A stretch of DNA of 64,000 nt from Nitzschia sp. DOCU1 (Eukaryota; Bacillariophyta; Bacillariophyceae; Bacillariales; Bacillariaceae), in contig OX595986.1 of assembly GCA_951394045.1 (NCBI GenBank), positions 1,240,001-1,304,000 on the forward strand. Reading direction: 5' to 3'. Position 1 is the stretch's first letter. Each line of letters opens with the position of its first letter. Below, one piece after another: positions 1 through 64,000 of this stretch. Both the position numbers and the translations under genes were made by a program. The notes beneath the pieces were generated by a model. It did no database searches, was not told where the DNA came from, and saw only the letters and a list, made by a program, of their open reading frames with translations.

Positions 1-3000
1 GAGGGACTGTTTAGCCGACGAAACAAGCATCCGTAGCTGCTGAATCAATGCCCCCGGATCGGGTTCCTTGACGCATTTGAAAATGTTGCCAAATAGTTTT
101 GCCGTGTCTCCTAGAGCAGGGTCTATCACCGCGAACCCCATAACGGAGCAGCGTTCGTCCGAACAACATGTCAGCACAGAATACAAGCCCTTTTTCTTTT
201 CGCCGTCCAGCGGCGACAGTACCATGCAAGGCAGAAAAGTCAACTTGAGTCGTTCTGCTCTTCCAATCCGCATGTATTCGTCTTGATACGCTCCACCCGA
301 TCCCAACTTCTTGCTCACAAATTCAAGACAGCGAACACGCATCTTGTCGTCGTCAACCTGTTCCGCGATATACTTTAGAATTTGAGTCAATGGAGGGAGA
401 ACTTTCATGCCCAGCCCAACAAGAAAGCGACCATTGAGAGAACGATCCGTGATTTCATCTTGAGAGGGCCATTGCAGGAGCTTAAGAAAAGGAAACATTC
501 GAAGCTCTCGGTCCGGCAAGTAAAGTTCATGCGGCGCGAACATTCTATTCACGTCATTCTCGCATGGCAAATATTGGGTGGTCTTGAGTTTCGAAACGTC
601 CTTAGGCGTAAGTGTTGCTGTTCGCAGGTATTCAATGAGCGGTTTCGGGTCACTGCTCCACTTGAGAGTGTCCAGATTGGCAAACAGAAAATCGATAGCT
701 ACTGATTTGCGCACTCCAATGGCAACAAGAAATTCATCCGAGATGCCCATGTGTTTGAGAGTTTGCGAAACCTTATGAAAGTTCCCAATGCCGTCAAATG
801 CTTCTAGTTCCGCCGAATATAGATACAAATTTGATGGGCAGTCTGCACAGTACGAAGTCGGTATGACAGAATCAAAGGGAATGCAACGGCGTTCTTTGAA
901 CACGGTCTCGCAGAAACCACCAAAAATGGATTGCTCGTGAGGAGGCCGTCTCGTGTACTCCTGACTCAATGTCGCAAGAACTTGAAGACGTAACTTCTCA
1001 TCTTCAGGCTGTCCAGAATTCATGCATTCGTGATGACTGATAAACTCAATCCAGATTTCGATTGGAAGAGCTTCAAACCATGCTCGCAGTGACGAATCCG
1101 TGAGAGTGCGTAACGTGACAGCGTCCTGGATCCCCTTTGGAAGGACAGAGTCTGGCATCGGTAGTGTATCGATGGAATACCCACTGCCCATCCGAATTTT
1201 GTCCTTGTCAAGGTAGAATAAGAAGTCTCTCAGCTTGAATACCGGGACGGTATCGCTCTCCTCTTTGTACTTCATAAAGAATTGAATCCTTTCCTTAATG
1301 TCCAACGACCTCGAAGTGGAAATATGAGGATGAATTTTCTGGTACCGTACCCACCACTTGAGGAACCGTATCACTTTTTCTTCTTCCAAAACTTCCTGGG
1401 ATAGCTTTTCAGCCAAATCATTCAAGTTCAAGGGCTGGCATTGTGCAATGACATTGTGATATTCTTCGGCGTTGGTGTAGACAATCGCACGAACAACATT
1501 ATCTTTGCAAAAGGCTTCCATACCCTTGCACGGTAAACGCGCCACATCTCCAGCCACGACGCCGGTTCGAGTCAACACGGGAGGTGCCTTTTCCGGCAAA
1601 CAGCGCGAAAAGCCTTGCGCTAGAGCAGTTCCGACAGTGGGATCTGGAGTCGACTGCCGCGGACAAAATGATTGCATAAGCAGGATCGCCTGATGTTCTT
1701 CCGCACACAATGGCCGTGGGTCCCGAGGATGAATCAGCTCGGCGCCATCATCCGCAAACTCTTCCACCCTGTTGACAACTTTGACAATCGTCTTTTTGAC
1801 TCCCTTTGCCATGTACTTTGCGAACCCCCAGACTCGAGATGTCTTGCCGTTGTTGCCTTCGTCATTCTCCGTCGAGACAGTTTGATCCGCCGTCGTTACA
1901 GTATCGTCATCGTCGTCTCCGCTACTTGGTGCCTTGATAAAACCAGCTGAAGTGGGTGCCTTTTTCTTCTTTTCTTCCTCTTCTTTCAGTAGCTGCTCTT
2001 CGAGTTTGGCACGTTGCACCGCTCCCTTGGCGTATTCAAAGCCCAAAGATGACATGCCGTGCTCGAGCGTTAATCGCATCAAAATTCCTGAAAACTCCAA
2101 GAGTTCTAGATTGAAAAGTCGTAGTGTTTGATCTTGCAAATCCATCGCCTCTCGTTCTACCGTAGGAACAAAGGGAGCCGCCAAATGCGCAGCTAGGCCT
2201 GTCGTTTGACTTGTCCGGAATCCAATAAAGATCCTGCCTTCCCCAATGCGCGGTGAAAAGCCTTGTACAATTTTATAAGCCTTGTTCCGCTTGTGGATTT
2301 TGTTATTGTCATCGCCAACACTTTCAATTTGTTGCTGCCCATTCAAAAAGATTTGTACTTCCACGTTGGACGGTGGCTTCTTTTTTGTGACTCGTTCCAT
2401 CCGCTTTGTCATATTGGGTGGAATCTTGGTTTTGGCAGTGGCGGAGAGGTACCTGGCCATGACGGCCGCAGTATCTCCATCCAAACTGACCTGCACGTGA
2501 TAAAATGATTCCATCAGAGAATTCTCATCCCGCAAACTAAAGAGGCCGTTCGGACTGGCAGTGACGGCTCCATCAGATTTCCACCAGCTAGAAGATTTTT
2601 GAATTTGAACTACCGACGGTTCCTGCAGTAGCGTCTTGGTAATTGTCATTCGTTCCTTATTGTCAACAAAGACTCGAATTTCTCTGAGACACTTTGTAAA
2701 TGTCAGAGACGCACAAAGAAATTCTCCAAACTCTTGCAAATCTGGCAGTGGATACGGATCTCTTGACGGCAATATAAATGACGTCCATCCCTCATGATCC
2801 TTGCCATTGTCATTGTTTACCGTCTTGGTATAGAGGGCGTCGCCCTTCCAGACAAAGGCCAGAGCTTGATTCCCGCTAAGCACTATCGGTTCTTCACAAA
2901 TGCTAAACATGGTGTAGGCACCGACTCCAAAGGCTCCGATTTTACTTTCATCGGGGTTTCCTTCGGCGATTTTCTTGAGACGAGCCCAGTCCTGTGGTCG

Positions 3001-3306
3001 AAAGGGCATGCCATTGTTGCGATATTGTACGGACGTGACAATTTTGCGGGAGGATATCGTCGGCATTGCACTGCTATTGCTGGTTGCGGAAGAAGAAGTG
3101 CCCGGTGAATCTGCCGTAGTTGTAAAATAGACTTCGGCCATGGTTGCTTCGGCATCATTGGAGTTTTGCAAGAGTTCCCGATACACGGCACCAGCACTGG
3201 CATAACGCGCCAGAATCTTGTCAATCAATGCTCGTTGATTCACTTCCACGCGCTCTTCCTGGGCGGAAGTGTCGACATTGGCGCGGACCTTGTCATACAA
3301 GGACAT
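1..3306 (-). CDS. HSP90-like ATPase-domain giant protein (DUF3684 type), 3' part outside window
   Basis: The frame is open without interruption from an ATG at 3306 to the window edge, giving 1102 codons, and it clearly continues to the left. An in-frame TGA lies 18 bases upstream of the ATG, which fixes the start. The N-terminus has the GHKL/HSP90 ATPase signature: an N-box (ELLQNSNDA, residues about 44-52) and, near residues 115-130, a glycine-rich lid (GAFGVGAY). The size and the N-terminal GHKL domain match my recollection of the fungal/stramenopile DUF3684 family, whose function is not established. An acidic, lysine-rich linker lies near residues 455-500. A role as a chaperone-like ATPase, comparable to sacsin, is inference only. 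No intron is needed in the visible part. Confidence 0.8.
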   Translation of the reverse strand, partial: MSLYDKVRANVDTSAQEERVEVNQRALIDKILARYASAGAVYRELLQNSNDAEATMAEVYFTTTADSPGTSSSATSNSSAMPTISSRKIVTSVQYRNNGMPFRPQDWARLKKIAEGNPDESKIGAFGVGAYTMFSICEEPIVLSGNQALAFVWKGDALYTKTVNNDNGKDHEGWTSFILPSRDPYPLPDLQEFGEFLCASLTFTKCLREIRVFVDNKERMTITKTLLQEPSVVQIQKSSSWWKSDGAVTASPNGLFSLRDENSLMESFYHVQVSLDGDTAAVMARYLSATAKTKIPPNMTKRMERVTKKKPPSNVEVQIFLNGQQQIESVGDDNNKIHKRNKAYKIVQGFSPRIGEGRIFIGFRTSQTTGLAAHLAAPFVPTVEREAMDLQDQTLRLFNLELLEFSGILMRLTLEHGMSSLGFEYAKGAVQRAKLEEQLLKEEEEKKKKAPTSAGFIKAPSSGDDDDDTVTTADQTVSTENDEGNNGKTSRVWGFAKYMAKGVKKTIVKVVNRVEEFADDGAELIHPRDPRPLCAEEHQAILLMQSFCPRQSTPDPTVGTALAQGFSRCLPEKAPPVLTRTGVVAGDVARLPCKGMEAFCKDNVVRAIVYTNAEEYHNVIAQCQPLNLNDLAEKLSQEVLEEEKVIRFLKWWVRYQKIHPHISTSRSLDIKERIQFFMKYKEESDTVPVFKLRDFLFYLDKDKIRMGSGYSIDTLPMPDSVLPKGIQDAVTLRTLTDSSLRAWFEALPIEIWIEFISHHECMNSGQPEDEKLRLQVLATLSQEYTRRPPHEQSIFGGFCETVFKERRCIPFDSVIPTSYCADCPSNLYLYSAELEAFDGIGNFHKVSQTLKHMGISDEFLVAIGVRKSVAIDFLFANLDTLKWSSDPKPLIEYLRTATLTPKDVSKLKTTQYLPCENDVNRMFAPHELYLPDRELRMFPFLKLLQWPSQDEITDRSLNGRFLVGLGMKVLPPLTQILKYIAEQVDDDKMRVRCLEFVSKKLGSGGAYQDEYMRIGRAERLKLTFLPCMVLSPLDGEKKKGLYSVLTCCSDERCSVMGFAVIDPALGDTAKLFGNIFKCVKEPDPGALIQQLRMLVSSAKQSL

Positions 3307-4708
3307 GATATGTCGACTCTGTCAATACAGCTTTGGAGGAGGGGTCAAGTAGTAGTCTTGTGGTTGTGTGTGTCAAGACGAAACATGTGTGCATTGGCGT
3401 TTTCGTTGGGTTTCATCGTCATTCTACCCGGTAGCTGGGTGCAAAGGTTGTTCCAACGGCTTTTGACGGACGATTTACAACGTCCCTCTCGAACAAAAAT
3501 ACAAATGTTCGTTAAGGATTCATCCGACTTTATAGACGCGAATCATGCGACAGACAGTCAGTCAGTACGACGACACACTGAAAAGGCGAGAATGGAACAA
3601 TGGCGAAGTGGCAGATAGATACCAATCCCGCTATTTGCACGAAAGAACTTCGAAGAAGCGAAGCATGCGACATGGATTACGACACAACGACGAAATGGCA
3701 GGTAGGGGGCAATCCCGGCGCGAACGGGCCTATGGAGATACTATCATCCCTCCCTCGCATCGGTTCTATGGATAGCAAGAGACGTACCTGGTAATTCCTA
3801 ATCTAAGAGAGAGCACTACGCAAATATGTGTCTTCACACTGCAGTAAACTTGTACATCATGCATGACAAAGTCCGATGGAACTTCGAGGCGGAATTTAGC
3901 ATTGAAATGTCTTTGTACAAGTATAAAGAAACAGTTCATATGCCTCCTTGTTCGGGTTGAAGGAGATGGCTGCGGACGTGGCGTGGTCTCGAACTCACTT
4001 CTCCTTGGAGAACACTATCAGTCACTTTATCGAACCCAGAGTTTGAGATTGCTTAAATCGATCCATGAAGGTAATATGCCTTTGCATTGAAGGAAATCCG
4101 AGACCACTCCGATATTGTCCCCCACTTTCTTGCCGGATGGTTCAATATTCTTGTTGGCAATCACGGCGACAGCTTGCAATGTTGCGAATTGTCCGAACTG
4201 TGTGCACTGTTGGTCACAGACAGTCAGTCAGTCTTCGAATACCGGTTTCAGTGGGAAGCGGCAAGAAGGCCTACCAGTATGGTGATGTCTTGGCAATAAT
4301 TGAAAGGTTATGTCGGAGTCTCAGAAGTTTCGCCGAGGTCCGCAAATTATTCTGTGAAGAACTCAGTGTTAATTAATAGCACTCCTGCTTACAGCACTGT
4401 CAGTACTGTACGCTCCCTCCAATGAGCGCGTTATGCTTTTCTCTGACGCAAATCCTCACACCTGTACCTTACCCAAGCGCTTATCGTTGGCGTCTTTGTT
4501 ACCGGTAGTGGTACTGATGAGTGCTGTGTGTGGGTCCAATTGCCCAATTCATCCGCGATGAAGGGCGTTACCCTTCTTTCGCGTTGGTAGCAAAATTCGC
4601 GACCCCGACGATCTTGCATCACAAATCGGCACTGATACTCTGAAACCTTGCGAGACATCTCTCATCACAAGCCTCATTGAGAAAAGCATCTTGCTTACTT
4701 ACTTCATC
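3307..4708. other. Intergenic, divergent promoter region
   Basis: This stretch lies between two divergently transcribed genes. Only short open frames without recognisable similarity occur. The motif cagacagtcagtcagt appears twice, near 3550 and 4215. Nothing else is supported. Confidence 0.5.
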
Positions 4709-5599
4709 ATGGTTTGTCAATCCAATCTTCCAGTGGTCTCGGACGACGACAGTTCGTCGACGAGGCCTTGTTCTACACGTCGGCAGCAACAGCAGCATGG
4801 ACAAGAGTCCTTTCCGTCGGTAGGAAACTCGGCGGAATCGACAATATGGAGCTGCGTACCCTACTTGGATTTGTCGAGCATTAGCTATGCCTTGGCGATC
4901 ATGGGTCTCTTCTTTCATGAAACCCAGCAATACGAAAACTCGTTTACGGCCTATCGCGATGTATTGCTCATTCAGCAAAAAGTTCACGGGGAACAAAGTG
5001 TCGAGTGTGGCAATACATGGCACACCCTGGGGCTGGTATGCTTCAAGATTGGCAACTGCGAAGAGCAAGCGATGCGATGCTTCCAGAACAGTCTGGCGTG
5101 TTATGCCAAGCAACCAAAGGCCGCAGAGAAGTACCGAATTGAAATCGCCAATTGCCTTTTCAACATTGGCTATCTGACCTCGGAAAAGACCAAGGACAGC
5201 AACGTCGCGATTCATTTCTACAACGAATCGTTAAGGCTGCGCCAAAGCACACAAAGCCCTGAAGCTGTCAGTGGGGCTCTTCACACGTTCGTGCACATCG
5301 GACGGTTACATGAAAGGGATGGGAACCTAGAGACTGCTGTCGAATACTTGCAAGGGGCGATTGGCGCAGCGTTGGCATCGGGGCCGGAGCACGTCAATCT
5401 CGACTTTTTGACGGAAACGCTGAACCATATTGGCAATCTAAGGCTACAGATTGGTGACACGACGGGAATGATGCAAGCCTACAGTGATGCACTTCGTCTG
5501 CTCCGACTCATCGGTAAGGACGAGGATTCCTTGGACATTCGGGGGATGGATCTTTACCACATTTCCAGGTTACATCCTCGATGCGCAAGAATAGCATAG
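4709..5599 (+). CDS. Tetratricopeptide-repeat protein
   Basis: A 296-aa protein starting at the first ATG (MVCQSN). After a Ser/Gln-rich N-terminus of about 45 residues, the rest is built of helical pairs with TPR spacing. Examples are segments with ALAIMGLFFHETQQYENSF, TWHTLGLVCFKIGN, CLFNIGYLTSE, THFVHIGRLHERDGN-like and NHIGNLRLQIGD. The pattern is that of kinesin-light-chain/Nephrocystin-type TPRs, which usually bind other proteins. The last repeat ends abruptly in a short basic tail (LHPRCARIA), so the chain may be slightly truncated compared with longer TPR proteins. No catalytic domain, signal peptide or membrane segment is seen. The partner and pathway are unknown. Confidence 0.75.
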   Translation: MVCQSNLPVVSDDDSSSTRPCSTRRQQQQHGQESFPSVGNSAESTIWSCVPYLDLSSISYALAIMGLFFHETQQYENSFTAYRDVLLIQQKVHGEQSVECGNTWHTLGLVCFKIGNCEEQAMRCFQNSLACYAKQPKAAEKYRIEIANCLFNIGYLTSEKTKDSNVAIHFYNESLRLRQSTQSPEAVSGALHTFVHIGRLHERDGNLETAVEYLQGAIGAALASGPEHVNLDFLTETLNHIGNLRLQIGDTTGMMQAYSDALRLLRLIGKDEDSLDIRGMDLYHISRLHPRCARIA

Positions 5600-5878
5600 A
5601 TGAAGAGCTCGAATCGTTATCCTCGAACGGCCGGGACACGCGGCACAAACGCAGAAACCTCTGTACCTAATTAATGTCATTCGTACGACATACCATCCAT
5701 AAATTTGATGAACAATCGAACGACGGGAATCGATGAAACCAAACGCTTCCGGTCAAAAATCTAGACTGCGTGGCATGTGAATAGCTACCATACATAAACT
5801 TTCTAGATCCGTTCTTAACAAATGCGCAACAAACTGTAGCTATCGAACTGCAGGCATAGTGATTAGCTTGAGTTATCA

Positions 5879-8689
5879 TTACGCTAGTCCCGGCGTTAAA
5901 CCACCGTCAGTGTGATTATCTGGCTCCGTATCCCGCGAGCTCTCCTCTGCCTTTTCTTCTTGCTTTTGCCTGTGATCCTGTCTTGCCGTCACGTATTCTC
6001 GATATTGCTTATCACCTTGAAATGGACGCTCGCCAATGAGATCAATCATGTCATCGTGCGTGATCGTTTCCTTTTCCATCAATAGTTTGGCGACACTTTC
6101 TACCTGATCCTTTCGCGAACGGATCAATTCGACCGTTCGCTGGTAGGCCGCATCGACAATGGCTCGAGCTTCCTCGTCCATCGCTTCGGCGGTCGCGTCC
6201 GAATAAGGCTTATCTCCAGGTTGCCCGTCGTCCCGTGGAAACGATAGCTGACCAACACGAGAGTTCATGCCGTAGTTTTGGATCGTGCTGTATACTAACT
6301 GCGTCACACGTCGAAGATCATCTGATGCTCCAGTGGTGACTCGACCAAAGAACACTTCTTCGGCTGCTCTTCCTGCCAGAGCCATACATACGATATCCAT
6401 AATCTGATCCTGCGTTCGCAGAAACACTTCCTTTGGTAAATACTGCGCAAAACCGAGTGCCCCGCTAGCTCTGGGAATGATGGTCACCTTCAAGAGAGGA
6501 TCAGCATGTTCCAAGAACCATCCCGCAACAGCATGACCCGCCTCATGATGAGCTACGATCTCACGTTCGTGGGTGCTCATAATCTTGTTGCTTTCAAGAC
6601 CACCAATGATTCTGTCAGTCGCCTTCTCAAAGTCTTCAATGGTCACTGTCTCTGCCTTGCGCCGAGCAGCGACAATTGCAGCTTCGTTACAAAGATTGGC
6701 AATGTCTGCTCCTGCAAAGCCCGGAGTCAACCCAGCCAGTCGACCAGCATAGTCTTCCGCGTCTCCGTCCAAAGTGATTCCCTTAAGATGCACATGGAAA
6801 ATTTCCTTCCGTCCTCGCAAATCCGGCTTGTCAACTGTTATTTGTCGATCAAAGCGACCAGGGCGCGTCAAGGCTTGATCCAAAATGTCGATACGATTTG
6901 TACCGGCAAGGACAACGACCCCCGTCGTAGGACTGAAACCGTCCATCTCCACCAAAAGTTGATTCAACGTATTTTCCCGTTCATCATTGCCTCCGGAAAA
7001 GCCTCCACGTCCGCGTTGTCGTCCGACAGCGTCGATTTCATCAATAAACACAATACAGGGCGCATTGGCTCTTGCCTCCTTGAAGAGATCGCGAACTCGG
7101 GAAGGGCCGACACCGACAAACATTTCTATTCAGCGCGAAAGACACACAATGCAACAAGTGAGGGGTGCCAAGTTCAGACTCGACCACGCCGGCGACCGGC
7201 AATCCATCTCCTCGGTACTCACCAATAAAGTCTGATCCCGAAATCGAGTAGAAGGGGACACCGGCTTCCCCAGCTACAGCCTTGGCCAGTAACGTTTTAC
7301 CTGCACGGAAACAAGTCGTTAGAATATCTTCAGTGCGTGATCCATCCTTGCCACAAACCGTCCTGTTTACTAACCTGTACCCGGCGGACCACAAAGAAGA
7401 GCCCCCTTGGGAATCTTGGCTCCCAACTTGGTGAATCGAGACGAATCCTTCAAAAAATCAACAAACTCCATCACTTCTTTCTTGGCTTGTTCACACCCCG
7501 CGACATGCGTAAAGTCAACCTGAACCGATTCAGGATTGATCTTTTTAGCATTGGACTTGCCAATTTGGAAAATGCCTCCCATGCCACCACCGCCACCGGC
7601 TCCACCGCCACCCGCTCCAGCACCGCCCATCATTCCGCGGGAGTAATAGTACAAAATACCCAACATGGCCAGCATGGGTGTGGCCTTGATGAATTCCACC
7701 AGCAAATTAACTTCATTGACGTACTGAACCGGGATCCATTCTCGAGGATGAATGTGATTTTGCGCCTTGGATAGCTTTTCTTCGAAGGATTCAATGCTTC
7801 CAATGTAAAAGTGATAGAACGGTGTGTTTTGTGAGGAAGATCGAATGGACGATGAAGGGCTGCCACTTGATGTCGCGTCGGCGCTCGGCTCATTGAACTC
7901 GAGAACAGTGCCATCGTCCTCGTCGTGATGCTGATGTTGCTCACGTGGCGTCGCCCCTTCTGTAATGTGGAAATCTGTCGACATCATTTTCGAATCAGCC
8001 TGTGAGGGAATTCCTCGCGATCCAGGGTGTAAAATGACTCGTGCCAACGAATTGTTCACCACCACAATCTTTTCCACTTGGCCTGATTCGAGCAAATGAT
8101 TTCGAAAGTCCACAAAGGTAATCTCCTTTCCATTACGCGTCGTTTCTTCTCCATCTACCAAAAACCGTCTAGCAGCCATGACCATTAACAGCATGGCGAT
8201 CAATGCGGGGATGTTTTGAGGATCTTGATCTTCGTTGGGTGGCGGAATGCCTTGTTTTTTGTTCTTTTGCTGTTGGCTCTTCTTGCTGGTAGACTGGAAG
8301 GTGTTGTTACTCGTCTTGCTTTTCTTCTTGGTCTCCTCGACTTCAACCGTTTTACCGTCTTTGTCCTTGGGAAAGAAATTCTCAAACCCCTTGGGGACCT
8401 TGGCCCACCATTGCTCTAAAAACCACGCAGAGGCCGACGACATGGGAAATAGAAACTCTGAAACGTTCGGATATGATCTTGTCGACGACCACAGCGGCTC
8501 CTCTGACGGACCCTTATTTCGGCTTAGCCACTCTTCTACCGGAATGGCGCGGACTGTTGCAACGGGGGGTCTCGAAGGACGCCCCGTCGAAATGTGGTTG
8601 CTAGGAATAGTCCGTCTCGATGACCCCACCGCGGACGGGACCCGCCGCTTGAAATGCCTGATTAAAAGGCTGCTAGTAGCGGACGACAT
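5879..8689 (-). CDS. Mitochondrial m-AAA protease (FtsH/AFG3L2 type), 3 exons
   Basis: Exons 8689-7375, 7300-7223 and 7125-5879 join in frame to 879 aa. The introns are 7301-7374 (74 nt) and 7126-7222 (97 nt), both GT-AG. The basic, acid-poor N-terminus looks like a mitochondrial presequence. A membrane segment near residues 155-175 and another near 300 ([14 protein letters not shown]) bracket an intermembrane-space domain, and a Gly-rich linker follows. The first intron splits the Walker A motif (GPPGTGKT, about 434-441). The second falls just before [14 protein letters not shown]. Walker B (FIDEID) is near 491-496 and the zinc-protease motif HEAGH is at about 658-662. The family forms hexamers in the mitochondrial inner membrane that degrade unassembled proteins and process mitoribosomal components. 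The close homologue could instead be a plastid FtsH, but the soluble insert and layout fit m-AAA best. Confidence 0.93.
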
Positions 8690-9400
8690 GGTGAATCAAA
8701 ATCGAATAATCGAGCAAAAGCTGACCAGCGGAAGGTTTTTGTGGTTGCTCTATTATTCACCGGGAGAAGAAAGGCAAATGCCCGCAACGGAATGTTGTTA
8801 CGAAAAAGAACGATAAGGATCGAATGGGATCCTTCCTAATCGTGTGCGTTGTCAATAGGTTCGTCCGCCTTTTGTGGAACCACGTTGACGCAGAGCGAAA
8901 GATGGTTTGCTAAACTATGTCATGTTCTATCCCAAGTATGAGGGTACCAGTATACTGTTCTTCACTGCCTACCCGACAGACGAACGAACCCAAGAATGTC
9001 TGTCGGTAAAAACTCGGCGAAGGAAACAAAGAAAGCAAGAGCCTTTCGGGGTTTCTGCCATACTTCGGGTCACACACGGGGACATTTCGAACGTTTCTAC
9101 GGGACTTCTCGTAACAAAATTGGGTAGGACCTATTTACTCTATCCGTTGTGCGTTCTTGCACTGCACCCAAAGCGGCCAAGTAAGTGCGTGAATTACAGC
9201 GGCGGGAAGTTCCGAATCGACACCACCGCGCGGCGAAACACGTTTCATCGAGAGCATCGCCACCACCACCACCACACTGTGCTGCCAGAACAAACGAGAA
9301 AGAAGCAACAAGAGCTTCTCAAGCACGGCACAACCAGAAGCGGGCGAGAAACGAAGAGTCACTGGCGGCTATTTTGGATCTCCATTTCTTTCATTCTGGC
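8690..9400. other. Divergent intergenic region / possible 5' UTR
   Basis: This separates the protease gene from the gene at 9401. A GTAAGT donor-like site at about 9180 and an open frame from 8907 leave open an upstream non-coding or coding exon for the 9401 gene. No homology supports it. Confidence 0.4.
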
Positions 9401-10228
9401 ATGCTTCGGGTGCCTTTTGCAGACATAAAGCCAGTCAGCACCACCGTAGTCAACACTCCAGCCAGAACTTTCACCACGAGTCAACAACATAATTTTAACG
9501 AGACGATGATGATCAAAGCAGACGAAGAACGAGTCGACGCCACAATAAAGAACCTTCAGTACCTGTCCATATGGGACGATGGAGAGTCCTCTAGCCCGCT
9601 CATGGACCAGACAAATAGGTCCTTGAACTCCTCAGATCATTCCGCAACATTTTCCGTCATCAAGACAACGCCACCGACTTCTCCAGCACCCAGCAGCCAT
9701 CCTAGCAACAACAATAAACGTTCCAAACGAGATGTTGGGGGAGAATATGAACTGAAGAATGCTCGTGATGCCCTCGTTGGATCCATATCCGCTGTCATCA
9801 ACTTTCTCAGCACCTCTGGAGTTCCCAAACCAGCATGCGATCAGCTTCAAAAGAACCTGGACCTGGGCCGCTACTTTGCTGTGATGAAGCGAGTGCAGGA
9901 TTACATTCAATGTTTACCTTCTTTGGAAGTAGATGATATCATGGCGAAGATTCATTTGTCAGTCACAGCCTGGGAGGCTCTTACTCGGTTCAAGACAATA
10001 GAATACAAGCGGGCGTACAAACTGTGTTTCAAGCTGCGATATGAGCTCAAGGGGACGCCGAGTGAAATCAAGGCGGCGATTGCGGCGCAAATCACTCTAG
10101 CGGAGCAATGTACGGCGTGTCAGAAAAAGCTATACCTGGTGCAAAAGTGGCAACGATATATACTGCAAAAGATGAAACGATCGACCATGATCGAGCCTCA
10201 AGGGTACCAACCCATTCGATGTCTGTAA
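9401..10228 (+). CDS. Conserved-looking protein of unknown function
   Basis: The ATG at 9401 gives 275 aa; a second plausible start at 9506 (MMIKADEERVD) gives 240 aa. The frame is open further upstream to 9185 but with no ATG there. The N-terminal third is Ser/Thr/Pro-rich and looks disordered. From about residue 115 the chain becomes a compact helical domain (NARDALVGSISAVINFL, LGRYFAVMKRVQDYIQ, AWEALTRFKTIEYKRAYK) ending in QGYQPIRCL. No family is recognised. No signal peptide or membrane segment is evident. Confidence 0.6.
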   Translation: MLRVPFADIKPVSTTVVNTPARTFTTSQQHNFNETMMIKADEERVDATIKNLQYLSIWDDGESSSPLMDQTNRSLNSSDHSATFSVIKTTPPTSPAPSSHPSNNNKRSKRDVGGEYELKNARDALVGSISAVINFLSTSGVPKPACDQLQKNLDLGRYFAVMKRVQDYIQCLPSLEVDDIMAKIHLSVTAWEALTRFKTIEYKRAYKLCFKLRYELKGTPSEIKAAIAAQITLAEQCTACQKKLYLVQKWQRYILQKMKRSTMIEPQGYQPIRCL

Positions 10229-11155
10229 TGTAACCTCCCATACTGCTAATAATCATGTATCATCATGCTCACACTAATGGTTCATAGTCATATTATGTAT
10301 AGAAAAGTAAGCCGGTGAGCCTTTTGAGGGATACTTGTTGAGGTATCATTCCTTTAGTAAACGATATCATTGCTCCCATCATGCTTGTGGTCGCATGTCA
10401 ACATGGCGCACCTCCAGCCTCGTGCTTCCCTGACTGCACGCTAAAATAAGCTTCTCAAACTCATCTAGCTAGGAGTCGTAAAGCTCACGAAACTACGGGC
10501 TATTCGCTAGGGGAAAATTGCGCGGCAGAAACGAGGGTAGAAAGCTGAAAATAACCCTCGTATCTTGGTTCGTGATTCAAATAATTGCCCATCATCACGC
10601 TCATTCGAAAGTTAGCACAGAGCTGAAAATGGGCCATTCAAACGTTGCGCACCAGCGCGGCAATGGCTCTTGTAGTACCTGGGGTACTAGAACCTCTAGT
10701 AGTAGACGGCAATTTTTCCTACATAGTACCCAAAAGCACGAAAAGTCGCTTCTTTCGACAAACCAAGAATCGCGCGGCCGATGCAAGGATCTCGTACTAT
10801 GCCATGACGAGTGTGAAAGAAAACCCTTTCTTCTTTACTTTCACCTAGGACTATGCTTGGACTGCTACCAGGTACTTTTCTTGTCGAAGTAGTTGCATAC
10901 TGGATAGTTCGTACCCTACGCTGCTTTGACTATTCTAGCCGTACTAGAGACCACGTAGCCCCAGGAGCAGCAGTCCTGCTAGTTAGTAGTAAGTGTGTCG
11001 AGAAAATCAAAATGGCACGGTACTACAACAATCCCGGTAGCAGAGGAGGCCGCGGAGTAGGGTACGGCGTACAAATGGTCTAGTACAGTTCTACTCCGTG
11101 GACTACGGGTACATTGCTGAAAAAATGATACTAATAGCAGGACCAGCGACTTTTA
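10229..11155. other. Intergenic, convergent 3' region
   Basis: Contains only unconvincing short frames, the longest near 10518-10892. The stretch 10660-11110 is rich in short tagtac/gtacta palindromic motifs. No gene or RNA can be supported. Confidence 0.45.
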
Positions 11156-11815
11156 CTACGCCGCTTTGGAGGCGAAGGAATTGGCCATCTGTCTTCTTTC
11201 TTGTTCAAAGAAGTTAGTTGGTAGTAGATGACGCGGTTTCCTTCTGCACATTGCCATTGCCGTTGAGGCTCGTACGGCGGCAGAATAAGAAGCGAAAGTG
11301 CCCTCAGCGGAGTCCGTTGTTCTTGGAGATGCCGGTGGTGGTAGCGTGACCTGAGGGGTGGCTTCCTCGTGGATATTCCGATTCAAGACACCGCTTCTGG
11401 CTGCCTTTTGATCTTGGATTCCTCGCAACAAAGCCAATCGTTGACTTGTTACTGAAAAGCTTGCATAAATTTCTGCGATGTCGTCATGATCGTCAACGCC
11501 CTCGGCCTTTTGTGTGCTTTGCTCCCGTAGCACTGCAGCGCACGCTAGATTTCTGTTTTCGCAGCCTCCAATACTGGACTCGAGGCCTCTCGTACAAATC
11601 CCATCACCGTTATCATCCGTCGTTGCCAAAATGGGGCGTGTGCAGCCGCAGCTGGCAGCAACGATTTCTCTGCAGCGAATGCGGATGGATTCAAGCTCAG
11701 CCTGAGAATACCAAGTGGCGTTCTTCTCGTCTGGCTCGAATGTGTCTTTATTCGCGATGATTTGGACCGCCACCCGAGGAAAGAAAGTTACTTGCTTTGT
11801 GGTATTCTTCGACAT
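11156..11815 (-). CDS. Small soluble protein of a probably diatom-restricted family
   Basis: 219 aa with an ATG start. The N-terminus (VTFFPRVAVQIIANKD), the acidic DTFEPDEKNATWYSQAELESIRIRC block and the later CTRGLES motif recall a family common in diatom genomes and uncharacterised, with the pattern W-Y/F-S...E...R then RGLE. A helical middle region (QRLALLRGIQDQKAA) follows. No signal peptide, transmembrane segment or catalytic motif is visible. The family assignment rests on memory of the pattern, not on a search. Confidence 0.65.
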   Translation of the reverse strand: MSKNTTKQVTFFPRVAVQIIANKDTFEPDEKNATWYSQAELESIRIRCREIVAASCGCTRPILATTDDNGDGICTRGLESSIGGCENRNLACAAVLREQSTQKAEGVDDHDDIAEIYASFSVTSQRLALLRGIQDQKAARSGVLNRNIHEEATPQVTLPPPASPRTTDSAEGTFASYSAAVRASTAMAMCRRKPRHLLPTNFFEQERRQMANSFASKAA

Positions 11816-12356
11816 GATGGTGATACAAGGTTGTTGGATTTGTGGCTGTTTGGGGTCAGGCGACAGTAACTCAAGTCCTTCTTCATTATGCGATCACTTG
11901 TTGTTTGCTGTGTACGTGTGGTCTTGGGTCGGGAATGAAACTGGTTCGTGCAGGATCTCCACTCCATCCAAGACCGGCCATCAAGGCAATCGCGCTCAGG
12001 GCCCATTCTACCGGACGAAAAAAATGATCACCGTGATCCCCGTGATGGCCGAGCGCCGGCCGGTTTCGGGGAAATGTAGATCAATTATTGCGGTTGTGTT
12101 CTATCGGAGTTTTTCATATGATCACCGGTGTCACCGGTGGTGATGATGGCCGAACTTCAATCCAACGAGTCATCGGCCAAGCAAGACCGGCTTGCGACCA
12201 TGAACCAATGACGATGAAATGCTCTCGTTCTTTACTACAGCACCTCTTCTCTATCGCTACAGTAACAACGTTTAGCATCTCTTATTTATCATTTTAGAGG
12301 ATAGCTATAATGATGTGTGATAGTGACAACAGCAATAGCCGTCACCACACTCTACT
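11816..12356. other. Intergenic
   Basis: Upstream of the 11815 gene and downstream of the uS5m locus. It contains several short palindromes around gatcaccgtgatc (12020-12040) and accggtgtcaccggt (12123-12137). No coding capacity is recognised. Confidence 0.4.
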
Positions 12357-13412
12357 TTAGATTTGAAGACGCTTGGTCTTTCGTAGGTTGACCAATCGAA
12401 CCCCACGCTTTAGAGCAATCTCATCCAGCGATTCATGCGTTTGCAATTCTTTGAAGGTGGCTCGGACCACGTTATAGTGATTCCGACTCCCATGTGCCTT
12501 GGCTACAACATTGGTGATACCCATGAGTTTCAAGATTTCACAACTCAATGGATTTCCTCGCAGTCCATCGTCGGTTGCTCGAAGATAGACTTTGCACGAA
12601 TTCTGACGGCCCACAAGATCTCTGGTAAGACTACGATCGCGGTAGCGATCCACAAACAAAATGTTCCAGCGAGCCATGCGACCGACTCGCAATTTCCACA
12701 GCGTCTTCTGGTTTAAAGGCCTTGCCAATGCCAAAGCCTCCACAACCTCTCAAATTACCACCAATCAACAAGGCGCGGTAACTTTCAATGCGACCACCTC
12801 TCCACATTTAACAGACTCGGTCTGTTCGAATCAACATTTCTCCCCTACAGAGAGAAAATAGCATGAATAGAAAGGACGGTTGAGTGTAAGATGTGATAAA
12901 TCAATGATTGTGACAATCCAACATTCTCGTACGTACCATGCACCATGCGCCAATTGATTTGAGGGGATCTGACGGCTACCGGATATCTCGGCGGCTTCCA
13001 TTTCCGCCACTGCCGGTAGATCCGATGAATAGGGCAACTCTAGATAATCTATTCGTTCTTGATGAATCAAACGATCATTTTCCTCTTGCAAGGCCTGTCG
13101 ATCCGTGCCATCCCAGGATTCCAACAAGAGGGCTCGATGTTCTCCTACCAAATCTTCCGTCGATCCTGGCATAAAGTAATCCATCATTTTGAGTTGAGTT
13201 TCCACGTCCAGATCCGCAACAACGGCTGTTCCATGCCGATGTGTAGTTGTAGTGACTGTAGCGGCTGTTGGATGACGGAACGACACCGGCGGCGGATTGT
13301 TTGGTTGTTGCACTTGACATGCCGGGCAGAGAACAAACGCGACGCTTTCCGTCTCTCTACCGCAAGCATTGTCATGCTGGTGGATTGTTGTGACGACGGC
13401 GTCATTGCTCAT
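12357..13412 (-). pseudogene. MRPS5: Mitochondrial ribosomal protein uS5m, disrupted copy
   Basis: Two coding segments, 13412-12937 and 12844-12357, are separated by a GT-AG intron (12845-12936). After splicing, the frame reads ...QLAHGAWGEMLIRTDRVC, then meets TAA at 12810-12808. It continues in the same frame as MWRGGRIESYRALLIGGN...GIGKAFKPEDAVEIAS, which is the uS5 double-stranded-RNA-binding fold. The reading then shifts: the remaining S5 C-domain (MARWNILFVDRY... HGSRNHYNVVRATFK...) is one base out of register. A tandem GTCGGTCG at 12679-12686 (minus strand) explains the shift: removing one 4-bp unit restores A-S-R-M-A-R. A basic, presequence-like peptide lies in a third frame near 13390-13260, so the N-terminus may be damaged as well. 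Sequencing error cannot be excluded. An intact copy would act in the small mitoribosomal subunit. Confidence 0.75.
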
Positions 13413-14083
13413 TGCAATTCATTTTTTCGGTCTCATTCATTGGCGAACCTCCCCCCACTCTTGCAATCAAACAAGTCATCGTCGAATCAAACAAGTCAAC
13501 TGCTCGGGGATCGAAGATGGCCGAAAGGCTGGCCGGGGAATCCACAGATTTGCCAAAACCGGATGGTATGCAAGACGCTCGGCCATCACGGCCATCACGG
13601 CCATCATGCGCGCATTCCGGTAGAATGGGCCCTCAAAACCGTCACTGGGCACGATCGGCGGGGCATGTCAGTCGTCCGTCTGTTGCGCTCAGCGCAACAG
13701 ACGATCATATATACTATTTGTAATACATATCTACCTTAATTGTATACCTTGCATCTTTTGCGAAAGTGCGTCATCCGGCGGCTGTGCTCCCCACCGCTTT
13801 GAACTCGAGTTCAACGCGTATCTTTTTTTTGGCGCTCTCGCCAATTGCTGATGACACCGTGTTTCTCGTGTAGTGATGATATCATCGGATTTCAGATCCT
13901 CTCTGTGATGTCAATCAAGGCGCGAACGCCCAATCGAGCCGCGTACCTCACATCAGGCAGATAGACTTTACTTCGGATTGATTCTCGCACTATCGGCTTG
14001 TAGTTAATTCCCAACGCCACTTCGATAGATCGGACTCCTCGATCTTATCTCATTTGGTTTATCCGTCCGTTCACTATCTCAAA
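13413..14083. other. Divergent intergenic region
   Basis: Shared upstream region of the uS5m locus and the plastid-protein gene. It contains three tandem 9-bp ggccatcac-like units near 13580-13610 and the perfect hairpin listed separately. Confidence 0.45.
13677..13703. repeat. Perfect 12-bp inverted repeat with 3-nt loop
   Basis: CGTCTGTTGCGC at 13677-13688, loop TCA, then its exact reverse complement at 13692-13703. It lies between two divergent genes. The function is unknown; it could form a cruciform or an RNA hairpin. Confidence 0.85.
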
Positions 14084-15675
14084 ATGAAGATCGCTGCCGC
14101 CGCCGTCTTTTCACTAGCTTGCGCTCAGTACTCTTCGGCCTTTGTTGGCCCTCAATTCGCTAGCAGAGCAACCCGAGTAACCGAGCTCCACGGTCAAAAG
14201 AAGTCAGACGATTTGCTAGTACCAGGATGGATTGGTTCTGCGTCAGCGGTCGTCGCTGGGTTGACTATCGCCTCCCAGGCTGCTGGTGCCACGATGGATA
14301 TTCCCCCTGCCCCCCTTTCTGGTGCATTGCCGGTTATCGAAGTGGTTCAGGGTAAGATGACGAAAGGATCCGGTATAATGCCAGAGTGAGTCCATGCCTC
14401 TAACCATGTGCTTTATTATGCATAATTATTCGTCCAACCATCTTGTAGATGGACGACAGGTGGGACAATCAATGTCGTTTGCGGGTATGAGTTCAGGGGG
14501 AAGTATGTATCTGTCAGCGGCAACGGAATACCTAGACTTCTCCATGCCATCGTATGGCTCGGCGGTCACCGAGTCAACGGCGAAGCCAAAGGCCGAAGCG
14601 CCTTCTTTCGGAAATCCATTCGGTGACTTTGATTTCGGAAAGAAAGAGGATGCCCCTGTGGAGCAGAAGGCCCCAGTTGAGCAAAAGGTAGCAGAGCCGG
14701 ACGTATCGGCCGAAGCGACCAAGAAGGCCGAAAAGGAAGCTGCAAAGGCGGCTAAGGAGGCCGAAAAAGAGGCTGCCAAGGCTAAGGAGGCGGAAGAAAA
14801 GGCCGCAGCCGAGGCGAAGAAAGCTGAGAAGGAAGCACGTCGGCAGGCAGAGATTGAAAAACAAAAGGCTGCAGTTGAGCGCCAAAAAGAGAAGGAAGCA
14901 AAGGAGGTCGCAGCGGCTTCGGCACCGGTATGTCTCCACTCTTTTTTATTGCCTGTCACCTCGACGTAAACTCTCACGAACCATTTTTCCTCCACACGTA
15001 TTAGGCTCCTACACCTGTAGCACCCCCCGCGCCAGCCCCAGCTCCTCCCGCCGAGAAGGTTGACATCAAAATTCCTGAGTTCAAGGCCCCGGACGTCAAA
15101 CTAGATATCCCAGAATTCAAAGCACCCGATGTTAAGATGCCTTCGTTTTCCATGCCGAAGTTGGATATGCCGGACATGCCAAAAGCACCTTCGGTTCCTG
15201 CGATGTCAGCGCCAAAGTTTGAAGCTCCCAAGTTCGATGCTCCCAAGTTTGACGCTCCCAAATTTGAAGCTCCAAAGTTCGATGCTCCAAAGTTTGAAAT
15301 GCCGAAAGCCCCAAGCGTCTCTATGCCCTCTATGCCGAAGATTGATGTAAGCACTGGGGAGGAGGAATTCGTTGAGCCGCAAGAAGTCCGTGACGATAGG
15401 GCCCGGGAAGCAAGAAGTGTTTTCAAGGACGCGGACGCACAGGCAAAGGTAAGTAATTTTCATTTGTTTGCTTACTGGGCAATTGCTCTGATTGGAGTCG
15501 ATGTTAATTCGTCTCTCTGTACCCACTTTTGCAGGAGGTTGAGGCACAAGCTGCAAAGCTACGACAGACCGCCAACGAGAAGAAGAAATTGGCGAAGGAA
15601 GCTAAGGATGAGGCTTGCAAGACGCGTGTCGGTGGAAAATTGTTGTGTATTCGGCCTTTCAATTCGGGATACTAG
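14084..15675 (+). CDS. Plastid-targeted coiled-coil protein with PKF[DE]A repeats, 4 exons
   Basis: Exons 14084-14351, 14449-14927, 15005-15448 and 15535-15675 join in frame to 443 aa (introns of 97, 77 and 86 nt). The N-terminus MKIAAAAVFSLACAQ followed by YSSAFVGP is a signal peptide plus the diatom [AS]AF motif that directs proteins into the complex plastid. A hydrophobic stretch (GSASAVVAGLTIASQAAG) may be a membrane or thylakoid segment. Residues of about 165-240 form an Ala/Lys/Glu-rich coiled coil. A Pro-rich spacer follows, then imperfect APxF / PKF[DE]A repeats and a second short helical tail. No family with known function is recognised. The donor at 14352 was chosen because it is the only one found that keeps exon 2 in frame. 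Confidence 0.75.
15211..15300 (+). repeat. 15-bp coding tandem repeat (PKFEA/PKFDA), about 6 units
   Basis: Six consecutive 15-nt units encode PKFEA, PKFDA, PKFDA, PKFEA, PKFDA and PKFEM within exon 3 of the plastid protein. Related xPEFKAPDVK units precede them. The array is in frame, so changes in unit number would alter protein length without a frameshift. Confidence 0.85.
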
Positions 15676-15926
15676 GTTGGGTTAAGAAATATAGGAACCA
15701 TGGTTAACGGATACCGCTACCGTCAGGTGACGATTCTTTGAGTAGGGTTGTCGCGTCCGAAAACATGGCGGAAGAATGCAGATATTTGGGAATCATGGAA
15801 ACAATTGATTGACTAGTGCAGAACTATGTTTGATGCGGCCGAGACCGTACGCAAAATTACAACCCAGGAAGCTGTAGAACGCGAAGAGGCACCCAAGAAT
15901 AACAAATACTAGACGAATTCAACATT

Positions 15927-16721
15927 CTACGAGAAAATCTTTGTTTCCCAAAGGGCCACTCCCTGCGTGATAGAGACAGCATTGGACGACGTGTGAGAAA
16001 GAGGCTAGCAAGCTCATAGGCAAGACTCTGTACAGCAACCTTAGCACGAGGACTCACATGAATGTTTTCCGACGCGAACATGCCGAGAATGCCCAACATG
16101 GCCAAACGTCCATTTTGGATTTCAACGTTCAAGGCGCGCAACTGCTTTGAAGATTCATCATCCATGGCAACACCCAAATACCCAGTTCCAAAATCTCCTG
16201 GCTTCTTTCCGGGTCTTTGTTTGACCAAAACTTCATGCGCTCCAATGAGAACAGCCAGCTGAACCCATCCAAGCAACGGAACAACGTCGAGCGCCGCCAA
16301 ACCATTTGGAACGTCCGAAAACGAAAGATTCTCGGAAGGAGACAAAAAGCCCTGGAATCGATAATTCTCTTGCACAAGCATACCGAGCGTGGCCGCCATT
16401 GCGATGCGTCCGTGCTTAACCTCTACTCCACGATAGTGGTAGAAATTCTTCTCGGGCGAACCGTACGGCCCCTTGTTGATCAAACCAAGTGGGCTGAAAA
16501 GGGTTATGAGCATTATCGTTGACCACAGACAACGGAAAACAAGCCAAATCGTTCAATTCAGAAAAAAAACGAACTTACTCGAAGAATCCCATGGGAGGCA
16601 AAACGCCGATCTCTTTCTGAACAGGCTTGGCCTCGAGGGCCGAGCTCTTCATTTGAGAAGTGGAGGGAGCAAAGGCCGAAGCCGATGCAAGCGTAAGGGC
16701 AAGCGCAAGTACACGGGACAT
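15927..16721 (-). CDS. Fucoxanthin-chlorophyll a/c binding protein (LHC family), 3 exons
   Basis: Exons 16721-16579, 16493-16058 and 15962-15927 give 204 aa, typical of diatom FCPs. The introns (85 and 95 nt) are GT-AG. The leader MSRVLALALTLASASAFAP is a signal peptide ending in the canonical ASAFAP plastid motif. The mature part has the two conserved LHC helices, VEVKHGRIAMAATLG (helix 1) and VEIQNGRLAMLGILG (helix 3). Both carry the E...N/H.R chlorophyll-binding signature, and a hydrophobic middle helix (VPLLGWVQLAVLIGAHEV) lies between them. The last exon codes for only 11 residues (GVALWETKIFS). The protein would sit in the thylakoid membrane and harvest light; the Lhcf/Lhcr subgroup is not decided here. 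Confidence 0.93.
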
Positions 16722-17403
16722 CTCAAGTTTCTTTGTTCTTGATACTGGTCGAAATACTATTGAACTTCGCTATGGATTCAATTGAAAATAGCAAACCTCA
16801 ACAATCGAAAGATGGCTGGAAGGCTTTCGTCGATGACGACGGCACCTTCTGTCGTCAGTCTCGGCGTGGTTTGCAGCCATCAAAAAATGTGGCGCGCCTT
16901 CCTCGTTGGGCAACCACATGCGTTTCATTCGCAAGGTTAGCAAAAATTCATAATTAGAGGGATGCGCGCAGTTCTCATACTGCTGAGTTTGTTCCCTAAT
17001 GTTGTTATTCATTATCAAATACCTCACTTTAACAGAACTATGTTTGTACAAGTTCAACTTGGCGATCTTTCGCGCCTCGTCATCATCACGTCATCATCCG
17101 TCCTCGAGTTCCGCACAACGTCCAGACGGCAGGACCTCTCGCTGCACACTGCAAGTCTCATCGCAGTGTAGGAACAGAATAGAGGACCTTGTCTCCCAGG
17201 CACCAATAGCTTATTTATAATTGTTGCGGGAACCGTACTCCCGTCCAGCCATAGAATGTCGCGTCGTTATACCCCATCCTAGATGGCAGACTACTACTAA
17301 TCGAGACCGTAGAGGGGGTCAACGCTTCGCGAACCTAGAAACTACAGTACGCTAAACCAAAAATGATGTTCTTCAACCCTTACAGAACTACTAGGAGAGT
17401 ATG
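16722..17403. other. Intergenic, promoter of the FCP gene
   Basis: Upstream region of the light-harvesting gene and downstream of the first MFS gene. No coding segment recognised; no clear TATA box. Confidence 0.4.
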
Positions 17404-18855
17404 TTACTGGATCTTCTTCTCGGAATGTATCCTGAGTGTCGTCCGTGATAAAAATTTGTAGAGTGCAAAGATACAGCCCAAGGCGAAGCATACGGCGGAC
17501 ACGTAGTGAAACATCTTGGCAGTACCGACGGCAGCTTGCAGTTTCCCACCAATAATGGCACCTGTCGATCTTCCGATTCCGTTGTACGACCCATTGAGAA
17601 GCAAAAGCATTGTTGCTTGAGCCCCTTCGGGTGCAAGTTCACTGGCGTAAACAGTCGCTGTGCTCCAGAACGATCCAAATGTCAAGCCTCGAACTGCTTC
17701 GCCAATATGTGCGTATATACATTTGTCCATGATTGCATAAAGACCAAAACGCAAAGATGCTGCGAAAAGACTGATAAGTAGAACTGCATTCGTACCGAGT
17801 ATGGAAGTGAGTGCCCCTGCATACCAGAACATGATCGCCCCGGCACCGCTGGAAGTCAGCCTACTATTCCCCATCGTTGCCCCACTGCAGCCGATTTCTC
17901 GAAACCGAGTATAAGTGAAATTATCAGCGATCCCTCCAGAAATGCCCATGACGTAGACAACCGTAAAAAACACGACAGCTTCCGTGTTCTTTGCCAACGA
18001 CAAGATTACTTCCTTGGGGGATAGCTGCTTGGTTTTCGGCTTGACGGTAGATTCTTTGTTGTTCGCTGCGTCTATCAGACCATGCTTCTTATGATCCACT
18101 TGGAAGGATCGCATCGCTAGAAACAAAGGAATGTGCAGGGCAATGTCTACAAAAAAGAGCAGCCGAAACCCTGATAAACTCGCATAGAAAGCACGGAACA
18201 TTTCAACGGGTGACGTAATTTGTCCCCATTGAAACGCCTTTGCAGGACTGTCGTCAATGAAATAGCCCCCCATGCTTGTACCGATACCAGTTCCCACCAA
18301 GGCCCATAATCTCATTCTTCCGTACTGTGATCGGTCATGTAACTGGTGTAACACCACGGAATCGATCAGCGGTTTGATGGGCGCTCCAAAGATTGACTTG
18401 ATGCACACTATCGCCATGACAACATACGGGTCATTCACCGCACCCACGAGAAGTTTGCCTAACAGGGTAATGGCAATCGTGGTGTACAGAATCGCAAACG
18501 GCGCCTGCATCGAATCCGAGACGACGCCCCAGAAAGGCCCCACCAAAAAGGTCACTGCGGGCGTAATCGACCCCAGAAGGCCCACTATTTGCCCACCATA
18601 ACCCAACGATTCGTAGTACATCGGTAGATACGGCTGTAAAACACCTTCAGCCATGTAAAATGTAACGTAGAGTACACGAATCAGCATCACGGTAAACCAG
18701 TCGTCCTTTTCTGCAGGCGATTCGGCGGGTTTCGGCATCCTCATCTGCGCCACCTTCTCATCCGTCTCCTTTTTCAATGTCTTGGTTTCTTCTGCTGTCC
18801 TGACTACTGCCTGGGGCTTGCTCATCTCGTATTGTATTCTAGTATGCGATGCCAT
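17404..18855 (-). CDS. Major facilitator superfamily transporter (MFS_1-like), intronless
   Basis: 483 aa with an ATG start. About 12 hydrophobic segments follow a charged cytosolic N-terminus. The first, RVLYVTFYMAEGVLQPYLPMYYESLGYGGQIVGLLGSI, resembles the MFS_1-like (LacY/nucleoside-H+ symporter-related) group. The loop HDRSQYGRMRLWALVGTGIG matches the conserved D-R-x-x-x-G-R-x-R between helices of that group. The substrate cannot be predicted. It is paralogous to the gene at 19706-21542 on the same strand. It lacks the intron found in that copy at the equivalent place (ATM before LLLLNGSYNG). Confidence 0.85.
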   Translation of the reverse strand: MASHTRIQYEMSKPQAVVRTAEETKTLKKETDEKVAQMRMPKPAESPAEKDDWFTVMLIRVLYVTFYMAEGVLQPYLPMYYESLGYGGQIVGLLGSITPAVTFLVGPFWGVVSDSMQAPFAILYTTIAITLLGKLLVGAVNDPYVVMAIVCIKSIFGAPIKPLIDSVVLHQLHDRSQYGRMRLWALVGTGIGTSMGGYFIDDSPAKAFQWGQITSPVEMFRAFYASLSGFRLLFFVDIALHIPLFLAMRSFQVDHKKHGLIDAANNKESTVKPKTKQLSPKEVILSLAKNTEAVVFFTVVYVMGISGGIADNFTYTRFREIGCSGATMGNSRLTSSGAGAIMFWYAGALTSILGTNAVLLISLFAASLRFGLYAIMDKCIYAHIGEAVRGLTFGSFWSTATVYASELAPEGAQATMLLLLNGSYNGIGRSTGAIIGGKLQAAVGTAKMFHYVSAVCFALGCIFALYKFLSRTTLRIHSEKKIQ

Positions 18856-19705
18856 TTGTCAATCCTCGACTGCTAACGGAGAATGAGATACTTGCCAATG
18901 TGAAAGCGAGAAGACGACAAACGAAAGAAAGTGTGATGTGTGGGGTTACATCGTGCCCCGCGTGTTTGGAAAAATGTCACGGGGAATCACCACGAGAGGA
19001 GTGAACGGAATGATGGGCGCGGCCATCATCGCGCAGACCGACCGAATCTCAGAATCTTGACGAAGCGCGCGGGCGAGCCAAGAATCTTTGGAAGACGGCG
19101 GCAAGCACAGGCCACTCCACATAGCTAACGGTAGCTCTCTCGAGAGCATAGTAACTACCGCGACTACAAGTAGGGAGACCTGCACTTTTAAATGCAGAAG
19201 TGGACCATCGATCGATGATTTCGTGGAGGTGCTGTTGTAAAAAGTAGCTAATAAAGGTCATTTTTCATTTACTCTATATGAAAGCCGAGTGCCAATCGTT
19301 TGTAGCAGTCGCACAAATCAATCTTGCGTCCTCTACTACTAGCTCCAGTGAAGGCAAACGAGAGTACCGCGGCTCTTCCGAGAGAGACTCGTTTCTATGC
19401 ATCGTGACCCTAGATTTTCAAGATATAACGGGACCGAAGCTTCTATCAACACGAGCAAAGTTCTTCAGAGCTAGATCATCCAGTAGCTGCAATTGCGATC
19501 GGAGGAATGTTCCGAGGTTGCCCCTGCAGATCAATGATCCATCTAAAGGGGAGCCACGATCTCGTTCCCGCTGCCGCAGTTCATGGATATAATGGCTCCT
19601 TTCGTTTTGAGAAAACCACACAAAACTCAGTTGTAACCAGGCATCGGTCGAAAGCGACAAAGGCCGAGTTGTTATTCGGCCAGTTGAGCGGGAGCTTGGC
19701 TTCGT
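18856..19705. other. Intergenic between MFS paralogues
   Basis: Holds the promoter of the 18855 gene. A short CTCTCGAGAG palindrome lies near 19136. No gene is supported. Confidence 0.4.
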
Positions 19706-21542
19706 CTATCCTTTCGGCGGGATGCTAGGACTGGCGGTAATACTCTTCTCTCCGTTTTCGTCTGGAACGTTTCTCGTACGTGGTACGATGGGCTGGGGAT
19801 TCTTGAAACTGCTCTCCTTTCGAACATTGAGATACGCAATCACTAATGCGACGAAGAAAAAATCGCAAATTCCGCAATACAGAAAAGTCCGGACAGTTCC
19901 CACTTTGGACTGTAGTTTCCCTCCGATGATGGCTCCTAATGACTGCCCTAAGCCTCCGTACATGGCATTCAGAAACATCAGCTGAAAATAAAACAGGTGA
20001 GCACGACTTTAAACACAAGCATAACACCTCACGATTTTGTTGTCTCACCATAGTAGCGCTCAGGCCAGGTGGTGCTATCCGACTGGCGTAAATTGTGCAT
20101 GTACTCCAAAATGCGGCAAAGGTGACACCTCGCAATGCTTCGGCTGGTAGACCCTGCAGCGGACTTTGCATCAATGCGTAGATCAAAAATCGTACCACAT
20201 AGGTTATGAGGCTCCATACGATTACTTGATCAGCCCCCAATAGCTCGGTAAGAGGCCCTGAGAACCAAAACATTGGGGCACCGGCAATGCTCGACACCAA
20301 TCGGCTCAGTCCCATGTCTTTGCCAGTCCCTCCGACTTCTCGGATGCGAACGTATGCAAAATTTTCAATGATACCACTAGACACTCCGACCACCAAAACT
20401 AAGAAAAAGAAGAGCAGCGCGTCACTGTTGTGTAGCAAGACGCTGAGGCCAGTCCATACGCTAGGAGATGGCTTCTTTTCTTCCGTGGCACCGACGTGTC
20501 GTGCTTTCGATTCCTTGGTGGCTTTTTCTTTCTCGTTGTGGAGTTTGTGGAATGCACGTATACATATCCACGTCGGTACCGACAGAAAAGCATACGTCAG
20601 AAATAGGAGTTTGTAACCTGTCAGACTTTGCCAGAAATTGTCCAGCATCTCCAGAATCGAATGACCGTCGTTGTGATGATACGGACGATGTTTGCTTTTA
20701 CTGAGCAGTATTCCAACGCCACTGCTACCCAACCCAAAACCCATTTGACCCCACAATCGAAGTCTGCCGTAGCGTGACCGGTCGTGCAGATGATCCATCA
20801 CCATTGAGTCAAGCAGGGACTTGACAGGCGCGTTGAAGAAAGCAGTAATGAACACCCAGACCATAATGTAAGTTGGATCATGTTTCCAAGCGACGAGGAG
20901 CTGTCCAACCAGCGAGACAAGAAACGTGAAGTATAGAACCATGAAGGGACTACCACTTTGGTCGGAAACGATGCCCCAGAATGGGGCCACCAGGAATGTC
21001 GTGAAAGGTTTGATAGCACCCAACAGGCCAATAACTTGCCCACCATGTCCAAGGGAGTGATAGTAGACTGGCAAATACGGTAGTAGTGACCCTAACGACC
21101 CATAGTATGTAATGAACAAGAGTCGAATCAGCATCAAGATCCTGGGGTCGTCTTCGTTACCCTCTTCCACCACAGTTTCTGGTGGGGGTGTAACAACAAC
21201 CGGTGGTGGTGGAGGAGGTGGTGGGTTGATTGGTTCTGCTCTTGAATGTTGATCTGTACTCTTTGTTAGGACGCCGCCTCGATACCCCCAGATACCTCGT
21301 TGTGAATGACCATCTAGCTCTTGGCCATTCAGGGATGATCGAAATGTCCGCCTTATGCTTGCATTGGATTTCTCAGCCTCGACAAGGCACCGAGGTCTCA
21401 ACGGTGAATTATAATCTCTACTCAAGAGAAGCAAGTAAGCCCCTATTAGCCAAGTTCGGAGATGAAAGCGGCCGGCCACATTCTGCCGTCGACGACGCCT
21501 TGAAGCCACCCTGCCAATTAAAAGATTCTCTTTTGCTGCCAT
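19706..21542 (-). CDS. Major facilitator superfamily transporter, second paralogue, 2 exons
   Basis: Exons 21542-20049 and 19981-19706 (67-nt GT-AG intron) give 589 aa, starting at the first ATG (MAAKENLLIGRV). The N-terminus is very basic, with a hydrophobic anchor (TWLIGAYLLLL), a Ser-rich stretch and a polyproline tract (8 Pro) before the first transporter helix. The transporter core aligns by eye with its neighbour: LIRLLFITYYGSLGSLLPYLP, DHLHDRSRYGRLRLWGQMGFG, and after the splice LMFLNAMYGGLGQSLGAIIGGKLQ. About 12 membrane segments are visible. The long N-terminal extension is absent from the paralogue and could direct it to a different membrane. Substrate unknown. Confidence 0.85.
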
Positions 21543-22055
21543 TGCAACGTCGTTTCGCCTGCACTGAGATGACAAGCTGAAACTAAAATTTGATAATCTC
21601 GAATGGTTGATGATTAGACCAAGATTCCGAGGATTCCTTTAGTCATCTGGCTGGGTTTGCCGATTCAAAGGTTGGCTGGGTCGGCTGAAGGCTTTGTGAT
21701 CGAGATCTAGAGTGGCGGCGTCCGTTTGGTTTCGATTTTTTGAGGCTCATCTTTATTTCAACAACGAAAAGATTCCGCGCCTCATTCACTCCCACGTGGA
21801 GGTTCGTTGTTGGACGCAGAGGAGAGAGCAAAGAACAAAAGTCGACGGACGACGGACGGCAACACATTGATTGAATCCAAGAAATCAGAGGCCACAAAAA
21901 CCTATTCATACATACCACAAAAGTTTTAGATGGCACCACATACAACCTTTCGTTGCTTTTGGTGTTTGTTTTACTCTACAAAAAGTAGCCCTTGAGTTTG
22001 CATCTCGTCGGATTGACCGAAGAAATTGATTATTGCTTTTGCATGAGCTGCAATA
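21543..22055. other. Divergent intergenic region
   Basis: Lies between the second MFS gene and the LYR gene. Short open frames only. Confidence 0.4.
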
Positions 22056-22477
22056 ATGTCGGGGCCAATGAACCGGACGTCCCTGGAGGTGAGAGTGAAC
22101 GAACAATCGCGTTGACATCGTTTCTTTCTTGTCCGAATCCATTTCTCATGGTTCCAGGCTATTTGCCTACCCTTTTCCCTTTTTCATTTTAGTTATTTCG
22201 AGACTGCATTAGATTGGTTCGGCATCTTGCCCCCGGATACTCTGCAAAAGCTCGTGCCCTTCGGCATACTGTCCGGTCACAATTTGACGCCAATCGTCAT
22301 GAAACGGATCCCGTCAAGATTGAGAATCTCAAGGCCAATGCGGTTCGAGCTTTGTCGAATTACATGCTCTACCAGTCCGCGCAGAAAGATACGCAGCTCC
22401 AACAGGCCATGAAGGATCAAGTGGACAATGTGAAGAAGGAAGGAAAACGTGGAAAACCAACAAGCGAAAAGAAATGA
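22056..22477 (+). CDS. LYR-motif (Complex1_LYR-like) mitochondrial protein, 2 exons
   Basis: Exon 1 (22056-22088) codes for MSGPMNRTSLE. A 104-nt GT-AG intron follows, and exon 2 (22193-22477) begins L-F-R-D-C, completing an L-[YF]-R motif right at the splice junction. The 105-aa product has the expected pattern: LFRDCIRLVRHL, then RHTVRSQFDANRHETDP, whose F and N/ETDP block is typical of small LYR proteins. These usually bind acyl carrier protein and the Fe-S transfer chaperone or act as assembly factors for respiratory complexes. The C-terminus is lysine-rich. It resembles LYRM7/MZM1-like members in the TDP region, but the subfamily is uncertain. Confidence 0.8.
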
Positions 22478-23198
22478 GAAACTCGTTTCTACGAGTAGAG
22501 ATACTGGAAAATTGCAACGATCTGTGGCTTGGACGAAACTCAAGGCTTGACCTGAATGGGCCGGGGACTTTGATTTGATTGAATTCCTAGCTCTAGATTC
22601 AGTGCGATCTTCTTGGACCTTTCATTAGGGTCTAGTCCTGCATCCAATCCGCGTCGAACGCACCCTCGGCTTTTATAGAGTATTGCATATTAAAATTTGC
22701 CGACGCTGTGTGCTACGTGAAGTGAAGCTCTAATGCTGCAGCCTGATATTACTCTCTATGGAGATGATGCACTCTAGCTCGTAGAATAAAACGGCAGGTC
22801 ATATTCTGCTCTTCGATTATGGATTCAATACCTTTTCGCCCCGTGTTCCCTGGATGCCTGACAATGCATGGGGAGTGGAGAACAATCGTCTTGGTAGTAT
22901 TGTAGTAGGGTGATGTGCCGCTTTGCATTACATGACCACACAGTATCGGAAATTAGTTGAGGATTTTGCGTCCGGGTATAGTTGTAAATTACTTAGTCGG
23001 AGCAGTCGAATTGACAGCACCTTCGTCTGTACTTCGCCCCCCAACGATCGCCGCCGAAGCGCGAAGAGGAGAGATCCTTTGAAGTCGAAGTTGTCGAACA
23101 GCAGCCGGACCCTATCACTAATACCCAAGCAACCACAATGGCATTTGAGCGTTTTGTTGCGTCATAATCGAGGACTTTCATCGCACAACACTATCACC
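22478..23198. other. Intergenic with an in-frame open extension of the proteasome gene
   Basis: An ATG at 22932 is in frame with the proteasome start and the frame is open for the 89 codons between. The homology begins only at about 23199, so this is treated as 5' UTR. No other gene is seen. Confidence 0.5.
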
Positions 23199-23981
23199 AT
23201 GATGCAATATCCCAAGAGCAAGCCTTTCCGCTCCAACGCTGCTGGGCCTGCGGTTGTCCCGCAAGGTGAAATCGCCAATAGCGAAGGTCCAATCGGCCTG
23301 GGGAAGATCGACCACGGCGTCACTGAAAATCCCTACGAGCGACGCTTCAGCCCTTATGATTTCAACGGTGGTACTTGTGTAGCCATTGCTGGAAAGGACT
23401 ATGCGGTCATCGCCGCCGATACTCGTTTGAGCTCTGGTTATGAGATTTTATCTCGTAATATGAGCAAGCTGCACAAATTGACGGACAAGTGCATCCTGGG
23501 GAGTGCAGGGTGCAAAACGGATGTCGATCAGCTACGCAGTGTCTTGGACATCAAGATGAAAGTCTACCAGCACAACCATCAGAAGACCATGTCCACTCCG
23601 GCTGTAGCACAGATGCTCTCAAACACGCTTTACTACAAGCGTTTCTTCCCGTATTATGCGTTCAATGTCTTTGGAGGCATCGACGAAGAGGGACGGGGAG
23701 CCATCTACTCGTACGATGCCATTGGCAGCTTCGAGAGAACATCCGTGACTGCCACAGGGTCCGGTCAAGCCTATATTATTCCTTTGTTGGATAATGTCAT
23801 TACTCACAGAAATCGTACGGATGCGAAGCGAGACTTGCCAAAAGAAGAAGTTGTGGAACTCGTCAAGGACGCCTTCATTTCCTGCGGGGAGCGGGATATC
23901 TACACCGGCGATCAGGTTGAGATCGCCGTCATTACCAAAGATGGCATTGAGATTTCGACGTTCACTCTCAAGGCCGACTAA
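23199..23981 (+). CDS. PSMB1: 20S proteasome beta-type-1 subunit (beta 6)
   Basis: 260 aa from MMQYPKSKP. The Ntn-hydrolase beta fold is evident: FNGGTCVAIAGKDYAVIAADTRLSSGY, then CILGSAGCKTDVDQL, YYAFNVFGGIDEEGRGAIYSYDAIGSFER and a C-terminal ISCGERDIYTGDQVEIAVIT strand-helix unit. The mature N-terminal catalytic Thr of active beta subunits is not in the usual TTT context (here FNGGTC). This agrees with beta 6 being non-catalytic. It assembles in the outer half of the beta ring. A second ATG directly follows the first. No introns are present. Confidence 0.95.
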   Translation: MMQYPKSKPFRSNAAGPAVVPQGEIANSEGPIGLGKIDHGVTENPYERRFSPYDFNGGTCVAIAGKDYAVIAADTRLSSGYEILSRNMSKLHKLTDKCILGSAGCKTDVDQLRSVLDIKMKVYQHNHQKTMSTPAVAQMLSNTLYYKRFFPYYAFNVFGGIDEEGRGAIYSYDAIGSFERTSVTATGSGQAYIIPLLDNVITHRNRTDAKRDLPKEEVVELVKDAFISCGERDIYTGDQVEIAVITKDGIEISTFTLKAD

Positions 23982-24415
23982 ATAGGCTACTATGAATTAT
24001 TAGTGTCTTCTTGTTTCACGGGATTAGAGCTCAAATTTGCTCTCTAGGAGTCAGCAGAGTAGTAGAGCAATGAAAGTGTGCTAGCCTGCGGAAGCATAAT
24101 CCCCGTCGACACAGAGCCATACCTGATAGTACTATAAAGCTTCCCTTATATCAAGACTGTAGTCCTTTAGTTCTTGTGATCATCATCTATTTTTTTACAA
24201 AGATACGTTATCAATATTAACAGAAGAGTTCAATCCAACTGCTGCTCGAAATAAAGACATGGAAAGATAACATCTCAATTCGAGCAGAGTGCATTACATG
24301 GAGTAGTCGATGCTTGGTGAACAATGCTGTCAATGGAATATCTGCCATTCATCGGCTCTCTGCCTGAACCCCTTCGTTCGTCGGCAGACTAATCCTCCGT
24401 TTACCTTATTTGCGA
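23982..24415. other. Intergenic, 3' ends of convergent genes
   Basis: Contains the 3' UTRs of the proteasome and antiporter genes. Nothing further is seen. Confidence 0.5.
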
Positions 24416-27400
24416 CTACTTGTAGTAGCTCGATTCAGTCACCTGGGTACCATTGTGAGTTTCCGTTTCAAGACTTCCAGAAGTATGGGCATACTTTTCG
24501 TCTTCGTCGTCGCCGTCGGTGGCCTGTCCAAGCCCATTGTGGGTTTCCGTTTCAAGACTTCGAAGAGTATGGGCACACTTTTCGTCTTTGTCGTCGCCGT
24601 CGATGGTTTGTCCAAGCCATCGCAGAACGCGAGTTCTCAAGGGAGTGACGTGAGAGATACCACCCGCATCGCTAGCATCGTCGCCGGTGGAACCGTATGC
24701 AGTATCGTTCTCAACCCCCTCCACAAAACTGCCTTCGTCACTACTTGAGATGATTTGTTCGACGCCTGGAGGATGAATTAGATCTCTTGTTACAGCAGAG
24801 GCTGTGTCTTCGATTACCTCTCGCGGGGAGGAAGGAAACGATCGATAGGCTTGACCCCGTGGCGAAGTAGCACGTCCCCTGGAGTTGGGGCTGAGTCCAC
24901 GATCAGGTCCGTCTCTCATTTTACCCTGTCGTCTAGAAGCCGAATTCGGCGACACAGGCATCCTCTGGTTTCGTTGCGAATTTTGTGAAAGTCTCGAAGC
25001 TTCGGGGCTTTTAGATCGCATGATGCTAGCAGGCGTTCTCCCAGCGGCAACGTTCTCAGTTCTTTGGGTCTGGTTTGAAGGATTTCCGTGGATAGATCTC
25101 CTTGAGCGAGATCTGAATCCAACGGCACCCATCTGTGGTGGTCGCCTGTCGTAATAAGACGACGATGCCGATGACTCGTCTACGCTATAACTACCGTAGT
25201 AGTCTTCATCCATTTCCAGCTCATTCTCCTGCCTAACATAAGATTCGTCCTCAGGATCTGAGCTTGGCTCTTTGGAAATGCTATCCGTGTCCAACAACAC
25301 GTCACCATCCTTTCCGGCCATTTTCATTCCATGTGCGATGCACATTCTTGTCTTGAGATCTTGGAGATGAGGACTAATAACGTGGGCCAAGTAGCGTTCC
25401 GTAATGAAGTCGTACTTTCCTTCCTCGTGCAAGGCTTCCTCACACAAAAAATACACGAAACATCCCAGCAAGAATCCACCAATACCATAACCGAAAAAGT
25501 ATGGGTAATTTTCATACGATGATGGCAAATGACCAACGAGAACACTGAGGAAAGCGACAACGACAATGTACGGTGTTTGTGTCGTAATGTGCTTCTTCAA
25601 ATCACATTCGATAATAAAAGTCGAAAGTATACAACTGGTGGAAATTGGGCTGGCATGGTCCCCGACAACTGATCCACTCATGACTGATCCAACCAAGGCG
25701 TAGAACAATTCCGGGTTGCCGTCAGTTCCCTGATACAGCGGGATAGCAAGGAGCGGCAGGACAATGGTCTGTGCAACTGTAGAAGATCCAGTTGTCAAAG
25801 CAAGAAGAAAGGAGATTGTGAATGCCACGGTGGGATAGATCTGATACTTGAGATTTCCTCTGTTGATAAGGTCGGCGAAAAGGCGGTCCATTCCAAGATC
25901 GAGAAAAACCTCAGTAGTGGCCCAAGCAAGTGTAAGCGTCATTAACACCGGCGTCACCGTGGCACCACCCTTGAAGAAGCATTCAGCACCATCCCTGAGG
26001 GAAACCAATGCTTTGGGGTGATCGTTGACAACTATCTTGGACTTTTCTTCTGTTGCGACAGTGCCAGTGGAACGCAAGTCGCGTTGTTGAGTGGCTTCGA
26101 TTTCTTCCCAATCGTGGGTGCCCTTTTGCTGCAACAACTTTATGTGATCGTTGAGGTCAGTTGGAGGCTCAAGAGTATGAAGAACACTGCCCCCATGATG
26201 GGACATCCCATCCTCCGAACTAGCTTCAAGGTTTTTCAGGATGAAATCAGCATTTGCGCCTCTTGATGGCCGCCGAGAAGACGCCCTAGATGCCGTTTCT
26301 CCAGACTTCATCCTTTTGAGAAAGGAATCAACTCTTCGGACTTCCTCTTCGTCGTCTTCATTGTCGCGCTCGGCACAGAAATTTTGCATGCAGTCGTATG
26401 GGCTAAAGCCAATCTTTCCGTTTTTTTTGCTCTGAAGCATGTAGAATATTTGAACTGCCGCTGCAGTACCTATCGTGCAGTAAATCAATGCAGCCATGAA
26501 GTCGGTGGCATTGTCCGCAGCGTCAGGGTCGCTGACAAGGCTAAATGCAGTCCAAATGGCTCCACTCCAGAAAAGGATAGGGAACCACAGGTTTCGAGCA
26601 CGGCGTGGAGTGTCCTCCTCTGGGCGCGAGATCTTTTCACGCAACGACCACCTTGAGACTTGACCGGACTTCATGAATAGCCAACGCTTTCGTTCAGCGA
26701 TGAGCATAGGACCAAGGTCACGTCGCGTGATGATCAGCACGGGAAGGAGGGCCAAAAAGAAAATGGGGTAGAACTGGTACTTGATCGATCGCACGAAGAT
26801 GGACCAGCCATCATCAGGGATAGTCAACTCCTCGTACCCCATCTCTACTAGCTTGTCGACTTGAGATTGGATCAGTGCAGCGCTGAAGCCCACCCAAGTC
26901 GAAATCGGGTTGATGGCAGAAACGGGTACTGACGTCGCATGAATCAAGAAGGCGTACTTTTCCAAAGAGACAGGGAAAAGTCGGAAGTATGGGGATACAA
27001 GTTCGCCAATAAAGATAATGCTGGCGTTTGGATCAAAGAAGAGAGCAATACCAGCTCCAAGGACGATAATCTGTCCCACAATAGGAGAATTGGAGTATTG
27101 ACTCACGCGCTGGGAGACAGCAGAAATGCCTCCACTTCTGCGAATCATTGCGACCAACCCAGCAACGCACATGGTAAAGGTGTAACTTTACGGGAGAAGA
27201 CATTAGAAATCATTCACGATTGGAACCATATCACCAGAGTTGACTTTTGACTTACATGTACACATGGCTTGCTTCAGAGGCCACGTCGATGATATACGTG
27301 GTGATAATAGCTTTGAAACCATCAATGAAAGAGCCGGTCACCATGCAACCTCCGACAAACAATCCGATGACAAGAGTGTAAATAACGTGGAGTCTTGCAA

Positions 27401-27863
27401 GAAAACCAAGCACGAAAATCACGATCATTGGGATACTGGCCATCCACTTCCTAATGGCTCGTACTTCCACCTCCACGGAATCATTCGCACGCTCATCAAT
27501 CCAGAACTCAACCTTCACAACAGTGTTTCCGCGCTGTTCGGCAAATATCTTGCCGGCATCGAGCGAGGTTGGAAGCTCCAATGGATCTGCTGGGAGTGCC
27601 ATATATCCTTCATTCACTTTGTCACCATTTAGCAACGTTCGATATCTTAGGATTTCCGTTCCTGTTGAGTTCAAGCTGTCTTTCCACAGCAAACCGTCTA
27701 CAATTGCTGTAGTGGATTCTTCAAGAAACAGGGTGCGTGCAATCATTCCAGTTCTGGAGTCCTTGAGAATTAGAGACGTTTCATTGGCATCCAGATACAG
27801 GGAGAGGACGGCAGTGGCTTGCGCCACGACCAGGAGCCATCGCCACCAGAGTCCCACAACCAT
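24416..27863 (-). CDS. NhaC-type Na+/H+ antiporter with long cytosolic loop and tail, 2 exons
   Basis: Exons 27863-27256 and 27185-24416 (70-nt intron) give 1125 aa. The start is the first ATG (MVVGLWWRW), which opens a signal peptide. An extracytosolic N-terminal domain of about 130 residues follows. Helices then begin at MIVIFVLGFLARLHVIYTLVIGLFVGG. The NhaC signature is clear: FDPNASIIFIGELVSP, VSAINPISTWVGFSAALI, SSTVAQTIVLPLLAIPLY and VVGDHASPISTSCILSTFIIEC followed by HITTQTPY. A Ser/Arg/Glu-rich cytosolic loop of about 170 residues splits the membrane domain. The last roughly 250 residues are acidic and Ser/Arg-rich and end with a duplicated 28-aa unit. It probably exchanges Na+ for H+ at the plasma membrane or an endomembrane. 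Confidence 0.88.
24451..24618 (-). repeat. 84-bp in-frame tandem duplication in the antiporter tail
   Basis: Two adjacent 84-bp units (24451-24534 and 24535-24618), differing at a modest number of positions, encode the 28-residue unit around LGQ[TA]xDGDDxDEKxAHT and ETETHNG twice. The period is exactly 28 codons. Confidence 0.9.
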
Positions 27864-30072
27864 TTTTGCAGACAACCAAACTCTAATAACACACCAAACA
27901 AACCCACGTCAAAAGATGAAAGGGGGATGGGTGAGGTGTGACTCAAAGTGTTAGTCCTTGGAGTATAAATCACGAAAATGTTGAGATATCGCTAGTTTCT
28001 TGCTTTGTCGAAGTGGTGTACTGCTGTCACCTTTCAATGGTGCCGTCGCTGAAAAAGTGAGCCCTTTGGTAAAATGGATCGCCGGGGCGATGTGAGATGC
28101 GCCAACTCGCAATGATCATATCATAACATTCAGATGTAAATAATTATTCTCTCTAAGTATCTGTGGTGTATCTACCTTTTCTCGTACACCGACATAGCCC
28201 AAGTGACCGCGCGTTCTCGCTAAGATGAGTCCGACTGTACTGTCTGTCTGCCCGCCGCCTCGCTCCAGAGCAGGACAGGAAGTTGGAATTCGGCGCCTTC
28301 CGTACCTGGTACCTGGCTATGCTTTAGATGTCTTTGGGCCTTTTTCGAAGTTTCAGGATTTATGCCCCGTCGCAGTGCATCATGCATTGTTCGTATGGAT
28401 GGTCCGCATCTTTACTTTTGCAGGGCAGTACATTTTTGCGTAGGTTCTACACAGCGTACATGCTGTGTAGACATTGTACCAGGATGACTGGAACGACTCC
28501 AGGTTTCTAGATGACCCATGCGATTCACGACTGTCGATGCGCGTAGAATACCTACTAGCTACAATGAAAGCACCGTCAAGCTACATGAGCTCAGAATTCC
28601 ATAGGCCATGCCACATTACTTTTTCCATTCTCGCCTAGCTTTTATCAATACTAGTAGTTATAATAGAGCATCTCTACATTCTGCTTTCCGTTCGTTTCTG
28701 CAGAAAGTTGCCCCAATAGCCCATGACCTCTTCTGTGCGTGTCCCCAAGTCAAAGTCCCAGCACTCGTTAAATCCTTGTCCTATGTTGGCACCAATGGCA
28801 TCAAAGTTGTCTCCTTCTGAGCAATCAGGGGTCATGAACACCGTCTATTGTAGATGGTAGCAGTCAATTCATGTTGTAGCCGTCAAATACACGTTCATAA
28901 TTGTTGCATAGTCACAGCGCAGTGCTTCGGCCCCTGCCTCCGTGTTCTCGATCCAAAGCAAAGCGCACTCCTCAGTATCCACACAGTATCGAGTACAAGT
29001 ATAGCAGCCCGCAGGCTTCAAAGTTCCTGGAGCCATCTGAGTTGGAACAGGTGAAAATCCCTGGTCGTCCACCCACTGCCAGTCCTACTATCGTGATGAG
29101 AGCAGACGCTGGGTTGTTTCTGGTATGCTGGGTTGCAAGATTCACCCCCATTCATTCCAATAGGGAGCTAGAATCAACACCCCACATATCCCAATCTCCA
29201 GAACTCGAAAAGAAAGCACTCATGCCGATAACTTTAATGGATAGCAGCAAAAGAAGTCACAACCGTCTCTTCAACAACAGCCACTGAAAGGCAAGAGAGC
29301 TCTCACAGCCATCTCGTCCATAACACTGAGAGCCAAGAAAACTGTCTGTTTGAGAGATCTAACAGTGGCGACGCTGCTGTTCCCATTGCCACTGAGAGCT
29401 GAGCTCGCGTCAATGTAGTGCTTCCCCCTCGTGGCCTTGAATTGCTTGGTGAATGCCTCGGCAAATCCTTCCTTTCCGCATATTCCACCACGAATACACA
29501 CAATCTGCACATGATTTCGTGACCAGACGAGTTGTTGCCTGGTTGTAGAACTTTACACTCCATTATTTCTGGTCCTCGATGGTTGTTGTATTATCGGAAT
29601 AGCCAAATGACCCATTGTAGCGATAAAGCGCGGTATGGGGACATGTAATCTTCTGTTGTTGATTTCTTTAACATGGACGATTCTGCATTTCATGAGCAAG
29701 CCTCGAAATCAACCGTTGTTGACTTGGGATGATGTGCAAGTTGTTCTGCCAAGAGCTTCGCTGAACCGAGTGTATGATGATGAAGATGAAATGAGAAGGA
29801 TGCTCAAGGGTCATTGTTTGCTTCCCGTCTTGTGCTGCTGCTTGCTTCGGCGTGGCATGCACGAGGATTTGAATTGAGAAAATTTGGCGCGCCCTGTTCT
29901 GGTACTCATGTTACACAGCTTCTACAGGGAAAATTTTGTGTAGGGTTGTGTAGAAAAGTGTGCTGCCCCGCAAAGTGGAGGATGCGGACCATCCCCCATC
30001 ATACCGGGTTCGTGTCAGGGAGCGAGATTCCATTTGACGACGAACGCTTTTATATCTCTCCCAAAGTTAGAT
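27864..30072. other. 2.2-kb intergenic tract
   Basis: No gene is recognised. Two short minus-strand frames (29271-29510, 28869-29072) and one plus-strand frame (28901-29287) show no known domain; the 28869 frame has a small Cys cluster (CYTCTRYC). A perfect hairpin lies at 28446-28471. The tract ends at the transposon. Confidence 0.45.
28446..28471. repeat. Perfect 10-bp inverted repeat, 6-nt spacer
   Basis: TCTACACAGC, spacer GTACAT, GCTGTGTAGA. The arms are exact reverse complements. No neighbouring coding sequence explains it. Confidence 0.8.
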
Positions 30073-30074
30073 AT

Positions 30075-30293
30075 TATGGTTCCAATCTTTCCGGAAACGG
30101 AAAAACTTTTTTTTATTTTTCCCCCGACATGACCCGAAGCCGAAATCTTTTCGATCGCCAGATCGCCGGGCAAGCTTCGGATTGGAGGGAAAATCACGGT
30201 CCAATGCGTGTATATAAGTCCCGTAGACTATAGTAGAAAATTGAACGTCGGCTCTAGTTTTCCGTTTAGCTATCACAAAATTGGCGACGATGA
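30075..30293 (+). repeat. Left terminal inverted repeat of the transposon
   Basis: Matches the reverse complement of 33349-33567 over its full length with scattered differences, starting TTATGGTTCCAATCTTTCCG and ending in GGCGACGATGA. The ending overlaps the start codon region of the plus-strand gene. Confidence 0.9.
30211..30218 (+). promoter_or_regulatory. TATA-box-like element in left terminal repeat
   Basis: TATATAAG lies 72 bp upstream of the ATG at 30290. The right repeat has TAGATAAG at the matching place, so the two genes may not be equally expressed. Confidence 0.5.
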
Positions 30294-31858
30294 TGAATAA
30301 CCAAGACGAACAAGACCCCAACGGCCCTAATGAGGAGCCGGCCCATAACGAAAATGATGAGGAACAACATGTGGATGCACCTGCCTGTCCTGCTGGCAGC
30401 CCTTGCATTCGAGTCATAGAAGGACTTAGGGCAAGACTCCGCAGGCTTCAAGACCAACTACGCCAGCATCGGACCGCATCTACGTTCGCTCTCAGCCGTC
30501 GGGAGGCGGCTTGTGAGAAGAAAGATTCAGAGATTAAGAAGCTGAAAGGATGTTTGGAGATCCAGGAGAGCAAAGCCGAGGCCAAACTGGACGCTGCACG
30601 TGCTAGAGCCGAGGCACGACGCCAGAAGGAGGTTGGCCAAGCACAGGCCAGCTACGTCAAGCTCCAGCTTGAGTCATCGAAGCAGATCGAGACCCTCAAG
30701 TCTTCGTCGAAGATCCAAGCCTCGGAGCTCCGACATGCGCTCTCTCAGCTCAAGAATTGCCAGCTGGCCAACAGCAAAGTGGTCGCACAGAAAAATGCTG
30801 CCGAGGGTAAGTTGGCAGTCTTGTCGGACCAACACCAGCTGCTCAAGTCTGAGGTGGCCGACAAGGGCAAAGTCCTTAAGCAACTTCTGCAAAGACATGA
30901 CGCTCTACAGAAGAAGCTAAATAGGCAAAACGAAATAAAAGTTCAAGCATCCGTGCGAAAGGAGGAGCTTAAGGTACGTCAGAAGGAGGTGGAGCTACAG
31001 CGAGTTGAGTCGCTCAAGCGCAAGGCCATCGAGGTCAAAGAGGCAGAAGGCGAGGTCAAGAAACAAGTGCACGCCCATCGTGCCAAATGCATGAAGGCGA
31101 TTGCTCGTAATCGCGCTTTCCTCAAAGGCGAAGAGCACCGTCGCAACATTGGAACTTCGAAGGAACGCATAAACCAAGCTTCGGCGTTCCAAAATGGAGC
31201 TGCTGTCGCTGCTAGTCAAGGCGGTACCTTTCCAAGTGTCGGGGGTGGTCCCGATTCCTTGGCGAACAACTATCCTCCGGTCTGGGTCCAACAGACCCTC
31301 ACCCAGATGCCTTCGTCCGCATCGTCCACAAGTACTCGTCCTCCTACCGGACCTGTCCCGCAGATGATGAACAACAGGCAACAACCAGCATCGTCGGCTC
31401 AGGTCGTGGCGTCCCCACCTATTCGAGTTCCCGGTGGATATGTTCGTACCCGGGATACTATTACGGGTATGGATGTCTACATCCACGAGGGAACAGGTAA
31501 GGTGGTGTATAGCATTCTGGAGTGCTACAAGGAGCCTCCACCCCAACAAACGCAGTCGTCCATGCACCCAACTGAAACGCCGACGCAAATCGCTTCGGTT
31601 TCACCTGAAACGGTGCTTTCGACGCCCCCGCAGCGTCCAAGAAAGATTAGAAAGATGAATCAGAGCAATCGGCACAATCCGATTGACCTCTGCTGCAGCG
31701 ACTCTGGAATTTCTTCGGGTGAAGAAGAATCGCCGGAGATTGTCTATGGCAAGTCCGAAGCGCAGCAGCGCGACAAGCAACTTCGGCTAGGCCAAGACCC
31801 CGAGGACAAAGATGATGAACGCGATGAGGAATCCGACTCTGAAAAGACTGAATGGTAG
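30290..31858 (+). CDS. Transposon-borne coiled-coil protein with SUMO-interaction-like motif
   Basis: 522 aa from the first ATG of a pair (MMNNQDEQDP). The N-terminal 35 residues are acidic and Asn-rich. From about 45 to 290 the chain is a long, highly charged coiled coil (heptad-like Leu/Ala with Lys/Glu/Gln). A Ser/Pro/Gln-rich disordered region follows, then a short compact segment (GYVRTRDTITGMDVYIHEGTGKVVYSILECY, about 385-415). The C-terminus contains PIDLCCSDSG at about 464-473, close in form to SUMO-interacting IDLTxDSD motifs, followed by an acidic tail. No nuclease or zinc-finger motif is seen. It may assist transposition or bind the element ends, but this is inference. Confidence 0.75.
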   Translation: MMNNQDEQDPNGPNEEPAHNENDEEQHVDAPACPAGSPCIRVIEGLRARLRRLQDQLRQHRTASTFALSRREAACEKKDSEIKKLKGCLEIQESKAEAKLDAARARAEARRQKEVGQAQASYVKLQLESSKQIETLKSSSKIQASELRHALSQLKNCQLANSKVVAQKNAAEGKLAVLSDQHQLLKSEVADKGKVLKQLLQRHDALQKKLNRQNEIKVQASVRKEELKVRQKEVELQRVESLKRKAIEVKEAEGEVKKQVHAHRAKCMKAIARNRAFLKGEEHRRNIGTSKERINQASAFQNGAAVAASQGGTFPSVGGGPDSLANNYPPVWVQQTLTQMPSSASSTSTRPPTGPVPQMMNNRQQPASSAQVVASPPIRVPGGYVRTRDTITGMDVYIHEGTGKVVYSILECYKEPPPQQTQSSMHPTETPTQIASVSPETVLSTPPQRPRKIRKMNQSNRHNPIDLCCSDSGISSGEEESPEIVYGKSEAQQRDKQLRLGQDPEDKDDERDEESDSEKTEW

Positions 31859-32190
31859 GAGAGGAGCACTACAACATGTTACCTTCGAGAAACTTTAATG
31901 TTAGCTTTGAGAAACTTCGGCTTGGGTGGATTTTCCACGCAAGTCGGCTCAAAACTAGCATATTAATAACTACAGAATAACAATATTAGTACTACACTTT
32001 CAGGATTCTTGATGCTAGCGTATTATATGACTATTAGTTACGATCGACAATGTGGTAAAATCAACTTTTGCCAATGCTTACGACAACGGTGAAGCGTAGT
32101 GATTACTATGTAATAACATTATGAAAGAATCTATTTTTGTTATTGATCATTGTATCGTAGACTATATATTGTTACCGGCTATTGTACTAT
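31859..32190. other. AT-rich spacer between the two convergent transposon genes
   Basis: 332 bp, AT-rich, between the stop codons. It presumably carries both polyadenylation regions. Confidence 0.5.
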
Positions 32191-33312
32191 TTAATACCCG
32201 CAGTGAATGGCGCAGTCGATCACCGTTTTGGCGGTGATTGTAGAGACGATCTCTTGCACCTGGTTCGGCACCGAAATCGTCGCCGCGTTCACGATTCCAT
32301 TACTAAAGTACCGATTCTGGCGCAAGCGGCGGGCCAGAATGTGAAAAACTAGCTCAATGGGGTTTAGTTCCGGTGCCCTGGTGGGCAAGGGAACTACCAC
32401 AACCCTCCGAACCTCCCACAAAAGGTCGGCAACGATGGCAGCTTCGGCGCCTGAGTGAATTGCCGCATTGTCTAGAATAAGCACATCGTAGGGCTCGAAC
32501 CAGCCGATTTCGAGCAAGTACTCGATGTAGGCCGTGAAATTAGCGGCAGTACCGTTTTCTTCACCAATGCTGTAGTGCATTGGTGGTCCCACCTGATTGC
32601 ATCGTATGATCGCAATCATATTGTAGGCCCTTCGAAAGTTTCCCGACACCAGAATGCACCGAACCGCCCCTGTGATAGGGTCGGCACGAACCCTATTGTT
32701 GTAACAATCCTTGTTCACGATATGTTTCTCGTCGATAAAATGAAACTTGTCGTGTCGGGGCAAGGAAGCGATCGTCCGCATGAACTCGTGATATGCCTGA
32801 ATATTGGACGGCTTCCACTTATCCAGTGGAACCATGGACGACTTCCTCAGACTTCCCTTGTGTTGGAACCGCTTTTTAAAGAAGTTGTCGATTGTCGTCA
32901 CACACACAACTGTCCCAGTTGCCAGCTGGAGGCCCCGCTGGTAGTCAGTCAACAATTGCTGGTCGTTCTCACAGCGAAGTGACAGAAGGACCAAAGATTC
33001 TTCGGGACCGAGTTTAGTGTATTGTTGTCTTATTGCCCTTAAATCGTCTTGGTACTCCGTAGGCTCCCTGACATAGCCCATAGCCAAATACTCTTGAACA
33101 ACATTGTAGGCAAACCTGAGTCCTACCCGACAATCCGCCGCCACCTCCCGTATGTGGAGCGCCCCAAAGCTGCGTCCATCTTGTTCAATTTCTTCGTCCA
33201 TGGCAAGGTTGGCCTTTTGGCGATCCAAAAAGGCCTCGATGACTGCCATTCGTTTGTCAATCCCGTACCGACTACCTCGATGGTAGTACCCTCCGTGGTC
33301 GTTGATGTCCAT
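32191..33312 (-). CDS. DDE transposase (DD38E, IS630/Tc1-mariner superfamily)
   Basis: 373 aa, intact. An N-terminal helix-turn-helix region (residues 20-80, DKRMAVIEAFL... REVAADCRVGLRFAYNVVQEYL) precedes a DDE_3 catalytic core. The likely triad is D194 (FHFIDEKHI), D281 (VLILDNAAIHSG) and E320 (APELNPIELVFHIL), with 38 residues between the last two. The LDNAxxH and NPIE contexts are diagnostic of the superfamily. The enzyme would cut and rejoin the element ends at TA sites in the nucleus. The start codon lies 37 bp inside the right terminal repeat, which probably supplies the promoter. Confidence 0.92.
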   Translation of the reverse strand: MDINDHGGYYHRGSRYGIDKRMAVIEAFLDRQKANLAMDEEIEQDGRSFGALHIREVAADCRVGLRFAYNVVQEYLAMGYVREPTEYQDDLRAIRQQYTKLGPEESLVLLSLRCENDQQLLTDYQRGLQLATGTVVCVTTIDNFFKKRFQHKGSLRKSSMVPLDKWKPSNIQAYHEFMRTIASLPRHDKFHFIDEKHIVNKDCYNNRVRADPITGAVRCILVSGNFRRAYNMIAIIRCNQVGPPMHYSIGEENGTAANFTAYIEYLLEIGWFEPYDVLILDNAAIHSGAEAAIVADLLWEVRRVVVVPLPTRAPELNPIELVFHILARRLRQNRYFSNGIVNAATISVPNQVQEIVSTITAKTVIDCAIHCGY

Positions 33313-33348
33313 ATTGTAGTACGATGCAGGTAGATTGGTGATTATTGG

Positions 33349-33567
33349 TCATCGTCGCCAATTTCGTGAGGGGCTAAACGGAAAACGAAAGCCGTCGTTC
33401 AGTTTTCTACTATGGTCTACGGGACTTATCTACGCGTTGGACCGTGATTTTCCCTCCAATCCGAAGCTCGCCCGGCGATCTGGCGATCGAAAAGATTTTG
33501 GCTTCGGGTCATGTCGGGGGAAAAATAAAAAAAAGTTTTTCCGTTTCCGGAAAGATTGGAACCATAA
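33349..33567 (-). repeat. Right terminal inverted repeat of the transposon
   Basis: Inverse of 30075-30293. It also contains an ATG in the ATGACCAAT context equivalent to the start of the coiled-coil gene, but here that frame does not lead into the transposase. Confidence 0.9.
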
Positions 33568-33785
33568 TATAAGCCAATCAAAATACAGCAGGCAAGGGAA
33601 CACAACTGGGCCCAGGTTCTTCGTCGTCGAGCGAAAGGGCAGTGTCGTTCCTCGGATGCAAAGGCACCCAAAGTCATGATAACACCGTTCTTTGGCATCA
33701 AGTCCTCTCCCTTAGCTGTGGTCCTCACACAGGACGACGGGTCCACCTCTGTTTTCACGACAAAGCACATATTACAGCAATCACA

Positions 33786-36117
33786 ATGTCGGGCATGAAA
33801 GTAGGTTAGATCGTGCGGATCTCTTTACATTGATCGTTCGATTTGGAAACTGGACTTATCTGCGAGGAATCTGCTCAACATACAGTCGGAGCAAAAGAGT
33901 CATTTTGGGTTGGAGGGAAATATCAGAAGTGAAATTGAAAATAGGGGGTTCGCCGAATTGCCAAGCGGTATCTCTAATCCCATCCCTTTTGCTTGTCATA
34001 CAGGCTACTTTGAACACGGATCGCCTTAACAAGGTCCTGGATGACTGGAACAAGGTGAAGGCCCTTCCAGACTGGGATAAGCAATCGGGCAAAGTTTTGT
34101 TTCAAAACTTGTTCGAAAAATGCCCTGAAGCCAAACCACTTTTCGGCTTTTCGATGAGGGTCGACCCTCGCAGTGATAACATCTTGAAGAGTAACCGCTT
34201 TGCAAAGCACTCTAAGTTTCTCATCAAAATGGTCGATAAGACCGTCCAGATGTTGGCCTCGGAGTCGGAAACCAGCGACGACGAAGACGGTCGTACGGTC
34301 ATTCTCACAGACATTCTTATCAAGCTTGGAAAGAAGCACGTCTCCTTCGGCGTCAAGCCCGAGTGGTTCCCCTTCATGACTGAGTCACTGATTGCCATGC
34401 TCGAAGAAGTCATCGGAGGTGCTAATAGCGACGCCTGGCGAGACGTGTTCGACTTTCTTTGCTATCACATGGACTACGGCCACAAACTCATTGACAAGGA
34501 TTATGCCGCAGGAAAGGACAAGGCAATCTGCATGGCTGTTTGGGATCGGTTCTCGAAAGTTCCTGAGTACAAGAGGAAGGGTGGCCTCGTCCTCTTCCAG
34601 AACCTTTTCGATCTTTGTCCCCAGGTTAAGCCGCTCTTTGGGTTCCCCCCTGATGCGGATCCGCAGTCGGAGACTTTACTGAAGAGCGCTCGTTTCGCCC
34701 TTCACTCACAATTTCTGATCAATATGCTTGAGAAGACGATTGCTTTGCTTGGTGAAGATAACGAAACTCTGTCCGCCAACCTCTTAGAGCTAGGAAAGAA
34801 ACACGTCTCGTTCGGAGTCACGGCGGAGATGTTCCCGTACATGACCGATTCTTTGATTGCCATGCTCAACGAGCTGTTGGGCAAGGAGTTTACCCCTGAC
34901 GACCAAGAGTCCTTCGAGAATGTGATGTCTCTGATGATTGCTGATTTGGTCAAAGGACAACGTACGGTTGATAAGACTCTTGCCGACAACAACAAAGACA
35001 TTGTTATCAATAGTTGGGAAAGGCTGACGAAGATTTCAGATTATGAAACGAGGGGAGGCCTGTTCCTTTTCCAAACGTAAGTTGATTACACGTGTATCGG
35101 TTTGACGCTTGCATCCCAACTCATGATTTGTCCTATTCTGCTTATGCCGTTACTACCAGCCTGTTTACGCTCTGTCCGGAAGCTAAGCTTTTGTTTGGGT
35201 TCCCCGAAGATACCGATCCGACCTCCGAAAAGCTTCTCAAGAACGAGTTGTTCAAGAAGCACGCGACTTTCTTGTTGAATATGATTGGTAAGACTGTTTC
35301 TATGTTGGGATACGCTTCCGACGATGACAAGAAGTTGGAAGCCGACCTGATGGAAATTGGAAGGAAGCATGTCACCTACGGTGTGAAGGCAGAGTATTTC
35401 CCTCTTATGACTCAGTCTGTGATCAAGACTTTGCAAGAAATGCTAGGTGGCGATTTCAGTGCCGAGGAAGCGAAAGCTTGGGAGAATATTCTTTCTCTAT
35501 TGATTGCCGACATGGTGAAGGGACAACGCACACTAGATATGGGGCTAGCTGCTGCCAACACCAATGTCACCAAGAGGAACTGGGACGCCCTTAAGAGGAT
35601 CAAGGATTACGATGAAGTTGGAGGCGTTGAAATTTTCTACAAGTAAGTCTTTTCTGTCGTTGTAGTCGATTTGTTTCAAGTGTTTTTGATGCTGACCACT
35701 TCTTTTTCTCGATGTAGCCTCTTCCAAGTTTGCCCTGAAGCCAAGACATTTTTCGGGTTCATGGAGAATTTCCCGGTTGAGGAGATTCGTCACAGCAAGC
35801 GCATTTTGGTACACGGTTCGTTCATTGTCGAGATGGTTGAACGTGCGTTGGACTGGATTGGGCAAGACGATTTCGAGTTGGAGAAAATGCTCCACGAGCT
35901 TGGGACGAAGCATTCTCAGTACAATGTCAAGCCAGAGCACATGCCTTTCATGCAAAAGTCTATCATTATTATGCTCAAAACCCTTCTCAAAGAAGATGCA
36001 TTCAGCCCTGATGATGAAAAGGCTTGGGATAATGTCCTCGGTTCCCTAGTCGCAAACATCACCAGAGCACAGCGAGCGATCGCGATGAAGAAACTTTCTG
36101 AAGAGCTTGCGCTCTAA
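33786..36117 (+). CDS. Tetra-domain globin, copy A, 4 exons
   Basis: Exons 33786-33800, 34004-35076, 35160-35642 and 35718-36117 (introns 203, 83 and 75 nt) give 656 aa. Four globin domains follow each other with almost no linker, each opening with a W...Y/W and LFxxCPxxKxxFGF block (helices A-CD). Candidate distal (E7) histidines are H74, H239, H397 and H556. Candidate proximal (F8) histidines are H117, H272, H433 and H589, in the LGxKHVxxGV context that resembles neuroglobin/cytoglobin. Domain 1 has an acidic insertion between the two. Domain 4 is the most divergent (KHSQYNV). No signal peptide or other domain is present. The protein should be cytosolic and bind four haems; whether it stores O2, detoxifies NO or senses redox state is unknown. 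A transposon ends 218 bp upstream of its ATG. Confidence 0.88.
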
Positions 36118-36807
36118 TTGTCTACTTTCTTACACCAATTTAGCGTCGGTGCATTTAATCATTCCCGTCCCCGTGGTTGAAACGACAGCAGCGATTTGTT
36201 GGGGAAGGCTAGCTTCTGCGTATGTAGTGCTCTGAAGAGAGTCGCCGCGGGTTAACTCAAGTCTAGAGTACACTTTAGACAAACTGTTTCATCGCCTTTC
36301 ACACAAGATTTGTTAACTGCCACTATGAGCCTCCCGGTTTTTCTGAATTTCTTTGGTGGCTATAGGTAAGACACAGGGAAGATAGACAGGCTGTTTTGTC
36401 AAATTCGTTGATAATGTAATTTGGGTCCGTGATGGGGCCACCACAGTATCGGTAGCGCAAAACATCTTTCGTTCTGTGAGACGAGGATTATGACCCGGCG
36501 CAGTGCTGCTCAGAACAATGAATCCTCGGCCGGCTCGCAGCAGGGAAGAGGAAAGTCATAATGGTCTTTAAGTATCATTTAGTCGAAATGACCTCCGGAA
36601 TTATTGCAAATATCATATCATAGAAGCAGCCGCTGATCGCCATCTGGTGCGAGAAAAATACTCTATACCTGTACCTCAGAGATCGTTCGTCCTTCTCTGG
36701 CATCAAATCTGTGGAGCGGAGAAATTTCGTCTTCCTCTCATCTCATCATACGACGACAACTGTCCATCCCTGTGTTTCACCACAAAGCACAAATCACAGC
36801 AATCACA
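36118..36807. other. Intergenic between the globin genes
   Basis: Contains the 3' UTR of copy A and the promoter of copy B. The last 25 bp before the start codon match those of copy A (aaagcacaaatcacagcaatcaca), with patchy similarity back to about 36690. Confidence 0.5.
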
Positions 36808-39138
36808 ATGTCGGGCATGTCATCTATGAAAGTAAGTTGAAACGCTTGGATCAAATCTTAGAGCCATTGTTCGATGTGAAAATTGGAACTTCTCCGCCAG
36901 CAACTCGGACGGTCGAGGCCGTAGAGTCATTGGGATTGCGGAATGTCAGAAATGAAACTGAGAATGACCCGCTGCATTGACTGTTGAGAATACCTAACCC
37001 CAAATCTTTTGCTTGTCATACAGGCTACTTTGAACACGGATCGCCTTAACAAGGTCCTGGATGACTGGAACAAGGTGAAGGCCCTTCCAGACTGGGATAA
37101 GCAATCGGGCAAAGTTTTGTTTCAAAACTTGTTCGAAAAATGCCCAGACGCCAAACCACTTTTCGGCTTTTCGATGAGGGTCGACCCTCGCAGTGATAAC
37201 ATCTTGAAGAGTAACCGCTTTGCAAAGCACTCTAAGTTTCTCATCAAAATGGTCGATAAGACCGTCCAGATGCTGGCCGCGGAGTCGGAAACCAGCGACG
37301 ACGAAGACGGTCGTACGGTCATTCTCACAGACACACTTATCAAGCTTGGAAAGAAGCACGTCTCCTTCGGCGTCAAGCCCGAGTGGTTCCCCTTCATGAC
37401 TGAGTCACTGATTGCCATGCTCGAAGAAGTCATCGGAGGTGCTAATAGCGACGCCTGGCGAGACGTGTTCGACTTCCTTTGCTATCACATGGACTACGGC
37501 CACAAACTCATTGACAAGGATTATGCCGCAGGAAAGGACAAGGCAATCTGCATGGCTGTTTGGGATCGGTTCTCGAAAGTTCCTGAGTACAAGAGGAAGG
37601 GTGGCCTCGTCCTCTTCCAGAACCTTTTCGATCTTTGTCCCCAGGTTAAGCCGCTCTTTGGGTTCCCCCCTGATGCGGATCCGCAGTCGGAGACTTTACT
37701 GAAGAGCGCTCGTTTCGCCCTTCACTCACAATTTCTGATCAATATGCTTGAGAAGACGATTGCTTTGCTTGGTGAAGATAACGAAACTCTGTCCGCCAAC
37801 CTCTTAGAGCTAGGAAAGAAACACGTCTCGTTCGGAGTCACGGCGGAGATGTTCCCGTACATGACCGATTCTTTGATTGCCATGCTCAACGAGCTGTTGG
37901 GCAAGGAGTTTACCCCTGACGACCAAGAGTCCTTCGAGAATGTGATGTCTCTGATGATTGCTGATTTGGTCAAAGGACAACGTACGGTTGATAAGACTCT
38001 TGCCGACAACAACAAAGACATTGTTATCAATAGTTGGGAAAGGCTGACGAAGATTTCAGATTATGAAACGAGGGGAGGCCTGTTCCTTTTCCAAACGTAA
38101 GTTGATTACACGTGTATCGGTTTGACGCTTGCATCCCAGCTCATGATTTGTCCCATTCTGTTTTTGCCGTTACTACCAGCCTGTTTACGCTCTGTCCGGA
38201 AGCTAAGCTTTTGTTTGGGTTCCCCGAAGATACCGATCCGAACTCCGAAAAGCTTCTCAAGAACGAGTTGTTCAAGAAGCACGCGACTTTCTTGTTGAAT
38301 ATGATTGGTAAGACTGTTTCTATGTTGGGATACGCTTCCGACGATGACGAGAAGCTGGAAGCCGACCTGATGGACATTGGAAGGAAACATGTCACCTACG
38401 GTGTGAAGGCAGAGTATTTCCCTCTGATGACTCAGTCTGTGATCAAGACTTTGCAAGAAATGCTTGGTGGCGATTTCAGTGCCGAGGAAGCGAAAGCTTG
38501 GGAGAATATTCTTTCTCTACTGATTTCCGACATGGTGAAGGGACAGCGCACACTAGATATGGGGCTAGCTGCTGCCAACACCAATGTCACCAGGAGGAAC
38601 TGGGACGCCCTCAAGAGGATCAAGGATTACGATGAAGTTGGAGGCGTTGAAATTTTCCACAAGTAAGTCTTTTTCTGTCGTTGTAGTCGATTTGTTTCAA
38701 GTGTTTTTGATGCTGACCACTTCTTTTTCTCGATGTAGCCTCTTCCAAGTTTGTCCTGAAGCCAAGACATTTTTCGGGTTTATGGAGAATTTCCCGGTTG
38801 AGGAGATTCGTCACAGCAAGCGCATTTTGGTACACGGTTCGTTCATTGTCGAGATGGTTGAACGTGCGTTGGACTGGATCGGTCAAGACGATTTCGAGTT
38901 GGAGAAAATGCTCCACGAGCTTGGGACGAAGCATTCCCAGTACAACGTCAGGCCAGAGCACATGCCTTACATGCAACAGTCTATTATTGTCATGCTCAAG
39001 GCCCTTCTGAAGGAAGATGCTTTCAGCCCCGAAGATGAAAAGGCTTGGGACAACGTCCTCAGCTCCCTCGTCGCAAACATCACCAGAGCCCAGCGAGCGA
39101 TCGCGATGAAGAAACTTTCTGAAGAGCTTGCGCTCTAA
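36808..39138 (+). CDS. Tetra-domain globin, copy B, 4 exons
   Basis: Exons 36808-36831, 37024-38096, 38180-38662 and 38739-39138 give 659 aa, with the same architecture and splice phases as copy A. It differs by three extra residues at the N-terminus (MSGMSSMK) and a small number of substitutions, mostly in exon 4. All eight candidate haem histidines are kept. Exon 2 and the beginning of intron 2 are virtually identical to copy A, including a stretch of more than 600 bp without a visible difference, whereas intron 1 is barely alignable. The gene is the downstream member of a tandem pair. It has no transposon in its upstream region, so it may represent the original regulation. Confidence 0.88.
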
Positions 39139-39880
39139 ACGTGTACTCCCATATATTATCAGTTAAAATCACTTTTTAGTGTCGGTACGTGTACTATTAT
39201 CTTTCCCGTTCCTACCGCCATGATGTCGTTGGTGCATGCTTCCTTGTATAAGCTTATGGATCGTGTTTTTCGCGGAACTTCCTCACTGTAGTTCAAGTTG
39301 TAGTAGCGACACGGAGATTGAAGTGAACTACGAGTAAATTAATTGGTCGGTCACGAGAATTGGTTGTTCGTTACCACTAGCACTACTACGGTTTGTAAAA
39401 TACATTCTTCGCTGCTTTAATAGTAGTAATATTACGAGTGCATAGTAGTAGTTTTGGTCAGGTTCGGTAGCCATCGAAGTACAAACTCACTGTACCTAAG
39501 ATCTCTTTGGGAACATTGCACGCTGGCCCAGTCATGTGACAAAAGCGGCTGGCGCGGCTGAGATTGAATCGAACAGCGTTCTGAATAGTCCGCATCGATG
39601 CGCCGGCACAACTTCAGCCGTTTGGTTTGAAATTGTATTGCGTTTTCTACATTTATGTATTTAAAATAAAACGGTCAACAACGACGTCCTACGTGATTCG
39701 CAGTAGAAAATAACGTTCCAGTTGCCACCGACGTTTGACTGCACATAGATCAGCGACTTTCATCTGCTGCCGATAGAAAAAAGGTGGTGTTGCACCCACC
39801 TCCATTATCTTCTGATCTCATTCCAACAATCCTTTTCGATCGGTTGCAATAGTAGTACTCGAAGCAAGAAACTTGGGACA
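39139..39880. other. Intergenic
   Basis: AT-rich tract downstream of the second globin and promoter of the next gene. No gene is seen. Confidence 0.45.
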
Positions 39881-41208
39881 ATGGCTAACATGTATGATCC
39901 TCACAGCTTGCCCCCGCCCCAGGCGTACCACCCACACGGTCCTCATCAGCACCTCGTCGGCCATCCTCACCCACCACCGCCGCCTCCTCTCCCACATCAC
40001 CTCCATCACCATGGATTGCCAAGCCGTCCACCACTTGTGCCACAGGCTGTTCATCCGAATATGCAATCTTTCGAGAACCATCATCGTTGGCAGAAGCCCG
40101 TTCCCCATTCTGCATTCATGAAGGAGCAGCCTACTCAACCTCCACGACAACAGGGGCCGCCTGCTCCTCCACAAGTTCCACAGCCAATGCGATTAAACTA
40201 TGGAGTTTCGACCCCAAACTTGACCAAAACTCAGCAGCAAATGGCCGCAAAGAAGCAAGTGAAGACGCCCATCACTTTGTGTTTTGAACGAATGCTCGGA
40301 GCCGGTAAGAACAGACGCCGAATCCAGCTCAATCTTGTTGACATCCAGTGCCCTCACATTCGATTTTTTTTGCAGCTGAAGTCCTCGCAAAGACTGAAGG
40401 TGAGAGTAAGCCCACCGATGATGGAGCTCGCAAGAAAAGCAAGATTTCACAAGCTTGGGAAATGACGAGTGTCAAAGAAGAATCCCCTCCAATGAAGAAG
40501 GCGATGCGTCGTCTGAGCGATCCTAGACACAACAGCCCTGCTCCAAAGCGCCGATTTGATCCATCTGATCCTTTTGATCGTATTCTGCATGACGAGGAGC
40601 TCTACAAGAAGCTCGTTCTCAACATGGCTTTGCAGCGTCAGCCAAAGGAGAACAACCCCAAAGAAAACAACGAGCCTCCCTCCAAAACCATCACGGAAGG
40701 GTTCTACTGGAAAGAATATCCAGAGTGTGAGCAGATTTTGTACGATTCTATGCCAGCATACTACGAATTGTCGACCCAACAACGCCAATCGAAGCATCAG
40801 CAAGCATTCAACAACACTCTTGTTGAGAAAGTTCGAGCCACTGCAGAAGAATTTGGATATGAGTTTGATGCATTCTTCACTGATAAGAAACTTCGAGACA
40901 GAATTCGATGCTTTTTCAAGGTAAGCAACAAAAGTGACGATCTCTGACATTACAACTGTTTCTTTATCCGTCCCTGACTTGGTTGCTTCATTGTATAGAC
41001 ACATCTGCAGAACGCGAAGAAGCGCCTCACCACGATGCAAAAGCATTCGAACTCGATTGAACAGAAGGCGTCCCTTCATGCATTGATCCAGGCCGTCGAA
41101 TCTGCTGACCCCTCGAAGGGCCCCATTAACTTTCCTAAGTTCGAGGATGACGACGAAGATGAGACTGCCACTGAAAGCTTCCGTAAGCGACGACGATCAC
41201 TTGACTAA
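39881..41208 (+). CDS. Conserved-looking protein with Pro/His-rich N-terminus, probably nuclear, 3 exons
   Basis: Exons 39881-40304, 40376-40920 and 40999-41208 give 392 aa (introns 71 and 78 nt). The first 80 residues are Pro/His-rich and disordered. A basic region ([28 protein letters not shown]) is a plausible nuclear localisation segment. The conserved core starts at [27 protein letters not shown], continues through [22 protein letters not shown] and [25 protein letters not shown], and ends in an acidic then basic tail (RKRRRSLD). Similar cores exist, to my memory, in many diatom proteins without known function. A DNA- or chromatin-related role is inference from the composition only. Confidence 0.78.
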
Positions 41209-43336
41209 CTTAGTGTGGGCATTTTCGATTGTCGTCGCACACACGAGGGCAAAGAAGGTATCACACCCATTATCCGTTAGTGAGCACGGCATCAACATCA
41301 CGGGCTTTTGTATTCCGAACTTAATGGGCACAATTAAAATACGAAACTTATTAATTGTTTCTAAACTGTTATCTTCACTTCCACTACTAGAGTCGTGAGA
41401 CTCAGGTAGCCGCTGTTTATCGTTCCGGCGATTTGGCGAGATCATTCCTTCCCAATCGTTCAGCTAACTGCTAAATGGATAGCACATACTTTTCGCTGCT
41501 TTAATAGTACTGTAGTTTTGGGATGTGTACGAACGATCCGCTGATGACGCCACTACTGTTGCTACTGTAGGTGTGCTATCTCTATTATTTAGCTACGGAG
41601 GGCGTGCCCTAAATTAGCTAGCAATCATACGGCCAGTTGATTAGTGTTGGTTGCTGATAGCTAATGTTGTTATCCGCTGCGTCCTAGCTGGGAAGATCAC
41701 ACCTCAATCTTCGGCGTCCGTTTCTTGGGTAGACCACTTCCAGCCGTGTACTAAACGCCCATTACTCGTGCCTTCATGACATACTGAGCGGTATCTAATC
41801 TATGGGCCTCTGCTAGCTTTGCAGCAATGATGTCATCATTTTCGCGACAGATCCAGAGCTCAATTTGGAGGTCAAGAATCTGGTTCCTGATTTCACGAAC
41901 ATTCTCCAAGAATAATTAGGAAGCAAGACTCCAATCCAGCACGCTTGCAATAGTTTCTTGGCAGCAGTGCCTCATTGTATCGAACCATCTCAATGGTTTC
42001 TTCACATTCCTGGCGAATTTTGCGAATCTCATCACGGCTGTACCAGCACTGTTGGTCGATCGTGGACTGAACTCGTCCAAGAAAAACATATGCGGAATCT
42101 CCCTGTCAAGAACAACGGTTGTCAGCGAAGGAAACATTTCTTCTTCGTCTCGATACTACTTCTTGTTCTTTCGTTTTTTTCTCGTCAGCGGATAAGTTCT
42201 CAAGGCCAATTTGATCACGCATCCTTGCGAAGATCTCAGGTTTGCTGGCCTTCGCACTGCCTCAACGGAATGCAGCCGCGGATCGACTGCCGAAGTGGGA
42301 GACGGGCGACGAGGAAAGCATGTCCTTCTCCTCTGGTCTGTCGTTCTCACACTGATGAATCATTTTTGAAATTGTTGTTGGTTTAAACTGTTGCTCTAGC
42401 TGTTGTTTGGTTTGTGGTTCGGCTGATGCTGAGAGTCGAAAAGATTAAGCGTTGTCCTAATTTTGTTGAGCCAGAGCGTTTTGTGAAAGCTCACACATCG
42501 GACCAAGACCCTGCCTAATGAACCAGTTTTAGTGGGTGATATACATATGCCCTTCGGAGAAATGGAGTGGCTTGACGAACATTTTAATTGCACTAATATA
42601 TGCCTAATACCCCAGCCCTTGCGAGCCTTGGTTCCCCTTTTTTGCGATATCCCGAAGTAGAAGGCAATAATAAGTGCAATTAAGTGGCTTGACGAACATT
42701 CTACTCGCACAAATATATGCCTAATATCATAGCCCTTGCGAACCCTTGTTTTCTCCTTACCCCAGTATCCCGAAGGTCGCCGAACAGTTTTAGTTCTTGA
42801 CGAAATTTTAGTTGCACTAATATATGCCCACTCGTGTGCTGGAAGCTAGACGAACCTTTATAATTAATTGAAAAACATATGCCACAGGAGCATGCTGCGT
42901 GACATCATGATGTTCTGTAAGAGTATGTGTCCACTTTTTTCATCAACGCCACGGATATTCGCGATCCTGTTGACATTATCGTATGCATATTAACAGACGA
43001 TCATAAACGATATAGTACCGGTACTCGTCGATAGTACCGGATAACCATACAAGTACAGTTAATAGGCGGTGATCGAGATTTCTTTCCAGCCCTTGCGAAC
43101 CTGGATCGCCATTCGAGTTAACACCAATCGTGGTGCGAAAAGACTCGGACGAGGAAGAACAAGTACAGCAATCCGTACATGTAGACCGAGCAATCACCAG
43201 CAAAAATGGAAGTACCGACGTCGTTTTTCTTTATCCATCAAGAAATCAATCGTCGTCATAAAATCCAGAACAATCGTTCACTCCAAAATAGACCGACAAC
43301 CAAGCACAATTCACGACGACACCTGCTGCTGGAACA
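41209..43336. other. 2.1-kb intergenic tract with degenerate tandem repeats
   Basis: No gene is recognised. Short frames at 41958-42386 and 42396-42710 show no known domain. The repeat array at 42566-42880 is described separately. Confidence 0.5.
42566..42880. repeat. Degenerate tandem repeat, about 110-117 bp period
   Basis: Units begin at about 42566, 42683 and 42792 with agtggcttgacgaacatt or agttcttgacgaaatttt. Each contains gcactaatatatgcc, and the first two contain cccttgcgarccyttg. A weaker, shorter unit starts near 42844. The divergence and irregular spacing argue against a CRISPR array. Confidence 0.7.
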
Positions 43337-44203
43337 ATGAAGCTCTTCAGCGTCGCTCAAACCATTTTCAGTTTCGTTCTATTCTGTTCCATTGTTCCTG
43401 AAAATCTTGCACGTCCAGGTGGTAAGGAAGGTGGATGCGGCTGTTCAGGTGCTCCAAAGGGTGGTCCGAAAAACAACAACAAGGTGCCAAAAGGTGCACC
43501 CCAAAACGGCGTACGAACGGTGCCTAGCATCATGCCTAACATTTTCTCTATCATGAGGTTCGCTCATGATGTCATCCGATCAATGCAAGATGAGATCTCG
43601 AAGTATCTCCAGGAAAATGACTACTGTGCAGCTGAGTTGTTATGGGAAGACTTGGCTGATTTTCTGGCCATCCATCTGTTCATGGAGGAAGGGAACAACG
43701 ACAATATAACGCCGAAGGGATTGTTCAAAGTTATTGATCAGGTCAACTCCACGGGCTTCACCCAGGGCAATCTGAATGATCATGTTGATGTTATCAAGGT
43801 GGAGACGATGTTCGAGTGTGCCGTGACGCTGTGCGAAGATGAATGCGTCCCGTTGATTCAATTCGTCTTTGATACCTTCGTTGAACGCAACAATGCACAT
43901 CTATTGTCTGAGGAAGCAATTTTGCAACCGAACGTCGCAAAGATTGCAAACAAGACGGACACGATGAAGACCGAGATTCTAGCCCTAGTAATCAAATCTG
44001 ACGGCTTTGAGGAATGGGTGATGACCGCAATGAAATACCTCGAACCACAGACGACAGGTTCACTCAGCAAAGCTACGGTCTTTGCTGAAGCCCTCTATGA
44101 GTGCCGTTCTGATCAAAAGGAATGGGAAAAGTGGCTCGGATGGATTGCTGACTCTGTTAATTCGACTACCTTTGAATCTGTCTTGAACGCTGTTGGGTAC
44201 TAA
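43337..44203 (+). CDS. Secreted protein with hemerythrin-like His/Glu pattern
   Basis: 288 aa. A signal peptide (MKLFSVAQTIFSFVLFCSIV) is followed by a Gly/Lys/Asn-rich spacer with a CGCSG cluster. A helical domain follows, with HDVIRSMQDEI, then ADFLAIHLFMEEG, then NDHVDVIKVE. The H...H-x-x-x-E arrangement is reminiscent of HHE/hemerythrin helices, but not all ligands are in place. The remainder contains several Cys (CAVTLCEDEC, YECRS) and N-glycosylation sites (NST, NKT). It is likely extracellular or in the secretory pathway. The hemerythrin assignment is weak; an unknown diatom secreted family is equally possible. Confidence 0.65.
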   Translation: MKLFSVAQTIFSFVLFCSIVPENLARPGGKEGGCGCSGAPKGGPKNNNKVPKGAPQNGVRTVPSIMPNIFSIMRFAHDVIRSMQDEISKYLQENDYCAAELLWEDLADFLAIHLFMEEGNNDNITPKGLFKVIDQVNSTGFTQGNLNDHVDVIKVETMFECAVTLCEDECVPLIQFVFDTFVERNNAHLLSEEAILQPNVAKIANKTDTMKTEILALVIKSDGFEEWVMTAMKYLEPQTTGSLSKATVFAEALYECRSDQKEWEKWLGWIADSVNSTTFESVLNAVGY

Positions 44204-44821
44204 ATCTATTTTATTACATGAGCGAGAGAGATCGGACTCTCAACTACTAAAACAAGAACAAGGCAGCAGCTGGAACTTTTACTTGTGCACCCTTCTCTAT
44301 CTCATCCTGCGAAAGTCCTCCTGCTCTTTGTAAGCAATTAAGATTGTGTGTTACTGAATGCATTCTGGATATTTCTCAGGGTACGGCCATTTTAGTTGAC
44401 GCAGGAAGGTCCTCATCTCGGAGTTATTCACGCCATACATAGTGCATCATAATGCTCGCTGGTTGAGCTTTTCGACTACCCGGAGTCTGGAACTTTTCGC
44501 GCCTGCCCACCTTTGGTCTCGGCACAGAGCGTGGCGGCGTGAGCGTGCGCAGTGTGCCGCGGACTCCCGCCGACGAACAAAAGAATTGGCGACGTTTCTT
44601 CATCATGTCCTCCAAAATCGATGCCACAGGTTATAGTCCGTTGGTGTTAGTGTAGTCATCAAACCAACAAACAAAACCAGCCATCAGGACCAGAAAAGAG
44701 ATCAATCATTGTGAATCGACAAGGGGACTCTGGAGTATTTCCTGTATCAACTCGTAGAAGCATCGGCGAAGAAAAGTGAGAAAAATTGCCGTTTTTGTGG
44801 TCACGTTTGTTTGGATGCAAT
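44204..44821. other. Intergenic upstream of the cyclin
   Basis: Contains a decayed copy of the cyclin 5' coding region (44364-44439), listed separately. Nothing else is supported. Confidence 0.5.
44364..44439 (+). pseudogene. Decayed fragment of the cyclin 5' coding region
   Basis: The segment reads tctggatatttctcaggg... catctcggagttattcacgccat. It matches 44863-44955 of the intact cyclin (tctggatgtttctcaggc... catctcggagttattcaagccat), with substitutions and an internal deletion of roughly 20 bp. The rest of the gene is missing here. Confidence 0.7.
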
Positions 44822-45829
44822 ATGATGGTGCAATCGAATGTAGGACTTCCCAATGGCGGGGGTCTGGATGTTTCTCAGGCTACGGCTCTGTTAGATGACA
44901 CATCGACCCCAGTAGTGAGTGACGAAGGTCATCATCTCGGAGTTATTCAAGCCATGAGAGAACAAGAGGAAGCTCACTACCAGGTGGAAAATTACTTTCT
45001 TCGTCAAGATCTCGCATGCGGCGGCGACGCCATGGACATTGAATTTTCGGTAGATGCCTTGCGAGAAGCTATTGACCCCGAGTGCCGATTTCGCATGTCG
45101 GAGTGGTGTTATCAGATTGCCGACTTTTGCGGATTCAAGCGAGAAACAGTCGCTATTGCCATGTCCTGCTTGGACCGATTCATTGCCTCCAAAAACTTTG
45201 GTGATGAACTGTACATGAATCGAACCAAATTTCAACTGGCATCCATGGTATGCCTGTACAGCAGCGTCAAGACGCACGAACACGAGGCGATGGATGCAGA
45301 GCTGGTCGCAACGTTAAGTCGAGGGGCCTTTGATGCAAGAGAGATTGAAGAAATGGAAGCCCAGATGTTATCGTCCCTGCAATTTCGAGTGAACCCGCCC
45401 ACAGCATTGGCATTTTCCAAACAGTTACTGGACCTGATCCCGAGTCAGATTGTTGATAATCAAGTCCGTGACGCCTTGTTGGAACTAGCAAAGTTTCAGA
45501 CGGAGATTGCTGTCAGCGACCCCGATTTAATGCCCATTCGTGCATCTACCATTGCTCTGGCTGCGCTTGTCAACGCATTCGACGGCTTGGGTATGGATGA
45601 CAACCTGCAGCGATATATACTCCAAGTGCTCTCAGAAGCCATTCGAGTGGATTCCGATTCCTCTTTGTTTCGAGACGTGCGCATCCGACTCTATGAAGGT
45701 CTTGCGGGGGGTGGCGAGGGTAGATTTTCCAGCTCGATTTCACCACAGGAACCTCATCCAGGGGGGCTTTCCAACAAGGTTCAAACCACTTGTTATGAGA
45801 CACCAAAGACGATAAATGAACAGTTTTGA
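44822..45829 (+). CDS. Cyclin (diatom-type)
   Basis: 335 aa from MMVQSNVGLPN. The cyclin box is clear: MSEWCYQIADFCGFKRETVAIAMSCLDRFIAS (about 95-126), the FQLASMVCLYSSVKTHE helix, and the ALAFSKQLLDLIP ... ASTIALAALVNAFDGLG second fold. The first box carries the MxxWxxxIxDF... pattern of cyclins. The sequence is more like the expanded diatom-specific cyclins than canonical A/B/D types. These activate cyclin-dependent kinases, and some respond to light or nutrients. Low-complexity tail (Pro/Ser). No introns. A decayed duplicate of its 5' end lies upstream. Confidence 0.88.
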   Translation: MMVQSNVGLPNGGGLDVSQATALLDDTSTPVVSDEGHHLGVIQAMREQEEAHYQVENYFLRQDLACGGDAMDIEFSVDALREAIDPECRFRMSEWCYQIADFCGFKRETVAIAMSCLDRFIASKNFGDELYMNRTKFQLASMVCLYSSVKTHEHEAMDAELVATLSRGAFDAREIEEMEAQMLSSLQFRVNPPTALAFSKQLLDLIPSQIVDNQVRDALLELAKFQTEIAVSDPDLMPIRASTIALAALVNAFDGLGMDDNLQRYILQVLSEAIRVDSDSSLFRDVRIRLYEGLAGGGEGRFSSSISPQEPHPGGLSNKVQTTCYETPKTINEQF

Positions 45830-46173
45830 AGCGGACTAGGGGATACTTCGAATGATCCAAATCATTCTATGCTCGTGGGGCTGGATTTTAAACCTAAAAT
45901 AGAGTGTACAGAGTTTTGATCATGCCCAACGCTCTTCTCTGGAAGATTTCTCCTTTGAAATTGATCCCTACCCTCCACTTTTAGAGCCCCACGCGCTATC
46001 TCACTTGCAAGAGCGATCGTCGACAAAGCCTACGAAGACATTTGTGGGTATCTTGCATCGTCCACGCGAACGTTATCTCCTCGGAACTGCCTCGACATTT
46101 AGCTTGGTTGTGATGTGAAAGGTAGATTTGCGTTTGGAACAATGGATGAAGATAGTACTATTACACTATTACT
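45830..46173. other. Intergenic, convergent 3' ends
   Basis: 344 bp between the cyclin and the minus-strand gene. Nothing is recognised. Confidence 0.5.
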
Positions 46174-48102
46174 CTACATCACAGCGCAACAACACCTAGC
46201 CTCCATTTCTGAAGAGGCATTGGAGTCGTCGTCGTCTTTCTTCTTCTTTTTGTCTTTTTCCTTCCCCTTGTCGACTTCTTGAAGTCGTTCTTGCATTTCT
46301 TCAGCTTTTTGTTGCTGTTGCTTCAAAGTTTCTTCCATGGCAAGACGATCTTCGTATTCGTCCTTGGCTTTCTTAAGGTCCTTCGCCAACTTATCCCCTT
46401 TCCCCATTTCGATCATCATTGCACGGTACTCGTCTACTTCTCGCTTCACCCGAACTCGTTCTCGTTCTTCGTCTCGACGCATTTTCAAGTTCTCTTTATC
46501 CAACTCTTTCTGCTTTGCTTCACGCTCCGCTGCCTCCAACTCGCGCACTTTGTATTGTTGCTGGCACTTCTTGATAATCTCCAATTCTCGAGACGGTGGC
46601 GGGGCTCCAATCTTTGGAGGATTCTTCGCCTTTTTCGTCCATCCAGAGAATATACTTTCGTTTTTCGGACTGGTAGCAGCCGCTGCCTTTCGCTTGTGAC
46701 CGGAATCCTCCCCACCATCTTCTTCACCTTCCTCCTTTTCCTCTTCTTCCTCCTTGCCGCCACCAAACAGAGAGTGACCAAGACTGAAGCCGACCGACAA
46801 GACACTGTTGAACACAGTGCCAACAAGACCACGCTCCTCATCCTCCTCTTCTTCGTCACTGGCTTCGTCCTCGGACTCGGCTTCGCCGCGCCTGCGGGCT
46901 TCCAATTCTTTTTGGCGCCGCTCTCGCTCCCGCTCTTCGGGGTCTCGATCGTCGTTGTATTCTCCGTACATCTTATCGTAATACTCCTTGTCAAAGGATT
47001 GATCCTCGTCATCGTCCACATATAAGCGCTGAAACTCGTATTCCGGGTCGTATTCCTCTTCCTCTTCTTCCTCCTTTTTTTCAAAGGTGGGAGGAATGAA
47101 AGGGAGTGGCTTGACAAGAGGGAATTCAGGGATCTTGGATAATCTGCCCCTGTTCTGGTTGGGGGAAAGAAAGTCTTGTTCTGGTTCCGGCTCCGGGGTC
47201 TTCTTTTGTTCTTGCTTTTGACGATAGCTTTGGTATTCGTCTTCATCCATAGCCAAAATGTCGTCCTCCATTTGAAAGGCATCAAAAAATTGAGTAATGC
47301 CTGTCATCTCACTGTTTTCGGAATCACTGCTTCGTCGTGACGATGCTTTCTTGACTGGAGTGACAATACCAGCAAAGTTGGTAGTATGAATGTTTGCCGT
47401 AGACTTTTTCCACTTGGAAGGTGGAGCAGCGCCCGTGTCCGTTTCCACACTGGATGGGATGGCGCCCTTGATTATCGAACTCTGAGGCTCATACTCCTCG
47501 TCTGAGGATTCCGACTGGGTGTCGATTGGAGTCTTTGGATTCTCTTCAAAAGAGTCACTGTCACTATCGCCACTGCTGCTAATAGGCCTGGAAGGAGTTT
47601 TCGCTAGCGATGACGAGCTCGACTTGGCCGACGGAGGTGGACGGCTGTTAGGAGTGGCGGATTTCCTTTGCGGCTGAATACTACTAGCCGACTTCATGGG
47701 GATAACCCCCGCCGCAATACTTGCTTTGCGGACCACCATTCTCACAACATCCTCTGGCCTCAAATCCTTATCCGAATCCGGTTTAATGTCCTCATCGTAT
47801 CCGTAATCCGGCTCCGGCGCCTGTTCCTGACGCGGAGCCTTACTACTACCGCCATTTTGCTGCAGGCGTTTCCGAATATCTTGCTGCTTCTTCTTAGCAT
47901 CCCCTAACGTTTTCCAGATCCCCGTGTCTTCATTAGAGGAATCTGTAGCAGTTGAAGAGGAGAGGGATGGCCTTTGATTATCATCTTTTCTGGCGGATTG
48001 ATTCTGTTCTCGATCGAGCAAATAGGAGTAAAAGCAATCGAAATCGTCCGCCTCCTCGTCTGCAGAATCGTGTTCGTCCTGATCAGCGTAAACTTGCGGC
48101 AT
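46174..48102 (-). CDS. Large charged low-complexity protein with C-terminal CaaX box
   Basis: 642 aa, ATG start (MPQVYADQDEHDSADEEADDF). The chain is dominated by Glu/Asp/Ser/Lys. It has acidic blocks near 350-430, a short hydrophobic Gly-rich patch (GLVGTVFNSVLSVGFSLGHSLFGG, about 430-455), and a long coiled coil of alternating Lys/Glu/Arg/Gln from about 500 to 620. It ends CCCAVM: the last four residues, C-A-V-M, fit a farnesylation CaaX box, with two preceding Cys as possible palmitoylation sites. Such an ending normally attaches a protein to membranes. No family is recognised. Confidence 0.75.
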   Translation of the reverse strand: MPQVYADQDEHDSADEEADDFDCFYSYLLDREQNQSARKDDNQRPSLSSSTATDSSNEDTGIWKTLGDAKKKQQDIRKRLQQNGGSSKAPRQEQAPEPDYGYDEDIKPDSDKDLRPEDVVRMVVRKASIAAGVIPMKSASSIQPQRKSATPNSRPPPSAKSSSSSLAKTPSRPISSSGDSDSDSFEENPKTPIDTQSESSDEEYEPQSSIIKGAIPSSVETDTGAAPPSKWKKSTANIHTTNFAGIVTPVKKASSRRSSDSENSEMTGITQFFDAFQMEDDILAMDEDEYQSYRQKQEQKKTPEPEPEQDFLSPNQNRGRLSKIPEFPLVKPLPFIPPTFEKKEEEEEEEYDPEYEFQRLYVDDDEDQSFDKEYYDKMYGEYNDDRDPEERERERRQKELEARRRGEAESEDEASDEEEEDEERGLVGTVFNSVLSVGFSLGHSLFGGGKEEEEEKEEGEEDGGEDSGHKRKAAAATSPKNESIFSGWTKKAKNPPKIGAPPPSRELEIIKKCQQQYKVRELEAAEREAKQKELDKENLKMRRDEERERVRVKREVDEYRAMMIEMGKGDKLAKDLKKAKDEYEDRLAMEETLKQQQQKAEEMQERLQEVDKGKEKDKKKKKDDDDSNASSEMEARCCCAVM

Positions 48103-48631
48103 GTTGCTTCTTTGTACAAGTGGCTTAACTCAGAATAAGGTTAATACGGTAGCCTTTCATGCGTATTGATCAAGTGGTTGGAAACAAAATGGGAACCAGA
48201 GGGGAAAAGGTCTTCCGCCCATCTACCTACACGCACTGCATGTTGGTGATGCCGCGGGGTATTGGATGACTATCGCACACCGAGCGGGCTTTACTTCGGC
48301 CAAATTTCTCGTTCCAACAGAAATCGGGTTTGGGGTGGTGCCGAGATCGATGACCGCAAATACGTCATCTTCTGGGCCTTTTTCCTTCCTCGCGCACTTT
48401 CCATGCAATCAAAAATTCCCTTGGTCGACTAGCTCGACAGCGACTCCTTCGACTTCTTCTACCGCGCGCGTGCGTTCACGCGTGAAGAGGCGCGTCGTGT
48501 GGTTGGTTGGTTGCCATCCACTCCGCGGAGTGGGAATAGGATGTGCGGTGTCATCGCACGGCGCTTTCGAATTATTTCCACCATTGCTTCCTTGATGGGA
48601 TTGCAAAGACCCGAGAAGCTTTTGCTTCGCC
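48103..48631. other. Divergent intergenic region
   Basis: Between the CaaX protein and the carboxypeptidase gene. No supported gene. Confidence 0.45.
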
Positions 48632-50173
48632 ATGTTACGACTTTTGGCATTATTTTTGATTTCACTTCCCCTCTCTTCCTCTTTCCACTTATTGCGCCCC
48701 GTCGCCCTCAGCCGTTGTTCCACCTGCTCGACACTGCTCCATTCGAAAGACTCCAACAAAGTAGATACCCCCAAAATGCCTAGGATTAGTGTCTCTGACG
48801 CCTTTGATGGTGGCAACATTAAGTTTATTCGTCAACGATTCAATGAAAATGACAGTCGCATCATTGACGTCATTCTTCACATCAAACCCGACGTTTACAC
48901 CGAATTGGAGAAAATTGGACACATGCAGTATTTCTCTTTTAGGGTCTCTGTCAGTGGCTTGGACAAGGACAGCTTTCAGCCGACTCAAAAGATAAAGTAC
49001 ATTGTGGAAAACGCCGAGGCTGTGAGTTATCCGGAGGCTTGGAAGGGCAGCACAGTATGCTACACGAACAATGTAGAAGACCCTGACAGCTGGCGTCGAA
49101 ATGAGGATACCTATTACATGGATGGAAAGCTTACCTGGGAGCATGAACACACTCGCAACGGCAGTGTCTTTTTTAGCTACTTTCCGCCATACTCGTACTC
49201 TCGTCATTTGAATTTGGTTTCCCGATGCACGGAATACGCCAATGTGGAGAGTTTGGGTCAAAGCTTGGATGGACGTGAAATGGAGTGCGTTTCCGTAGGA
49301 GAAGGAAACCTGAATTGCTGGATCATTCACCGTCAGCATCCAGGCGAGACCATGGCCGAATACTATGCCGAGGGCTTGTTGACCCGATTGCTGGGACTCG
49401 ATACGGACGGTCAAGTCGATGAACAAGTGCAGCGCCTCTTGAAACTGTACAAATTTTACATTGTGCCGTGCATGTGTCCGGACGGTGCCGTGCGTGGGCA
49501 CCTCCGCACCAATGCCGCGGGTGCCAACTTGAACCGTGAATGGGCGACCAAACGCTTTTATGAAGCGCCGACTTTGGAACGCTCGCCCGAGGTTTATTGC
49601 GTCCTCAACAAGATGGACGAGACCGGAGTCGATTTGTTCTTGGACGTGCACGGAGACGAGGAACTGCCGTTTAACTTTTTGTCTGGCGCAGAAATGGTTC
49701 CTAACTGGAACAAGCGTATGGAAAGCTTGCATGGGGCATTCTGTGCTGCCTACACTCGATCCAATCCGGATATGCAGCAAAAGTATGGCTACCCCCCAGC
49801 TACTAGCCGCGAGACAGCCTTGGAGTACATGAATGTGGCTACCAACCAAATTTCCAATCGGTTCAACTGTTTGGGAATGACATTGGAAATGCCCTTTAAG
49901 GATTGCCTCACCAATTCCGACCCCGAACGTGGCTGGAGCCCTGCGCGTTCTCGCAAGCTGGGTGCCACCGTGTTGGATCCTATCGAGTACATTCATCCCT
50001 ACTTGCGTGACAACACTGACTTTTGGACACGACTTCCCGCCGAAGACGCCTATGTGCCGCCCACCAACGACTATCACCACGAGCTCAAGGGCGTTGATGA
50101 CTTTATTCCCTTGTCCAGACGTTTCTACTCGGATGTCCACGAGAACCACAAGCCTGCGGACGAACGAAGTTAA
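48632..50173 (+). CDS. M14 zinc carboxypeptidase (cytosolic carboxypeptidase/M14D type)
   Basis: 513 aa. The N-terminus MLRLLALFLISLPLSSSFHLL is a signal peptide with an SF junction, compatible with diatom plastid or secretory targeting. A second ATG at 48776 (MPRISVSDAFDGGNIKF) begins exactly where the M14D-type beta domain usually starts. Catalytic residues: H236 and E239 (HPGE), the NREW motif at 301-304, H340 (LDVHGDE) and E419 (GMTLEMPFKD), all in the expected order. M14D enzymes remove C-terminal Glu or other acidic residues, for example from tubulin; some members are bacterial-like. Whether the leader is used decides plastid versus cytosolic action. Its large antisense open frame is a codon-bias shadow. 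Confidence 0.9.
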   Translation: MLRLLALFLISLPLSSSFHLLRPVALSRCSTCSTLLHSKDSNKVDTPKMPRISVSDAFDGGNIKFIRQRFNENDSRIIDVILHIKPDVYTELEKIGHMQYFSFRVSVSGLDKDSFQPTQKIKYIVENAEAVSYPEAWKGSTVCYTNNVEDPDSWRRNEDTYYMDGKLTWEHEHTRNGSVFFSYFPPYSYSRHLNLVSRCTEYANVESLGQSLDGREMECVSVGEGNLNCWIIHRQHPGETMAEYYAEGLLTRLLGLDTDGQVDEQVQRLLKLYKFYIVPCMCPDGAVRGHLRTNAAGANLNREWATKRFYEAPTLERSPEVYCVLNKMDETGVDLFLDVHGDEELPFNFLSGAEMVPNWNKRMESLHGAFCAAYTRSNPDMQQKYGYPPATSRETALEYMNVATNQISNRFNCLGMTLEMPFKDCLTNSDPERGWSPARSRKLGATVLDPIEYIHPYLRDNTDFWTRLPAEDAYVPPTNDYHHELKGVDDFIPLSRRFYSDVHENHKPADERS

Positions 50174-50265
50174 GAGAAGAAGGAAGGAGAGCGAGTCGAT
50201 ACTATCTTTACATGTACTTTTGCAATACGTAATTCTATAAATTTTGCAACTAGATGATTAGATTG

Positions 50266-50964
50266 CTACCACTCCAAGTCTTCCGGCCGTACCGGATGAT
50301 CTAAAGGTATCACACTTTCTTTCTCCACGTCCCGCGGTAGCGCCTTTCTCATGTCCAATGCATCTTCTGGAGCCTCTCCCGAGTAATAACCTAAAACAGT
50401 CCGATAGGTTACGTATCCAAACTTGGAATACATATTTTGTGCTAGCCGATTGGACTTTCGAACAAATAAATCGACAAAATAGGCCGAATACGTGTGGATA
50501 CAAAGGTGTTCAAAGGCATCCATCATGGTCTTGGCGAGTCCCAGACGACGATAGGCAGGTGCGACCGTGACAGCCGAAACATGTCCATGCCACAACTTGT
50601 CCTCGCCTTCAGCTTTGCCCAAGACGTATCCCATTAGGCCACCATTCGGCGCTTCCGCAACAAGAAAGGACTCGGGCCACTGATACATGTACGACATGTA
50701 CTGCAGGAATGATGCAAGGTGAAAAAACGGCAAACAGCATGAGTCTGGATCTCCATTCCAGTCTTCGTCAAAATCAGTCATCTAATTCTAATACTCACAA
50801 AGGACATGTTATAAGTCTCTGTTAGGACGTCACCTGTATGTTCCAGAAAAATACAGACGTCAGTATCTTCGTTTCAATCTTGGATTGTAATGGGTAATTT
50901 ACTCACAATTGATGTTATTGAATTTCAGGAGATCGTCCATTACAAATTGGCGCAAGGTCGTCAT
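50266..50964 (-). CDS. NAA20: N-terminal acetyltransferase B catalytic subunit, 3 exons
   Basis: Exons 50964-50907, 50833-50799 and 50700-50266 (introns 73 and 98 nt) give 175 aa, the normal length for NAA20. The conserved start MTTLRQFVMDDLLKFNNIN and the CDVLTETYNMSFYMSYMYQWPE region are rebuilt by the two small exons. The GNAT fold follows: LMGYVLGKAEG, then WHGHVSAVTVAPAYRRLGLAKTMM with the RRxGLA acetyl-CoA loop, VDLFVRKSNRLAQNMY and a C-terminal ...LDMRKALPRDxxKxSVIPLxHPVRPEDLE. NatB acetylates proteins starting Met-Asp/Glu/Asn/Gln at the ribosome. The partner NAA25 is not in the window. Confidence 0.95.
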
Positions 50965-51885
50965 GGTCAGGATCGTAGCTGGCTTTGTGTTCGAATCAAA
51001 GGATGGCTATTTTCGTGGCTGCACTGCCTTTTGTCGAATCCAGAAGTAAGAAGTGACGGCGACAGGACTCTAGTGGAATAATGGAAGCATCCAGTTGGGC
51101 AAGTCTTCATGTGCATCGACCTTCATCGTGAAACTGCTGGAAAAGCACGCGCAGAGCGCTGCGTGCGCTTTCGGCCCAAGACCATCATGTCGGATGGAGA
51201 TCCTCCCCCTACCACCGGTAGGAAGGTGCTAACTACGGTTGCCACTCTTTGCTACTTGACTAGCTCCTAGTAGAGAAGAACTAAGTAGAGATCTTCTACT
51301 TCTAGCTAGAGAGTTTTATAGGTAATAGCACTTTTACCTCAGTGGGGAGAGTTGAGCAAAGCTGTTGCTTTGAAGCATGTATAAAGAGTGCAGACCGAGA
51401 GTTGCAATTGCTTTCTTGGTCTTCCTTGTTTTGACAATCACAGTCGGGCGCCTATGAGGTATAATGTCCCGCTTTTCTTGACGACAAAGCAGAAAATCCC
51501 AGAGTTCAATAATCTACTCTATTCTTACAGCTTCTCTACGTTAGAGACGACGACGCTTCAGTCATAAGCATCGCAAGTAGTATAAGAGTAGCAGAAACGA
51601 CTGTCACCGCCAAGCTCGAGGACATTGTTCTAAAGTTTCCATGACATTCCAGACGTTAGTCTTTTTCATTTTCGCCGACGCACATATACTAGTTTGAGTA
51701 GCTGAAATGTGCGTCAGGTCATTACAAAAAGGCAACGATTGAAATCTTGCGCAGCTTTGGAAGCGGTTGGTACCTTCCTTCTTTGTGCGCAAGTCTCATA
51801 AGGAAACGAGCAATATAGTAATAGCATTGTCCCGTGAACGAGTGAGTCGTGGCAAGGGTTTCGTTTGATAGTCCGTCAGTCCGAT
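50965..51885. other. Intergenic
   Basis: 921 bp upstream of NAA20. Short frames only; no domain recognised. Confidence 0.45.
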
Positions 51886-52616
51886 CTATTCCGCGTCTGA
51901 AGATGAATACCCCGTCAATTCTCGATGCACGTCATCATATTTCTCTCTCATCTTCCATGTGCACTTTCCATTGTGACATATAGCTCTCAACTCTTCATCA
52001 CTAGAAATGAGTTCAGGAGCTGGTGTAGTGTCATCATCCTTGGCATTGCTTGCCAGTGACGCTCCTCCATTCATTCGTTCCGTCTCTCGCCGCGCCAGCT
52101 CCTTTGCCTTTCGCATCGACCACTGTCCAAAGGGCTCCCATCCCCGCCGTTCTCCATGCAACTCAATCTTTTCCCGCCGCAAGTCCGAGTGACATCGACA
52201 TCCAAACATGCGCTCCACTTTGACTACTTTGCCAGCCGGGCCGTCCACAATCGAAAACGAAAAGGGTGCATACTTCTTCTTACAGACAGCGACTCCAATG
52301 CTCTCACGCCCACACCACTGTCCTTCTCCCCATCGCTTATTGACGGTTTCAATCGCCTTGCTCTGCGTGTCCGTCGAGGCAGATCGCGCAAACATGCTGC
52401 CTCCATACATTTCTCCACCAATTCCCACCGGATAGCCGCAAACAAATCCCAGGGGTACCCTAATAGCATGAATGAGTGAATGAATATGAATTAAAATGAG
52501 AATCTACTAGTGGATCTTTCGACTGACGCCTCAACACGAAGTCCAATGTCACACGACTTACCGCCCTGGAATAGCGCTTGCGGCAACTTTGGATCAGTCC
52601 GAGGGAAGAATGCCAT
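51886..52616 (-). CDS. Unknown protein with apparent exon-exon frame mismatch
   Basis: Exon 1 (52616-52562) codes for MAFFPRTDPKLPQALFQG and ends at a good GTAAGT donor. Exon 2 (from about 52459, after TTAG, to 51886) contains a convincing chain of about 190 residues: VPLGFVCGYPVGIGGEMYGGSMFARSAS..., KRWGEGQWCGRESIGVAVCKKKYAPFSFSIVDGPAGKVVKVERMFGCRC, then RGWEPFGQWSMRKAKELARRETERMNGG. Canonical GT-AG splicing leaves exon 2 one base out of register. Either the donor is non-canonical, the true start lies elsewhere, or a small indel exists. The Gly-rich N-terminus and Cys-containing middle do not match a family I know. Confidence 0.55.
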
Positions 52617-53518
52617 AGTCTTCCCCGTAAATGCGCATATCATCTTCTTTCAAAGCTAAGTGACGCTTGGACCGACGAAGGCCACCATGTGCTTTGGTGA
52701 GTCCTTCCATGACGGTGGATTTTCGTTTACTTCGTCGTCTCATATTGATGTTGATTTTCAACAATGATGATGCTGATCTTTGGCAATTTATTTTATTTGT
52801 GTGGGAGTCTACGTGTTGACGTTCAAACGGAACGCGATGGTTTGTTGCCAAGAAGTTCGGATAAGGGTGAAGCGACGCCTACTCGTCGCTCGGCGTCACT
52901 CATCGAACTTCGACGAGACCCAAAGGCGAAGGAAATTCGTAACGCCCGATAGAGAGCTTCTCCAGTACATTTTGTACGCATACGTTGCGTAGAAAGGGAA
53001 TTCTGGATAGTGGGGAATCGTGGCATCGGGAAGCGATTTTTTTAGTTCTTTGGAGGCGATGCAGACGTGGATCCCGCCGACGTGGTATTGCGTACTTGGC
53101 GTTCTGTCCGTCGCACGTTGACTGGGGACAACGCGCCAAATTTGCGGAAAGTCACGTCAGCAAAGTTTGCATCACGGAAGGAAATCTTACTTTTCTTGTT
53201 CAAGACAGAACAAGAATGAACGGGATGCGGAAGCTACCCGTCCGGGTCTTGTGGCTACTTGCCTAACCTGACCAAAGCTCTTCCTGGTATAGTAGCAGTA
53301 GTTTGGTGGAAGATGTTCCTAGTGGAGTAGGAGGATCGGAAGTTCGTCTATACCCTACTCCTAGCTACAGCGCGATCATCCGCAGAAACTAACTACTAGG
53401 TTCGAGTCGCAATTAGCTCGGTAGGTATAAATAGTCCAATCTGTCTCAAAGATTCTTTGTGTGCGTGATTCAAAAATGTATTCCCCATATTAACTGGCTA
53501 GTGTATCAGCAACTTTGT
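52617..53518. other. Intergenic
   Basis: Contains a short frame (52594-52851, minus) overlapping exon 1 of the preceding gene in another register. Nothing else is recognised. Confidence 0.4.
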
Positions 53519-54949
53519 CTACAGACAATCCCACATCTCAGCGGGTTGTTGATGAAACTGTACAACTTCCGGACAAAGTTGCAGCATGAAATAGCTCATG
53601 CGGACATGGTCTCGTTTCCATTCTGCTGGCTCGGACAAGGATTCTTCAAACAGCATATCGTCGACAGAATGGTAGGCAGAATTCAATGTATTGATGCTAG
53701 TGTCGCCCGCGACTAGCATAAAAGGTAACAAACCAGTGACTGGATCCTGCATGCGCAACGATTCGGGATACAACTGAATCATGGTCAACAAGGAATCCTC
53801 GTCCACATGGCCACATTCTACCGCGTAATGCAGAGGCAATCGTCCTTGATGATCCTCGACAGTAACACTTTCTGGATATTCTTCCAGTAAAATGTCGACC
53901 ACGGACTGGAGGCTACCGGACCTTTCAAAATAGGACGGCACAAAGCGTTTGTTCACGGTAGGCATTTGTACAGCATAGTGGATCGGTAAACGGCCCAATT
54001 CATCCTGGCTGCGTGCATCTCCCGTAATGTCAAACATCGATCTGTACTTTTTCGACAAGGCCAATCGGAGTAGGAGTGGTGGGCATCTTGGAACAGCGCA
54101 AAGTTCATGAAATGTAAACCCATGAGATCGATAGCTGGGGAGCTGCCCACGACATGATCGGAGTGCCTTGACCATTAGCAAGGAGTATAATAGGAATTGT
54201 TCTGGAGCAATGACTGTCATCCACGACATTCCCCCATCGACGTAGTCGATATCCTTTTGGCCCTGCTCCACTGAGACCGCCCAGCGGAATCGAAGGACAT
54301 TCTTCCATAGTAGCGAAAATGGATTGTCTCCGTTCTTGTCATCCTTTCGTACTACTGTAGGGTCTGCCTGCAAGAGAAGTTTCAGGACTTCTTTCTGGAT
54401 TGTCATGTTATGTCCACAGAGAATGTGCAGAGGATAGGATCCACCTGACATTGGCATAGACGCCAGGCGCGTACTGTCACAATTCGTTTTGGAATCTTCC
54501 ATTTCCATGAGCATGCGTACAACGGATTCGACGTGCCAGGAATTTCGATATACGGCCACGTGAAGAGCAGTTACACCGGTGTGATTTTGTTGGTGCAAGG
54601 AAGGCGGAGCAGGCATATTTTCGAATTCCCGTGCCAATGTCGTTGATATCAGTGTCGTATCACCCACACTACCATCGACGTAGCAATGATGCCGCTTTAG
54701 CATTCGAAGAAAGTTCTTGATCGCCACTGCAGGTGCGTGAGTAGAAAGCATTCGATGAAGCGATGTATCGCCGTGGATGTCGCATTCGCCGAGATGATCC
54801 ACAAAATAAAACGACGACAGAAATGCGTCGTCGAACGGAATATTTTCATCGGTAAGGAGGCACCGCTCGTTGGCCCATTTCCCAGATGGGATATCACGAT
54901 GGACAGCAGCCTTGGTAATGCGGGAGAGCTCTCGATCAACTTGGTCCAT
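53519..54949 (-). CDS. Ankyrin-repeat protein
   Basis: 476 aa, ATG start, no intron. Repeats are visible as GDTSLHRMLSTHAP (about 60), TGVTALHVAVYRNSWHVESVVRMLM (about 125), GGSYPLHILCGHNMTIQKEVLKLLLQADP (about 170), LGRLPIHYAVQMP (about 315) and QGRLPLHYAVECGHVDEDSLLTMIQLYPE (about 365). A non-repeat segment of about 80 residues sits between the third and fourth. This arrangement resembles the many ankyrin proteins of diatoms, with EYPESV/LYPESL ends that mark the stramenopile type. A protein-protein interaction role is likely; partner unknown. Confidence 0.85.
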   Translation of the reverse strand: MDQVDRELSRITKAAVHRDIPSGKWANERCLLTDENIPFDDAFLSSFYFVDHLGECDIHGDTSLHRMLSTHAPAVAIKNFLRMLKRHHCYVDGSVGDTTLISTTLAREFENMPAPPSLHQQNHTGVTALHVAVYRNSWHVESVVRMLMEMEDSKTNCDSTRLASMPMSGGSYPLHILCGHNMTIQKEVLKLLLQADPTVVRKDDKNGDNPFSLLWKNVLRFRWAVSVEQGQKDIDYVDGGMSWMTVIAPEQFLLYSLLMVKALRSCRGQLPSYRSHGFTFHELCAVPRCPPLLLRLALSKKYRSMFDITGDARSQDELGRLPIHYAVQMPTVNKRFVPSYFERSGSLQSVVDILLEEYPESVTVEDHQGRLPLHYAVECGHVDEDSLLTMIQLYPESLRMQDPVTGLLPFMLVAGDTSINTLNSAYHSVDDMLFEESLSEPAEWKRDHVRMSYFMLQLCPEVVQFHQQPAEMWDCL

Positions 54950-55812
54950 GGTCCCTTTTGCTCCTCTCTTTTTATGAAAAGGATATCTTGTGTGTATTCG
55001 TGATTACTCACTGATGGCAATCAATCAGAGCGGAATCACAGGTAGGACTTGTGAGCGAATCGCGGGTTCCCGTGTCAACGTAGAGAGGTGATAGCGAGCC
55101 CTCTCGAATTGATCAAGAGAGCTGATAGATGTTTGCGTAGTGTTCTCGTTGACAATGAAGAATGAGACGTTCTTGACAAGAACGTTGAGAAGAAGGCAGC
55201 AACAACTTTTCTCGCATTTTCTGGATGAACGTCAACAAGAAACAATTTGGGCTGGATGACATCACGATTTTGTGGAGGAAAAATGGAAGCCACGTCATAA
55301 AGTTCTATTTTGATACGATACCTGGTACGGTACTTGACGTAGATGGCTATATTTTTCGCACAGAATCTTTCTATTTAACGGAGGCTGATCGGACGGCATC
55401 TCGTTCAGCCTTCTTGGGGGTGACAGCGCTTGGGGTCGGACGCCGGCATCATCGATCAAACACCAAACGCGTAGTGCGTGGGGGTCCGAGATCTGTTTGA
55501 CGCCAATCAATCACTTGCAACTAGTTTCTACCTTGTTGCTTGTAGATAAGTGGAGTTGGTAGTAGGAATTGGATCTAAAAATTTATTTCCCCTTTGACAG
55601 AAGCAATTGATATGCCATAATATGACAATGAAGTGGTTAGCGTGTCTTCTTCCTGCATGGGGCACAGTGGACTCATCGACCATGAAAGGGCTCGTAGATG
55701 GCGGCTTTGGAACCGTTACAAAGAGATACATCTTGTTCCCTTGACGTTTCTTAATGGATAGTTGTGTCACCGTTTGGAACATACCTTCCTCAAATGTACC
55801 TGCGTCCACCCA
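54950..55812. other. Intergenic; contains in-frame continuation after the TGA of the next gene
   Basis: The minus-strand frame 55812-55528 directly continues the 55813-56601 gene beyond its TGA for 94 codons. Otherwise no gene is supported. Confidence 0.4.
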
Positions 55813-56601
55813 TCAGTCAAAGGCGCCTTTGATCGGCGGTTTAGGCGGAGACTGTGCACCAGGGCCGGCCTCCAGTGACTCTCTCACAACGACCAGTGTC
55901 AGGGTGGCCACTCTCATGGATTGTAGAAGGATAGCTCGTTCCAAATCGGAAAGACCGGTTAATTCGGGAGCCACAGTTTTATCTTTCAGCAAATCGTCCA
56001 CAGATATCGTCGCCATGTCGTCCATTTTGTAGAGAGCCACCAAATGATCGACTATGGGCCCATATTTCTGTTTGATTTCGTTTGGAATCGACTTGGCCAC
56101 AACCTCCTTCTGAATAGTTGAATGATCAATCGCCAACAGCGTTAAGTAAACAAGCGAGTACCAAGTTTGCCTCAATTCCACTTCTTCAGCCATGAGGGGG
56201 CGATTAGCACTCTCGTTGGGGCACTCCGACAGAGCCTTCTGAATCTCATCAACTGAAAATCCAAATTGATAACTGGACATGGCAGCGGCGATGAACATTT
56301 TCAGCACGTCCACGTAGCCACTTCGCAATTGCATGCAGGCATGAATAAAAGACACCTCGAGAGCCTCTGCTATACCATCTGGCGTTGTGGTATCTGGAAA
56401 CGTATAGTTCGTTCCATCATAAAGGGGCTTCTGCGGGGTGCTGCTCATCTGAAGCACTGTGGCACCGTAGGATCTTGAATCGATCGTTGCCGGATCCACT
56501 TTCCAACTGGCGGGATTACCGCGGGGAAGGTTGGGGAGCACGAGGAAGGCACGACATTCGACCACCAAGCCTATGAACAAGATCCAAACGACATTCCTCA
56601 T
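55813..56601 (-). CDS. Signal-peptide protein, candidate plastid-targeted, unknown function
   Basis: 262 aa. MRNVVWILFIGLVVECRAFLVLP is a signal peptide with F right after the probable cleavage site (CRA-F), the pattern of diatom bipartite plastid leaders. The mature chain is helical and lacks membrane segments: DGIAEALEVSFIHACMQLRSGYVDVLKMFIAAAMSS, EVELRQTWYSLVYLTLLAIDH and a C-terminal LERAILLQSMRVATLTLVVVRESLEAG. No family is recognised. The TGA stop is followed in frame by TGG and a long open stretch, so the real C-terminus is not certain. Confidence 0.7.
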   Translation of the reverse strand: MRNVVWILFIGLVVECRAFLVLPNLPRGNPASWKVDPATIDSRSYGATVLQMSSTPQKPLYDGTNYTFPDTTTPDGIAEALEVSFIHACMQLRSGYVDVLKMFIAAAMSSYQFGFSVDEIQKALSECPNESANRPLMAEEVELRQTWYSLVYLTLLAIDHSTIQKEVVAKSIPNEIKQKYGPIVDHLVALYKMDDMATISVDDLLKDKTVAPELTGLSDLERAILLQSMRVATLTLVVVRESLEAGPGAQSPPKPPIKGAFD

Positions 56602-57150
56602 ATTACTTTAGGTTGGCAAGACTTCACCTTTTGCTATCACCGCCATCCATCAATGATCCCTCTCGCTGCTCACACTCGAGCGGTCATCAACATCGGCTTC
56701 TCATCATGCGCTCTGATCGATGATGGGATGGATGCGGGGATATCTTTCTGGAATGGTCGCTTGAGTCCAATTCCCAAACTTTGGCTGGCATGCGCGCACG
56801 GGCATCGCCACAATCGTCAGAGGAAGGCTTTTCCCGCGCAAAAATAAGGCGCGACACCTATCAACCAACCTACGGCCACGCCCATCATCTCGCCCACAAC
56901 CATCGGTCATTTTCTCTCGTGCTGATGAGGGGAAGGCCACCGCACTGCGGGATACCGTTGAAAGATATCGAAGACGACAAGGACATTGTCGGCGAAACAG
57001 TCGATTACATCACCACCCAACGTTCGGTACCACTTTTGCCATCACCTAAGAGAGCTCTCACAGCGCCAGTTATTGCCCATCCTACGGAACGAAGCTTTGA
57101 GACGCACTATTTACCTGCACCGCAAAGGCATTACGTAGCCAAACAACAAC
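56602..57150. other. Divergent intergenic region
   Basis: Between two genes with plastid-type leaders, transcribed away from each other. A long shadow frame crosses it (56781-57344); no gene is supported. Confidence 0.45.
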
Positions 57151-59424
57151 ATGGGAAAGACGCGAGTAAAGACGGTTTTTCTGCCTCTTCTGCTGGCTGC
57201 CGCATTCCACGAGAGCAACGGCTTTGGCTTATCCAGAGGTATCTTTACTCGGAGAGGAGTGAGCCCAAGAGTGCAGCACATTCCGATCGATCCAACATCC
57301 GTGCCTCTTTCGGACAAGATTTCAACGGTCAGGGCTGCAAATAAAATATGTGATGCAGACACGAACAAACGCCATTGGAGGTCAAGGTTTAACCCGCTCC
57401 CAAAACTTCGGAAAGTTATTGCACAGAGTCGTCCTCCACATATCGCTACTACGACCGGCCGCCGTGCATTACTCGCTGCCTTGGCGTCGGCCTTGTTGAC
57501 TCTGGTGGTTCGGCCAACACGGGCTCTGGCCATGGGGGGAGGTATGGGGGGAGCAAAGGGTCCTGTAGCTCCGATTGCAAGGTAGGTTCCATTCTTTCGC
57601 CCACAGTTGAGAGCACCGCAATCGATATCTTCCCTGACTCTTGTCAAATTGTTCAGAAAGGAGTTTCTCTCGCTGTCGGGGCTCTTTCTGGCCCTTTTCG
57701 TTGCCCTAGCACTTTTGCATGCTGCCGAAATTGCTATTACAACTCTTTATCCATGGAAGGTTCGAGAATTTGCAGAAGAGGAGGAAAAACTTGGGAAGCC
57801 GGGTACATTCAAGATTCTGAATGAAGATATTACTAGAGTTTTGACGACAATTCTGGTGGCGTCGACCTCGTGTTCCATTTTCGCTACAACGGTCTTCACA
57901 CATTTAGTTGCTTCGTCATTTGGTGCAAGAGGAGAGCAATACGGTGCTCTTGCGTTGACGTGTTTGACTCTTTTCTTTGTGGAATTACTTCCCAAGTCCA
58001 TCGGAGTTACAAATGCGGAGGCGGTGGCTCGCGTCATGACTCCGCCGATCAACGTTATGTCCGCAGTTGTCAGCCCTCTAGGAATTACACTCAGCTGGCT
58101 GGCAAAGAAGACGCTGACAATCATTGGGCTCAAAGACAAGGACGCAGGTGATAGCATATCCGATTCGCAACTTCGTTTGATTGTCACTGGAGCACGCGCT
58201 TCTGGTACCATCGACCATGGAGAACAAGAAATGATCCAAGGCGTCCTGGATCTCCAGAACCAACGAGTAAAAGAAATTATGAAGCCACGTGTCGAAATCA
58301 TTGCTGTGCCCAAGGATATGAGCGTTGCTTCTGTCCTGGGAGTTGTTCGAGAGAGTGGTTACAGCCGGATTCCAGTGTACGATGGGGAGATCGACAACAT
58401 TGTTGGGATTGTGTTGGCGAAGACGGTGCTTGATTTCTTCGTCAAAGGGGTTCTCGTCGACGAGGATGTCATTCGAAAGATTCGGTCCACCTATGAAGAT
58501 GATGACGATGAACAGGCTTATGCCACCAACAATGTGGCTAAACTTTACTCTACAGATATGATTCCAGTCAAAAAACCAAAAGACGGAGACCAATACGTGA
58601 AACCCTTAACAGGCCAAGAGCTCACTACACGTATGGAAACAACGATTAGCGAGGCCGGTCTGATAGAATCCTGCTACTTTGTTCCAGACACGGCAAACGG
58701 CTGGTCCGTACTACAGGAAATGAGAAAGCGCCGCGTTCACATGGCTATTGTTGTGGACGAGTTTGGTGGAACAGAAGGCTTGGTGTCGCTAGAAGATATT
58801 GTGGAGGAAGTTGTGGGCGAAATTTATGACGAAGATGATGTAAGTTTTGAAGCTGTCTGTTTGACGACGAATCGACTTCCACTCATTGGTGCATCTTTAC
58901 AGGACGAAGAGTATGATTTCTCGGAGGATTCGATTACGCTACAAGGAGATGGATCATTTATCATTCGAGGAGATGCTGATCTTGAAGATTGCGATGCTAT
59001 TCTGTCGTTGAAGCTAGGTGAAGATGAAGCTCTGAAGGATTTTGCCACTCTGAGTGGATTTTTGTGCATGTGCGCAGGCGAGATCCCGCGTATTGGGGAC
59101 TTTGTCATGTGTCGAGGGTGGTGTTTTGAAATCATGCATGCTGACGACAAAAAGATTCTTCAAGTCAAGGTGGAACGTCTGGTTGGGAGCTATGATGAAT
59201 CGGGAGACCATGCCGATGAGCAGAACGATAACCCGCTGCGATCTTTCCTGAAACGAAACCTGGGTGGCGACAGTGGGGACGGTAAGGTTCCAGATTCTGT
59301 TGTTGAGGAAGAGCTTGAACGAGCAAGAGAGGAAAATAGCAAAGCGGCTAGATTGGTCGAGGCAATGGTCGACTCCAGCAAAACTAAACTGCAGGCTTTG
59401 TCCGACATGAATGATTCTTCTTGA
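57151..59424 (+). CDS. Plastid CNNM/CorC-type transporter (DUF21-CBS-CorC), 2 exons
   Basis: Exons 57151-57581 and 57657-59424 (75-nt intron) give 732 aa. The acceptor at 57655-57656 was preferred over one at 57605-57606, which would create an immediate stop. The leader MGKTRVKTVFLPLLLAAAFHESNGFGLS is a signal peptide with F at the junction, then a basic transit region and a hydrophobic RRALLAALASALLTLVV segment. The DUF21 membrane domain (about 148-300, four helices) is followed by a CBS pair: MKPRVEIIAVPKDMSVASVLGVV...YSRIPVYD and VHMAIVVDEFGGTEGLVSLEDIVEEVVGEI. A CorC/HlyC C-terminal domain and a charged tail complete it. Plant chloroplast relatives (MGR8/9-type) move Mg2+; a similar role in the diatom plastid envelope is inferred. 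Confidence 0.9.
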
Positions 59425-59619
59425 GAGAACTACTGACGCATAAAGTAATTACACAGTAGCGACAATATGATATTTCTACTAAAATATTCTAAAATCGGTT
59501 GATCGGGTCGGAATAGAGCCTCAAAGCAACACCTTAGCTGAAGCGACTCGCCTGGGCAACGTATAATCCCAGCAATTACGATTGTTCCAGTTGACGGCAA
59601 CATCATGGATCCGCATTGT

Positions 59620-62295
59620 CTAATGGGATTCGATGGTCGGCATTTCTCCCGCGTTGGCCGAATCATCCCGATGCACCTTGGAGGGGGTAGTCAACGAGCC
59701 CGGAACTCCAGATTCCGAAGTCGACGCCACGTCTCTAGTGGGTGCAAGCGGCGAAGTTTGCGAGGAAGATGTGATCCGGTTAGGAGACAAGCCGCTATAC
59801 GAGCCGTAGGCATACCCGAAATTGCCTTGCGGTGACATCATGAACTGAGTAGCGGGTGAAGGCGGCCCGTAGCCTTCACGGTTGCCGTAGTAACCGTACG
59901 AAGGGTACTGACGGAGCAACAGTGGCTGTGCGTTGACGGAAGCCGTGGTCGTATCCTCGCCTCTAGCCGCAGCATGGCTTTCCGGTGAAGAGTGGAGACC
60001 ACGCGACGGAGTTTGAGGTTCTGTCATTCCCTGGGGAGTTCCGATTCCCATCATCGCAAGAGTCGTATGATCCAAATGCCCCCAGTAGGGGGAACTGGGA
60101 TTGTACTTGTAAGGAGTGCGGTCGCCATCGGCATCAGCTGCCGGAGTCGGCGGTTTAGCGTAATGTGGGTTTGGCGGATAAGTGGGAGTTGGAGTCGGAA
60201 CTTCCTCGATGGCATGTGCACTGGGTGTTCCCGGCATCGCAGGTGTGGCACCACTAGATTCCTCATACGTGCCGCCTGGAGTCCACCCTACACCTTCATA
60301 TTGGTCAGAGGCGTAGACCTCCTGCGTGTAGTGGGTTTGCTGCATGCTTGGGTCGTAAATCGCTTGTTGGACAGGCGGTGCCTGGTGGTGCGGGTACATG
60401 AGAGGATGGTAATATTGAGGGTGGTGCATCGGACCAGGATACATGCTCATGTCGTAAACTTGAGGATAGCTATCTCCTGAAAGGCCGGATTGGACACTAG
60501 CATCGTCACCATAGTGATACGCAGCATGCGGATGCCAGCCACCGTTCCAGTAAGGATGTGGGTGTTGAGGGGGGTATCCCCACCGAGGGCGTCGCAAAGT
60601 TGCTGGGGACTGGCCTGAATGGACTCGGGCTGGTCCGCGTACAGCTGGAGACGCTCCGTTTTGTCGTGGGTACGCTGGTGGAGTGCCCTACATGGAAAAT
60701 GAACAAAAAGTTAGAAAAAAATCAATGACCAAGGAATGAATTGAATTCATCATACTCACCAAAATTGGTTGTGGCACTTGATTCTTGTTCGACTTCGTCG
60801 ACGGCGTTTGATGGCTTGCTCTTCCGGCTTGCTCCTTGCCGGGTCGTCGCTCCGATTCTGAACCACTACCCGCCATTTGGGCTCTAGCAGAGGCCATAGC
60901 GCGGAGGTATTGCTCATCAATCTGGCTTCGGAGAAGCGGGCTATCAACATCTCCAGGTTCCAACAGAGGACGGAGCTTCAGCTGCGAAACAAGGCCTCGA
61001 ATGTACTCTTCCGCATCGGGCGTTGGATCTGTCCAACCAGTAAAGTACTCCAAGACTTGCATCCACTTGTCTGAATCAAACAAAGAGACACTTGCCAGGT
61101 GATCCGAGACAGCACAAACCTCCTCTCGCAAGAAAACTGACACTGGCGAGACCGAAGACTTGACGTCGACGCCATTTCGCTTCAGTTTCTTGATGCATTT
61201 CGCTAGAAACTTGTGGTAATGAATCAGGGGCCAAAGGTATCTATGATAATAGAAATAGAATGGATAATGTGTTAGCTTTGTTCGGACTCTTGCGTTCGCC
61301 GCCAAGACAAAGAGAACTTACCGCCATCGCTTGTTGTGACTCTTGGGTTCGATCCAAGGATTCTTGCCGCTCTTAGCCTCCCACCAGCTGCGCGACGGCT
61401 TCCATAGCTGCGTTCGGCTGCCGTTGGAGAGGGATGTTAGCGGATTTTCGTAGTCTCGTTCACCCATGGCTTGCAGGAAAGTCGGAGGGCAAGCCTTGAT
61501 GGATTTGGACTCGTCCATTGCGCGTGAATCAATGGTATCTAGCAACCAGCGCTCTTCATCGATCACAGCAGTGCTGATCATGGAACTCGATGGAGTCAAA
61601 GGCTCCTTCGGCTGTCCGTTCACGGCAACAATCAGAGGATCGTACTCTTCGTGGAGATCCTCGGGATTTCGGTTGTACCCAGAGTCGTCATTCGCAGCCA
61701 TCGTAGTAGCTTCCTTGTTGATATCATGGATCACGGCGTAGAAAGAGATCCGGTCCACAAGGGCATCTGATAGCTCCCGTTTCAGCTCTGCATGCAGAAC
61801 AAAGTGCGGTAGCGGCGTCTCCGAGGAGTCGTCCTTGCTCGGAGTGACAATGCTCCCTTTGACATCGACGAGTTCGCTTTGAGAAAGATCCTTTCCGAAA
61901 TCAGCGACGCCGATCGGCGAGATCACGTTCGATGAAGGCTCCTTCTTCGTCGACTGCTTGACCACTGGAGTATCAGCTTCAGAAGGGTCAATGTAGAGTT
62001 CTTCAAAGGCTTCCGTTAGATTTCTCCGAGGAATTGCACTTGTTTCCGTCGCTCGAAAACCGGAATCGTCCATGGGCTCTTCCGGACGAATGCAACCAAC
62101 AGAGGAACTAGAGTCATTTCGAGACATTCTCTGCAATGGACTCGACGATAGTGTCCGTAGTATCACTTGATTCACAGAATTCTCTGGCAGCAAAGACAAA
62201 GAAGAAATAGAGGACACTGGTCGGAAACAGCTTTCCGACGATGGATCAGCGCCTGAAGGATCGCGATCCGCAAAAAAATGTGACCACGACGACAT
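59620..62295 (-). CDS. Large Ser/Pro/Tyr-rich protein of unknown function, 3 exons
   Basis: Exons 62295-61322, 61240-60760 and 60687-59620 (introns 81 and 72 nt) join in frame to 840 aa. The first 230 residues are Ser/Glu-rich. The central conserved-looking core contains EERWLLDTIDSRAM, WKPSRSWWEAKSGKNPWIEPKSHNKRWRYLWPLIHYHKFLAKCIKKLKRNGVD and REEVCAVSDHLASVSLFDSDKWMQVLEYFTGW; the first intron lies inside RWR-YLW. The last 350 residues are Pro/Tyr/His/Gly/Ser low complexity (PHPYWNGGWHP, YGYYGNREGYGPPSP). No signal peptide or known domain. The composition of the tail suggests a phase-separating or RNA-associated protein, but that is speculation. Confidence 0.78.
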
Positions 62296-64000
62296 TTTGT
62301 TTCAATAGAGTCCCACGATGGAAACAGTGATGGAAATGGAAAGGAAAGGAATGGTCGTCAATGAAAGGTATGAAGGGTCCCACGTCGATCAACAGATCGA
62401 AGGAAAAAATTGGATTTTTGGAAGAGAAGCGAGCGGGCAAACAAGTGTGCGTAGGAATCACGTGGAAACGTGCACGCGCCAGCCGGTATTTCAGAATTTG
62501 AATTGTGCCCGCGAGAGGAAGCAGAAGCACCAACGCACGCGACAACATTGGATAGCACGAACCAAGGATAGATCGTGAACGCCGAAGGAGATTCATGATT
62601 GCAACAACACAGAATTGTCATGATCAGAGTGTTCAGAATAATAATCCAAGTTGGTCAATAAGTTGGAGTCAACAAGCAAAGTAGAAATGTTTTTGGTTAG
62701 ATAGAGCTTTTTTGCGCAAAACAAGTAGTAGCAGGGAAAGCGCGATGAATAGCTGTTTCAACGAGTAGCGGGCTCTAAACGAATCAACATATTGAATGAA
62801 TCCCCCGACGACCGCGGCATCATGAAGGAAAAGAGCCAAAAGGTCGTCATAGTCATGGTGGGAGGAAAACAGGATAGGGGAGGTTTTGTATGTTGGTCTC
62901 CAGCCTATTGAGCATGCCGACCTACTCACGAAATCGCGCTCTAAGTCCCGAGGACTAAAAATTTCGAAATGGAGGTGCACATGGAACACCGCAACGCCAC
63001 ACCCCCTAAATAAAATGACACCAAACGTTTGCGATATGGCGGGAAAGTACGTGCTCCAGCCACATCGCCGACCAACATGATCCACCTCCTCTGAAACGAC
63101 CATGGCGCAACGTTCGGTTCCAAGGAAGCAAAGCGACGACGATGATTCAACATCAACGCAAGAAGCAAAGAAACTTACAACTACCCTTGTCGGAAGTGGG
63201 CTTTTCCTTCATGGCTGGATCAGATTCTACAGGTATCCTCGCCATGGTGTCGATTAACGTTTGGTGGGAAATGGTGGAGTGATGTCGTTCCGTCGTTTTT
63301 GTCTTTGTTGGTGTTTGTTTCTGTCGGCACGATGAAGCCAAGGCAGAGAGCTCCAAACCTCCGTTCAATGAGAAAATTCAGCATATATTCTTTTTAGTGG
63401 ACGTATATTGATTTGTACCTCTTAGTAATCATAATAAGCGAATTATTTAATTAGGCATTTTCTCCGTCCCGAATGGATCCCCTAAATAACCATTGATTCT
63501 TGGATGTTGATTAAATGTGTTTTGCATCGCGGTGGGAACGGCGGGCGTCAGGCTTGGCCATCACAGGTACTATTCACCAATTATGCCTCTAAATAGAAGC
63601 ATGCAACAATGCTGCCGAGACACATGACGTTCCGGCGGGCAAGTGTGCCAAAGGGGGCAGGGCCCCTTTTTTATGGAAACCGTCCCCTTGAGTCAGTCGG
63701 GTCGAGTCAGTCGAAACAGGAAAGGGACGACGACGACGACAACGAAACTCCATCAACCTATTGATTGCATACGTGGACCTCTTGGCGCTTCGCTGCTGAG
63801 GTTGCAAATGCGAATGAATGCATGAGTTTGTTGTTATCAATGAATAACATCAAGACTTGAAGCAACTCGACATCCCAAATTTTCTCTTCCCGGTTCGATC
63901 ATTCTAGTGGTGGAGGATGCCAAGAGAGCTTGAAGCCCCTAGAGTTGCAGTTTCTCCGCAGGTTGTCACAGTGACTCATTGCGAAATCTGCATCATCAAA
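62296..64000. other. 1.7-kb right-edge tract without a supported gene
   Basis: Short minus-strand frames at 62669-63103 (144 codons) and 63153-63368 exist. An ATG at 63245 followed by a GTAAGT donor at 63178 could be a small first exon. No join gives a recognisable protein. Confidence 0.4.

What the first reader, a model, noticed from the sequence alone, without database searches (positions are those of the whole stretch)
33786..39138. Two tandem genes each encoding four covalently fused globin domains
Single-chain tetra-globins are rare outside some invertebrates. Here every one of the eight domains keeps a candidate distal and proximal His and the LFxxCPxxKxxFGF core, so all may bind haem. 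Domains 1-4 are internally similar, and no other domain is attached. A 656-659 aa polymeric haemoglobin in a unicellular alga suggests O2 storage, NO detoxification or redox buffering.
Basis: partly seen in the sequence, partly recalled or inferred. Interest (0 to 1): 0.88.

Follow-up and report, generated by a model that had tools for sequence, protein, structure and literature searches.

The report
Four-in-one haemoglobin genes in a diatom
Two neighbouring genes in a diatom each encode one protein chain made of four joined haemoglobin-like units, an arrangement kept intact in several relatives but with a job that has not been measured here.

Summary
Genes A (33786-36117, 656 aa) and B (36808-39138, 659 aa) each have four exons encoding four tandem myoglobin-fold globin domains. 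All eight domains keep His E7, His F8, Phe CD1, Phe B10 and LFxxCPxxKxxFGF. A third four-domain paralogue lies elsewhere in the genome, which has silicon transporters, as expected of a diatom. Full four-domain relatives occur in Nitzschia inconspicua, a marine transcriptome and a metagenome. In a tree each position D1-D4 forms its own clade across species, which implies that the array arose once. Selection is purifying (dN/dS 0.08-0.15).

Added here: introns in D3, D4 and 16 of 17 modelled monomeric globin genes lie at B12.2, a position called ancient for animal globins. The exon between two such introns is phase 2-2 and one globin long, so domains could be added by exon duplication.

Function (inferred): a probably bis-histidyl, four-haem globin acting as NO dioxygenase and O2/NO/peroxide buffer. 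Known kind (polymeric globins), new variant; my ten searches of open papers found no description of it.

The parts
33786..36117 (+). gene A, four-domain globin, 656 aa; exons 33786-33800, 34004-35076, 35160-35642, 35718-36117
   Evidence: spliced in frame with GT-AG introns, Pfam Globin x4
34004..34510 (+). gene A domain D1 (residues 6-174); E7 His74, F8 His117
   Evidence: PF00042 51.5 bits; residues from alignment
34511..34987 (+). gene A domain D2 (residues 175-333); E7 His239, F8 His272
   Evidence: PF00042 56.7 bits; ungapped to neuroglobin from helix B past E7
34988..35553 (+). gene A domain D3 (residues 334-494), split by the B12.2 intron; E7 His397, F8 His433
   Evidence: PF00042 66.4 bits
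35554..36114 (+). gene A domain D4 (residues 495-656), split by the B12.2 intron; E7 His556, F8 His589
   Evidence: PF00042 72.3 bits
33801..34003 (+). gene A intron 1, phase 0, before helix A of D1
   Evidence: GTAGGT...ATACAG
35077..35159 (+). gene A intron 2, phase 2 in codon B12 of D3
   Evidence: GTAAGT...ACCAG; codon AC|C
35643..35717 (+). gene A intron 3, phase 2 in codon B12 of D4
   Evidence: GTAAGT...TGTAG; codon AA|C
35160..35642 (+). gene A exon 3, 483 bp = 161 codons, symmetric phase 2-2, from B12 of D3 to B12 of D4
36808..39138 (+). gene B, four-domain globin, 659 aa; exons 36808-36831, 37024-38096, 38180-38662, 38739-39138
   Evidence: spliced in frame, 97.4% identical to A; four PF00042 matches
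37024..37530 (+). gene B domain D1
   Evidence: PF00042 over cut-off
37531..38007 (+). gene B domain D2
   Evidence: PF00042 over cut-off; no difference from A over D2
38008..38573 (+). gene B domain D3, split by the B12.2 intron
   Evidence: PF00042 over cut-off
38574..39135 (+). gene B domain D4, split by the B12.2 intron
   Evidence: PF00042 over cut-off
36832..37023 (+). gene B intron 1
   Evidence: GTAAGT...ATACAG
38097..38179 (+). gene B intron 2, B12.2 of D3
38663..38738 (+). gene B intron 3, B12.2 of D4
34457..35118 (+). 662-bp tract of gene A without a substitution against gene B: recent gene conversion (inferred)
   Evidence: substitution map and per-domain dS
33741..33785 (+). 45 bp before the A start codon, 87% alike before B; the only blastn match between the two upstream stretches
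   Evidence: blastn, 46 columns

Best explanation
A diatom polymeric 3/3 globin: one chain, without a recognised extra domain, of four myoglobin-fold domains joined by very short linkers, each expected to hold one haem b between His F8 and His E7. SHOWN: gene structure, four globin domains, conserved pocket residues, purifying selection, conservation of the ordered array in relatives, and phase-2 introns at B12. INFERRED: the array grew by duplication of a symmetric phase 2-2 exon that runs from B12 of one domain to B12 of the next, from a single-domain ancestor with a B12.2 intron; D1 and D2 later lost the intron in this lineage. INFERRED (about 0.5): Phe B10 with His E7 gives reversible bis-His coordination and high O2 affinity, as in plant class 1 phytoglobins (recalled), and the protein works mainly as an NO dioxygenase and O2/NO/peroxide buffer for pennate diatoms that meet steep redox gradients, reduced by separate cellular reductases.
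Against: No biochemistry or expression data for this genome. No reductase domain is fused and none was looked for as a partner. E11 is Leu or Ile here. His E7 also fits plain O2 binding as in myoglobin, so hexacoordination is a guess. The Seminavis paper favours O2 sensing, and I did not show that its families are the multi-domain ones. The Phaeodactylum globins co-expressed with nitrate reductase are a PF01152 and a flavohaemoglobin-type globin, not this family (PMC6779911). P0002 is filed under a ciliate; origin from diatom prey is my guess. D1 and D2 here have no intron between or inside them, so the exon-duplication route rests on D3, D4 and relatives.
Confidence: 0.5

Rival explanations
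1. An O2 store or O2 diffusion carrier: four covalently joined myoglobin-like domains raise haem capacity per molecule, as in invertebrate polymeric haemoglobins.
For: All four pockets intact; myoglobins are among the nearest folds; invertebrate covalent multimers carry or store O2 (recalled).
Against: A micrometre-sized photosynthetic cell gains little from an O2 store unless abundance is high (inference); nearest PDB sequences are plant class 1 haemoglobin and neuroglobin. Abundance was not testable.
Confidence: 0.15
2. An O2, NO or redox sensor: haem ligation changes how the four domains pack and so signals to a partner.
For: The Seminavis robusta paper suggests O2 sensing for benthic and pennate globin families (PMC7335047 passages); a Cys at C1 in 42 of 43 filled rows of the four-domain family, absent from the 12 monomers in the set, could be a thiol switch.
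Against: No output domain is recognised; all four domains, not one, are kept intact.
Confidence: 0.2
3. A peroxide- or nitrite-reducing haem enzyme, with the array serving as a multi-electron reservoir.
For: A benthic-specific Seminavis globin family is induced by H2O2 (PMC7335047); the two-haem Medicago globin reduces nitrite fast (PMC7710986).
Against: No pocket feature seen here singles out this chemistry.
Confidence: 0.1
4. Gene-model artefact: the domains belong to separate single-domain genes.
For: Monomeric globin genes with the same B12.2 intron exist in the genome.
Against: D1 and D2 share one uninterrupted exon (34004-35076); four-domain proteins from other organisms, two of them transcript-derived (P0002, and P0005 with a cut D1); position-specific clades.
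Confidence: 0.02

Closest known systems
Two-domain globins of the pennate diatom Seminavis robusta (P0047, P0050, P0052, P0061)
   Same: Phe B10, His E7, His F8, Cys C1, tandem fusion of globin domains; related in the tree.
   Different: Two domains instead of four; their domains fall outside the D1-D4 clades, E11 is Met or Phe. The globin passages of the genome paper (PMC7335047) do not mention fused domains.
Guillardia theta globin chimeras (PMC4101818)
   Same: Several 3/3 globin domains in one chain of a unicellular alga.
   Different: Three globin domains with a putative cytochrome b5 N-terminus, mostly hydrophobic E7, atypical introns.
Invertebrate polymeric globins (Artemia, Daphnia, Ascaris, sea urchin sixteen-domain globin)
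   Same: Covalent tandem globin domains; the sea urchin case is treated as a neuroglobin orthologue (PMC3485006 passages).
   Different: Animals; several are extracellular pigments (recalled); independent origin was not tested here.
Plant class 1 phytoglobins, including two-haem MtGlb1-2 (PMC7710986)
   Same: Phe B10 and His E7; MtGlb1-2 joins two haem domains in one chain (passages).
   Different: Two haem domains, not four; E11 Leu or Ile here; kinship with plant globins not tested.
Neuroglobin and cytoglobin
   Same: Among the nearest folds and PDB sequences; B12.2 intron in vertebrate neuroglobin genes (PMC3485006).
   Different: Single-domain animal proteins; about 19-29% identity in the structural alignments.
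Flavohaemoglobin (Hmp)
   Same: Globin domain; weak NCBIfam match (P0004 70.7 bits against a cut-off of 432).
   Different: No FAD/NAD domain; pocket is Phe B10/His E7, not Tyr/Gln (recalled for Hmp).

Membership tests
3/3 (myoglobin-fold) globin, PF00042 | profile match over cut-off | tested here: met
   four of four quarters of A; eight of eight window domains
3/3 (myoglobin-fold) globin, PF00042 | His F8 and Phe CD1 | tested here: met
   8 of 8 window domains, 44 of 44 family domain rows
3/3 (myoglobin-fold) globin, PF00042 | three-over-three helical fold | tested here: met
3/3 (myoglobin-fold) globin, PF00042 | binds haem | not testable with these tools
   needs recombinant protein
Polymeric (covalent tandem) globin | two or more globin domains in one chain | tested here: met
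   D1 and D2 in one exon, D3 and D4 joined by in-frame introns
Polymeric (covalent tandem) globin | domains joined in one mRNA | tested here: inconclusive
   seen in transcript-derived proteins of other organisms (P0002, P0005); no RNA for this genome
Flavohaemoglobin | C-terminal FAD/NAD reductase domain | tested here: not met
   only Globin over cut-off in A
Flavohaemoglobin | Tyr B10 and Gln E7 (recalled) | tested here: not met
   Phe B10 and His E7 in 8 of 8
Truncated 2/2 globin, PF01152 | PF01152 match | tested here: not met
   Pfam scan of A gives no PF01152 match; the two genome matches lie on other contigs
Class 1 phytoglobin | Phe B10 with His E7 (recalled pattern) | tested here: met
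   8 of 8; rice B10 mutant F40L named in a PDB title
Class 1 phytoglobin | reversible bis-His coordination | not testable with these tools
   needs spectroscopy
Class 1 phytoglobin | common descent with plant globins | not tested
   no plant rows in the tree
Guillardia theta-type globin chimera | N-terminal cytochrome b5-like part | tested here: not met
   five residues precede D1 in A, eight in B; no such Pfam match in A

The most novel reading that the evidence does not exclude
A lineage of pennate diatoms evolved its own single-chain, four-haem, bis-His globin in which a nearly invariant Cys C1 in each domain, absent from the 12 monomers compared from this genome, couples haem redox or NO chemistry to packing between the four domains: a multi-electron NO/peroxide capacitor or switch unlike the globins compared here. 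Its B12.2 introns would also push that intron back before the split of stramenopiles, plants and animals and would show globin multimers built by duplicating one phase 2-2 exon.
Probability: 0.15. Interest if true: 0.82.

Novelty: new variant of a known kind. Interest (0 to 1): 0.6.

Why it matters
Covalent chains of many globins are best known from invertebrate animals (recalled). One conserved in single-celled algae, kept as four ordered domains under purifying selection, suggests that joining haems in one chain is useful without blood and gives a tractable system for testing why. B12.2 introns throughout a diatom globin family bear on the old question of whether the shared globin intron is ancestral, and the exon layout suggests how such polymers grow.

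Tried and rejected
Separate genes: rejected, D1 and D2 share an exon and four-domain relatives exist. Allelic or assembly duplicate for A and B: unlikely, since D4 differs at dS 0.225 and intron 1 is diverged, and between the flanks blastn found only one short upstream match. UreE_C match: below cut-off. Flavohaemoglobin and 2/2 globin membership: not met. Foldseek match to syNOS over 343-354 columns: the paper (passages) describes a haem globin and a pseudoglobin there; TM-score about 0.31, so taken only as two globins side by side. G7.0, the second ancestral globin intron: most second exons of the monomers and the exons of the tetra-globins run unbroken across the G helix; L009a and L023 break off earlier for reasons not settled. 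L020 and L022 could not be given a convincing B12 intron model and L021 came out two codons off; these are the misses behind 16 of 17. Papers: 10 searches; no title or abstract start in the listings showed a four-domain diatom globin, but only open-licence papers are held. A Fragilariopsis proteome passage (PMC13106929) reports a globin-like protein falling under low manganese; its domain count is unknown.

Exon coordinates were one base off at two splice sites; corrected. One search failed on a wrong frame and was repeated with the right coordinates. Rows left out: 76 domain rows in the tree come from a chosen subset of the 85 proteins plus A, B, C and 12 of the 17 modelled monomers; domain matches under 110 profile positions were dropped.
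Full report
OBSERVATION. Each has a tiny first exon (MSGMK in A, MSGMSSMK in B), a long exon with D1, D2 and the start of D3, a 483-bp exon and a last exon. All six introns are GT-AG. A is 656 aa, B 659 aa, 97.4% identical. Pfam finds four Globin stretches in A (whole-protein E 2.9e-69) and nothing else over its cut-off; B was not scanned whole, but in the genome-wide six-frame search all eight window domains pass the Globin cut-off.

HOST. The genome (52 Mb, 63 contigs) has 18 silicon-transporter matches over the cut-off, as expected of a diatom (recalled), and the named relatives with the same array are Bacillariaceae. PF00042 has 31 matches in it. A third four-domain gene, C, lies on another contig (L016 exons 2249-2263, 2478-3550, 3628-4110, 4192-4591; 656 aa) with the same exon layout. 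One search listed only three of its domains; the fourth scored 171.7 bits with a profile built here. Single-domain globin genes are also numerous.

HAEM POCKET. On the domain alignment of 76 rows, all 44 rows from the four-domain family (A, B, C and 11 retrieved proteins, several of them partial) have His E7, His F8 and Phe CD1; B10 is Phe in 40 of the 41 rows with a residue there (the exception, in P0012, lies beside a read-through intron); E11 is Leu in 34 and Ile in 10; C1 is Cys in 42 of 43 filled rows (Glu in one domain of P0008), while none of the 12 monomers in the set has Cys there. Outside this family, other multi-domain proteins mostly have Cys C1 too, with exceptions in one domain each of P0010 and P0011. 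Helix positions use recalled myoglobin and neuroglobin numbering; D2 aligns without a gap to neuroglobin from helix B past E7.

RELATIVES. Three searches of 5.8 billion proteins (in only the 7998 best candidates were scored) returned 85 distinct proteins, P0002-P0086. Three have four full domains: P0002 (651 aa, transcriptome filed under the ciliate Tiarina fusus), P0003 (a 2119-bp contig of unnamed origin, taken as metagenomic) and P0004 (Nitzschia inconspicua, 645 aa). P0005 is the same kind with a cut D1. Ten of 85 have at least three domains of more than 60 profile positions. The four proteins named as Seminavis robusta have two domains. The diatom names shown (Nitzschia, Bacillariaceae, Seminavis) are pennates (partly recalled); the search is limited in reach, so this is no proof of absence elsewhere. 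A 2006 survey lists two globins each for Thalassiosira (158 and 160 aa) and Phaeodactylum (PMC1457004 passages).

TREE. With 76 domain rows and 155 columns, D1, D2, D3 and D4 of different species fall into four separate clades (support 100/99, 99/95, 99/96, 100/99). The array is therefore older than the split of these species and its order was kept. The three-domain P0010 attaches near these clades (d1 at the base, d2 weakly with D2, d3 with D4). The Seminavis two-domain proteins with P0011 and P0041 form other branches in which d2-type domains multiplied separately. On the midpoint-rooted tree the nearest monomers of this genome are L011, L013 and L012. Long-branch rows at the base (P0086, monoL019) are flagged as unsafe and not used.

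SELECTION AND CONVERSION. dN/dS is 0.147 for A-B, 0.084 for A-C and 0.090 for B-C. A and B have no difference in D2 but dS 0.225 in D4; 662 bp, A coordinates 34457-35118, have no substitution, while intron 1 is full of them. So A and B look like older duplicates partly homogenised by gene conversion.

INTRONS. In D3 and D4 of A, B and C the intron splits the same codon after its second base, two residues after B10 and six before the Pro at C2: B12.2. The same position holds in 16 of 17 modelled monomeric genes; L021 came out two codons off, and L020 and L022 could not be modelled. Several of the 17 are incomplete as read here (L009a, L010b, L017a). B12.2 and G7.0 are called phylogenetically ancient for animal globin genes in PMC3485006 (passages); Guillardia has atypical positions (PMC4101818, first part of the text). 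Of the 85 retrieved proteins 48 have a last match that ends in the B helix of the next domain (after a domain nearest D1 in 11, D2 in 8, D3 in 29); in 38 of the 48 the protein itself ends within three residues of that point (gaps listed). This fits ORFs that stop at a B12.2 intron: a phase-2 intron that begins GTAAGT reads TAA at once, as gene A's own ORF does. P0012 appears to read through such introns in its D2 and D3. The exon between two B12.2 introns is one globin long (161 codons) and phase 2-2, so it can be duplicated without shifting the frame. That route is inferred. A parallel gain of the intron in diatoms cannot be excluded.

FUNCTION. Nothing here measures function. Phe B10 with His E7 is the class 1 phytoglobin pattern (recalled; rice B10 mutant F40L in a PDB title), and the nearest PDB sequences are plant class 1 haemoglobin and neuroglobin, with bacterial haemoglobin-like flavoproteins close behind in the profile search. 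The two-haem Medicago globin has very high O2 affinity and fast NO dioxygenase and nitrite reductase rates (PMC7710986 passages). This genome has an NO synthase domain. Phaeodactylum globins co-expressed with nitrate reductase belong to other globin types (PMC6779911 passage). The Seminavis paper reports three globin-like families of benthic signature, one pennate-restricted and tandemly expanded, two benthic-specific, one of these induced by peroxide, and suggests O2 sensing (PMC7335047 passages); that these are the multi-domain proteins is likely but not shown. NO and redox buffering is my best guess at about one half.

NOVELTY. Polymeric globins are a known kind. A conserved four-globin chain without other domains in diatoms was not in the listings of my ten searches of open papers; the N. 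inconspicua entry is named only 'globin-like protein'. I file it as a new variant.

Noticed in passing
window 32194-33348 (-): Open 385-codon frame with a DDE_3 transposase-type domain directly upstream of gene A.
   Followed up: partly
window about 33683-33703, upstream of B, and L016 upstream of 2249: A short block like TTTGGCATCAA stands before all three four-domain genes in the upstream alignment; possible shared control element.
   Followed up: no
window 43292-44200 (+): Weak hemerythrin match below the cut-off (21.0 against 25.3 bits), another O2/iron-binding fold about 4 kb from the globins.
   Followed up: no
window 17407-18858 and 19728-21638 (-): Two neighbouring MFS_1_like transporters.
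   Followed up: no
window 5882-8695 (-): FtsH-type protease parts in two ORFs: FtsH extracellular part, and AAA plus peptidase M41.
   Followed up: no
L017 (G000:C10:1813000-1822900, -): Three globin genes, one cut short as read here; the two longer ones have Phe instead of His at E7 and a long Ser/Thr-rich tail.
   Followed up: partly
G000:C14:632455-633619: NO synthase oxygenase domain in two matched stretches.
   Followed up: no
P0011 and P0041: Three- and four-domain globins of unnamed origin whose later domains are each other's nearest relatives: a second, separate domain expansion.
   Followed up: partly
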